Source: Saxidomus purpurata
Taxonomy: Eukaryota; Mollusca; Bivalvia; Venerida; Veneridae
NCBI GenBank assembly: GCA_022818135.1
Contig: JAFMSR010000005.1
Coordinates: 26,049,029 to 26,113,028, forward strand
DNA length: 64,000 nt
Direction of reading: 5' to 3'
The notes beneath the pieces were generated by a model. It worked only from the letters and a program-made list of their open reading frames with translations. It did not search any database and was not told the DNA's origin. Every line of letters starts with the position of its first letter. Position 1 is the stretch's first letter. This document shows positions 1 through 64,000 of this stretch, piece after piece. Position numbers and translations under genes: made by a program.

Positions 1-2290
1 ACATGGAATTGGTCACTGCCTGTTAGTGCAAACGAGACGGCTCTATATAAGCAGTTGCCGTCACCTACAGTAAGTGCTGGTGAATAAACAGAGTTCATAA
101 CTGGGTGAAAAATATTGAGAACTTTTACGGACTCTTCATCTATTTCGTACGTTGGATCTGCATGGTGCTTTGGCACGTCAACTCTATGTGTATGAAGAAG
201 TTTTGCCTCTGATTTTTTAGTTTGGTTTGTCAAACCATTTCTACGGTTTGACAGCAAGGCAGTATGTAGTCTGAAATTACATCAGTGGTCGCGTGTAAAT
301 ATTTTAAATTGATATAAAAATATATGTTCCGCTATCTGACAAAAGGTGCCTTATATTCCAACCGTTAAATGAGTTTAAAAGCTGTGCAAGTTACTGTAAT
401 ATTAGATTTTCAGTTCAAAGTCCCAGAAACACAATTACAAGTACATGTAGCTTTTATTTTACCGAGTCAAATCTCTTACAGGCGGAAATGTTCGCAAAGC
501 ATAACGCTCGACTATTCCCATTACAGTTACTATTCCCCGATTATACGCAAATAATCAAGTAATTACTCAGCAACATTCTCAACTTATCTCAACACTTAAT
601 AGCTCCTTGCATTTTTATTCCTTTATAGAATTGATTGTCAAAATCGTATTCACCCATTTATTACAATTATATACACTTGTCAGTACTTGTGCAGGAAATG
701 TTGTTTTATAGCAAGTATTTTATACAAGTAAATTTTTTTAATTCGTGAGTTGTACTCAAATGGATGTTTCGCTTTATCTGCATTAATGACATCAGAATGA
801 ACAAATGAAAATTAATTTCTGTTCCAGACATGCAGTCAAACAATGGTGTCCTGTACATTTGGACAATATTGATAAAGATTAAATGTACTCATAACTTTTT
901 GTACAAAACTTATAATGATTTACAAATTGACTTTCAAATAACGTACTAAGCTGAGCAATTACTTAAGTATTTTCATTAAATCGGAGCAAATACTTTTTTG
1001 ATAAATAAATGAAGGCGTAATTACACATTACGATCAAATGACTTTATTTCAAATTGCTTTCAAAAGTCATCCAATAAAATGTGTTTAACCTAATTAAAAT
1101 TATTCATTATAAAATTCATTATAAAAACTATTATTCATTAACAGTCGTTGTAATTACTAATATGAGGCATAATAGAATCAATTTTGACAATTGCGTTTGT
1201 TATTATTCTGGAGATGTATGTATACCAGCTGATGTCTTTGTTGATATTTACTTTACTGGGGAAAATGTTTGATCATGAATCGTATAAGTGAATTTAATGG
1301 CCTTCTACTACGTGTGATATTAAAAACCTGGCAGTTACTAGTGATGGTAAAATTCCATGTCCAACAATTACTCCTAGGTTTCTAGCTTAAAGAGATCATT
1401 TTGTAACCTTTGACAATCAGAAAGGGATGGAACTGAAAAATAAAACGGTGACATAAAACAGCGAATAGCCGCACCAGGGAGATGACCGTGTCAGGGAGAT
1501 CATTTATATAGAGTAGGAAGAGCAGAGGTCCTATAACAGAACCAACTTAACAAACCCCTTTGGGATCCCGGATGTAACTGGACTTGATCAGACGTGTAAC
1601 GGTAACCCACTTCTGACTGTGGTCTACCTATTACGAAGTATCGAGTCCAAGACACGGTTTGACTTATGACACCATGTACTTTAAGGTGATTGATATTGTT
1701 AGAGGAGAGGGAATCAACACAATAGCATTTGTATACATGAACAGCGACACCTTAATACATGTATCTCCTATTGATATTTCAAGGTCAATGTTATAGACCT
1801 CTAGGGCTAGTTCATTCGCGAACCTTTTTATTTATTTGTATACGAGACGTTGTATAAGAATATATTTTGCGTACTGATTGATCGACTTTATCGTCAATGT
1901 TTACAGAGTAGCATATCTCTGTCTATAAAATCATAGCACTTTCTGGAGTCTATGAATAGGTTAACGGACTTATTTTTCAATATCATACTGAAAAAAGTAA
2001 ATACATGGTCTTAACGTGACCGATTTGCCCTAAATCCATTTTGCTCTTCGGCAAGAGTTTCATTGTATTCAAGGTAATTCTTAAAACGTGAATTCGAGAA
2101 CGCACTGTATACTTTTACTGATGCATAATAGTAGGCTTGTAAACGCTTATATTAGCTGACGTAGAGTCTTTAAAATATTTGAAAAATAATTACCTTCCTC
2201 AAAAACGACAGGACGATACTGCTTTCAAAATCAAAATGATCGTAATTTTTTTGCGTTGGCAAGTATCCTATAAGTACTGATGTTACATAT
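1..2290. other. No gene seen
   Basis: AT-rich DNA with only short chance frames (61 and 63 codons). No domain, splice-supported exon or RNA was recognised. Confidence 0.6.
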
Positions 2291-2297
2291 CAATTTT

Positions 2298-2640
2298 TCA
2301 ATCGGAAAGTACAAATGGATTTGTCGTGTTTTTTTTTTTTTTTAGCAACAGCGTGTTTAGTATGCACCTGTTAAAGTATGTCTCAACAGAATCGCCTTCA
2401 TCTGCGCGATTGTAAAGGTTCATAAAGTCGGTTTTCCATGTATCGAACACAGCATTTTCGTCGCTTTCAACTCTGTCCTGGCTATCAATGATTTCTATCG
2501 GAATAGACATGTCTTTCCTACGACCTAGGTTTTTAACTGTTCGCCAGAAATCTGTTGGGATGCTCAATTGGGATGTGCAGAAGCAACTCCCAGATACGTC
2601 TTTAAGAGCTTGCATATCATTTTCTAAACATTTAGTTGTC
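2298..2640 (-). pseudogene. Non-LTR retrotransposon ORF2 fragment (linker before reverse transcriptase)
   Basis: Minus-strand frame with DFWRTVKNLGRRKDMSIPIE, DSQDRVESDENAVFDTWK and DFMNLYN, the conserved stretch between endonuclease and reverse transcriptase in RTE/Jockey-like elements. Neither catalytic domain is present, and the frame ends in an A-rich run, so this is a dead 5'- and 3'-truncated piece. Confidence 0.7.
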
Positions 2641-4189
2641 TGGAAGCTATCCTATACGTACTTGAAACATGAGAGTTAAAGTTTAACAAGTAATCTAAAT
2701 TTACACATATTAGTGTTTGAAATTATGTTTTGTCCAATCGCAGCGCAGTATTCGCTGCACTTTAACTTTGGTAAATCAAGAATTACAAACTGAGTCAGTA
2801 GATACAAACATAATTTCAAACATTAAGTAGGTTAATGCGCCGCGCCTGACCTATTTACGATAAATGTACCATCATGAACATTATTCATGCTTAGTTAATT
2901 CGTCTTTATACTCTATGGTGATATCATTTTCTTCATGCCTTGTTTTTCATTAGCTATTGGATTGGCTAACACTTGATTTTAGAGAACCAGTTTATTTCAG
3001 AAAGACTATCATTTTCAACCAGCTTTGTAATTGAGTTAATAGCATTAGATAAAGTATTAGTTTAGTTTATACTAATTCATTTTAGCTCGATGGTGAAAGA
3101 AGTTTGAAGCCTGTCGTCAGCATAATTATACAGCCTTCTTTTCTTTAGAAAATGAAAAAATGTCGTTAATGAAAATGTTAAAGCAAACAGCGCCTAATAT
3201 CTGTGACATGCCTTTAATCATCCATTTGAACCTTTTATTCATTTACTATTTTTAACAGTTTTAACAATGTTGATTCTCCTAACCGTAAGAACGATCTTGC
3301 AGTTATCTTATTTTATCTTTTATTAACATCCGGCGTGCACCATACCAATAATACTCGTGAGAGGTGTGAGGCATTACGACAAGACAGGTAGGTAGTTAAG
3401 ATATATAGGTAAAAGTCACTGCAAACATTACATATTTTAACACATTGCTTTCTGTCTGACCCTTAACAAAATGAACAACTGATTCTCATTAGTTATAATG
3501 TTTAAATTTCAAAAGAAATAGATCATGAGGCAAGCAGCCAGTTACGTTTAAAAGATCTATGTATATGACCTCTTACTACAAACGCATGAAAGCTCTCACC
3601 TTAAGGGGAGGTAACCACTGCATTGAAATTGACCAATATGCTACGGGATTAGACGGCACAAAACATCAACCGGAAGTGGACACGTATCAATTTTTGGAGT
3701 AATTAAGAACATAAAATATCAAGTAAGCATAAAAATTGCATGTTTAAATAAAAAGAAACGCCTATTTTCTGTTTGAATTTATCGTGTTTCATAAATTTCA
3801 ATGCGAAAATCTTTATATAAAGTGCTGTCATCCCAGCATTGTTGAAATGTCATCTGTTTTCGTGTTCAAATGAAATTAGGCCCACGCAAATTATTAACGT
3901 TAGAAAGCAGTAATTAATTTTCTGCACAGGAAGTTGAAATTCAACCCTGTCTGACTTCAAGCTAGTCCAACTTATTATAATCGCGTTGAGATATTGTGTT
4001 ATATTTGTATGGGCAGTATCTCTCCTCTGGCTTTCCGAGGTGAATGTTCCTCTCAAATTTTAGTTCCTCCTAAGTTATAGTGAGATTCTGACCCAAGACA
4101 AAAATATCTCAGAATTTGCTCAAGATGTCACTTAAATATTTTGACTAGACTTCAAGCTAGAAATTCTTGTATCAGATGCATCTCTGTAT
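2641..4189. other. No gene seen; repeat fragments
   Basis: Apart from the dispersed-repeat piece at 3960-4130 (-) and a SINE-body trace at 3065-3150, nothing is recognisable. Confidence 0.6.
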
Positions 4190-4672
4190 ATATATACCAG
4201 AAATGCAACCTTTTGCAAAAATTGCCCTTGCATATTGGACAGGCATTTCAGAAGATTTCACATGTGCCAGAAAACTTTGGTCTATCATCGATGCAAGTCA
4301 AGTCACACGCTGTGGTATCAACCCGACTTCTTTTAAGCACTATTATAACATAAAATGGTTACATAGTAAACATTGCCATTGCATATCGGACAGGCATTTC
4401 GGAAGATTCCACATGTGCCAGAAAATTTTGGTCTGGCGTCGATGCAAGTCAAGTCACACGCTGTGGTATTAACCCGACTCCTTTTAAGCACTATTATAAC
4501 ACAAAAAGGTTACATAGCAAACATTTTCCTTGTATATTTGCTAGGCATTTGGAAGATTCCAAACATCCCAGAAAACCTTCGTCTGGCCTCAGTGCAAGTC
4601 GAGTCACACACTGATGTATTAACATGACATCTTTTAAGCACTGCTATAACACAAAATGGTTACATATTAACT
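4190..4672 (+). repeat. Tandem repeat, period 151 bp, about 3.1 copies
   Basis: AGGCATTT at 4241, 4392 and 4543 sets the 151-bp period; each unit has AAGATTCCACATGTGCCAGA, GATGCAAGTCAAGTCACAC and TTTTAAGCACTATTATAACA. Overlapping frames of 70-101 codons are shadows of it. Confidence 0.85.
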
Positions 4673-4685
4673 ACAGCGACTTGAA

Positions 4686-6500
4686 TTTCTTTACTGAAAA
4701 AATCAGTCTGGCAGGGCTTCCGTTAAGCGGCGTCCGGCCGTAAAATACGCCATAAAATTGGACCAGTACGCCAATACACAAGACCCCCGGCGTACGCTTG
4801 ACTTCCTTAAATTTCCGAGGACGACAAAATCGCCGACCCATAGCGTCCAAACAAAATAAAAATGAAACATTTTCTCTAATTCGGGACCGCCCACGCGTAA
4901 TTAGTCACGCTATGCGCTCACAATCGGCAGTATTCGATTCGCTCTGGAACGACGTAAACTCCGCCCCCAGCAATTATCGTGGGCTGTGATTGACAGATGC
5001 CGTGTTTGTCAGGTTATTTTGAAATGATGCGATAATTAGGGCCAATTAACAACATCTTGTGACGGCATAATTTTACTTCAATTACCTGGCAAGTGTAAAC
5101 AATTAATATGACACGGTGTTGTTTGAAATTCCCAACATCTAGCGGTAATTTGGTCTACTCTATTGCCGAAAATGGACGTCCTTTCAAAACTGTGAATCGG
5201 CGATTTTAGAACTTGATTTTAATGTCTCGTCGGTAATGCAGGTGTTCAAGTAAATGAGTAAATGCAAGTTTTGGTCTAAAATGGATTGAAAAAAAAATCG
5301 TCATATTGTGCTTGTCTGCTGATATGGTTCAACGTACTTTGCTTCATTTCGTCGTTTCGGCGCCGGCCGAATCTAACAAACGAAAGCGTAATGAGGAGAC
5401 TGAAAGCACAGAATCCGCCTCCCCCAAAAAACCCCAAACACTTTAAGGTTGAAAAGATGTGTTATCAAACAGTGTTTTTTTTCAGTCTGAGGGGAAAGGT
5501 GGCGGGGCCTTTTCGGAGGGAAATTTTTAGAAAATGAATAAAATATACAGTGTAAAATGTAATAAAGAACAAAATCTATCAAGTATGTTAATGACATCAT
5601 TCTTTTGCCAATTATCATTCTTTTTAAATCCCTTGAACACCGTTTTCGTTGAAAAAATAACAAAAATCGGGGTCGCGAAAATATGTGACAAACGAAAAAT
5701 CGGCTGATTATTTCACATGTAAGGTATCAAATAGTTGAAAGAAATAATTCTGAAGCGTTTGAATTTATGAAAACTTACGTTTTTAAACAGTTTTGGCCAA
5801 CTCTTAAATAAAGTAAAGATTTTTTTCAACATTTTGACTTTTTGAGGGGATTTTTTTTGTAAAAAATGGGGAAAAATATATATTAATTTTGGAGAGGAAT
5901 AGGGCCAAATAAACTACAATAAAAATTATAATGATAATGTTCCTTTATAAATGTATGTATTAAGTACTTAAACTGTTATATTATGCATGGAATAATTCAG
6001 ATCTTTGGTCAAAATGAAAGTTTATTTTACAGACAGGTTCTTCATTTTCATTTTTTTAACATTAAGTAAGGTATTTGATGATGATGATGATGATGGTGAT
6101 TGATGATGATGAAATGATGATGTCCCACGTTGTCCAATAGGTTCCCATACTGGGGACTCCATAAAATTTTCACAGGGACTTCCAAATCCAGTTGCCTTGG
6201 AGTCAGGACTTCCTTAATTTGAAACTTAGTGGAAGCCCTGGTCTGGTGGGTATGGCTGTGATAAGATAATCCTTCCCTCGGAAACCTGTTCATTGGCGGT
6301 AGCTTGGCTAGCCTTAGTCTCACTATTACCACTTTGAAGGAATTTGATTTTACAGGTTGACATTTTAGTCTTGTTTGCTCTCTACATCTCTAAAATAGTT
6401 TGCTATGTATTGACCGAAAAATAGACTTTCTTGGAGAATGATCACTTATATAATAATTATACATGTGCTTGAGTAAATGAAATCACTATGCAGCTGTACT
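4686..6500. other. CpG-rich stretch, then AT-rich DNA, upstream of OST4
   Basis: 4690-5000 is much richer in CpG than its surroundings (GCGGCGTCCGGCCG, CCCACGCG). It could be a promoter or first-exon region for OST4 or a conserved repeat; frames of 63 codons on both strands show no domain. 5340-5520 has a second, smaller GC-rich patch. No exon was identified. Confidence 0.4.
6076..6120. repeat. (GAT)n microsatellite, interrupted
   Basis: GATGATGATGATGATGGTGATTGATGATGATGA-type run; the minus-strand frame with poly-His over it is not a gene. Confidence 0.9.
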
Positions 6501-6514
6501 TGTATATTTTCAGA

Positions 6515-6625
6515 ATGATCACAGACATTCAGCTGGCCATCTTTGCTAATGCATTAGGAGTTACACTGTTTCTCCTAGTTGTATTATACCACTATGTATC
6601 TGTCAACAGTGTGAAGAAAGACTAG
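6515..6625 (+). CDS. OST4: Oligosaccharyltransferase subunit OST4 (36 aa)
   Basis: ATG 6515 to TAG 6623-6625 encodes a 36-residue protein beginning [15 protein letters not shown], followed by a transmembrane helix [11 protein letters not shown] and a short KK-containing tail. This is the near-invariant OST4 sequence of animals and of the usual length (about 37 aa). OST4 is a single-pass ER membrane subunit that stabilises the catalytic STT3 subunit of the N-glycosylation complex. An acceptor TTTTCAG at 6507-6513 stands just before the ATG, so the 5' UTR is spliced. A donor CAT|GTAAGT near 6658 in the 3' UTR, and an acceptor TTTTTCAG ending at 7182, suggest a 3' UTR exon from 7183. The leader exon was not located with confidence; the CpG-rich stretch near 4.7-5.0 kb is one candidate. 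Confidence 0.93.
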
Positions 6626-7693
6626 CCAAAGAATTACACAGTCTCATTTTATTCCATGTAAGTTGCTGCGTATTTTCATACAGATTCAGAATATAAGTCA
6701 AGTTAACTTGTAATTAATTAAACAATTACCAATTTGTATGTGAAGTTATGTAAAAATGTTTTTGAAAAACAGCTATGATACAAAAGCTAGCGCCTGGTCC
6801 AGTATAGGTTTCACAGAGCTCTGTGTACTAGTGCAGTTGAAATCAGTATTGTACTCGACAATGTGTAATAACAACATAAAGATAGATAATTCTAGCTGAA
6901 AATATTAAAAGGTGTCTGTTTTACACATAAATCAAAACATTTGTAAGGGAGGTAACCCCTTCAAGCATTATAGTAAGACGAAGTGCATGGATAATACCCT
7001 TGTGTCCTACAGAACATATCTCTACAAATAACACACACTGACTTTTGGAGCTGACTTAGCCCTTTTAAACTGTACTCAGTCAGCTCTCAGTATATGAAAA
7101 TCACAAAATTCTTCAGTATTTAACCTTTTACTATGAACACAAAATTGTACTTAGATTTTTGTGTTTTTATTTTCTTTTTCAGAATGTAAATATTTTCATC
7201 AAGGTGGTATCTGTGGAAGAATGGGAGATGGTCCTTCATCAAAATATCAACAAAACAAACAGAAAAACACAAATAAATCAACATGAACGAATTTTTAAGA
7301 ACTCCAACATACGTCAGCTTTATAGAAATCCAAGAAAAAATGCTAGTGAAAATCTACTTTAGTAAATTCGTCAAGACGTCCTTCTATTTATACATGATAA
7401 GAGATAATATTACATTTATATTTCTGATTGTCATTCAGATGTAACTTATTGTTGTCTAGAGTAAATATGTAAATGTTCGAAAAAATGTTTCAGTTTTCAT
7501 TGAAAAGTTTTAATTCTACCATATAGATAGTTTCTACATCTACAATATTTACTTCCCTTGTTATGAATTGTCAGCCATAAAAGGACCTAACGTGGAATAT
7601 AGTTTCATAAGATATGGCAAATATGATTGACATTATCTCTCCGCTGGCTCACCTGATCACAAACCGTCACCAAACCATTATGATCATCTACGG

Positions 7694-8402
7694 TTTTTAG
7701 CAGGGTGAGCTTTAAGAATGAATGATCGTCCGTCAACATTTTGCTTCAAATGACACCTCCTCTGAAACCACTAGGCCAATGTTGATGAGACTTGGCAGGG
7801 ATGTTCCTTGCATGAAGTTCTACCAAAAGTGTTTAAAGAATTCCATTCCATGCAAAACTCTGGTTGCTATTGCAACAAGTAGGAAAAACTTTAAAAAATC
7901 TCTGAAACCACAAGGCCTAGAGCTGAGATATTTGGCATGTGGCATTGTCTAGTAGACCTCTATAAGATTGGTCAAATTATGACGCCCAAGGTCAAAATAG
8001 ACCTCACCTGGGGCTTCACTTGGTTAAACATAGGCTTAAGTAGCAAAAATTTAAAACAATTTCTTCTCTGAAACCATAGGGCCTAGAGCTTAGATATTTA
8101 GCAGGTGACATTGCCTAGTAGACCTCCTCTAAAATTGTTCAAATTATGACCCCTGGCTCAAAATTGACCTTGCCTGGGGATCTCTCGATGTTACATAGGC
8201 TGATAAAGGAAGAACTTTAAAAATCTTTATTTCTGAAAACACAAGACCTAGAGCTTAGATATTTGGCATGTATTATTGCCTAAATGACATCTTCCAAGCT
8301 TGTTCAAATCATGTCCCCCAGGCAAAATTTACCCTTTCTGCTATTGATGACTTTGTATTAAAGTCAATGGTAGCCAGGTGAGCGATATAGGGCCATCTTG
8401 TT
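7694..8402 (+). repeat. Dispersed element of tandem 140-160-bp units, ending GGGCCATCTTG
   Basis: Three diverged units carry CCTAGAGCTTAGATATTTGGC, GTAGACCTC and CAAATTATGACCCC. It begins TTTTAGCAGGGTGAGC and ends GGTGAGCGATATAGGGCCATCTTG. Same family as 9136-10082, 47379-47706 and 48353-48695. Short frames in it are not genes. Confidence 0.8.
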
Positions 8403-8834
8403 TTCTGTTGTCTGCCGCTTTTCTTTTGAACACTCGCACGCCTGCGTGGTTGGACACACACTGCTACTTGTGATAAGTGGAACATCCACCCACAGCTGAT
8501 GACTCTGCTCCTTACGTCAGACACTCCTGGTTGTTGACTCATCTATGCTCCATACATCATGTATGGAGTTAGAGGAGTCGTGTTTGGAGTGTAGGAGAGC
8601 CAACAGCACACTAAATATCTGGAGATTGCACGCCTGCTACACATACTGAACCTGCACAGTCAGTTTTTAAAAAAAGGATGAAAATAACTTTTAGATCAAG
8701 TATTTCCTTAAAAGTCTAAAACGGAATGTTATCTGTTTGACATTCATGCTGTTGTACCTTTCACTATCTCGTAATAAATCCAAGAGTTATGCCATTGATA
8801 TGAAACTGCAGAGTTACATTTTGGGGATTTTAAA

Positions 8835-9130
8835 ATGTTTATGTTCACAGGTAGGACAATATTACTATCAAGTGGGGTGAACTATATTAAGACATCATGT
8901 ATGTATTGGACTTGCTTTTTGTTTTTAGCCCTACTGGACGAGGTAAAACTCAAGCAGAGCTTATTCTATGGTAGTTTGTGCATGGTCCGTATGTCTGTTA
9001 ACTTTTTCTTGATAACACGCTACAGGTCACAAGTAATGATTTCCTCAAAATATTTTGAGATGAAGATCACCCACACTCTTGAAACTTTATAGGATGATTC
9101 ATGTGGTATTACTACATAGACAATCCCTCC
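8835..9130 (+). repeat. Diverged fragment of a related mollusc-type dispersed repeat
   Basis: Contains AGCCCTACTGGACGAGG, GGTCCGTATGTCTGTTAAC and ACAGGTCACAAGTAATGA, the degraded start and core of elements with the same style of 5' end as 9136. 10083-10390 is another such piece (AAAGGCCAAGGTCACAGTGA). Confidence 0.5.
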
Positions 9131-9135
9131 AATTG

Positions 9136-10082
9136 TTTTTAGCTCTACTGGCTTCGCCAGGATGAGCTTTCTAATTGATGATTGTCAGTCGTCTGTCGTC
9201 CATCCGTCAACATTTTTATTCAAATGACATCTCTGAAACCACAAGGCCAATGCTGATAAAACTATGCAGGAATGTTCCTTACATGAAGCTCTACCTAAAT
9301 TGTTCAAAGTATTCCATTCCATGCAGAACTCTGGTTGCTATGGCAACAAATGTGAAAAACTTAAAAACTCTTCTTCTCTCACACCACAAGGCCTAGAGCT
9401 GAGATATTTGTCATGTAGCATTGTCTAGTGGACCTCTACCAAGATTGTTCAAATTATGACCCCGCGCAGGTGGTGCATAGGCTTATATAGGAAAAACTTT
9501 TAAAATAATCTCTGAATCTAAAAAGGCCTAGAGCTAGGATATTTGACATGTAGTATTGTTAAGTGGACCTCTACCAAATGTGCTCAAATTATGACCCCTG
9601 GGTCAAAATTGACCCTGCACGGGCTGTCATTTAGTTTTGCATAGACTTGTATAGGAAAAAACTTTAAAAATCTATTCTGAAACCACCTTCCCTTGGGCTT
9701 AGATATTTGGCATGTAGCATTGGGTAGTGGACCTCTACCAAGATTGTTCAAATTATGACTCCCGGATCAAATTTGACCCTGCACGGGGGTCACTTAGTTT
9801 TACAAAGACATTTATAGGAAAAACTTCAAAAATCTTCTTTTCTGAAACCATATAAGGCATAGAGCTTAGATTTTGGCATGTAGCATTGCTTAGTAGACCG
9901 CTTAAAAGTTTGTTCAAATTATGCCCTTTAGGTCAAATTGACCTTGCCCGGGGGGTGGGGGTCACTTGTTTTACAAAGAAGTATATAGAAAAACCTACTT
10001 GGTATATAAAATTGTCTAGTGATCTTCCACCAAGCATTTGTACCAAGGTGAGCGATAAAGGGCCATCTTGGCCCTCTTGTTT
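9136..10082 (+). mobile_element. Longer copy of the same element with a hairpin at each end (Helitron/HINE-like)
   Basis: Starts TTTTTAGCTCTACTGGCTTCGCCAG, where CTGGC-TTC-GCCAG forms a hairpin, and ends GTGAGCGATAAAGGGCCATCTTGGCCCTCTTGTTT, where GGGCCA-TCT-TGGCCC forms another. Between lie about four units of 135-165 bp. Terminal hairpins around tandem cores are seen in non-autonomous Helentron-associated elements of bivalves; that assignment is inference. Confidence 0.65.
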
Positions 10083-10440
10083 AGGTCAAAGGTCTTAGCT
10101 TTTCCCTGACATGTATACAGGTCACAATTTATGAAACTTGCCGAGAAGGTTGCCTGCAGCCTATAAATGATCCTTAATGTTTCGGGATCAGTGTGTCAAA
10201 GGCCAAGGTCACAGTGATTCACACTATGGAAATCATTTCAGCTTTGTCAATATTTTGAGATTAAATTATCAACAACAGTCTAAAAACTTCATAGTCTGAT
10301 TGGTCACACTGAGTAGACGATCCCTAATGTTTTTTTTTAGAATTAGTGGATCAAGGTTACAGTGACCTCTATTAGCTTTCCAAAAGATAAGGATACTATT
10401 TAAAAGGAAGGCAATGGGTGAGGTCAGCGACAGCCAAAAA
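10083..10440 (+). repeat. Dispersed repeat fragment with AAGGTCACAGTGA motifs
   Basis: Two diverged units with CTTCATAGTCTGATTGGTC / GACGATCCCTAATG, joined to the end of the element before it. The same motif recurs at 50390-50560 and 40330-40460. Non-coding. Confidence 0.5.
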
Positions 10441-10859
10441 GATAAATTTGATGTGTATCATTTACTATTTTAACTTTTTCCTGCACTGTGAATTATATTG
10501 TACAATTCAACCGTTCAATAGAATATAGAGAGTAATGTTAAGTGTGTACAGGCCTTGTCCGTATTGAATTACAAATAGATTAATCATAATAGTATCTTCA
10601 TTGGTGCACGTCATATTACAAATGTATATCAAAATACACCACACTTGCTTCGTAAACATGCAAACGCTAAACTTTTCTTATGCACGTGCTTTAGTGCTAC
10701 TGCAACAGCTGCTGGATATAGCATTATTGATTCCACTGCAGTACATATGTGTTGCGTTCAGTTGGAATAAACATAGCAAGTGTGCTATTTACAAGACGAT
10801 GCAAAAGTAAAATAGCACAGCGACATGATACAAACAAAATCAGCAGCAAATAAATACAT

Positions 10860-11284
10860 AGTCATAACGACTTTGGTAAACAGTTCTTCAGTATGGGATC
10901 CGTTCCCGATGACCGGAATTCAAAAACTCGAAAATGTACAAACAAGAGTCGCGGGACTTGTCGCAAACAACTACTCCAAATCTCAAGGAACTGTAAGAGA
11001 CTCTCACCTGAACTGAAAATCCCTTGAAAGAAGAAGACAGAACAGCCGTTTCAGCCTCTTTTATAAGATTCATTGCCGGACCTGTCTCAGTATATACATA
11101 AAATCCCGCCATTTCTATCACTTGGCATATCAATAACCACACTACACTCTTTGTCAGACTTTATCAAAAACTCATTCTTTCCAGGCACTTTTGTTGAATG
11201 GAACCCACAGCCAGTACATGTAGTCAGTGCGGTCATTGCCACTGCGTTCAAGGCAGCACTGACTACATTGTCACACATCCTTTA
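10860..11284 (+). pseudogene. Non-LTR retrotransposon ORF2 C-terminal fragment
   Basis: VNSSSVWDPFPMTGIQKLENVQ, then (frameshift near 11016) KSLERRRQNSRFSLFYKI, then (second shift) SFFPGTFVEWNPQPVHVVSA and FKAAL match the thumb and C-terminal tail of LINE reverse transcriptases (typical: SSPVWDP..., RRAARFV, L..RR...RL.LFYKI, FF.RT...WN.LP). Frame breaks and the missing polymerase core make it a relic. Confidence 0.8.
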
Positions 11285-11905
11285 AGAGGTATAGAGCTTT
11301 TATCTTTCTAACTTTACTAACACTCTTGTAAGGCGATCTTGTTAAATGAAAAAGTATTTTGCTACCATCTGGTAGCGAAGCTACGAAGAAAGCATCTTTA
11401 TGCCAGATATTATCAAGCCCCGAAGGAGAGAGATCATCGCGGCAGCGAGTTTATTTCATCGCTTGGCCCTTTTTACAGCCCTGCTGTCCTGGCGAACCCT
11501 GAAGCCTATAGTCACTTATAGGCGATCGCGATCGCGTGTTGTGGATTTACTAGGATTTAATATACCAAACACCGTATGCAAACCAGGGCAATATCAATGA
11601 AAATATTACCCAACTGTCTGTTAAATTCATACATCTTTACATTATACTTTTACCATGACAACTTTTGCTAGATACTATGAGGCATATCCTGAACGTCAAG
11701 TGGTTTCGTATAACCATACGAAATGAAACATAATATTATAGTGGTAACTCATATTCAAAACAGTGAAGCCTCATTGATAATCGCGTGAATAAATAAGGCC
11801 ACACCAAATTAGTCATCGGACTCGCTCGCTTCTATTTTCATAAAACCCATGAAAACTTGAATAATAAAACATAAAGTCACTGACTGACTTCTTTGAAATA
11901 AATAT

Positions 11906-12052
11906 TTTAAAGCTGGTCGCTCACAGTTGCCGTTGAAAACAAATAAAAATTTCAAAAATGTCATACTTATATATGAATATAAAACTAAAGGCTAGAATCA
12001 ACAATAGAAGTAAAAGTATATTTACCAAAATCTGAGAGCGAGCAGCTGTAAC
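11906..12052. mobile_element. Short copy of the TTAAAGCTGCTCG MITE family
   Basis: TTTAAAGCTGGTCGCTCACAG at 11906 faces TCTGAGAGCGAGCAGCTGTA at 12031-12050 in inverted orientation; the core is shorter than in 46810-47163. Confidence 0.6.
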
Positions 12053-12208
12053 TCACCAGATTCCAGATTGTATTGTGTTTTGGAAGCTTTAGGAACCTTT
12101 TCTTCTATTTAATTATATATCAGAATGTTAAAAAAACATACTGAAGCACCAGTTATTATTTTTCGCTCGGAGCTAATTTCATAGAACAAATAATATTATT
12201 ATCTTATT

Positions 12209-12230
12209 GCGGGCCGCAGCAGCGGCCCGC
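12209..12230. repeat. GC-rich hairpin GCGGGCCGC-AGCA-GCGGCCCGC
   Basis: A perfect 9-bp stem with a 4-nt loop in AT-rich surroundings. It resembles the centre of a palindromic MITE; long arms were not seen. Confidence 0.6.
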
Positions 12231-12623
12231 TATATTTAATACGTGGTGAGTAAAAGATGCATGGAGACTTAAGCACTAGATCGAACATATGCGTCTCTCT
12301 TCATTATAAAATCGAGGTACTTCTGAGATGAAAACTGTAGACACAGTCAATTTTTTTGGAAAAAGCAAGAGTTGTCGTTTGTAATTGCGCTGTCGTTCGT
12401 TTCATAGAGGGCGCAATCTAATATAGGCTGGTAAAAAAGAAGAAAGCGCTTTTCACGTTTCAGTCGCAATCTACACCTAGAAAAATGGATATATGATTGC
12501 TTTTTCCACTAACGCAACCTTTGACATTATAGAAACGAAACGAGTCGACTGAATATTCTTTTATCGCCTTTTTAGACATATATGATATTGTGTTAGCTAA
12601 ATTTTTCCCTTTAGTAATGAGTC

Positions 12624-12735
12624 TGCCTCCATGGTGTAATGGATAAAGCTGATAGCACAAACACTTTTGTTTACGTGTACTTTTAGAAACCACGAGTTCG
12701 AATCCCATCAACACCCAATTTTTTTTTTTAATTTT
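12624..12735 (+). repeat. tRNA-derived SINE or tRNA pseudogene with A and B boxes
   Basis: TGGTGTAATGGATA (A box) and GAGTTCGAATCCC (B box) with about 60 nt between, followed by a T-rich tail. The stems do not pair as a real tRNA, so it is a relic or SINE head. Confidence 0.55.
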
Positions 12736-12739
12736 TTTC

Positions 12740-13900
12740 TGCTGTTTTAATAATCATTTTAAATTTTTTAAGAATATTTTACGGCAAATAATCATAAAAA
12801 TCTTCATTCATGTCAAATAAATAAGGAAAATGGTAATGAAAAAATGAGACATACCAGGAACGGTCTACAGAGCATTCCTGGACATACTGTATAAATATTA
12901 TTTGATAACAGTAAAGTTTCGATACTACAGGTCAGTCAGTAGATGTGGTGTCGTGTCAGGTTTTGCTTGTTCAACCAGAATTGGTTCCCTCGAGTTCTTT
13001 TGGGGGCCATGTCTCAATATCAATTATAACCAATTTTCAAAATATTTACATAGGATTATTGTTTGTGGGCCCGCTGTGATACTTTATATCACAGTTTTTC
13101 TTGTATGCTTTATATCGCGCGCTCGATCCAAGATTTTTGTAGAAAATCCGATGAACAACTAATCAATTTGGTGCGGCCTAATCGGAAAACCCACATGCAA
13201 CGCGTAAAAAATTTCCTACTTATAATATGCGTTGTACATTTTTATTCTTCAAAAGCAAAACAATTACGCGAGTCGGATTTAATAAGACAATGCAATGATT
13301 AATTAGAACGGTAAGTTCAAAGTTTAAGTACTTCTTTGCTAAAAACGATCATTTTATGCCATCGAATGGTGACTCAATGTAGAAACCATTTTATTTCGTT
13401 CATACATATACCGCTCTTTTTTCTCGCTTTTTGGCCTGGGGACTGAAAGTCCCCTAGGCCTAAGTTAGTATACCACATTTCAAACACTGCAAGAAATTTA
13501 ACTGTGCTATGTGCGAATAACAACTGTAAACATGCGCTATGCGAAGGAAGTGCAAGACAGACCAGATCAATCGTCTGTTTGAATGTCGCATATGATAAGA
13601 ACATATTACAAAGAAAAACAGTACATAAAACTTCAAACGTCTGCAGGAAGGTATATAGCTTACGGGCTGCATTACACATTTTTTTCTGTTTTAGAAATGC
13701 GCTTTAGCTGATTACGGAAGATAATCATATGCATATCACGGAAAAGTACGGATATGTACGGAAATTTACGAAAACGTACTGAGCTCGATATAAGAGTTTG
13801 TATTTTGATTTTCAAATTTCCGATGTTATTTCATTGACAACTTTGTTATTTACGAACGATTACATAAATATTTACCTAAAAATAAATGTCTCTAAAAAAA
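12740..13900. other. No gene seen
   Basis: Several frames of 60-100 codons overlap on both strands without any domain or splice support. 13725-13790 has a short run of TACGGAAA-like repeats. Confidence 0.5.
13433..13460. repeat. Hairpin GGCCTGGGGACT-GAA-AGTCCCCTAGGCC
   Basis: Twelve-base-pair stem with one bulge; isolated in non-coding DNA. Confidence 0.6.
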
Positions 13901-13904
13901 ACAT

Positions 13905-16900
13905 AATACGGGTTTTTCACAGACCTCTGCGCATGCGCGACACCAGTGAATATCGACTGTATAAACAACTGAGGGGGCAGTTACACGCCACTGCATAAGC
14001 GATACATACTGATATATTGATCTGTCATTTATATTTGATTTATAAAACACTGAAACGAGATTGTTAAAAGCCATTTACTGATGTTTAATAATAATATATT
14101 ATTCTTTTAATCATTCAAATATATTTAAAGTTATTATTTAGAATGATCAATGAAAAAGTAAACGACAGACACATCTACTCGACAGTTATTTTCTTTCATA
14201 AAATGGTACGGTATCAGTTTTAAATATATTTTACTTAAACCTTTTTAATGTCTCCCTTTTTTCTCTAAATGGGGATACGATTTAAAAAATTTAATAGTCT
14301 GCAACGATTAATAGTTTTAATATACAGGCGTAATAATTAACTGCACGGACCTAAATACACATATGGTCCATGTTAACTGAAATAAAACTGCATGCACAGC
14401 GGTCTTTTTTTGTTTTCTGTCTAAATATCTTTTAAAAAGTATGACGATTTTAAAATATTAGTTAAAATAAGATATAATGTTGAAATTAATAGATATTCAT
14501 TTATATTTTTACAGATCTATACAGTATTAATCATGTCAGAAGAAAGAAAACGACCGCATAGCGTTTTTCATTTTTTTTTGTATCTTCATATGAATACCAT
14601 TATTTGATACTATAACACTTTTAAAGCTATGAGAATTATTTTAGTGTTTCTTAAAAAGAAATCATTTTGTGTACAAGCAACAGCAGCGTTTTGAAATGAT
14701 ATTCTTAATGATTAATATATACTTTTACCCGGAAAAGAAGAATAAATGAATAAAAACTGCCCGTACACCCGTTTATATACTTCAAGTTGTACAAGTATGT
14801 TAGCATTTTTAAAGCATTTTCTCTCTTTTCATTTACCTCTCAGTACTATGGCAACACTTTCCAGTTTTTATTATTAAAACTTTTTTCACCCGTTTTTTCA
14901 TCATCTGTTTTCAAATTTGATTGCGGAGCTATGTACACGCGCCGATGTACACTGGTCCGTTTTTCTAACTATTTCTAACTACAATGTATTTATATTAATT
15001 TGCTTTCTTTAGAATATGTTGCTGACATCGTAAAATAATCGTTAGTTGATTATTTTAAAGTCAGATTGATGTGTTATTAAGCTGTAGTAAATTAGTATAG
15101 GTCCGTGTCCGAAGAAGTTGACTCAATATACGGACCGGATATACATAATATCGTCTTTATAGCGAGGATCCATGAAATTTTCAGTATAATTATCAATAAT
15201 ATTATTTAGCTTTTGATGTTAATTTGCAACACATAAAATATTCACTATGCATGCATTTTTATTTCGAAACACTTGCACGGGTCGACATTTCTCTTTGTCT
15301 CGAGTGAAAGGCAAGAATTCGCCACGCTGAAATTGGTTTCATTTTATAGGTGTCAACATAGAGTTTCTTCCAGACCAAAGCTAGTTTTCATAATACACAG
15401 GTCAAAACCAGGTAGTCTTATTACTCGTATCTTTTGTCTTTCATTTCTTCCCGAAGAAATAAGCTGATTATTACATTAACAAAAAGAGAAGAAAAAAGAA
15501 ACACGCAAGGTTTGATCTGTGTGCAGAGTATTAAATGACAAAATCTGTAAAATGTAACAGGTATTATTCTACTGCCAAAATTGAAAAGTTTTTTTCCTAC
15601 AATAAATCCTTATTTCTTCTAAAATGTTAATTATATTTTCAAGCCATGTGATGAAAAATCACATACTTTTTAAGGCATTCAACATCAAGCGTTTACTAGA
15701 GTATGTAAAATCTATTTGATATTCTGAAAGGAAACTGTTCTATTTCTCAAATTAAAAAAACCTACCGAAATCAAATGTCAGTCTTTATTAGATCAGAAAT
15801 AACACTGATTAGGAATTTAAGATCGCAAAATAAAACAAGTTGACGTACTATTTACCGGGGACATGTAGGTCCATCTATTTACGTTTCTAAAGCACACCAT
15901 ACTTTTGCAACAGACTTGCCGTGTGCGTCTGTACTTGAAAATAACAGGTCTACAATTTTAAACAATTCTCACAAGCAAACGTTACGCACGTGTACAGGGA
16001 TAAGCCGATTATGAAAAATCAAGTGCACACTAGATTCATTCTCATTATTATGTCAAAATTCACGAATTTTGTAGCTTTTGAATTATTCTGTGACTATTTT
16101 TATGACTGATTATGTGACTGTAATGAAATAGTGCTCACTAGTTAAAACATTCCTATTATTATTATTAATTGCAAGTAATGTGAATGATAATGCTGAATTT
16201 TCTTTATCTTCTGGTAGAAATGATAAAAATTAAAACATAAGATTTTCACAAAAGTTACGCGTCAAGTTCAATATCTCCCTTAGGCAATATTCCAGTACAA
16301 TCGATAATCAATGATTTATGACCCTGACCGTTATTTACGGATACTACCGAACCGTAGTTGTTTCCGTAAACTCCTAATCCCCAAAACTTATCGATTGCCT
16401 GCTGATATACGCTTGACACTTTTTCTGCCGTATGGTTACTGAAAAAAAGCTCTCACGCTGTACTTGCCATTTAAATAACTGTTTATCATTATTTGCTTCC
16501 GTTTTCAAGTTCGTTTGAAATTTTTCAAAACGTTTTATTGATATTTACTTCATAACTTCTTTATTCTTTTGTTTAGATAATAAAGTAATTTAAAGTAATT
16601 TACATTTAACCATATTTATGCACATTCATGAAATTGTAAATGAAGCCTTCGCCGGCGATTCTCTTCTTTTCTCCATATTATAATTTCATCATTTTCTACA
16701 ATTAAAGTTACAAAAATATTCTTATTTAAGTAAGGATATAATTTATAGTAGAAATAAGTTTATTATTTAGCAAACTACACGCTAATCATATGATTATTCA
16801 TTCATGATACATCAAAACAGTAATACGCTTCCGTTATCGGGTTGAAACTGCCCCCTCATTAGCCGATCGATAACCGTTTGTGCTCTTTAACGCTGAAGAG

Positions 16901-16936
16901 TACGCAAGAACGATAAGTCTGTGAAAAACCCGTATT
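13905..16936. repeat. Inverted-repeat pair about 3 kb apart
   Basis: Left AATACGGGTTTTTCACAGA (13905) with TGAGGGGGCAGTT (13970); right AACTGCCCCCTCA (16846) with TCTGTGAAAAACCCGTATT (16918-16936). The outer 19 bp are a perfect inverted match and the inner 13 bp too, with diverged sequence between. The 2.85 kb inside is AT-rich with no convincing frame. It could be a large non-autonomous DNA element or two insertions of one MITE in opposite orientation. Confidence 0.55.
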
Positions 16937-16939
16937 TAC

Positions 16940-18680
16940 GTACATTCCCGAGAAGGAACTCACGTGATCAAAATCACCCGCCATTTATCGAGGACGCTGC
17001 ATGTCAAGGCCCAGTGAACGGTTTCACCGATTACGACTACAAGGTAACCCAGAATCATTTTTGGTTTTCTCTGTTATACACATTGTACAGTACTGTATTT
17101 ATATTTCATTGCTGGTATTGCTTTGTTTATTTCTGTTTCAAGGTCTTGTCCTTGGTACACAATAATTTTCGATCCACATCATCAGATCATATCGCTTGAA
17201 GTTGTACAAAGCGCAGATCGAATTATTTTTATTGGCTTAAACATTTTAAAATGTTGACTATGTGATTATTTTTCATTTAACGTACGTTTTATAATAAAAC
17301 AAACTTCCATGCCACCTATATATTTGTGAATCATTCATTCTGTGTTATATATTGAATTTCGTCCGCTGCACATTTCGACCCGCGCTTTAGGTAAGATTCA
17401 GCGCAAAACACGTAGGTCAAAAGTTGTTTTTCGGGGAGTTAACCCATAGCCCCCAGGCCTTCAGCGCTCGCAGCGCTTTGATTTAAAACGGTATTTCGTT
17501 AAAAAAAACTTATGTTCGTTTATACGACAACTTTCGGTTTTACATCTACAAAAGCAGTTCGAATTGTATGTAGTCGCTTTTAGCCTAAGTTTTAAACCGT
17601 GAATACTTCGTAGTGGCATACAATGGGTCAGAAGTTCTTATATATGTCTTTTGTATTATTTATATTTTGATTTGTATGCTGGCTTATTTCCTGTCCAAAA
17701 TGTTCCGTCTTTTCGATCTGCCGCTCGCCCCAGCTACAACGGCAAAACAATGGTGTTTAACATTTTTCGTTGTCTGCCGCCCCACCCAAACTATACAGGC
17801 GAAAGATGTAACCAGAAACGAAGCTTATGCGATGTCATATAATTATTTTCTGGGGGCCCGGGCGACAGAATGACATCATGATCAAGATTGCTCTGTCGCA
17901 GTTCGATATTAAGGCACCGTTTCTATTTTTAGGTGTCCGTAAGGACATCTTATACCGGCGTTTTGAGGCTTGATTCTTAAACCGAAAACTGATTATTCTC
18001 ATATGAAAATCGTCCGACACAAAATAGTTCAACAATCAGAAACAAACATTTAAGAATGTACGTATATTGCCGAAAACACTTCATGCTTGTTGAATAATTC
18101 ATGCTAAACTCTATATAATCATTTATCATACAGAACCATTTTCGTCATATGTTGATATATATTTTCTACAGATAGTATGCTCGGAGACAGATTGTTTTAT
18201 TTATACTGTAAACAGGCCCCCCTTCACATATTATCCGCCATTGAAGAAAATAGTCAGGGCAAACAATTCCCGATCGCAGAATCTCGGCAGATTCCGTAAA
18301 CCAATGCCGAGGTGTTCCGAGAACAAATAGACTGACCTTGACTATTGTTGTCTTCAAGCGATTATTACAAACCAGGGTGAATGAGATATTATCAGTAAGA
18401 AAGGAGAACGGCAAAAATCGGTCAAGATTGCAAATGGCGTTAGCGGTATTCGCGGTAAGTTAACCTTGGGTGATTCGTAAATAAATTAGAATGTATCTAA
18501 ACTCTTTCAAAGGAGAATTTCTCTTTTACCAGAAGCAATTATTTATAAATTCACTACTGTACATATAAAATTGAGCTGTTGAGTATGTTATACCTCAGAC
18601 ATACAATGTACGTATTAATATCATGTTATGTTCTCTGTGGTATATCTTTTTATCATAATCATTTATCATAACCATCTTTG
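16940..18680. other. No firm gene; two possible first exons
   Basis: ATG at 17000 opens MSRPSERFHRLRLQ before a GTAACC donor at 17042, and ATG at 18434 opens MALAVFA before a GTAAGT donor at 18455. Neither could be joined to a recognisable gene. 17450-17480 has the hairpin-like AGCGCTCGCAGCGCT. Confidence 0.3.
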
Positions 18681-18683
18681 ATG

Positions 18684-19636
18684 CTTCCGGATCAACTCGA
18701 ACCTTAGTCATCTGGTACCCGAATTGGTCAACTCGTACGGTTCAAAAAGTCAACTCGTACCCTTTGTAGTCATGCAATCGTACCTTTTGTTTCAAAACTT
18801 ACGTTTCATTTACCTTGTTTCAAAACTTATATTTTCAACCTAGTCAAAATATGTAAGTGATGTCTTTAGCAAATTCTGAGATATTTTCGTTTTGGGTCAG
18901 AATCTCGCTGAGGAGAGATATTGCAAAAAATAACACAATATCTCGGCGCGGGTAAATGTACTCAAAAAGAAGGTGTCTCGTAAGTCAGAAATGGCTGGCC
19001 CTTTAAATAGGGGTGACACTATAATAAACATACACTTTACCTTTATAGTGCTCAATAGTCAATATTGTATAATTTTCAGATGTAAAACAGTTGAAATTAA
19101 CTAAATTGTTGTTCGAGACGTAACTTATGTAGTCTCCTCAAAATTCAGTTAATTGTTACTGTCACTTGATCAGAAATTCCATTGCCTTGATAAATAAATT
19201 CACACTCAAACTTTTTGTACATTATATCGGTACACAAATAAAACAGGAAGTATTAAAGTACCTTAAGTTGAACTGAAATTAACATATTTTTGTCATTTAC
19301 ATGATGAAGATAAAACAATTTTCGAAAGTCCCGTTGTTCATTATTTTAGTTACACTTCAAATGAATGATTACGTAGGGTACAAGTTGACTTTCAAAACAT
19401 TCTCTTCATTTCTACTATTCTCTGATACATTTTTGCAAAACAAGAGCAAAATAACGTATTTCAATGACAAAATTTAATGATGATTGATAAAAAATATTAT
19501 TACCTCAAAGATACTAAATAAAAAATGTTAAGGTACGAGTTGACTTTCTCGAAAACCAAATCAGGTACGAGTTGACCAATTCGGGTACAAGATGACTAAG
19601 GTACGAGTTGACTTAGGTACGAGTTGAGTAGTTACC
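18684..19636. mobile_element. Inverted-repeat element with GTCAACTCGTACC subrepeats and 9-bp TSD
   Basis: The left end (18693-18775) and the complement of the right end (19627-19530) share CCTTAGTCATCTGGTACCCG-like sequence, GAATTGGTCAACTCGTAC and extra copies of GTCAACTCGTACC. TCTTTGATG occurs directly at 18675-18683 and 19637-19645, a 9-bp target duplication as produced by MULE-type transposases. The interior holds another dispersed repeat (18858-19030). No open frame of note, so it is non-autonomous. Confidence 0.8.
18858..19030 (+). repeat. Dispersed repeat with TCAGAAATGGCTGGCCCTTT
   Basis: Contains AAATGTACTCAAAAAGAAGG and AGGGGTGACACTATAATAAA. Other copies: 51815-51935 (+), 63112-63235 (-), and the first half at 3960-4130 (-), which has GACATCTTGAGCAAATTCTG. 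It is inside the 18684-19636 element. Probably a MITE or SINE family of its own. Confidence 0.7.
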
Positions 19637-20407
19637 TCTTTGATGATGGATAACCGTCATAATTGATTATTATGGCCATCAGGGTGTCCGATAGACTTTG
19701 AAATTCAAGGGGCATTGTCACTTCAGCGTAAAATTTTCAAGAGTCAATGTGAGATTTTTAAACGTCGACACATGGTCATAGAGTTTCAAGCCTTGTTCTC
19801 TATGTTTGCACATCATAATCATATTTTTCAGTTTGTGTTAAAATGAAGCTTTACTGTTGCCTTTTCTAAAAATTCTTAAAACAGCAAGGTCTAGCAGCTG
19901 ATCCCTTTCCAAGGCTTAAATGTACCGTGTTTCCTGTTTGTCGTATATCTTCCTGACCTCGCATGTCTGTGATTTTCAGAAAGCCAGTAGATTAAAATAC
20001 AAGCTCCCCCTCCGTTTCTCACTTTCTGTTGCGTCAATGGTTGATGCGGCCTGAGGGTTTGGAATTGACACGTTGATTGACATATGCGCTAAGTAATAAA
20101 CGCATGAATGAAAATTCGTACGGTCAAATATGACTCGTCCGGTGTTTTTATTGCGGGTCAAATACAGGTATTTAAAAATTTTCATGGGTCCAAACCCAGG
20201 AGCTTGTGTCTACTAAACACGCTCGCCATGCTTGTATACATTATAAAGTTAACTGTTTCTTTGCTTATCATTTTTCTTAATTCTGTAAAACATAACTTGT
20301 AAAGACTCTTACATTCTTTCTTTCAGGAAAAAAGGCATACTTGTATGATAGACTGAATCCAGCCTGGGTCCTGTCAGTAAGCTTTTAAGCTGTACTTGTC
20401 AACCAAT

Positions 20408-20995
20408 GCTTACAGAAGAGGAAATGCCATTGGTACTCATCTTGGACTCTAAAGAAACTGGCGCAACTTTGCAGATCGACATTGATGGTGATTTAATGGA
20501 TGATATGAATGCAATTTTACAGAAACTTAGGACCGAAACGTCTGAGCTGAAAACTGAAGATGAGATTCGATATTAACTATTTCAGGGACAATAATGACAA
20601 TTTGAAGCACCTTACTGAGTCTCCAAGCATTTTCAATTTTGATGTTGCTTTATCAGTTTCTTGAACCATATTATGATGTTTACCAAACAGACTAGCTATT
20701 AACAAATTCAAACTTATGACATTGACTAGATAATGAAACTAAGACTTAACCTGTCTATGTTCTTTAGCAGATGAATTTGATACAACACAGCCAACTTTAT
20801 CAAGACTGTTCACTGCAACTATTACAGATATATAAGAGAATGCGGAAGCTCATTAGATGGCCAGAGCATGAAACAATCCGAAAAACTATGCCAATGGAAT
20901 TTCACAAATACTTTGGCAACAAATTTGCAATGATTTTCGACTGTTTCCAGATGTTTATTGAAAAGCCACGCTTGGACAAAATAATTTATGTTTAA
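20408..20995 (+). pseudogene. Decayed DDE_Tnp_4-type transposase
   Basis: The first part (ATG 20408 to TAA) reads as an acidic N-terminal piece; after a frameshift, NYFRDNNDNLKHLT and SPSIFNFDVALSV follow as in the pre-catalytic region of these transposases. From 20771, DTTQPTLSRLFTATI (helix-turn-helix-like) shifts into YKRMRKLIRWPEHETIRKTMP, MEFHKYFGNK and the IFDCFQMFIEKP block that carries the first catalytic Asp. At least three frame breaks are present and the C-terminal catalytic part is missing. Not expected to be functional. Confidence 0.75.
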
Positions 20996-21559
20996 GTAGA
21001 ATTATTAACAGCCAATTTACTAAGTTACTATGTGATTGTCGCCACGGTAAAAAACTTAACTCATTCTTATTCAGCGAATAAACATGATAAATGACAGGGA
21101 AATTGCAGTTCTATATTTGCATAATACCACGGTACAGAGTAAACTATAATATCGGTATAATCCGGTGGATTCACGTCACTACCTTTAATAACCCTATCAA
21201 ATCGTAAAAGTTTTCAGTTGGTAGTCTAGCAGATATGAATAGGGTTTTCACATGCTTTAGGAATAGCTTATGCCCTTAGTTTTGTTGAGGAGGGAAGTTT
21301 AATTTGACTTATTTATTAAATCATAGTTATTTATTCATTCTACAGGTATAATGATTTAATGCCTCGTTTACTTCAGATTCATTCATTGATTTTAAAATTA
21401 TGAATATGAAATCTATTTTACGTAACAAAATTATACAGTATTGTGGTCGAACCTCTTGCAACTCAATATAGCTGCCAAAATGGCCGTTCAGTGTATGCAT
21501 GTGCGTCCGTACATCTGAGTTTAGCTTGTCCGAGCTGTTACTATCCATGTATCAAGGTG

Positions 21560-22070
21560 TTCTTAAATAACTTGGCAGAATTGTTCACTACCATATGAGA
21601 CGGAGTGTCATGCGCAAGAACCATGTCCCTAGTTCTAAGGTCAATGTCACTCTTAGAGGTTAAAGGTCAAATTCAAGAATGACTGTTCGGAGCATATCTC
21701 CTTCATGCGTAAGGGATTTATATGTAACTTGGTACAAATGTTCACCATCGTAAGATAGAGTGTCATGCCTTCCAAGGTCAAGGTCACACAGGTCAAAGGT
21801 CAGATACAAGAATAATTCAAGAATGACTTTGTCCAGAACATTTCTTCTTTATGCCTGAAGGGATTTTGATGTTACTTAGCACAAATGTTCACCACCATGA
21901 AACTGAGGATCATGTGTAAGAACAAGGTCTAGGGTCAAGGTCACACTTAGAGGTTAAAGGTTAAATCCAATGATATCTTTGTCCAGAGAATCTCTTCTTC
22001 ATGCATGGAGGGATTTTGATTTAACTTGGCACAAATGCTCACCACCATGAGCTACCCTTGTTTTTAGAAT
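21560..22070 (+). repeat. Tandem array of about 145-bp units (AAGGTCAAGGTCACACTTAGAGG family)
   Basis: About 3.5 units each holding TTTGTCCAGA-like, CTTCATGC, GGATTTTGAT, CTTGGCACAAATGTTCACCACC and AAGGTCAAGGTCACA. Ends in CTTGTTTTTAG like other elements of this type. The same units occur at 49222-49875. Confidence 0.75.
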
Positions 22071-22079
22071 TACTTCCCA

Positions 22080-23015
22080 TTGTTGTTACTGTAAATAGCT
22101 TACATTTTAACTTTTTTATTTCTGGCTGTTAAGAAAAATCAAGACAACTTTTCTGTGGTACAAAATGCATGTTACATCTAATATTTAGGTATTTTTTTAC
22201 CTATCTACTTGATAAGGAGTTGGCCCTTTTTACAGCTGGCCACTCAACATGTTGTACGTGAGCATCTAGCTTTTTAATATATACAAGTGTATGCCAGTCC
22301 TATGCAGACTCTAATATATCATAAGAAACTTAAGTACAAAAGAATGTATGATTCATATTTGGAGGAAATATTAAAGATAGATACATAAAATATGTACAAT
22401 GTACAATATTATGTAAGAGCCACTCAGCTAGGGCAGGATTGATAAATTTAGGGAGAAATGATGTTGCATTAAAGACAATTTGATTTACAGACCACTATGG
22501 CCGTCATGATTTGATACTTCATGCAATGATTATAGACATTTAGGATATAGAGAACTGTAACTTTAGATAACTTACTCCCTTTCTGTTAAAACCTTGTCAG
22601 GAAAAGTTGGATAGTATTGAACACTGGGAATGAATACATACCAGGGAGTGCAGTGACCAAGAACCATAACTCTAGCTAATCCCATAATTGATGTATCTAT
22701 TACCCTTCCATGAACACGGAAGTTCATATTGATATGAATGGGCAAGCTGGTAATATACACTTGCCATAGATATTCATCCTGTCATTGTACCCCACACTTA
22801 ACGCGAGTGTTCGCATTAAGTACATCAATGGAGCAATCATATTCAAATTAGAATGCAGCTCTGCAGTATTGAATCATCACTTTCCTCTTGTTACAATGTT
22901 ACAATACCATTTAATTTGTAACAGCCAGGATACGATGATTATACAATGTATAAAACCCCCATACAAGTGTTGGATAACATGCGCTATAATATGATCAATA
23001 TTACACTTAACCGAT
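22080..23015. other. No gene seen
   Basis: AT-rich DNA between a tandem repeat and the foldback element; no exon or RNA recognised. Confidence 0.55.
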
Positions 23016-23023
23016 TTAGAAAC

Positions 23024-23884
23024 TACGGAAGCCCAATAGTGCCACTTTGTTTGTTTTTTTTTAATTGATTTTTTCAACATAACTAAGTTGAAAATTCAAG
23101 AAAGTAAGTTGAAAATTCAAGATACTAAGTTGAAAATTCAAGATACTAAGTTGAATATTCAACTTACTAAGTTGAATATTCAAGATACCACGTTGAATAT
23201 TCAAGATACCACGTTGAAAATTCAACTTCTTAAGTTGAATATTCAACTTCTTAAGTTGAAATTTACTAAGTTGAAAATTCAAGATACTAAGTTGAAAATT
23301 CAAGATACTAAGTTGAATATTTAAGATACTAAGTTATAAATTCAAGATACTAAGTTGAAAATTCAAGATACTTAGTTAAATATTCAAGACACTCAGTTGA
23401 AAATTCAACTTACTAAGTTGAATATTCAAGATACTAAGTTGAAAATTCAAGATAGTTAGTTGAGAATTCAACTTATTCAGTTGAAAATTCAACTTACTGA
23501 GTTGAAAATTCAACTTACTAAGTTGAAAATTCAACTTACTGATATTAGTACTTAGTATCTTGAATTTTCAACTTAGTAAGTTAAATTTTCAACTTAGTAA
23601 GTTGAATTTTCAACTTAGTATCTTGAATATTCAACTTAGTATCTTGAATTTTCAACTTAGTATCTTGAATATTCAACTTAGTATCTTGAATTTTCAACTA
23701 AGTATCTTGAATATTCAACTAAGTAAGTTGAATTTTCAACTTAGTATCTTGAATTTTCAACTTAGTAAGTTGAATTTTCAACTTAATATCTTGAATATTC
23801 AACTTAGTATCTTGAATTTTCAACTTAGTTATGTTGAAAAAATCAATTTAAAAAGAAACAAAGTGACACTATTGGGCTTCCGTA
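23024..23884. mobile_element. Foldback-type element with inverted arms of tandem AAGTTGAAAATTCAAG-like units, 6-bp TSD
   Basis: Both ends share an inverted terminal sequence of about 75 bp: TACGGAAGCCCAATAGTG at 23024 and its complement ending at 23884, then TTCAACATAACTAAGTTG. Inside, the left arm (to about 23540) repeats a unit of about 22 bp (TTGAAAATTCAAGATACTAAG and variants) and the right arm (23560-23830) repeats its complement. Direct AGAAAC flanks at 23018-23023 and 23885-23890 mark the target duplication. This is the structure of foldback elements, whose arms are built of subrepeats. No coding capacity; open frames of 78-116 codons are translated repeats. Confidence 0.85.
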
Positions 23885-24221
23885 AGAAACGCAAAGATTT
23901 CCCCTGTTGAACATTTTTATTTGAATGACGCTATTGTTTTTATTTCATTGTAGTCATTTTTTGCGATGAATTATTGAAACTTTTACAAGAATTCAATTTT
24001 ATATTGTTTTTGTTGTGTATGAAATTTGAATAAATTTGAAACAAAATAAATATGTTGCCACTTTGGTTGAGTGTAGTCTGAATCACACGTTTAACACATT
24101 ATCTGTTACAGTGAGTGAGCATGTATTCAGCGCAGAATCCATAATATTGCATTACTAAAATGGGGTTTTCCAGTCTATTTGTCATTGGTATACAAGTTGT
24201 ACAGCTTATACCACGGAAGTA

Positions 24222-25449
24222 ATGGAGTGCCTGAAAGAACCGACGTGCCTGCGAGAGTCAAAGGTATGAATTACGCCAAGTTATAGTGCTTCTTTAAAAC
24301 AATACTATTTGTTTTGTTTTCGGAGTGATGGGTAACGTGTATTATTTCACTTAAATGTAACCAATTTATATTTCAAGTTTTATACCACGTGACAGTCCAA
24401 TATAGTACCTCTTATTACTGGACCCTTTCAACAACCGGGGCCGAAAATTCCGAATCAAATCCATATTTGAATTCTTGGCAAATGAGTGCAATAGACTCAC
24501 GTGATTGAAGGTCATGGGTTTGAGCCCTGCTACAGACCACGTCTCTTTTATGCGAAAAAGTTGACAGTTTCTTACTGAGGATAGGGATCTAGTACCTGTT
24601 CTTCCCAGGAACGAAAGTAAGGTTAACTGGTCGCCTTTATAGAAATGACCGAAATACGCTTGAAACGGGCGTTAAAATGATATGTACAACTACAACATAT
24701 AAAACATTACTTGTATATATAAAACTTAAGGGCTTTTTTACAACACAATAACTCTTTGGGTATATACTACTGTGTTCTTTCTTGCAGACTTTGAAGAGGC
24801 CTAACATATTGTAAGTATCATTGTTTAACAAGAGACAAACGGAACTTCGGTACTTGTATTTAATATCTTTAATGACTTTTGTTTAGAAAATCATCGAAAT
24901 GGTATTTTATCAAGTTTTTTTTTTTCGTGTATTGATTCATTTTAGTCGCAAATGAAGCACTCAAAACAGCTACGACAGGGAACCAGACTACTTTAAAGCA
25001 CCCAACCCACTCACCTACCTAATTAACTTACTATATCTACGTGCCTACCTACCTATTTCAACTTCTCTTTCGCGTGTTACAGACAAAGGGTACCTCTTCA
25101 TGTTTATCATCACTAGCCACGTATTGCTTGCTATATACTTACATATATATGATATAATCACTGCAGGATTATTTCAGAATAACTAAATAATATATACTTT
25201 TAGTCTTTGTAATTTTGCTTTTCAGTCTCTGTGATGAGCCGGCTGAGAAGAAACCTCGACTGGATACACAAGGTTAGCCATATGCTGTGTAGAAATCAAT
25301 ACAATATTGTGCTTGTGACCAATGAGTTTTATGTCGTTTACAGCACATAATAACTAGTTTAAAGGCACACTTACAACATAAAGTACATGTGTACATAAAG
25401 TAATCCCAAAACACCATGTAACATAGCACTCACCATTATCCAGAAAATT

Positions 25450-25516
<67 letters not shown>

Positions 25517-25900
25517 ACGCGTAAATGATAAGTTAAATCCTTAGAATGTCAGTTACCCGAAATAGTGTAGAATGCCAACCTCGCTCAACCCAGGACGCAA
25601 CCTTAGAGAAAACTGTAGAAAAAACATCCGTGCTGAGTCAACACTATATTTTATTCCTCCATGCATGTTTTTAAAGGTATATTGCAGTCCTATATATAAA
25701 TACTGCAGACATCGTTATCGAGTTACTGAATTCAGAGATGTATGGAATTAAAAGATAAAGGATAAAAACAAAACAGCTTTATCGTTATTCCTGTTCTTAT
25801 TCCTTTAGCATGTTTGTATGTAAAACATGGATACATGTAATTTCGTTTAAATATTTCTCTTCCAGTCCAGAGCTATGCAAGTGTTTTCCATGAAGCAGCG
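24222..25900 (+). CDS. Leader exons 1-4 of the CARD/IRG gene, including a 23-nt microexon
   Basis: Four tiny exons of 42, 23, 47 and 35 nt encode residues 1-49. Donors are AAG|GTATGA, ATT|GTAAGT, AAG|GTTAGC and GCG|GTAACG; each acceptor follows a pyrimidine tract ending in CAG. Phases run 0, 2, 1, 0, so the chain is only open if all four are used. The peptide has the short basic segment AEKKPRLD, which resembles a monopartite nuclear localisation signal but is too short to prove it. No domain is recognisable. Individually the exons are weak; the joint phase match is the evidence. Confidence 0.65.
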
Positions 25901-28900
25901 GTAACGTATCTGTACTGTCTTGTTTGACTTTGAAATTCAAGTTTTGTAAAATCCTACTTACGTTCGAACCGGCTTGTTCCCTGTTCTTACTATCGCTACA
26001 GACACTATTAACTATAGTTGTACTGACACAAATGTTTGTATTTTTCCTCTTTTTCGGTCCGCTATTTGTGCTAAGGGCGAGTACAATTTGCTTACGTTGT
26101 GTCGAACCGCCCTGCTTTGCAAACAACCTTAACTTCATATATTGCAGTTTTACCGTGCTCCCGTACTAAATAATTAAGAAAACAAAGATGTTAATGTGAT
26201 ACACACTATTCAATAGTATTGATATAAACTGATACTTCCCTGTAGCACAAGAGGATAAATGAGAGCTCACATGAAACCACTTACAGATTCATCGGTTAAT
26301 TCGACCTTGTAACAATCATAAACGTTTCGTGAGATAAAGGTTGCTATATTGTAGGTCCTTGACGCTGTTAAGGTACTGTATGACCACTTCAAATCACTTA
26401 AAGAAGATATGGAGGCGTTAGAAGTTGCACGTCTTTTAAGGAAAAATAGGGTATTAGATGTGCCATCATACAACAAAATCGTCTGTGAAAAGACAAGAAG
26501 AAGGCGCGTGGACGCACTGATCAAAGTTTTGCAAGAGGCGATTATTCATAATGTGTGTACAGGGAACGTTCAAGTATACACGCAATTTCTAGAAGCACTG
26601 ACGGAGACAGGGCAAGCTGACATTCGTGCAATGCTGCATAGGAAAGTGACACCTTACCGACCCGTCAAATACGGTAGTAACATAGTCTAGATACTCACCT
26701 AATGTTTTGATGTAATATTAATCCTTATTAAAGAAATAATATCGTATAACTTGCATGAATACTTAAAGGTCCATTACTAACCTCAAATCAAATTTTCTTT
26801 TAAAGTGACATTATGCACATTTTTTTTTCAAGAAAAAATCCGGCTGAAATAGGTGTGTGTAAAAAGGGTAGAAAAAATAATATATTTTAACGCAATATAC
26901 CAAACTCTTCCTGCTACCAGTACGAAATAATAACTTTCCAAATATTGCTTTTCTTATTTTGACTGGGAGAGTCAATTTAGTAAAACCAAAAAAAACCAAA
27001 AAAAAAAAAAAAGGCCCCGGGGGGGGGGCCCAAAAACCCCCCCCCCCCCGGAAAAAAAAAAAACCCCCCCCCCCCCCAAAAAAAAAAAAAAAAAAAAAAA
27101 AAAACCCCAAACCACCCCGAGGGGGGGCCCCACCCCCCCCCCCCCCCGGGGGGGCCCCCCCCAAAAACAACTAGGTAGCAAAATCTTCCTTTTCCCCATT
27201 CCCCCCCCCCCAAAAAACCCCCCCCCCAAAAACAACTGCATGCAGGAGTTGCTTCCCTTCCACTGCCGAAATCTTTTGTACCAACAACTACAATAACACA
27301 AGGGAGATCACTGCGAAGCAAGGAACTATTAGGAATGATTCTATTTGTCCATTTTTTTCATTTCTCAAGCACCAACTTCAAATACTAATGCGGCATTATC
27401 ATTTGTTTTACACATTTAAATGCACAGCAACATAAAATTGCTGTTATAAAACTGTCACCAAAAATACACTACGTGCAGTAAGATGAGCATAATGTCACTT
27501 TAAATCTGGAATCGTAACGGGCGTCTTCTCAGAAGGAAAAATATGACATACTGCATTGAATGTGACCATACTGTGTTGAAAATTTGAGTTTAACAAAAGA
27601 ATTGATTGCCTTTTCAAAAACGAAAGTAGGTTTTCCCGTTTTCAAAAATCTGTACATAAATAAGCATGCCTATTTTGAATTATAATTGAAGAACTTTACT
27701 TCCAGTGATGCGCAAAGTATATGTCTGACTGTATACAACATTCAATAAAGCAAAAGTAGGACAAAAAGACCTGCCAGGTCAATTTAAGGAAATACACAAA
27801 CATTCATTCGTTTTTCTGCAGTAGTATTTCAAACAGAGAAATACTCCAAAGCTATTGTAAAGTTTAACAAGCCAGTTTCAAACTGTTTTTATCTGTTACA
27901 ATTCCAGATTTAAAAGAAAATTAAATTTGATGTTAGTAATGGTCCTTTAAACATCACTGTTTGGCCGATAGCGCTCGCGTGCCCGGTCCGCAAAAGTATG
28001 TGTAGGCCTGGAAATTGATGTGTTGACCTGCACAGATTTTAAGACGTCATTTCTGTTATATTTTCGCATGATTTAATTACTCTTTATGCGGTATACAATA
28101 TAATAATATTACACTAATTTTGAGGTCAACACATAGTTTTGCGGACCTGTGAAAAAATGATATTGACCTCGGACTTCCAATTTTTTCACAGGTCCGCAAA
28201 ACTAAAAAGTCTATAATATTAAATAGTGTACTCAACTACACAAACAAGGTCATGTGGTAAAACAGCTTCCTTTTCCTCAGTTCTTTAAGGTGAAAGTTCG
28301 TGCCTTTCTTATCTCGTAACTAGATTTAGGTTTAGTAAAGTTATTATAAGCGAAATCAATGCAGCCTTATTGCCACTCCAACAGTGTTTCTTTTAGTTCT
28401 GAAATTTACCGTACACTTTTTGTATACTGGTTTACGCTTCGGAGTATATATTGGTTACATTGATCAGTAAATGTTTTTTTTCTTCAGAGAATGAAAGGTT
28501 GATGAAAATGTTCACGAAGAGAAATAGAGATATTCTGAATGAAATAGAACCATTAGATATCATAGATGAGATTGTGGTGCTCCGAGGTCTGAATTTTCAC
28601 GAACATGAAGAAATCATGCAGGCAAACTGTCGCAAACAGAGAGTTAACCTATTGAATAAACATTTGAAATCCTTGAGAAACAAACAATCTTGGCGAATTT
28701 TAAAACCGATAAGTGAGAAATACAAGAAACTGTTCTCAGATCCACTTGAAATAGGTAATTTCACCATAGAATTTGTTGCCATGTCAACACTTTCAAAATA
28801 TCAGGACACCATATAAATATATACATGAACACGATTGTTTGTTAAATATTTGTGTTTTCGTGATAACTAATAAACCATTTATAATGTGTAAAATATGTTT

Positions 28901-31900
28901 CTCAAGTTTAAACTAAGTTCTTAATAATCATTTATAGAAGGCTGTTCAAAGATGAGCTATGCCATTTTAATGTTCTCACTATTTTAATGATTTAAGTAGT
29001 ATTTGCTTTAGTTGATTATCTTGATGAAAATAGCGTTACCAATATTTTACCCATTTAAATATAGTGGACTTTATATATCTAAAAAATAGCAGGCTATAAT
29101 GTAACTAAAGAAATCGATTTTTTATTTTTTACAGATACGCCGTCATCAACTTCAAAACCGCTGGGAGCTTTAGCGTCCGCAGGTACGTCGGGAACTACAT
29201 CAGCGTCCGCTGGTACGTCGCAAGCAACATTCATGTCCACTACTTTGTCTTCGGAAGGGTCTGGTACATCCATCGCATTGAAGTGTAGTTTCAGAAACAG
29301 AAAATGCAGCATTCCGATTTCTGAAACTACTGAGCATGATCACCCAGCTGTTCAGCTAAGCAAAATAAGAGCAGTGGAAAAGAAGGCTGTTGATAAATTC
29401 AACAGCGACCCTGAGAAATCCAAGGACGCCTTAGGAAAACAAATGGAAGAGTTAACGTTATCCGTTAATGGTTTATCTTTCTCTTCAATCAAAATTCATT
29501 TACAATCAAATTCAGATACATCTTTAGAGCAGTTGAAAGAATGTTGTCAGGACGAAAGGGCGAAGTCTTGGATATTGTCGTTGCTTGATGAGGAGTCTGT
29601 TCAGAGACTAAAGGACTTGGAGGCAACAGGTGCAACTTTAGAGATTTTTGTTGATGAACGAGAAGACTTCTTACACATCTTTGACGAACTTGAGGAAGGT
29701 AAGTCGAGAAGGAATGAGCCACTACTGCAATATTTGACTTATGTTTTTCAAGTATTAAAATTGTGACAAATCCCAAGTATTTGATGTAGATATATTGTTA
29801 TTTACGATTCATATTTTAGGCTGCTTGTGTGTACTGAACAGCAAGAATGTGGAATGCAACGCGAATTATGTTCTCGACAACCTGGAAGATTTGGAAATAT
29901 CATTCATTGAAAAAGTATTGGGGAGAGACATTCTAACGGAGACACAAGAGCACGAACTTAAAAAGATCAAAGAATGCGTCGATGATCTAGAAAGGAGAAA
30001 GACCTTGTTACAATTTCTGCTGAAAGAAAACATGCCTCAAAAGATGTATTGCCTGCTTGAAGAGGAGATGATGATGGGTGGGAAGGCCGAAGTAATCATT
30101 CGCATACAACAGACAAAAGCATGTAAAACAGCCGATGGTAATTTCCCCGATTTTTTTTATTTTAGGTCTGTTTGTTATGGTTTGCCGAGTCACGTCGTGT
30201 ACTGTTATTCACATTATATTTCGTTATGTCTCAAAGCTTTGTCTACAGAGTCCTTTTGTATACGGAACAATGAAGCATGAGTTTGTTCATTAAGGGGGGC
30301 CTGAATGTAAAGTAAAAATATAAATTAAAAAACTTTATCCAGATAAAATAAACGGAATGCAATGTGTTGACAGAGTCTATGTATAAGAACAACATAAACA
30401 ACTGTAGTCTGTCTTTGCAATACACTAAAAGGTCTATAGATATCTTAGTGGATTTAACTTTACTGATTCATTTATGTAGCTATGTCATTGCAGATCCCAA
30501 AAATATCACTACGATGGGTAAAGGGCAGATTACAGTGTCCGATGTACGCGAACATGCCGAAATACTTGAAGATGAGATTGATCCACGATGGTTTATAAAC
30601 AGTCTTCAAACCCGATCTGATGCGAAATCCTTAACGATGCTGAAAAATATTCAGGAATCCAGATCTAGAACTGAACGAACAAAACCATTCTTAGAATACC
30701 TATATGAACAAGATGATTTACACTGGTTTACTGATGGGTTAGAAATACACAACAAACATCTACTGGATATCTTTAAACGAGAGCCAGAAGAAAGTAATGC
30801 TGCAAGTTAGTAATGTAAAACATTTTTCTTTCGGATGTTAATGAAAATAAAATTATTTACGTAGTACTTATAGCAATTGTATCAGGGAAAATTGTCAAAT
30901 GATTATTGGAAGTAAACAGTTCAAATGAAAATATTCCACACTAAACTTGAAAGTTCCTATTCCTAAAGTCCTACACTTTTTCAGATTTGAAGTTGGCTTT
31001 CCTGTCAGCATACGATGATATTGTAGATGACATGGAACCCATGCAGGTGGTAAAACAGCTCTCTTCCTCAGTTCTTGACGAAATTGACATGACTTCTCTG
31101 AAGAATATTAGAACAAGGCAACGGCGAGCATCCTTCTTCATTAGAAAAATGCTAGGAGGAAGCGACCCAAAAGTCGTGGCCGTTTTGGAAGCAATGAAAC
31201 ATTGCTACAGTGGTTTAGTCACAACGATCGAGAAGATTTTGGAAACTGGTAGATTGTATATTTGTACTATTTGTTTATCAAATGTTCAAGTTACTCTTCA
31301 ACTGTGCTAATAAGTGCAAAGCTGGCTGTCCTCTTGTACACTGTTCATTATTGTATTTCAAAATCATTTTATAGTAATGATCTTTCAGCTACTCGGTTAT
31401 TTTACCAACTTAGATTGAAACAAATAAAGTAGTTCAATAGTCATCATAAGCATAATAGACAAAACATGTTAGATAACTATCAAAATAAGTCGAAAAACTG
31501 AGTGACTACAAAACATCAATAAATTCCGCACAGGTTAACATTATCTCCGAGAGTTAAGATAAAATCGGTCTCCTTTTGCAATAAGTGTTGTTAAATCTAT
31601 TGAAAAGAACGCATTTGTGTAATATTTATTTTTTATCTTTTATTTTTATGATCATATTAGTCATTTGAATTTTGTTTAAACTTACTGTGGACTCGAGCTT
31701 TTTTGTTAAGTAATGCGCAAGTGTTTGAACATTTAGAAGCTTATGTTTTGCGCACACAGTTCTTAATATATATAATCATTTTGCTATTTATATCAGTACT
31801 TAAATGTTTATTAAGTGAATCTACTAAATATCATTTAATTGAGCATTTAATACCATTCCAGGATCCTTGTTTGAAAAGTACAAATGTCCTAGGATAAGGC

Positions 31901-33228
31901 GTGTTCACGGCAAATCATCGACATGTGTCTTCAGTACAGATATATCCTTATTTGAATCGGATGTGAACAAAAGGTAAAACGATACAATCAGCTATGGGTT
32001 TGATGTAAAATTTCTCATTCCAACCAACAGACAATAGTTCAAAATTTTTAACAATATAAGTTTTAAGCTTGATTCCAACATCACTAAGTGTATATGTCTG
32101 CATCAGTTGTATTTTTATTATAGTGTCGTTGAGCAACATGCAACTTGTTCTTTGCAAACTGTGAAGAAAAGCAGTATAGCCCATGGGTAGGTTTATTTCT
32201 TATCTTTATCGTTGAAAAAATGTTTTGGATTCAGCGTTTCTTTGCATTTCAAAGCTAAGTTCTAAAGTATCTGTACAGCTAACCGAGTGCCTTTTGTTTT
32301 ATATATTCACGGCAACTAGTTTATCGGACATATTTCCCATTACCATGTGACAGTCTGCGTACATTTTATTCGTGGCAATTTTCATAATCTCGACTTGTTT
32401 CAACATTAGACATCAAACTGATTTTAATGTCAAATTATTATGACGACGACCTATTTTGATCTTAGTATATTTAATGTCTTGTTTATTTATAATATTTATA
32501 TTTATAATATATTTAAGTCATATACTAGTAACTTGTACATTTTCAGATTTGTCGAAGCTAATATCACCAAGTATGATAAAAATATCAAAAATGAAAAAGA
32601 TGTGCACTGGGCGTCTTACAACCGATACAAGACAAACATTGGTGTGATTGGTGCTAAGGGGACATGCAAGCTTCCTCTGCTTGATGCCTTGTGCGGCCGA
32701 ATCGAGACCGACGAAGAGACAGCCCCAATATATGTGGAGACAAATTTGAAAAAGTTTGGGTCGTATAAAGAAGCAAGAAATGTTTCATTTTGGGATCTTC
32801 CTGAAATTGGCACTGAGCAGTTCCCTAGGAGGACCTACCTGAAGGATGTTGACTTCAAACGTTATGACTGTTTCGTCATCTTAGTGCCTGGAAAGTTCAA
32901 AATAGATGACAACATTTTGATCGCTAGGGAGCTAGCACATTTGCATAGAAAGGTTCTCCTGATTAGCACAAGTAGAAGTAATGTCCTGATATCTAGTCAT
33001 GTACAACAACAGCCCATTGCACACTGTAGCAGTGCAAATGCTGTCACTGAGAAGCAAGTTGTTGATGCCGTTCGAAAGAAGTACTGCAGAGATCTCGAAG
33101 TGCTGGGTTGTACTGAGACTAGTCTTTTCCTGATAAACGAAGATTCAATACTGAGCAATGACTATGACTTTGATAAACTTATAGCTAGACTAACTGAAGA
33201 GGTTGCTGACGGTAAACACATGATTTGA
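24222..33228 (+). CDS. Multi-CARD protein with C-terminal degenerate IRG-type G domain (12 exons, 994 aa)
   Basis: Spliced model: exons 24222-24263, 24788-24810, 25226-25272, 25866-25900, 26355-26673, 28488-28754, 29135-29698, 29820-30137, 30494-30805, 30985-31248, 31862-31973, 32547-33228. Every junction has AG/GT borders, phases agree, and the sum is 2985 nt (994 codons plus stop) with no internal stop. The ATG at 24222 is the first in frame after an upstream TAA. Residues 1-49 are a leader with a basic KKPR stretch. Residues 50-155, 156-244, 433-538, 539-642 and 643-730 are helical CARD-like units; 245-432 is a low-complexity linker plus an alpha/beta domain; 768-994 resembles the G domain of immunity-related GTPases (WDLPEIGT, RYDCFVIL). 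CARDs assemble signalling complexes by homotypic contact; IRG GTPases act on pathogen membranes in vertebrates. A cytosolic immune scaffold or sensor is inferred. Death domain or DED is a less likely label for individual units. An AATAAA near 33867 could end the transcript. Confidence 0.85.
24474..24628 (+). repeat. tRNA-derived SINE
   Basis: TGGCAAATGAGTGCAATAGA (A box region), GGGTTTGAGCCC (B box), then a body AGTTGACAGTTTCTTACTGA / GGATAGGG / TTCCCAGGAA also found at 37934-38106. In intron 1 of the CARD/IRG gene. Confidence 0.65.
25452..25511. repeat. (TA)n microsatellite
   Basis: About 60 bp of perfect TA in intron 3 of the CARD/IRG gene. Confidence 0.95.
26355..26673 (+). CDS. Exon 5: CARD-like domain 1
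   Basis: Phase 0 in, phase 1 out, 319 nt, residues 50-155. The pattern LYDHFKSLKEDMEALEVARLL, then VLDVPSYNKI, then EKTRRRRVDALIKVL follows the six-helix CARD layout (acidic helix 1-2, a hydrophobic helix 3-4, the basic-rich R..RvdaLi.vL of helix 5). It is the most typical CARD of the five. Acceptor GTAG at 26351-26354; donor ACG|GTAGTA at 26674. Confidence 0.8.
26990..27234. other. A/C/G homopolymer block in CARD-gene intron 5
   Basis: About 240 nt of A, C and G runs, nearly T-free on the + strand apart from about 27170-27201, with the same texture as 52895-56527 and a second C-rich run at 27202-27230. Open frames of about 110 codons on either strand come from it. It lies in the intron between exons 5 and 6, so the gene model is unaffected. 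Confidence 0.8.
28135..28203. repeat. Perfect 24-bp inverted repeat with 21-nt loop
   Basis: AGTTTTGCGGACCTGTGAAA / AAAT at 28135-28158 is exactly complemented at 28180-28203. GGTCCGCAAAAG also occurs at 27983, so an inverted-repeat element of about 220 bp (27983-28203) is possible. In intron 5 of the CARD/IRG gene. Confidence 0.8.
28488..28754 (+). CDS. Exon 6: CARD-like domain 2
   Basis: A symmetric phase 1-1 exon of 267 nt, residues 156-244. The segment RDILNEIEPLDIIDEI followed by LNFHEHEEIMQ and RKQRVNLLNKHL matches the helix 2-5 signature of CARDs. An open frame runs past the donor (ATAG|GTAATT at 28755) to 28816, but phase agreement with exon 7 favours splicing. The 1.8-kb intron before it carries a homopolymer block at 26995-27232. 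Confidence 0.8.
29135..29698 (+). CDS. Exon 7: Ser/Thr/Gly-rich linker plus alpha/beta domain of uncertain family
   Basis: Phase 1-1, 564 nt, residues 245-432. The first 50 residues are a flexible linker with a short internal duplication (SAGTSGTTSASAGTSQ). After a charged stretch comes FSSIKIHLQS (strand), a long amphipathic helix with EQLKECCQDERAKSWILSLL, a strand ATLEIFVDE and a final helix DFLHIFDELEE. This strand-helix-strand-helix order recalls TRADD-N-like or RRM-like folds reported beside death folds in molluscs, but the match is by eye only. It is the only module of the protein that is not CARD-like or G-domain-like. Confidence 0.7.
29820..30137 (+). CDS. Exon 8: CARD-like domain 3
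   Basis: Phase 1-1, 318 nt, residues 433-538. NYVLDNLEDLEISFIEKVL, ILTETQEHELKKIKE and LERRKTLLQFLL give the helix 2-5 pattern of a CARD; helix 6 is met by MPQKMYCLLEEE. Donor GATG|GTAATT at 30138. A run-on open frame to 30280 is intron. Confidence 0.75.
30494..30805 (+). CDS. Exon 9: CARD-like domain 4 (divergent)
   Basis: Phase 1-1, 312 nt, residues 539-642. VREHAEILEDEIDPRWFINSL, then SLTMLKNIQESRSRTERTKPFLEYL fits a CARD with an unusual Trp in helix 3 and a second Trp in DLHWFTDGL of helix 6. It is the least typical of the five units. Donor GCAA|GTTAGT at 30806. Confidence 0.7.
30985..31248 (+). CDS. Exon 10: CARD-like domain 5
   Basis: Phase 1-1, 264 nt, residues 643-730. AYDDIVDDMEPMQVVKQL, VLDEIDMTSLKNI and RQRRASFFIRKML give a clear CARD helix 1-5 pattern. 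Donor ACTG|GTAGAT at 31249. Exon 11 (31862-31973) then supplies a 37-residue basic linker (RIRRVHGKSS) that leads into the G domain. Confidence 0.75.
32547..33228 (+). CDS. Exon 12: IRG-type G domain with degenerate nucleotide-binding motifs
   Basis: Residues 768-994, 682 nt, ending in TGA at 33226-33228. The core NIGVIGAKGTCKL aligns with the IRG P-loop (usual end GKS), but reads CKL: the last loop glycine and the Mg-binding Ser/Thr are lost. The switch-II motif DLPG reads DLPE in WDLPEIGT, and the G4 motif expected after VLLIS (T/NKxD) reads TSRSN. The flanks typical of IRGs (FPRRTYLKDVDFKRYDCFVIL) are kept. The alpha-helical C-terminal half of IRGs is missing. The donor-like GACG|GTAAAC at 33210 could extend the gene, but I saw no downstream exon before 35.3 kb. 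Known family: interferon-inducible immunity-related GTPases. Inference: a pseudo-GTPase. Confidence 0.8.
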
Positions 33229-33370
33229 TATGCATTCAGCACATGCCGTTTGCAAGAAGTGCGCGCAGGGTAAAGGTATTATTACGAGCATAATAGTATG
33301 AGACGTCAATTAATAATAATTAATTGAACTTTATTGTTTATAGATGATGTATGCATAATATGAGTTATAT

Positions 33371-33690
33371 TCAATCTATACCTTTACAGAGACACGTGCT
33401 TGAAGTGTGATATTCAATCTATACCTTTACAGAGACACGTGCTTGAAGTGTGATATTCAATCTATACCTTTACAGAGACACTCTTGAGTTTATATTTAAT
33501 TATATCTTTATAAAGACACGTGCTTGAAGTGTGATATTCAATCTATACCTTTACAGAGACACGTGCTTGAAGTGTGATATTCAATCTATACCTTTACAGA
33601 GACACGTGCTTGAAGTGTGATATTCAATCTATAGTTTTACAGTACAGATACTCGCCTGCTTTAAGTGTGATATTCAATCTATACGGTAAA
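33371..33690 (+). repeat. 43-bp tandem repeat, about 7 copies
   Basis: Unit GAGACACGTGCTTGAAGTGT + GATATTCAATCTATACCTTT + ACA, first copies at 33389 and 33432; copies 3 and the last two are diverged. It starts about 140 bp after the stop codon of the CARD/IRG gene and so probably lies in its 3' UTR. Confidence 0.85.
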
Positions 33691-34279
33691 TGACTTCTGT
33701 GTAAGTTTTAAAGACATCGATACAAAAGTGCATTAGATATTAATGTATCTTGATTCTGTATTTTTGATATCTGATTTTGTATGCAAGAAGTTCTTTATCT
33801 AATATGGGGTACATAATGCACATAATGTTAGAACTGAGGTTATAAATTTCCTCTTTGCACCTAAAAATAAAGATACTCATCTCTCGATATGTAGAAATAC
33901 TCATTTAATAATATTACTTATTGTATTATAACTTTGTGGTTGTTTTATGAGGTTGCTTTTGACAACCCGTGTATTTCTTCCATTTATACGTATTGGTTGA
34001 AAATGATTCACATAGGAAACTAGAGTCACAATGACCAAAAAATCTATTTTATTTTAACGAAGTGAGAAATTTATTGAATATACTGACATATGTAAGCATG
34101 AATCTTCAGTGGAGTGTGATATTTGGTGTGTACCAGATATTGTATACCTGCTATTGTGATGTGAGTCGGTTCTATGTGTATCGATGTTCTTTTTGCGTCA
34201 GTTGCATGCTTGCATAGCTTAATGATTGGACCAACCGTTGTTACTAAACCTTTCGCCCACCATGTTATATTTTACCTCA

Positions 34280-34580
34280 CCCATAGACACTTTATAATTC
34301 AATGTATTTGTGATATATATGCAATTGCAATATTTACAATGAATTGTTTATAAAAAAATGATTCCGTTTATTGCTTTAACCGCACAAGGATATAATATCT
34401 GAAATAATATTACATAAAACGTTCGCACACAATGCATATTCCCCCAGCCCATCGATACTTTATTATTCAGTGTATTTGTGACACATATGCAATTGCAATA
34501 TACATAATAAATTGTTTATAAAAATGATCTCATTTACTGCTTAATTCGCACCAAGGAAATTATATGTGGAATAACGCTCA
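34280..34580 (+). repeat. Two-copy tandem repeat, period 168 bp
   Basis: CCCATAGACACTTTATAATTC at 34280 and CCCATCGATACTTTATTATTC at 34448, each followed by ATGCAATTGCAATAT and AATTGTTTATAAAAA. Non-coding; between two convergent genes. Confidence 0.7.
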
Positions 34581-35322
34581 ATGCATTAGCTATGCTCGCT
34601 CGTCAGACAGATGGACCATGGATTGCTGTCATGTGTATGTTTCGTATGTATCCGCTGAATCGCTTATATAAATTCATTGAGCTTTGGTCAAATGTTCACT
34701 TTAATCTGACAATATTTACAACACATGCGATCCAAGTCAATATCATACATCAAGGTCAACATGTCCACTCTGAAGAGCAGAGACATTTTGTAAAATCAAA
34801 GGTCAAATATTTCTTTAATTTAAGTGACAAGTTTGTATAAGCTATGCTACAAGTCGGTTGCCAATGTTTAGACCAAGTGCTACTGGTGTAAGTCGTACAG
34901 CTAAAAATATCTAGACTTCATTTTAAAACAAGATGACAATGATTGTCTCGACTGCAGTTCTGTTTTGTAAGAACGTAAGATAATTATCTTCCTATTAAAT
35001 ATTCACAAATAGTAACTTGATAACTAGTTAACAAAGTAGTGACAGTCCTTGGGTACTGACAGACACTCATTCGTGTTAAGATTTTTATCTTACTTGGAGA
35101 ATGTTCGCGAATATGTAACGGAATAACAAAAAAAAATTCACAAATATCATTGTAACTAGAGCAATAACACGAACGTTAGGTAATTAACTTACGGCAGAAC
35201 TACTCCATCATACTCAAACAATTGCAGAGAAACTTAGGCAACTGATTGTTGCAAAAAAATTGAAGTCAAACAAAGTTGAGGTAAATTGCGTTTCGATATC
35301 CCGTCTATTAATTTTAACTTAG

Positions 35323-38300
35323 CTATTTCTTTTTAAGATATTCCTTCAATCCAATGCATCCAACAGTAATCAAACCAATGGCTAGGGAAATTTTCAGAGC
35401 TTTCAGTCCTAACATACTAAGTGCTTTCCACTTTAGTTGTCGTCCAGCACTGTGACCTATTTCAATCATTTGTCTAACAGTTTGTTTTTGTGTTGCTCTT
35501 GTATAATATCCGTGTACAATTGGTCGCCTTTCGCTTGAGAAATAGCGAGATGCAACACCGATGGCGGTCAAACGAAACATTAAACCGACTGCCGTGATAT
35601 CTGCAGCGTTGAACGTTGGACCAAAAAGCCACACATCTCCCGAGCTGCCTTGTTCTAGAATAGAAAATATGTACACAATTGTATTCACGAGTCAATCATT
35701 GCAGCATGTGTCATATATCACGTTAAATGTATCTTCCACCTCTTAAATTCTTGATATACATTTAAATGTGTGTAGTGCTACTATATGTATTAGTATGTTG
35801 TATGTGATAAGTAAGTACCCTTGAAACCATGCGTTCGTAAAGGCAACATCAACAGTATATAAAAGCTGTTGTTTTTAAGGCGGTTTCTTTTTCCAAAAGT
35901 AAGAAACCTTGAAATTCTTTTTATTTCATCAGCTCATGAAAAATACGAAATTGTTTCAGACTGTTTAGACAAACAAGCTGTACCCTTGCTGAAGTGAAAG
36001 AGGTGAGATGGAAAGATACTGGAAACTAGAAACAAAATGGGAACTTCAGAAATACGGATTGAAGTACAATATATTTACTGAATGCCTTTCTTTGTCTCAT
36101 AAAAAAAGTTCTAATACTGAAAAGTACGTCTGCTTGTAAGGGTTATTGTACGAGTACTGTATCTATATTTGAGACCCGTCTCCGTGATCAAATGGCTATG
36201 GTCGCTGACCTGAATTCACTAATCCTCCCACTGGTAAAGGGTAATGAATTCGAACTGACTCTTAATGCGAGAAATTTGGAAGTTTCTGCCGAAAAGACCG
36301 ATAATTACAAACAAAAATGTAGGTAAACTATTTGCCTGTAAATCACTGAAATACAAGTTGAAACGAGCTGTAAATCACTTGAAACAAATGGTGTATGCTT
36401 AGTAAAGTCGTTGTGGGTTGCATTCAAATGCGAGTATACATGCCTCTATTGCAATGCAAGAAGTGTGCATACCTAGTTTCGTCTTTTCCAGTCTTTCTGC
36501 AATCTTATCAAATATTTCTTCAAGCTCACCCAGACGCTTACCGACCACTTCTACATCTAACACATTTGCAAGCTTCCGTGAAACCTTGACAATTTTTGTT
36601 TCAATGACTTCTTTCATTTCTGGTGCGCACGCTTCACTAATCTTTATCAAGTTGGTTACTTCTCCTGAAAACCTTCTATCTGAAAATCAGATACAACACG
36701 TGTTTCAACATTTAGCTGCAACATAAAAAGGTGAAAAGTTTCAGTCAGCATGTAAGATCTACTGAAAAATATAATGAACAAGTATCACAGATGGAAAATA
36801 TTTTGTTATTATTTCAAAGAGGAAATCTCAAATTTAAACACCGATAAAGAATATTTTAAGATCGCATTACTTTTAAAGCAAAATGCACCACCATGAATAC
36901 AAGTCTTGTATATGTCTTGTATATATAACTATTCTGCCGCTCAACTTTGATAACACACCTATTACATGATAATGGTCATCGGTGTTTCCTTAATCGCTCG
37001 GAATCGCGAGTCACACAAAATTAAGCAATTTTAGTTCAATTGTGTCAATGTATTTCTAAAACAAAATATATTTGTAAGCTATATTTGTAGTTTTGCTGAA
37101 AAAATAACGTAATATGATTCATTAGATTTGTTTCTTTGTTCTTTTTCAGTTTCGTTTCAATTTATATTAGATCTATTCTTTAATATTGCTTTTTTCCGCT
37201 GTCTGTCACCTACTTATTCCTTCCCTGGAGAATCCTCGTGCAGGAAGTGTATCAAGCATGTTGCTGTCCATACAGAAATGTCGATTTGCAAATACTCCAT
37301 AAGTGATGACGTCAATTGGAATGTCGTGAAGTAACTTCCGGAAAGCCTGAACTTCACTTCCTTGTGCTGTCTTAATATCTGGGACGAGTCTCGGACCTGA
37401 AAAAGTCAGTCATGTTTGTTTATATAGCAGGCTTCAAAATGCGAGTAATATCCCAGTGAACTCTGTAATCTGCAAATAACGAGTAACCAAATTAAAATTG
37501 TAATTATATCAATATTTGATATAGAGGTTTACTACATTTTTATTATAACAAACAGGCGCCTACGAAGCCAATTCTAATTCTAAATTACCTCCAACATGAA
37601 GCATTGTCCGTTGTTTTCATTTTTAAAATCGACTCCATTGTATTAAACAAAAATTACTCACCAGACTTAAATATTTCATCGATGATGTCAATGATTTTCT
37701 CTGATTCGGAGTAGCATTTTCCGTCAACCTCGAGTACAGGCACCTCTCCCATATTGTTCTTTTTCAGGTACCAGTCCTCGTTTTGCTCCCCGAACGGGAT
37801 AAAAATAGGATACCCCTTGAAGGGCACGTCTTTTTCAAAGAGTGCATTCAGAACCTGTGGAAAAAAATGAAATGATGGTGGGTTTTTATCGGTTTTACGC
37901 CCGTTCCAACCGTATTTTGGGTACTTTAATAATTTACCTGACATTCCTTCCTGGGGAAAACCAATGCAAAACCCCTATCCCTCTTAAGAAACTGCCAACT
38001 TCCTCACATAGAAAGTCATGGTCGGTAGCATGGCCCTAACTCTATTAGAACTAGGTGTGATTTCGAGTCAGCAACTCTAACCACTCGATCATGGAGGTGG
38101 AGTAAGTTTAACACGTATATACTGTAAGGTTTATATAATAGTGCATCACGAAATATCAAGTTTTGGAACCTCATTACAATGAATTATCACGTACAGATGC
38201 ATTGTAGTAATTCTCCAGTAGCATCTTAATTAAGTAAAATCTTAAGATTTTCCTTAAACTTAGCAGTTTCCTAAAGATAATTTAAGAAGGAGAATGTGCA

Positions 38301-38853
38301 TTGAAGTATGTTGAAAATACATTAAATCTTTCATAACCATTTTCTATAATGATGTTGAAATTACACACAATCATGCACTTTTAAGCGAACTATAATACTT
38401 AAAAAAAGTTGGACTTCAGTTAAAATACTTAAGAAATCACCTAAGATGCTACTTGAATACGATCCTTGATGTTGATCGAAAAAAACGTACACTTAATATC
38501 ATTGAACGTCATATCTTTATGTACATTTATATAAATAGGATATGGGGCCTACTTATCGAGGGTTGAACGCAAAACCGCAGTAACTTGTATGAAAGAAGGA
38601 CTTACAACAGTTTTACGGTCAACCCTCGATATTTCAACTGTAGCGTTAATTTTACGCGATTAACCCAATATCAAAGCTATGAAATGTAAGCAGGTCAATA
38701 TCATAAGATGTTTAAACACAACACAGTTTTTTTTACACATACTTGTAATGCATTTTTGAAATAATAAAAATACAGATGCATTTCATGACTTACCTTTAAC
38801 GAATAGTAAGACCCGGGAAAGTAATAAAGTGTAACGTTTCCTGATGCAGCCAT
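35323..38853 (-). CDS. GDAP1: GDAP1-like protein, GST fold with C-terminal membrane anchor (5 exons, 324 aa)
   Basis: Minus-strand exons 38853-38794, 37854-37662, 37396-37210, 36675-36473, 35654-35323 join to 975 nt with consistent phases (0,1,2,1). Residues 1-84 are the thioredoxin-like GST N-domain (LYYFPGSYYSLK; NNMGEVPVLEVDGK, the glutathione-site-like PVL turn). Exon 3 starts PRLVPDIKT and has the IPIDVITYGV segment seen in GDAP1 after the N-domain. Exon 4 has helix ELEEIFDKIAERLEK; exon 5 has WLFGPTFNAADITAVGLMFRL, matching the GDAP1 C-domain, and ends in a hydrophobic helix (ISLAIGLITVGCIGL) plus KEYLKKK, like the mitochondrial tail anchor. Human GDAP1 is 358 aa and acts in mitochondrial fission and redox balance. 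The acceptor of exon 4 must be the GATAG at 36680-36676; the CAG upstream gives a stop. A paralogous or invertebrate-specific GDAP1 relative is equally possible. Confidence 0.88.
36172..36335 (+). repeat. tRNA-derived SINE (CCGTGATCAAATGGCTATGG type)
   Basis: CGTCTCCGTGATCAAATGGC, GGTCGCTGACCTGAATTCAC and GAATTCGAACTGACTC match the head of the CCTCCGTGGTCGAGTGGTTA family; the body has GGAAGTTTCTGCCGAAAAG. In intron 4 of the GDAP1-like gene (antisense to it). Confidence 0.65.
37934..38106 (-). repeat. tRNA-derived SINE, reverse orientation
   Basis: Reading the minus strand: CCACCTCCATGATCGAGTGG TTAGAG..., ending in the body GAAGTTGGCAGTTTCTTAAG and TTCCCCAGGAAGG. In intron 1 of the GDAP1-like gene. 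Confidence 0.7.
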
Positions 38854-38959
38854 TTTTTTACTCACACCTCGCAACCTCTGTAGGTATGACTTCACTAAAT
38901 CGGTGGGACTTGGAACCAGCCAATTTGTGTAGGGAACTTGCCCCCCTATTAGATTCTGT

Positions 38960-38960
<1 letters not shown>

Positions 38961-38995
<35 letters not shown>
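38961..38995. repeat. Poly(C) tract, about 35 nt
   Basis: Uninterrupted C run just upstream (in gene direction) of the GDAP1-like start codon region, about 110 bp before its ATG. It may be a real poly(G) tract in the promoter or a smaller case of the artefact seen elsewhere; its length should not be trusted. Confidence 0.85.
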
Positions 38996-38997
<2 letters not shown>

Positions 38998-40794
38998 TCT
39001 GGTTTAAAATGATTAGTAGCACTAAAGTTTTCTAGAATTAAAATCGAAGTACAATGGTTGAACATAACAAAAAATAGTTTATTATTTTGTGATTAATTTT
39101 ACGGTGTTCTGTGGCTATCTGAAAATATTGATTTTTGACAAATGTAAAACAAAATTCCTCCACACCCCCAACAAGGGGGTTGTTCCTACTGGTGCAATTT
39201 TCGGCTATAAAGTATCACTATATGTATATAAAAAGGGGCTTTTGTGTGGACCAAGGTGGTTCTACGATTTTTGGGGTGTAACTACTCAACGAATGTTTTG
39301 GTATGCGGACCGTGCTTAATGTTTACGTAGTTTGGGTTGTAGTCATACCTAAACGCTGTAAACTGAATCATTTGTAAAACTAAGGTCAATGCTCTTGTGA
39401 ACTCACATTTGTGATAAAAACGTGTTTATACAGTTTAGCGTTCACTGATAGTAGAATGCACGCTATAGTAACAGTCTTACTTAAACATGAACAAATTTCT
39501 GGTCAAAAACATTAAAATTTAAATAAGAAATCACGGTACATTTGTGATTTGGATGATGCTTAGTTTGTAGTCTGGAGTCACTTAACTTTGTACATGAATT
39601 GTCCAGGATCTGGAGTCGGGTAGGCTCTGAACTCTCAATAATCGCTTTAAGGGTGAGTTTGAATCTGAATTTAGTCATATATATCTGACCATTCCACCAA
39701 AAAAACAATAGCATTATACATCCATTCCGGATAAATCAGATATTTAATCATACATAATCATTATAAAAAAATCGTACTCTACCATAACCGAAAACAGCGG
39801 TCACTTATTTTAATTTATTCGACTATTTTAACAAACTGTTTACTGGTCACAAAGCTTTTTTTGTATACCATAGAATGTACTGCATTTTGAGTCAATAGTA
39901 AGTGTGTTGTGTACTCACCATCTTAATCAAAGGACGCAAACTAGGCTTAAAAGGCGTAAAAGTATATTAGTCAAAGGGTATTTTTGTTTAAAATCAAAAT
40001 GGAGCTTTTTCAATTTTGTAGTACATTTATTCTCTATATATGTATATTTTCTTGTTATGTATCATACAAAATTATATTAGATATTTAGAAAATATTAAAC
40101 TAAAATGAGCGTATGGAGCATTTCATATATAACTACAATAATTAAAGAATTTTTCTGTATGCAGCGAGTCAGTCAACTACACTGTGTCGAACTGAACGTT
40201 CGATAGTTCAACCCATGTACTCCACGTTTTGTGCGGGGACAGATGCTTTTAATTTCACCTGGTCTTATAAAGCCTTTTTTTAATGGTGACTTTTGTTCTC
40301 TGCGAACCCGTGAACCAATCGTGCCGGCTCAAGGTCAAGGTCATAACCAGAGATGAAAGGTCATTTGTCTACATTTCGTGTCTGCTCCATATGTCTTGAA
40401 CCCAACGAAGGATTTTAGTATAAATCACCACAAATGTTTACATATTGACACGATGTGTAGAGCGCATGTTACTCTTAAAATGTATAGGTTTGCATACTTT
40501 CTACATACAATTTAATACGTTTGACGATATGGGTGAAGAGAACTTTATCAGGCGCTACACTAAAACATTGCTATTGCATTGTAATCTTTGAATACAAATT
40601 TCTATGGATTTCATTTGTCTATAAGTGTATTGTGCTTATTGTGTATATGGATGAATAAATGTTGGCTTTGAATTGAATGTACTTGTATGTATTGCATTAA
40701 TGTATAAAGAATTCATTGTTTTAATTGATTGCCATACTAGGAACAAGTTGTAAAATATTTTTCGTACTCTATGCATGTTACCTTACAAAAAATA

Positions 40795-40796
<2 letters not shown>

Positions 40797-40841
<45 letters not shown>
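40797..40841. repeat. (TTA)n microsatellite
   Basis: About 15 units of ATT/TTA in the intergenic region before the PAN-CCP-kringle gene. Confidence 0.95.
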
Positions 40842-41704
40842 TCTAACGCCGGCCTTATCGAATATCTTATGAAATGAAAATGCAGTTTTAGTCCGCGGTA
40901 TACACATATATTATAGTCCAAGGATCACATTTCCAAGTAGCTCTCATTCAATCAAGAAAGATGTACTATCAGAATTGACCTGTATATGCACAAAAACATT
41001 CCAAACTTTGCTTTTTAGATCGACAAGTACATTATTATTATTCAATGACATTGAAAAAAAACAAGAAAGGCTACCGGCAATTCTTTTTCATCATGAAAAA
41101 AACTTGAATACAAAAGAAGGGCATACTTTGTTTAAGAGTGACTACAACAATGGTACTTTGATTATCCTATCAAAACTTTAATGTAACTATATCAGTCAAT
41201 TCAAAGTGATCCTGGTACTTTCAACTTTATGTAGCCCGCAGAACGGAACTAACCATTAAACTTTGAAAAATCAGCAATGCGTTCTGTATAAGAAATATAT
41301 GAAAAGAACATGGTAATAAAGTTAATAATTAAATGAGTTTCTAGACATTATTCAAATGGAGTGAGATACAAATATTTGCATGCATGTCCTGAACATTTAT
41401 TTACGCAGTGCGTAGATGAATAACCGGTAATTGGTGTTTCAGCTTTAAAAATGAATGATATGTCTTAAATTGTACAATACGCCTATTGTCTATTAGCCTT
41501 TGAAATATTCAGAGTTTTTTAAACTTAACCAACCAGTAACCTATCTGCCCGACACGTTAGATACATACAAATTATTCATGCCAAAAGAACTAAATAATCA
41601 TTGTTTGAATACTTATAAATTACGCTTGTTTCTATCCAAACGTTATGTAGAACAATATAATAGTATTAAACTAAACTGAATACGTCGCTGTGCGTTAGTT
41701 AACA

Positions 41705-44700
41705 ATGTCAGCTCTGTGGATTCTGATCACAGCGCTGTTTGTTCAATCTTTGTGTGCGCAGGTTCACAAAACTGTAGATGGCATCAAAATAAAAACGGTT
41801 ATTAATTTAGAAAATATTTGTACATCTGATGAGGGAATGTTTGCTTTTTTACTGGGCTTATCAATCGAACAGTGTGTTCAAGAATGTGGATTGCGTAAAC
41901 ACTGCGTTGCGCTTAACTATAAAAGGCGTGCCAATGTTTGTGAGCTGTTGTCGTCCGAAGGTAACGTCGTTTCGAATACCGCAGGTTGTATTCATGTACA
42001 TGCTTCGGATATAGAAGTGATGCAGGTACATCTTTGTAATCTTTTAAATAAAACATGTTTCTTCAAGGATATATCGAAAGTGCGAAATAAGGTAACGAAA
42101 AAAAAAGTTTTCAGTTATTATTAAAAGTTTTCAAAACATGTAGAATTTACACAAGCAACAAAGATAGAGCACTGTTCCCTCTGCGAGTTGGGTTTTATTG
42201 GATGATCCGTAACATATCTTCGCCAACAGCAACTCTAGTTTATACTAATTTATTTTAGGTCGATTGTGAAACAAGTTATCCAACTTATATTAATCACTCT
42301 CGACACCTCATTCCTGATGGTATCCATCGCCGTGAGGGTATGAGAAAGAACTCTAAAACTACTCACTTTAAGCTTTTTGTGAAACAATTAAGTTCTCCAA
42401 ACTGTCTGAAAAAAATTTTTTTTTACAACGAATAGTCAATAAAAAAATCAAGCATATTCATGTTAAGTATATCTGTATATTTGAAATTATACGCTACTTA
42501 ATTATAAATCTGAAATTTCAATATTTTTATATATATATATATAACATATAGCGTAGCTAAAATTGCCTTAAAACCTAGCTAACCAACATTTTCAACAGAT
42601 TTTCTCAAATTGCTACCTACATATTTACTTGTGTTGTTAATTCTAGCAATTACTTTTACATTTTATAATATATATCACATTGGAGAAATATTATTTTTCA
42701 CCGAAAACTATGATCGAGCAGCTCTAACGTCAATGGTCAGTGACCATTGCAATATCCATTGATATACATGTATATTAATAGAAAATAACAATATTACCAA
42801 CCTTATATTCATAATAATTTTGTATAGCAGTTTCATTCTTTTTGAATACAGAGAAAGTTTGTACAAATATTTTATCGAGTCTCCTACAGGCTTGTCAAAA
42901 ATTAAAAGTTCCTGTCACGGTATTAGGCATATTTTCATTTCTATTGGTCAATATAAGAAAAATGCCAGAAACACTTATTTTCAACGCATTTGTCACCTTT
43001 AAAGCGTCCTATTCGACCAAAAAAAAGGCGCCGCAAATAATTCATTTTTTGGTATCAGGTAATGTATCGGAATAGTGCACCCTTTATATACCTACGCCGA
43101 ATTGTGCTTTATATGAAAAGCCCACGAAAACGATAGATGTAATGGTTAAAATACTCATCCGCCGTAGATACATATACCTTTTTCTACAAAATATAACTAC
43201 CAATCGCTTTCATTGCGCCGACATAGTTTTTCTTTATAAAATGTTTCTGGTTTGACATCTAAATATTTAACAATGTACATTTATAACAGTTTTCGGGTAA
43301 ATCGTCGGCCCGGAACGATCAGTTTCGAAGTCGATACAGTTTGATTTTTAATTGATGTTATTTTACACATTTCAAAAAAGAGGTTATTTTTTGTAACAAA
43401 ATGGATTTATTGTTCCTTTCCATGACACCCTTGACTGAACAATGCATCCCGGAAACTGTTCAATAGTGTTTTTCCGTTATAAGTAACACGATGTGATATT
43501 GAAAATGCGTTCTACTGATTGAATTAAACCAACTAACAACCAAAAGCCGTTCTTTCCCGTACACGCTATATGGGTATTTCCCTTTATATGACAGTATCTT
43601 CACTGGGTAAGACATTGCTCGTTGAACTTGCAGAAATCGCCCGACAGTGCGTTTGATTTAGCATTGCAGGTTTGACAAGTAGCTGAAAATAATGTGCATA
43701 TCTTGCTGCTAATTTAAATATCGTTTGAATAGCGTAGAAATATGCAAATATTGTTTATAGAAGTACTGGCGCGAACTTATCATGTGATCATTTCAAAGCC
43801 GATATCGGAGTTGCTGTGGCATAGCTTAGCGTGACATAGTAACAGGTGCGAGGATTATACAAAAAATTGTAGACGTTATTAATTAAATACTAATGCCTTA
43901 ATTTGCCTAGACTTTCGTATTTTGTATTTCAATAATATATATAGACTGATGTGCCGTAATGCTATAACTTTATTAAACAATCTTATGGGAAAACAATTTC
44001 CGATAAAAGTGAGTTCCAAATGAGGCCCTGCTCTCAATGGTGGTGCCAATAAACATAATTAACTTATAATATAATCTGGAACACCATTCGAAACATTGAA
44101 GTTTTGAAACATGTTGACATTTCTGCACGTTAGAATATCAGTCTATTGTTTCTTTAGGGGTCAACATTAAGTTGAAATTCGAAAATTCATTTTATAACAG
44201 CGTAAGTATATTTATGCCCCACTCGAATTTATTTCTAGCATTATGTACATGTAATAGTACCGTACGATTTCTTTCATTGACTGACTGTATTTTGTTAGCG
44301 ATAAGCTTTGTGACTGCATACTTCTGTCCAGAAGTACTGAAACATGTACGGATTTGATCAGATAACTGTTCAATACAATGAATTTAGCAACTGGATACAA
44401 AAAAACTTCGGACCTTACATATTTTCTATACAAAAGAAAGACATATTTAACACGACTATATAGAGAATAGAACATGGTTCTATCATTATGCTACAATGTA
44501 TCAGTTAAGCTATTTTTATCAGTAGAACCATTTTTACTCTTCGAGAAGTAGACTTACTTTCGAAATCGACTAGTAAAAGCCAAAAAAGTAAGACTTAGTG
44601 TAACAAATAAAAGAAACGAACAAAAATAGGGTTACACATCAATGTATCTATATTTACAGAAACCATGTACAGAATGTGCGTATGGAGAGGCGTGTGACAT

Positions 44701-47700
44701 AAAAACCAGACAATGTATATTTAAAGGTAACATTTTATTTTTGTATTAACGACTTTTTGTTACAGATTTGTTTACTTTCAAAGGAAACTTGTACATATAG
44801 TATAATAAATATACCGGTTACGGTTGTCCAACAGGTCATTTCAACATATTTTCTATTTGTCTTGAACTTGAACAAAATGTAAAGGCTTATGAAACGTGTG
44901 ATCAAATTTGAGCTCCGTACGTAGTAGATTCAACTAGAAACAAACACATTTCCGTGTATCAAAATGCATTCATGGAAAAACAAATTTCCCAGCAGCTCAA
45001 TATCACACTGATCCATATTCAGCGGATCACTCATAATTTAATATTTCATAAGTCTTCATAACAAATCGTAAAGTCATATTGTTAGGTCTGTCAAGTTCTA
45101 TAAACGTTACGTTGAAAATTAATAATGTAATAATTTATCTTTTGTTATTGCATGGTGACAGTCATCCATTACCGGTAGTCAGGACCACTCACATCACATT
45201 TAGGGCTTTTATATGCATGACATATTTTTCAATAAGATAATTGCATTAGTTCAATAACATACGAAAATTGGACAAAAGTGTTGAGTTGTCTACTGCAATT
45301 CATTTTCATTTAATATTAATTTTTGAATATATTACAGTCATTTTTAAAACGAATCGATAAATGTTAGTGCTACAAAATGATACAAGCTTGTATGATTATA
45401 TAAGAGAAAATATGCAAATATTTCTGAAATGGTATTACTGCCATGCCTAAGTATAGGCAAATAAAAGTGCGAAGTATTTGTTCCAATTAGTGCGCATTGA
45501 ATATTTTTACTGCCAAGACCTTCCGTAGAATAAAGATACTACTTTCGTCTATTTCTATTAATACGTTTCGCTTTAAACTATTAGATCTGAAATCAACTTG
45601 TCTAGTTTCTGTTTGAAGTATCAAATTTGATTTCGATACCTTCGCCAAACGCTTAAAAAAATCACACACAGTGCTTAGTCCTTGACCTTATTCATTGTCC
45701 AAATTCGACAAACATCTCTTGACACGGTATGCAAAAACTGTCAGACATACAAACAGGTTACTGAATTGATTAACTGAAATAAACACTGGCTGACTGAAAA
45801 CTTTCAATAATATTGTTCTAAGCATGATATTACGACGTTTCTGATTTATATCAAATGTTATAGCCATGTAATGCATTATTTCGATGTTTTCCTGAAGTAA
45901 TTACAGCCATTTGAATCATTCTAAATTTGAAATGTCCTCTGACTTTGATATTGTTTTGAAGATTTACATTTGAAAACACATTTTGGCAGTTAACAAACCA
46001 ATACGACACACAAATGTCTCTTCAGGTCGGTAACATACGTGGATACGTATTCACGACTTTGCATACCGTCACTGTATCAAATCTGTAGCCGAATACTCAA
46101 AAAACATGTATAAATGATTGACTTAGTGTACGGTAAATGCTTTAGTATTACCATTTTGCAAGGAAATATTAGATTATCATCGATATCGGGGGTGTCAAGA
46201 CATTGTTTTAATTCCTTTACTTATTATAACGAGACTCAATTCGTTTTCGTTTATCTGTAGAATGTTTAGCAACAGTGAAGAACGGACGGGTGCTTGGAAA
46301 CGACTTCACTATTGGAGCTGTAACAAGATATAAGTGTAACGGCGGGTATACAGAGACAAGCGGCGTCATAAATGCTACCTGTTTTCCATCAGGACAGTGG
46401 AGTGCGGTTGCAGACTGCCAAATAGGTAAACTACCCTGTTAAATAGTATGCATCAGCCACTTTCACACTATTCTGTATATATATACTCTGTTGCAAAAGA
46501 AAGTGTGCACTTAGGTTTTCGTTAATTTTATGTATCATTTTAACAGAAATATTTAAATATTTGGTATCACAATTTAGAGCAAGTTATGCTCAATTTCATT
46601 TGCAGTGATAGCACATTCAGTTGACAGCAAATGGTGTATAAAGGTAGTGTTCGAAATTAGAGACCGATATGTTTTATCAAAATGGAGAAAATAAAAACGT
46701 GCACACTTTTTTTTGCAACTGAGTATATTTATCATTCTGTCTAATTTGGTTTTGGAGTTGCGCGTGTTATTATTTTTCATTTCACAAAAACGATAATCCA
46801 TTGGCATGCTTAAAGCTGCTCGTTCATAGTTTCAGGTGAATAACATAATATGTATTCAAGCATAAAATGTAAAAGTAAATGCCAGAATCAATAACCAAAG
46901 TAACAAATGGGTAGCAATTTGCCAAAAATCCATTGAAAATGTTGGCTGGATTTGGATTTTAACGAGACCGCTATAATGACATATTCAAAAGCGTTTGTAA
47001 CGCTTTATCATTTGGTAGCGTATACATTCAAATATACAGATACAGTCGACAGGCATTTATACTGGAACCTTTTTATTTGACTATTCGTTCTAAAATATGT
47101 TATTTTATAGGGTTTTGGAGAACTTCATTTTTTCATAAAAATCTGAGAGCGAGTAGCTTTAAAGAATATATTTTTACCGAAATGTCTAAATCTTCAGTAA
47201 ATCATGACGATGAATTATTTCTTCAAACAACGTCTGCATTGTTTACAATCGCCGAGGATTGTAACGGACCGAAGGCACGCCAGCCATATTGTTTTGTAAC
47301 TAAATTTTTCAGAGCCTCAGAAAAAGCGACAACGATGAGGCCCCAAACGCATGGCAGTATAATAATCCAGATAGTATACATCATTGTATAGTAGACCTCT
47401 TCGAGGTGTGGTCAAATCATGACCCTGGGGTCAATACCAAGAAGGTACTTATTTTACATAGACATATATAGGAAACCTTAAGATTTCTTCTTCTCCGAAA
47501 CAACAAAGTTTAGAGCTTAGATTATTTACTGTGATATAGTGGCTTGTGGACCCTTTTCAAAGTTTGTTCAACTCATTCCCCGGGGTAAAAATTTACCCTG
47601 TCCAGGAGGTCACTTGGTAAAGTAAAAACTTTGAAAATCTTCTTTTCTAAAACCAGGCAAGTGCACTGGTACTCATGTGAGCAGTAAAGGGCCATCTTGG

Positions 47701-50700
47701 CCTGTTTTTACTTGTACTTTCATGTGTATTATGTATTGTGCAGTTTGTGGGGAATTGCCTAATGTGAAAAATGGACAAACATCATTAGGCACAAACAGAG
47801 TTCACTCAATCTTACAATCAGCTTCTGTAACATGTGACGCAGGGTACATGAGCAGTGTGGACACAATTTCTTGCACAAAGTCCGGAAGCTGGGAAACAGC
47901 GACGTGTGACCCTATAAGTAAGAACACATTTTGTTTCTGTTAGCGTTTCTTTCGTCATAACTTTAGTTTTGAAGATTTGTTTTTTATGTATTCGGAGGTT
48001 TAAACCAATTCATACAAATAGTATAAAACACATATTGTGTTGCAAAAAGCTTTATGAATTCTGTAGAAATGTTAAGAGATGTTGATTTTATTTTAATTTA
48101 TACTGATTTATTTACATGTATTCTCGATTGCGAGACAAGTTCTTAAAACTTTTACAAACCACTCTCGAGACTCATTCCATTTGAAATAAACCTCGAAGAG
48201 AGAGGGATGCAATGTGGAATTTTTTGTGTCTTGCCTGAAGACACTTCCGACATGGCTATGGAAGGGATCGAACCCGGAACCATTCGGTCCTGACGAGAAC
48301 GCGCTACCAATGCGCCACGACATTAGAGATGTATATACTTTTTGTCAATAAGACACCTTAAAATATTTTCTTCTCCGGAACCACGAAGTCTAGTGCTTAG
48401 ATATACAGAGTGTAAAGGTGTCTAGTGAGCCCTATTTAAAGTTCTGTCAAATCATTCTCCGGGGTAAAGATTAACTCTGCCCAGGCGGTAACTTGGTTTA
48501 GGAAAAACTTTAAACATCTTCTTTTCTTACACCATAAGGCATATAGCTTATATATTTGGTATAAAACTTTGTCTCGTAGTCTTCCACTTAGTATTTTGTT
48601 CAAATCATGACCCCGTGGTCAAATTGACTACACCCACCAGGCAAGTGCTCTAGTTATTTTTTGAGCGATATAGAGTCGCTATGGCCCTCTTGTTGTTACA
48701 TGTTTCTACTTATACATGCATGTGTATTATGTATTGTGCAGTTTGTGGGGATTTGCCTATTGTAAAAAATGGACAAACATCATTAGGCACAAACAGCGGT
48801 AACTCAATCTTACAATCAGCTTCTGTAACATGTAACGCAGGGTACATGAGCAGTGTGGACACAATTTCTTGCACAAAGTCCGGAAGCTGGGAAACAGCGA
48901 CATGTGACCCTATAAGTAAGAACACATTTTGTTTCTGTTAGCATATTATATTTTTGAAGATTTGTTTTTATGTAACCTGGGGTTTTAAAGGGACATACCC
49001 CATAACTGATGTCAAACTAAACGACCTCCAAAACATAGATTAAATAATCCTTGGAAGTCTTTTAACTTAACATTAAAGTTTCAGCTATGCATTGTTAGTC
49101 ATTATCGGTTTGAAATATACTGCAGTACCCGTAAACCATCCAATATGTTGTTATACAATTATGGGATTCGATTTGTTACAGAAAGACTTTATTTTGATAA
49201 ATTGTGGTAAAATTTGGCATTTTATACCACCGAAGGATGACATTTTAAAATCGCACCGTCCGTCTGTCCGTCCGCCCTTACGTTTTTTCGTGTCTGGGCT
49301 GTAACTTTGTCATGCATTAAAAAAGGATTTTGCAATAACTTGGCAGAAATGTTCAGCACATCAAGACGATGAGTCGCGTGCAAAACCCATGTCCCGTTCC
49401 TCAAAGATCGAGTTTGAAAGTAATGGAATCCTGTTCATATGCACACATTCGTGTCCGGACTATAAATTTGCCATGCATTGAAGGATTTTAAAATAACTTG
49501 GCACAAATGTTCAGCACATCAAGCCGACGTGTAGCGTTCAAGACCCACATCCCTACCTCAAAGGTCAAGGTTACACTTAGAGATTATAGGTAATGAAATA
49601 CTGTATATTTGCATACATTCGTGTCCGGAATGTACCTTTGTCATGCATTGATTGATTTTAAACAATGTGTCGCGTACAAGATCACGTCCATACCACAAAG
49701 GTCAATGTCACGCTTAGAGTTTAAAAGTAATGGAATACTGTATGCATGGTATATGCAACTCGTTCATGGAAAGATTTTAAGATTACATGGCACAATTGTA
49801 GAGCACATGTAGAGGACACAGACTGTGAGACACCTCTTTCGGGGGCATTCGTCACTTGTGAAGGACAGCTCTTGTTATATTTTAAACCGCTGGTTTTATC
49901 GATAATGACTGAAAATGCATAGCTGAAACTTTTGGGTTAGGTTATAATTTTTCTAAATATTCTATTATTGGTGTTTTGGAGTTACAGGGTATGTCCCTTT
50001 AATATATACTGCAGTACCGTTAACCATTCAATAATCTATGTAAAGTTGTACAATTAATGGGTGGATGCGATTTATTACAGAAAACCTCTATATTGATTAA
50101 TTGTTGTAAAATGAGGCATTTTTCGTCATAGTTTCTTCTTTGAATTGTATTTATTTATCATTTTACGTTCATTGATCACCTTATCTATGTTTCGAGAATA
50201 AAATCTGCTGAGAGCGAGCAGATTTAATTGTACAACAACAACTCTACATAGATTATTGAATGGTTTACGGTACTGCAGTATATTTTAAACCGTTGATTGT
50301 ATCGATAATGACTGAGAAAGCATAGCTGGAACTTTAAGGTTAAGTGATAATATTTCCAAAGATTATATTATTTATGTTTTTTAAGCAAATGGACCAAAGG
50401 TCAAAGTCACAGTGACCTTACCTCCGTTAGATTTCCTTGATAAAGCTCTACAGACAACAGTTTTCGATCAGTTTTCGATCAATTTTCATCAAACTTGTTT
50501 AGAAGGTTCCCAGTAACATTGAGAGCGATACTGGCAATTTTGGGCCTCTTGTTGATGTTGTCCTATACAGACACCAAGTCTCTCGAATTATGACTATATT
50601 AACAGCTTTTTACTGCTCAATCAGCATGCGGAGACCCGCCTTCGATAGGACATGGTACTGCAATTCCCGACAATGATTTAATCAGTGTTTACTCGGACAC

Positions 50701-51355
50701 TGCCACTGTCAACTGCGAACCATTGTACAAAGCTAGTGCAAATAGAATCACATGTACTGCGACAGGCATTTGGGAGGAAGCTTTTTGTTACGGTAAAAAG
50801 CAAACTATTTACTTCTGCGATTCTGTACCTTTTAACTTTTAGCTTAAAGGAGCATACCCTATAACTGATGTCAAACTAAATAACCTCCAAACATAACTAA
50901 TGCAACGCTTTTATTATTTGGTAGCGTATTGTTTGAAAATTACGGATATACGTGACGGGAATTTATACTGGAGCCTTTTTAAATGACTATATGTTCTAGA
51001 ATACGTTATTTTCATACAGTTTGAAGAACTTTAATTTCTTACCAAAATCTGAAAGCGGGCAGCTTAAAATGGCTAACGAGTTATGTGTGGGTTTTTTTCA
51101 GACTGCTACGCTGGCGAGTCCTGGGAATACACAGGTAAGAAAAATGTAACAGAGACCGGTACACAGTGCCAGAGATGGGACGCTCAAACTCCACGCCATC
51201 ATATTTATACTGACGTCAATGAATACCCCGAAACAACACTTTCGGAAGCGGAAAACTACTGTAGAAATCCGTCGCACTATAGGCACGGCCTATGGTGTTA
51301 CACATCTGATGTATCAAAGCCAAGGTGGGAGTTATGCGGTATTCCAGAATGTTAA
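41705..51355 (+). CDS. Secreted PAN - CCP x4 - kringle protein (7 exons, 440 aa)
   Basis: Exons 41705-42025, 44660-44726, 46261-46425, 47744-47917, 48742-48915, 50625-50792, 51102-51355 sum to 1323 nt (440 codons plus stop). Residues 1-18 are a signal peptide (LWILITALFVQSLCA). Residues about 30-105 form a PAN/apple-like domain with six cysteines, 108-129 a four-Cys module (PCTECAYGEAC), 130-184, 185-242, 243-300 and 301-356 are CCP/sushi domains (four Cys each, G-W near the end), and 357-440 is a six-Cys kringle (CYAGESWEYTG ... GLWCYTSD ... CGIPEC). All junctions from exon 2 on are phase 1-1, the standard for shuffled extracellular modules. AATAAA lies near 51394. Such proteins act in adhesion, lectin-like or complement-like recognition; the specific role is unknown. 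Confidence 0.88.
42236..42362 (-). repeat. SINE body fragment
   Basis: TTTATACTAATTTATTTTAG / GTCGATTGTGAAACAAGTT / ATCACTCTCGACACCTCATTC aligns with the body of 48108-48330. Confidence 0.55.
46486..46723. mobile_element. Mariner-like MITE, 238 bp, TA flanks
   Basis: Terminal inverted repeats CTCTGTTGCAAAAGAAAGTG and, from the other end, CTCAGTTGCAAAAAAAAGTG, both continuing TGCAC, flanked by TA on each side. Lies in the intron after CCP exon 3 of the PAN-CCP-kringle gene. Confidence 0.85.
46810..47163. mobile_element. MITE with TTAAAGCTGCTCG ends
   Basis: TTAAAGCTGCTCG at 46810 and CGAGTAGCTTTAA at 47151-47163 are near-perfect complements, followed inward by a shared sequence ending AATCTGAGAG. 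The same right end (CTGAGAGCGAGCAGCT) is at 12033-12048 and, altered, at 51043-51066. A 104-codon frame across it is not a gene. Confidence 0.7.
47379..47706 (+). repeat. Dispersed repeat upstream of duplicate CCP exon A
   Basis: GTAGACCTCTTCGAGGTGTGGTCAAATCATGACCC to GTGAGCAGTAAAGGGCCATCTTGGCC: two units of the family at 9136-10082. It ends about 35 bp before the exon acceptor. Confidence 0.75.
47744..47917 (+). CDS. Exon 4 of PAN-CCP-kringle gene: CCP domain 2 (duplicate A)
   Basis: 174 nt, phase 1-1, one full sushi domain (CGELPNVKNG ... SGSWETATCDPI). It is nearly identical to exon 5, differing at 8 nucleotides including 6 amino-acid changes, and the flanking intron bases also match, including the 30 nt before the acceptor and the run after the donor. 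The upstream intron ends in an interspersed repeat (47379-47706). Confidence 0.9.
48108..48330 (-). repeat. tRNA-derived SINE with clear A and B boxes
   Basis: Minus strand: GTCGTGGCGCATTGGTAGCG, then GGTTCCGGGTTCGATCCC, then a body with GAGGTTTATTTCAAATGG and a tail CAATCGAGAATACATGTAAA. Fragments of the same body are at 42236-42362 and 3065-3150. Confidence 0.75.
48353..48695 (+). repeat. Dispersed repeat upstream of duplicate CCP exon B
   Basis: CACCTTAAAATATTTTCTTC to GAGCGATATAGAGTCGCTATGGCCCTCTTG, same family and same position relative to the exon as 47379-47706, but more diverged from it than the exons are from each other. Confidence 0.75.
48742..48915 (+). CDS. Exon 5 of PAN-CCP-kringle gene: CCP domain 3 (duplicate B)
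   Basis: 174 nt, phase 1-1, second copy of the exon 4 sushi domain (CGDLPIVKNG ... SGSWETATCDPI). The same class of repeat (48353-48695) sits at the same distance upstream as in copy A, so the duplicated unit is about 1 kb and includes the repeat. Confidence 0.9.
48985..50350. mobile_element. Nest of related inverted-repeat elements in the intron between CCP exons
   Basis: TTAAAGGGACATACCCCATA at 48985 is complemented by the end at 50002 (GGGTATGTCCCTTTAA), with arms of about 120 bp including TTTCAGCTATGCAT. A second arm pair, ATATACTGCAGTACCGTTAACC at 50004 and its complement ending at 50284, encloses about 280 bp. A tandem array of about 150-bp units (49222-49875: GTGTCTGG, CATGCATT, GGCAGAAATGTTCAGCACAT) sits inside the first. 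A further copy starts at 50844. No coding content. Confidence 0.7.
50371..50560 (+). repeat. Dispersed repeat fragment ending GGGCCTCTTGTTG
   Basis: GGTCAAAGTCACAGTGACCTT, TTTTCATCAAACTTG and GAGAGCGATACTGGCAATTTTGGGCCTCTTG are typical of the 3' part of the family at 9136-10082. It lies just before CCP exon 6. Confidence 0.6.
50844..51068. mobile_element. Composite end of the same element families before the kringle exon
   Basis: Left part TTAAAGGAGCATACCCTATA matches the 48985 end; right part TCTGAAAGCGGGCAGCTTAAA matches the 46810-family right end. It stops about 35 bp before the kringle acceptor. Confidence 0.6.
51102..51355 (+). CDS. Exon 7: kringle domain and stop
   Basis: Residues 357-440. 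Six cysteines in kringle spacing, with the conserved CQRWD, YCRNP and GLWCYT motifs and a final CGIPEC. The acceptor (TTTTTTTCAG at 51101) is only about 35 bp downstream of an inverted-repeat element end. Confidence 0.92.
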
Positions 51356-51814
51356 CATGTTGAGACTTCTGAAAAAACTTACGAGATATTTCTAATAAAC
51401 CACAATTGTCCATAGAACGAGAATTAGTCTAAGTTAAAAGTAGGCTTATTCTCAGCTTACACTGACATTGTGTATTTTTAAGTGATAAAATGGCATTATA
51501 TGTTCTTGTCTGGTACCGAGATGTATATCAAAAGGATCTGACCTAAATTTGGGTCACGAAAATGTGCGAATTTGAATGTGTACTGTGAATCAGTTTGCAG
51601 TGTTTATCTTTTTCGGCATGAAATGTTAAGTCTTAGCAAGTGGTCGTGGATAACGAACACACCTTTTGCATTTAAAGATATAGATTAAGTGGGAGATATT
51701 CATACTTGCTATTCATGACTTCTTTCACAATGAGTGAGGCATGCATTTGGATTGTGTTCGTATATATTTTATTGTGCTCAATGATTACCGTAATATGCCT
51801 ATCTGCCTGATGGC

Positions 51815-51935
51815 TGGTATTAAAGGATAGGATTTGGGAGGTAAATGTGCTCAAAAAGAAGTTGTCTCATAAGTCGTCAGAATGGTTGGCCCTTAAAGTA
51901 CGAGTGACACTATAATAAACAAACACTTTTTGCAT
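51815..51935 (+). repeat. Second copy of the TGGCTGGCCCTT dispersed repeat
   Basis: AGGATAGGATTTGGGAGGTA, AATGTGCTCAAAAAGAAG and GAGTGACACTATAATAAAC align with 18955-19030. Confidence 0.7.
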
Positions 51936-52240
51936 AACAGTTTACTTACCTACATATGTATACCATGAAGTAAATGATTTTGTAATTCTGAAGCCGATCA
52001 AGTATAATATGTTATTTTATTTAAACGTGATATAGTTGAAGATTCTAACAAGACTCACGATTTTGTCTCTATATACAAAGAGTAGAAAAATTATGTTATA
52101 TTAAATCATAAACAACACGGGAACCGATATGTTGTAAACATGACGTCATATTGCACCGCATGACGTTAAATGAGCGTTCGCGTAGAAAATAACGCATAGC
52201 GTTTGTTCAACTTTTGTAATATCTGGTCATGTTAGAATCT

Positions 52241-52407
52241 AAATAACATCCTTTTCAGCGTTGTTTTCGTCTAATAAACAATAATTTGCGTACTGATGCG
52301 CAGTTTTTAACCACTCAGGCCTCCGGCCTTCGTAGCTAATTACTGCGTATCAGTACTCCAAATCATTGTTTAGTAAACGATGAACACCGCTGGAACGGAT
52401 GTTATTT
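52241..52407. mobile_element. Palindromic MITE, 167 bp
   Basis: AAATAACATCC at 52241 and GGATGTTATTT at 52397-52407, with inner matches TCGTCTAATAAACAAT / ATTGTTTAGTAAACGA and TACTGATgCGCAG, around a GGCCTCCGGCC centre. Confidence 0.75.
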
Positions 52408-52629
52408 CATAATTTTACCTTTCCAGATTCATAATACCCATGTCGAGGCGAGTTATATACCCATATATACCGCGTCAAAAACCAAATACGATTTATAACC
52501 CTTCTTTGTCTTAAACAAAAGATTCAAGTTATGTTTTACTTAATTTACATGCTGGCCGTGAGCACGCATTTAAATACCCACATGGTGCCTCGTTGCACAG
52601 CTACTACGTTTGAAAATTTTCTTTTGAAA

Positions 52630-57075
<4,446 letters not shown>

Positions 57076-57089
57076 GTATTAGCCCACCA

Positions 57090-57688
57090 ATCACGGTCAT
57101 AGGAGCTCGAGGTCGGGATTATGCTTTTTCCGGCTTTGTTTTGTCTTTTTACATGTATTTAAGAACCAAGCTAACTAAATATGATCTTATTTACCCCGGA
57201 TCTTAACTTTCATATTTAACCGCTGAAGTACTCGGTAGACTGAAAAAAAAAAGGAGTGAATACGCCATCTTATCCAACACAAACTGCTTAGAGTTACGCC
57301 CTCAAAAACTGTTCTCCGTTACCAAGGCCAGAGGAAGCGGACCTATAGAATAGCTGGTGGCATTTCAAACTGGCGGAACGTTTTTTTTTTAGAGCATCTT
57401 GACTATTATCTTGCCATACCTTTGAACAAATTGATCACCGGTCACGAGTGTTGCAGAAAAAATGCAAAAATTTTTATTTAAAAGGGACTCCTCTTAGCAG
57501 TTTGTGTTGTAACGGCGGATCTTAACTCCTTATTTAGTCTACCGGGTACTTCAGCGGTAAAATATGGAAGTTCAGATTTGGGGAAAATGAGATCATATTT
57601 TGTGAGCTTGGTTCTTAAATAAGTGTAAAAAGACAAAACAAAGCCGGAAAAAGCATAATCCTGACCTCGAGCTCCTATGATCACGGTG
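57090..57688. mobile_element. Inverted-repeat element with arms of about 160 bp
   Basis: GGTCATAGGAGCTCGAGGTC at 57095 is mirrored at about 57684, followed in both arms by AGCATAATC-type, CCGGCTTTGTTTTGTC and AAGAACCAAGCT sequence up to TACTTCAGCGGT. It ends the homology of the GDAP1-like duplicate. A 71-codon frame in the right arm is a shadow. Confidence 0.8.
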
Positions 57689-57689
57689 T

Positions 57690-59213
57690 ACAATTCCTAT
57701 CAGCTGTTAAATGACCTTCACCCAATCGTCATATTTGACCTCATTTAATATAGCAGTGATATCCCCACGATGAATAACTATTGATAGCAAATCAACTAAG
57801 ATTGTTAAACGCCATTTTAAACATGGTTTACCAATAAGATTTATCACAATCACTGAAACTAAACACGAGGCAAGTTCATTGGTTAGTTGGAAGATTGAAG
57901 GTAACAGGTTGAACAATAACTCAAGTCAGTGAGATTATCCGAGAGTATTGAATAAAGTATTAAGCTGCTCAGCAAAGTTATTGCAGAAACTTTAGAGGTC
58001 ATTTCTGGCAACAGCACGAACTGACCGAGTTGAATAACACATGTAAAAAGACTAACATAAATTTGACTTTAAACTGACGCCTGTCACTTCATCGATGTTG
58101 AAATGACAGCATAAAGACACACATATGTAACGTGCTTCAGAATATCAATCAGAAATCAGTTTATTTCATACACAAGAGAAACAAATCTCGGACGACACTT
58201 GCAAAATAAAACACCTATCATCCCTTGGGTAAAACTGTTACCATCATTCAAGGGGTTTCATCTGCATAGTTTACTTTTTTGCATCTATCAAACATATTTA
58301 TTAAGCTTTAGACATAGCTCAACTTTTCTGTTTGCAGTAGTCCAGGATCATCATTTCATTTCACACTTTTCGTTTCGTCAACATGGATGAGGTGAATGGT
58401 ATCCTTACATTGAAAAAAAAATGATTTCGTCATTTCTCATTTCTGTTTATTATTATAAGTGTTAATATGCATGTTAGAATGAGTTTAGAAAAACAATTTG
58501 CACGAATTTTCCTCGGGTCTGGTCTGTAGGAACACATGCAGTCTTAACTCACTTACCTGGCGATTCAAAGAAGTAAGCTAGACTTTTACTAATCAGCTGA
58601 CGTTACAAAAACCAACCAAACAGTTTTGTTCAGCTTCGTAAGTATTTCTTAAAAATGGTCAATTATTAACTGCAGTTGAGTACGTATGTATTTATAAGGG
58701 ATCAGAGAAGTTAATTGTCAATTTATTTGACAATGTAGATCTGATTTTGACAATAATTTTCCCTGTAAAAATAATGTTCAGATAAAATATTGTGATAAGA
58801 TCTTTAAATAGTTGATTAATATCACACTGAGTATCCATTTATATATCATATTTAGATGTTTTATTATTTTTCTCAGCCAGTCTCTTGTACTTCTTCTGAA
58901 GAATGCATTGTCTTATTTGATTGCGTTTTGTAAATTCATTTTTACAATAAGGTTAGTACTTACATGTTTTACATAGATGATACTTCATTATACTCATTTT
59001 AAACCTCATTTTATGAATATAAATGCATTGCATAAAGATGAAAATACATATAACTAATATACATTTGGCCATTAAAGATGCATGAATTCTCTGTCCTTTC
59101 ATCAGCTTTAAGGCATTTAGGCATATTGTCACACTTGTTGACTATTTGCCATTCAAATACAAGTACAATGTCCCCAGTGTCGTTGCACAAACCATTGTGG
59201 CTTCGTATTGGTT
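57690..59213. other. No gene seen
   Basis: AT-rich DNA downstream of the transporter gene (likely includes its 3' UTR). A frame of 69 codons at 57707-57916 (-) shows no domain. Confidence 0.5.
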
Positions 59214-62200
59214 CTATCTTGGACAGGCTTTATATATATCCACATAACAGGGAACGGTAAACTTGTTTTTAGCCAGGTCAGATATGGCAGAATACGTGGC
59301 AGCCACGCCCGCTGTCACGCCTATTAGCATTATCTCGTATAAAAACACCTTCGTGTGGAGGGGTACAAATCTGAAATAGTAAATCATACTTAGACACTTT
59401 GAATGACATCACGGAAAAAATAGACCTACATCGAAGCTGTTTAAAATTAATGGTAGTTGTTGTATCTTAAAAATTTACACAGAAACGTTTTTCTTTCAAA
59501 TTGCACTCATTGTAATACTCTTTAGGGATCTACAGCCCGGGAAACATGCTAATATATACTCAACAAAAGTTTTAACGCACCACCTCCTTTTTCTTAATTA
59601 ATTATAAACCCTTCAAATATCTGGCTAACGATGCACGAAGGCTATCAGGTCTTGCATTCATGAAGACACTGGGTAGATAATACCGTAGATAATACCGTTA
59701 TAAGAATTTCAAAATAATCGAGTGGTACTAATCATAATTATGTCAGAGAATTTTGGTTTAACGTTTAAACTCCTGTAGACTTTATTTTGGTTATTGCATT
59801 GATGCTTTACCTTTGGAAGCTCATCTGAAAATTCTCTTCCGTGTGAATTTTTGTACCACTCGATTATTTTGAAATTCATGTAATGGAAGTATCACCCAAT
59901 GTCTTCATAATTATAACAAATAGTATTGTGCATGATATCTAAAATTAAGCTGGCAGTTATCGGAAGGGTTGATAATTAAATAAAAAAGGAAATGGCAGGT
60001 CGTGCTTTAGAAGTTTTGATTAGTATATGTTGTTTAGAGAATAGTTCTATGTTTCTGTGACTTACATTTCTTCATGCTGATCACTGCCTCTACACAGTTT
60101 CAAGTAAAATAATGGTGGACACAGAAAAGCAAGTATTGATATAGTTGAGCCGCCAACTAGAGAGAGGATAGACGAAAAATGAGGCACTGATTCAACTATG
60201 AATAAAACTGCCATCATTGTCAACGTCCTTGATATAATTCTCTTCCAAGTGAAGTCTGAAATTCAAATAGCATTACATCATTTTTTACTTTATTTCAAAT
60301 GTTTTACTCTTAGACTATATCCTTGTCCTTTTAACATTTTTCTTTTAATATCTTTAATTGAAAAAATAGAAATGCACAAGGCCCAGATTTTCCAACGGTC
60401 TAATGACAAGACAGGAGTAATAGTATCCAAAGGTCGCATGAGCAAGTTATGTTTCTAATTTCATTATGTCAATACGCTGTTACAGTAGCGGATTTTTATA
60501 TTCTTGACGTTATAAGAAACATGGTAAAGCAAAATGCAGTCAAAGCAGAGCCCATGGCCAATAATGAATGTAATGAAAATAGTAACCATTCTAGAAAATT
60601 AACTTTCAAACTAATTTCACTCAGAGTCTTTGTGAAAGACTGAAGTGAGCTTTGTTATACCAGCATTTGGGAAGATGATAACATTGCATTCGGAATACTA
60701 TTACGTTTAACTTATTTGTTTGCTTTCTGCAGTGTTGCATGTTCACTGTTTTTCTGTCCATCATCTTTACTATTTGATGTAAAAGAAGTTTAACGCCCGT
60801 TCGAACAATATTTTGGTTATTCTAATAGGCTCGAAGCTCACCTAACCATCGATCCCAATAAGAACCAGTTCTAGAGTCATATCCTCCATAATAAGCTACA
60901 AACTTTCTCACATGAAAAGACAAAGTCTGTAACAGAGCTCGGACCCATGACCTTATATCTTTGACGATTACAGTGATGTCAAGTCCGCTAATCTCACCAC
61001 TCGTCCACGGAGGCGGACTTTTACTATTTGTAGGTAGCTACAGCTGTGTCGTTGTATAGTTTGAGGGTACAGCTGCATAGAGTGTAGCTTGTTTGCTACC
61101 TTTTCCCGCTGTTGGTGGATTCATTTTTCTGTCTTTTACATGTTGTAGCTTGTCTTTCTATGGGCCTCATCTCTAATGATGTGCTGCACTTTATGTTGTA
61201 TGTGGACCTTTTATCATTTTACATACAAAGTATGTGATCTCTCGTAATGTGTCATAGTTTGAACGGGTTTCGCGGTGATGTATTAAGACAGCACTTAAAT
61301 TAAAGTTACATAAAACCAATGAAATGTGTACTTTAACTTACGTTCGGGAATATTTAAGACGTGTTCAAGCTGTTGTGAGACTGGGTTTATGACAATCACA
61401 ATGGCAAACAACAGATGTGCTGTCATAAGTACTGAAACTACGGTGGTTGCTGGACTGTCAGGTACAGTACTGAGAATGTTTGGTTCGATCTTCACACCAT
61501 ACACCACATAGGTTGCTATGGAACACGGCATATACACAACAAGAACAACTGAAATACAATTGATCATGAAAATTATTTTTGTTTGTGACGTTTAACAATG
61601 TATTCAATTATCAAGTCGTATTCACATCCAGCTTATATACAATCTAGTTTCAAGTGCATTCATTGTTCTTTCGTAAGTATGAATTCATATTATCCTGTAT
61701 CTGTTTTATAGAGTAAGCGTGTATACTAACTTGCATATCCAAGCACAAGTGCGCGTCCAAACTTTTTCGGATATGCCATGTCCGACTGAAAGGTTGGAAA
61801 TGCTGGATGTCCGTTATACGCAAAACAAATGGTTCCATAGGCTGTAAAGAAGGAAATGACGTCAACTTTTGTGTGTGTCACCTCGCCGACGTTGATATCA
61901 CGACTGTAGTGTATCACTTCACCTAATAGGATAAAACTTGCTGTTGCCGTTGCTATGGTAGCTGCTGCGGCTATACCCCTGTAAACGTGGTAAAAATAAC
62001 AATGCAGATAAAAAGTTTATCTCACATGACTTTATTCGTAATCGCTATCAATGTTATATTTAACACCCCCGCCTCTACTTTTACTAGAATATCTGTTTAA
62101 TAACTGTTAGTTCTTGGTATCGAAATTTGACGATTGTCTTACAGGATAATACAGTGTCTGCATCAGGCACTTCCGTCTAATGAAATCCTTGATTACTTAA

Positions 62201-64000
62201 TTATTCTGCACTCGTGTATAAAACCATTTACCACATAGGTTAAATGTGCCATGCAGCTAGTAGAACGTTACAAGCAAACTTACCAAAAGTCTTTGGGTGT
62301 ACCTAGCCAGGTGAAAGGTGTCATCACTCCCCATATAATAAGTGAAATGTAACAACAAGTGAATTTGCTGTCAGTTGGCAATAGCTTGACGATATTCTCA
62401 GCGGCCAGCAGGATGTACACGACCGTGGCTCCAAACATAGTAAAGTTGATAGAAAATGATACTATGGTCCTGAAATAAGACATGCAATAGGAGTCATATC
62501 CATGCTTTGTTCAAATGCTGAATATTAAAAACTCTATGATAACATTAGGTAAATGTTTTTATTCTATGCTAACTAATGCAATACTGTGTTATATCAGTGA
62601 AATATAGTGTGATGATATAGATTTCATATCAGTTACAATGTGGTTGATATAGGTCTACCGGAACTACTTTTTTATGTAGTGCATATACATAATTTTACTT
62701 TTGTTTTAATAGTTGGCATAAAATAAAATGAAAATTTGCTTGTTTTGAGTGGATATGGAATATATCTAAACTCAAAGTGATATAATTTTCAGATTTTAAC
62801 TCGCGCTTCGCGCTCGTGAAAATATTACAATTGTATCACTTCTCGGTGAGATATATTCCATATCCACTCAAAACAAACCAATATCCTCTATATCTTGTGC
62901 AGCCTCGATCGCCTCGTGCTAGGGTGTCCGCTTTCATGGATTCAATACGTGGCTACTTCAAAGGCGGCATTGTCAACTCTCTTGCTTGACGCTCGGCATA
63001 AAAAAAGTTGCCTCAGTAAGGCCAAGAAAAGCTTCCTACTTTTTGGAAAAGGTGTTAGTACTTACTGAACACCATGTTTCAATATGTTGCAACGTAGCTA
63101 GGTTTTTTCAGATAAAAAGTGTTAGTTTGTTAAAGTGTCACCCCTATTTTAAGGGCCAGCCATTTCTGACTTATGATACACTATCTTTTTGAATACATTT
63201 ACCTCCCGAATCCTATCTTTAAATGCCACCCACCAGGCAGGTAGGCATACGGTAACCATTATCTAACTGGCTGTTGGTTCACCAACTGGCCATATAAAAA
63301 TGAGACGCTGCTGGGATTCGAACCTTCGACCTCCCGCTCCCAAGGCGGATGCCTAAATCACAAGACCAAGGGAGACGGTATATAGATATGTATCAAGTAT
63401 GTTTTCCTGTCATGTTTTCGGTGCCTTTTAACCATGTATAATTATATTTGAAATTAAACTGCTAAATCACTACCTGCCCCATCGACCATACGCCTCCTCC
63501 CCTATTGCAGGGTACGGATACCGTACTTTACCGTTCTTAAATTCCGGGTGTCTGTCCCGCACTATGGTCCAGCATTTTCCCAAGATATCGCCAGTATATG
63601 CAGAGACAAAGCAACACAAGACAACAAGCACAAACCCAATTATCCCTGGAAAAATACAATGTTTTTAGAATTGATATAGCTAGTACAACATCCATGCATC
63701 GTGGATTATTTTATGTATAATTGATCGACGCGACTTCAAACACAAACCATGATATTGCTTATTCAGACAAAGCAAACGGTGATAGATATGTACATATGCA
63801 AGTTTCTTTTAAATTAAATTGATGCACGTGTCTAATACACATATAATGTGCACATCTTCGTCCCTATTATTAACAAGATACTGTTTCATAAATGAACGTT
63901 CACGTACCCGAGTCATCTATGGCTTTTGGCAGGGTAAGGAATCCTGACCCTGCTATCACTCCCACGACGAAAACACAGGTTGTTATAACATTCAAACCTC
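59214..64000 (-). CDS. Amino-acid/polyamine-type transporter, Aa_trans family (SLC32/SLC36-like), 5' end outside window
   Basis: Minus-strand exons 64000-63908 (partial), 63645-63474, 62469-62284, 61978-61731, 61548-61342, 60255-60066, 59370-59214 have matching phases (1,2,2,1,1,2) and end at TAG 59214-59216, giving about 417 visible residues. The first exon carries the family's TM1 signature (GLNVITTCVFVVGVIAGSGF, LPKA). Later parts keep VSAYTGDILGKCW, YGRWGR, FAYNGHPAFPTFQSDM and a YPKKF loop, the hallmark of VIAAT/AVT1-type carriers, plus further hydrophobic helices and a VPCYVDI tail. About 10-11 membrane helices can be counted. Such proteins move neutral amino acids or GABA/glycine across vesicle, lysosome or plasma membranes with protons; the substrate cannot be read here. 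Its introns hold two MITEs (59559-60023, 62741-62875) and a SINE (60788-61020). Confidence 0.88.
59559..60023. mobile_element. Tc1/mariner-type palindromic MITE, about 465 bp
   Basis: Inverted arms of about 185 bp: CTCAACAAAAGTTTTAACGC at the left against CTAATCAAAACTTCTAAAGC from the right, then a shared TTTCAAAATAATCGAGTGGT near the centre. TA dinucleotides flank both ends. It is in the last intron of the transporter gene. Confidence 0.75.
60788..61020 (-). repeat. tRNA-derived SINE, reverse orientation
   Basis: Minus strand: CCGCCTCCGTGGACGAGTGG TGAGAT..., B-box region TCATGGGTCCGAGCTC, body with GAGAAAGTTTGTAGC and TTATTGGGATCGATGG. In an intron of the transporter gene. Confidence 0.7.
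62741..62875. mobile_element. Palindromic MITE, 135 bp
   Basis: TGTTTTGAGTGGATATGGAA / TATAT at the left is exactly complemented at the right end; the centre is CGCGCTTCGCGCTCG. Intron of the transporter gene. Confidence 0.8.
63112..63235 (-). repeat. Third copy of the TGGCTGGCCCTT dispersed repeat
   Basis: Reverse orientation: AAGTGTCACCCCTATTTTAA, GGGCCAGCCATTTCTGACTT, CATTTACCTCCCGAATCCTA. Lies in an intron of the transporter gene. Confidence 0.7.
63297..63378 (-). repeat. tRNA-like SINE head
   Basis: Minus strand: GTCTCCCTTGGTCTTGTGATTTAGGCATCC and GGTCGAAGGTTCGAATCCCAG give A- and B-box sequences in tRNA order, but the tRNA stems are imperfect. Confidence 0.6.

Follow-up and report, generated by a model that had tools for sequence, protein, structure and literature searches.

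Gene structure of the locus

The window analysed here is a 64,000-nt stretch of Saxidomus purpurata DNA, in which positions 24222 to 33228 carry one spliced gene. This agrees with a preliminary description made from the sequence, which had joined CARD-type units to an IRG-type G domain in a single gene between the same start and stop positions. The spliced frame consists of 13 exons with 12 GT-AG introns and encodes 1015 aa with zero internal stops; the 994 residues given earlier were the same model minus a 21-aa exon (32124..32186), and the length has been corrected here. The features are as follows.

Exon 1, 24222..24263, + strand: putative start, MECLKEPTCLRESK; GT donor, in frame, unconserved in P0001 and P0002
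Exon 2, 24788..24810, + strand: begins TLKRPN, which is present in P0001 too; splice sites
Exon 3, 25226..25272, + strand: splice sites; weak conservation, gapped
Exon 4, 25866..25900, + strand: splice sites; weak conservation
Exon 5, 26355..26673, + strand: CARD unit 1, aa 50-156
Exon 6, 28488..28754, + strand: CARD-like unit 2, aa 156-245; AF2 helical bundle, hhalign to unit 1
Exon 7, 29135..29698, + strand: Ser/Thr/Ala-rich linker and alpha/beta module, aa 245-433; low-confidence AF2 secondary structure
Exon 8, 29820..30137, + strand: CARD-like unit 3, aa 433-539, the weakest in support; AF2 helices
Exon 9, 30494..30805, + strand: CARD-like unit 4, aa 539-643; AF2, weak PDB profile match
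Exon 10, 30985..31248, + strand: CARD-like unit 5, aa 643-731; hhalign to unit 1, PDB profile, AF2
Exon 11, 31862..31973, + strand: conserved linker EKYKCPRxRR; identity to relatives
Exon 12, 32124..32186, + strand: 21-aa linker absent from the earlier model; GT-AG, in phase, weakly similar in P0001 and P0002
Exon 13, 32547..33228, + strand: predicted pseudo-G domain of IRG type, aa 789-1015, with the stop codon; IIGP and Irgb10 matches, degraded G1, G3 and G4

The chance probability for 1015 open codons at this base composition was ~2e-33 before allowing for exon choice, but we regard conservation in relatives, rather than this figure, as the real proof of the gene model. Exon 1 (14 aa) had no match in either of the two full-length relatives, P0001 and P0002, so the start codon at 24222 is uncertain and should be read as putative. 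At the position of exon 12, both relatives carry an equal number of residues, ungapped and little alike. Exons 6-10 each have a length that is a multiple of three and lie in phase 1, and isoforms with fewer CARDs would therefore be possible without a frameshift. A tblastn search of the model against the rest of the window detected no second gene copy, with a single other match at E 0.94.

Conservation in related proteins

Among 7995 scored candidates in a protein search, two were obtained at E < 0.01, and both were collinear with the model, with alignments spanning 97-98% of it. P0001 (1003 aa, 58% identical over 578/992 aligned residues) lies on a contig of only 3776 nt, and its source is for that reason probably spliced cDNA. 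P0002 is Mercenaria mercenaria LOC123536077 (994 aa, 50% identical over 491/981 aligned residues), the nearest named relative, in keeping with a bivalve affinity. It is collinear over 97% of the model with the same unit order and equally decayed G motifs; it is uncharacterised, its name gives no function, and the locus name was absent from the literature searched. The architecture is not unique to the S. purpurata genome and is already in the databases as this uncharacterised locus.

At each of the nine junctions downstream of residue 38, the surrounding 20 residues included 5 to 15 identical to a relative, while the first three junctions were gapped with 4 to 11 of 20 identical. Exons 11-12 shared 32/59 and 29/59 residues with the relatives. 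The G domain had the highest identity to P0001 among all parts (157/227) and 120/220 identical residues to P0002, against which unit 2 (59%) and unit 5 (55%) matched or exceeded the G domain (55%). The possibility that two adjacent genes had been joined on paper is hardly credible, given that this order recurs in two other full-length proteins, of which one lies on a contig too short for the introns, and that unit 5 is also fused to the G domain in P0005, a paralogue from another long Mercenaria sequence. The two full-length relatives ruled out both a chance open frame and merged genes.

Five CARD-like units and an alpha/beta module

In the AF2 model, exons 5, 6, 8, 9 and 10 formed five helical bundles, and those of units 2-5 had a broken first helix, which is a CARD trait. 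The five CARD-like units of the preliminary description stood as predicted helical bundles, while Pfam support for CARD stayed below the curated cut-off for unit 1 and none of units 2-5 was significant in Pfam when searched singly. Unit 1 alone matched CARD at E 2.9e-4 (21.3 bits, where the cut-off is 23.9), whereas inside the whole 1015-aa model this match had only E 0.48; within P0002, CARD_2 was matched at E 3.9e-4 (20.8 bits against 28.2). The structural model shows unit 1 with a six-helix CARD fold, and structural comparison of this unit returned CARDs, including ICEBERG and ARC. Its best PDB profile matches were designed PPR proteins (E down to 4e-15), followed by natural PPR10 (E 2e-4) and the Apaf-1 CARD (0.058). 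Although this sequence result goes against a CARD, we set the PPR identity aside because the profile was built from three sequences and hit these repeat proteins at several places, and because structural comparison gave CARDs.

That units 2-5 are also CARDs was partly shown, with support that varied between units. Unit 5 aligned to unit 1 by hhalign with probability 93, its top PDB profile matches included the Apaf-1 CARD (E 0.035), its AF2 blocks had pLDDT 69-83 after a first block of 55, and Pfam CARD was matched in one of three members (E 0.11). Unit 2 aligned to unit 1 with probability 80.5, and its sixth helix was absent from the AF2 model. Unit 4 was modelled with block pLDDT 66-88 and had RIG-I tandem CARDs as its top PDB profile match (E 0.1). 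The least supported was unit 3, for which AF2 gave helices at the lowest block pLDDT among the units (34-79) and a weak CARD stretch was found in the corresponding region of P0002 (Pfam, E 0.023). Searched singly against Pfam, units 2, 3 and 4 did not match CARD. Matches of unit 2 to an alpha-tubulin acetyltransferase (PDB profile, E 1.4) and to Phage_pRha (Pfam, E 0.02) were taken as chance, as were DUF and other weak Pfam matches of the units.

The full model had zero Foldseek matches at E < 0.001. The same held for a viral structure library (best E 0.04, TM about 0.05), where two CARD-bearing equine herpesvirus proteins were seen further down the list. The RIG-I/MDA5 tandem CARDs and the Apaf-1 CARD share the CARD fold and were the best structural matches; the clam protein differs from their parent proteins in having five units and neither a helicase nor an NB-ARC ATPase.

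The occurrence of the CARD inhibitors ICEBERG and ARC among the structural matches bears on the alternative that the CARD array acts as a sink for clam CARD proteins, titrating them, while the quasi-IRG domain tethers this brake to IRG-positive membranes, so that death signalling would be damped and not triggered. A dead G domain would suit such a regulator, and Bekpen et al. suggested that active IRGs may be regulated through heterodimers with quasi-IRGs (PMC1297648). The present results are equally compatible with activation, and we consider the brake fairly unlikely.

Between units 2 and 3, exon 7 was modelled by AF2 at low confidence as strand-2 helices-strand-3 helices-strand. The alpha/beta fold of the preliminary description is tentative, with no usable match. 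Modelled alone, exon 7 gave three strands at a mean pLDDT of 53.5, and from this poor model 0 of 314 Foldseek matches reached E < 0.001, the top-ranked having a probability of 0.10; there was no sensible Pfam match. TRADD-N was considered for its strand and helix order and a general resemblance, but Pfam, PDB profile and hhalign searches gave nothing and the module is left unassigned: TRADD was unmatched in Pfam up to E 10, and hhalign to human TRADD-N gave a probability of 0.1 with a single-sequence template of low power. The TRADD-N fold is RRM-like, with two layers and four strands (PMC8195603).

Decayed GTP motifs in an IRG-type G domain

Exon 13 is confidently assigned by homology to the IRG-type G domains, with Pfam IIGP at E 4.4e-20 (72.5 bits, cut-off 24) and Irgb10 as the best PDB match (E 4.7e-15, over Irgb10 residues 67-254). 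G1 is degraded to GxxxxCK, with C before the lysine and no S/T after it in 6/6 sequences, and G3 reads DxxE in all six, where E replaces the glycine of DxxG. At G4 there is no [NT]KxD, and the aspartate is missing in 5/5 sequences that reach this motif. These losses argue strongly that the domain is not an enzyme, as had been proposed. The IIGP match ends at profile position 219 of 375 (222 in P0001 and P0002), the C-termini of the model and of these two proteins lie within a few residues of one another, and the alignments place the IRG C-terminal helical domain as absent. Canonical IRG GTPases such as Irgb10 and Irga6 possess both these motifs and this helical domain. The proposed Pfam and structure checks were thus clear for IIGP, below the curated cut-off for CARD, and supportive in structure for the helical bundles and the CARD fold of unit 1 but poor for the G domain, where AF2 pLDDT was mostly < 50.

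The G1 lysine is retained in 6/6 sequences, so the domain may still bind nucleotide weakly, and the G4 of P0001 is SKTE, a conservative change that retains an acidic residue. That the domain is a slow or constitutive switch with altered nucleotide binding is nonetheless quite improbable, since the S/T after the lysine, the G1 glycine before it and the DxxG glycine are lost in all six.

Clear IRG homology with lost GTP motifs places the exon 13 domain among the quasi-IRGs, like IRGQ and zebrafish irgq1-3 (PMC1297648), for which the text of that source consulted does not mention a CARD. Mammalian IRGQ, unlike the clam protein, is collinear with the IRG chain past the G domain, and an independent origin is likely. 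IRGQ binds GABARAPL2 through a pocket that switch I, switch II and a linker form (PMC13172515), a precedent for an autophagy adaptor whose dead G domain would dock cargo or an ATG8 protein while the CARDs hold the other partner. Quasi-IRGs from different animals probably do not form a single group (PMC1297648), nor was a specific link to IRGQ indicated, and we regard this role as distinctly unlikely.

A candidate CARD scaffold with a proposed docking domain

We favour, with a probability of about 0.36, a bivalve multi-CARD immune scaffold that carries a quasi-IRG G domain at its C-terminal end; this dead domain would dock a partner. The immune function and the sensor or bait role put forward in the preliminary description are conjectural. 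GTP switching would have been lost, and the face from switch I to switch II kept as a protein-docking surface, an argument drawn from sequence because the G domain was modelled poorly. Within the G domain, the stretch RIETDEE..YDCF had 37/59 residues invariant in five sequences against 55/167 elsewhere and ranked top of 168 windows, a block picked after the alignment was viewed and from sequences that include the closely alike P0003 and P0004. The docking partner may be the clam's own active IRG GTPases, which form a large expanded family, or a factor with which an invader targets them. Docking of several copies would gather the CARDs, which could in turn serve as nuclei for downstream CARD proteins or recruit them, much as an inflammasome or apoptosome does. 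In the Manila clam, 145 IIGP genes were reported (PMC5499747), and its poly(I:C)-specific genes include an interferon-inducible GTPase 5-like gene (5.10 as printed; PMC7430831).

A narrower form of this scaffold, which we hold to be doubtful, is a guard receptor in which the dead IRG domain is a built-in decoy for the expanded IRG system, and docking to it, by invader factors that attack IRGs or by activated IRGs on an invaded vacuole, would cluster the five CARDs. If true, this would amount to a platform of the inflammasome type outside both the NLR and GBP families. The full architecture was found in two other sequences only in the protein search, and a spread this narrow would also suit a peculiarity of one lineage.

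Comparison with described systems

IRG GTPases were regarded in 2005 as missing from invertebrates (PMC1297648). In animals that lack adaptive immunity, a single conserved chain carrying a dead IRG domain and a CARD array would connect the GTPases that attack vacuoles with death-fold signalling. The clam protein offers a concrete and cheap test case for quasi-IRGs as docking modules or decoys. In the parts of the literature searched, we found neither a CARD-IRG fusion nor a protein with the same domain order, in line with the preliminary description. The marine-invertebrate proteins of Kaur et al. (2021) combine Death/TRADD-N domains with AIG or GBP immune GTPases, including in bivalves (PMC8195603); they differ in that "IRG" is absent from the main text of that source as consulted, and TRADD-N was unsupported in the clam protein by Pfam and hhalign. 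Among described proteins, zebrafish Gbp4, an active GBP GTPase with one CARD, is the closest analogue. Like the clam protein, zebrafish Gbp3/Gbp4 carry an interferon-inducible-type large GTPase and a CARD on one chain, and the CARD is required for entry into the Asc speck, which Gbp4 lacking it did not enter (PMC4932187). Unlike the clam protein, they belong to the GBP and not the IRG family, require GTPase activity, and have a single CARD at the opposite, C-terminal end.

Gene model and collinear relatives

The predicted gene comprises 13 exons on the + strand at 24222–33228, whose edges were set by GT-AG sites and phase, with 3048 nt including the stop codon, 1015 aa and no internal stops. 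The preliminary description had proposed a single spliced frame of 994 aa; the frame was indeed continuous, but that model lacked exon 12 (32124–32186). Exons 6–10 (267, 564, 318, 312 and 264 nt) are each in phase 1 at both ends, so that the reading frame would survive the gain, loss or skipping of any one of them. A KRPN..KKPR pattern from the short N-terminal exons (24788–25272), which we take to resemble a two-part nuclear import signal, was only partly conserved in the relatives. Tandem repeats lie closely 5′ of exon 1 (21-bp unit, 36 copies, 23073–23827, where open frames arise from the period alone) and directly 3′ of the stop codon (43-bp unit, 7.3 copies, 33361–33684), and a shorter tract of A, C and G runs at 26995–27235 falls within intron 5 and touches no exon.

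Searching 5.8 billion proteins with the full model, 7995 candidates were scored and two were returned, P0001 (1003 aa) and P0002 (994 aa, Mercenaria mercenaria LOC123536077), with 578/992 and 491/981 identical aligned residues, respectively. Both were collinear with the window model, so the claimed fusion order recurred in each. The Mercenaria relative points to a venerid clam. The P0001 contig is 3776 nt long against the 9007 nt needed by the window gene with introns and, being too short for introns, appears to derive from spliced RNA; the same length would fit a retrocopy, which we regard as less likely. The P0001 G domain as query recovered the same two proteins from 722 candidates, and a profile of exons 11–13, profiles being built from three sequences, added three from 2902: P0003 and P0004, which carry the G domain only and which we read as genomic fragments, and P0005 (Mercenaria LOC123525006, 364 aa), which joins parts of CARD-like units 4–5 to a truncated G domain. 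Since the search rests on shared five-residue words and length limits, these few matches do not imply absence elsewhere.

Fish GBPs already combine an interferon-inducible-type GTPase and a CARD in one chain (PMC4932187). Among the matches listed from the open-licence literature, as excerpted, we met no quasi-IRG (an IRG homologue with a decayed nucleotide site) with several CARDs, nor any described protein of CARD-IRG order, in line with the original claim.

A decayed but conserved G domain

Exon 13 matched the IIGP profile at 72.5 bits (Pfam) and Irgb10 at E 4.7e-15 (PDB), which bears out the proposed IRG kinship, but the G1, G3 and G4 motifs of this canonical IRG (GETGAGKS, DLPGVG and TKID) are not kept. 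The G1 counterparts read GAKGTCKL, GAQNACKD, GSETPCKR, GSQRSCKE (P0003 and P0004) and GSQASGSCKR (P0005), the DLPGVG site reads D- or N-LPE in all six sequences, and the G4 aspartate is absent in all five sequences reaching that motif, with SKTE in P0001. The suggested pseudo-GTPase character thus agrees with motif degradation in every sequence compared. The IIGP match runs no further than positions 219–222 of the 375-position profile, which is where the window model, P0001 and P0002 end, so the IRG helical domain is missing. By its sequence, exon 13 is a quasi-IRG G domain as defined by Bekpen et al. (PMC1297648).

Conservation of this domain is high for a putatively dead one: 157/227 residues are identical to P0001, the highest of all parts, and 120/220 to P0002; against the latter, unit 2 scores higher (53/90) and unit 5 the same (49/89). 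From RIETDEE to YDCF, 37/59 residues are invariant in five sequences versus 55/167 in the rest, ranking first of 168 windows, a descriptive ranking because the block was picked after the alignment was seen. Alignment to IRGs places this stretch, in our reading, across the area from switch I to switch II.

Exon 7 module

Exon 7 encodes a Ser/Thr/Ala-rich linker of ∼45 residues and then a module, predicted by AF2 of the exon as strand, two helices, strand, three helices, strand and helix (the full-length model differs only in the final helix). The alternating strands and helices are consistent with the alpha/beta module described initially, but mean pLDDT was only 53.5 and fold comparison with Foldseek gave no usable match. 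Kaur et al. (PMC8195603) report marine-invertebrate proteins in which TRADD-N accompanies death folds and AIG or GBP GTPases; we suspected it here but withheld the label, as Pfam, PDB profile and hhalign tests found no match to it.

Proposed mechanism

The evidence stops at anatomy, from which we infer the steps of docking, CARD clustering and recruitment. We tentatively favour, with a probability of a little over one in three, a scaffold whose dead G domain would bind a protein through the face used by IRGs for switching and pairing. A possible analogue is IRGQ, which has a decayed nucleotide site (PMC1297648) and whose docking pocket for GABARAPL2 is made up of switch I, switch II and a linker (PMC13172515). 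Binding would cluster the CARDs, which would then recruit clam CARD proteins, much as the CARD of zebrafish Gbp4 mediates entry into the Asc speck (PMC4932187). The same array might instead titrate clam CARD proteins and damp death signalling, which we consider unlikely. For the scaffold, the natural partners would be IRGs of the clam itself; Manila clam is reported to have 145 IIGP genes (PMC5499747), Iigp5 is expanded in two burying bivalves (PMC7251785), and the Manila clam poly(I:C) list includes an interferon-inducible GTPase 5-like transcript (PMC7430831).

Other features of the window

Domain matches identified the following features.
35326–37974, −: neighbouring gene in convergent orientation, with both the N- and the C-terminal GST domain
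41699–51352, +: frames that encode a PAN domain, two sushi domains and a kringle domain
61298–62016, −: amino-acid transporter (Aa_trans), two frames

The first is presumably a GDAP1-like protein, and the second probably represents one or two secreted proteins. Long A, G and C runs of ∼3.6 kb at 52889–56527 (GC 0.81 and AT skew 1.0 in 54001–56000), with normal sequence on both sides, are probably an assembly or sequencing artefact.
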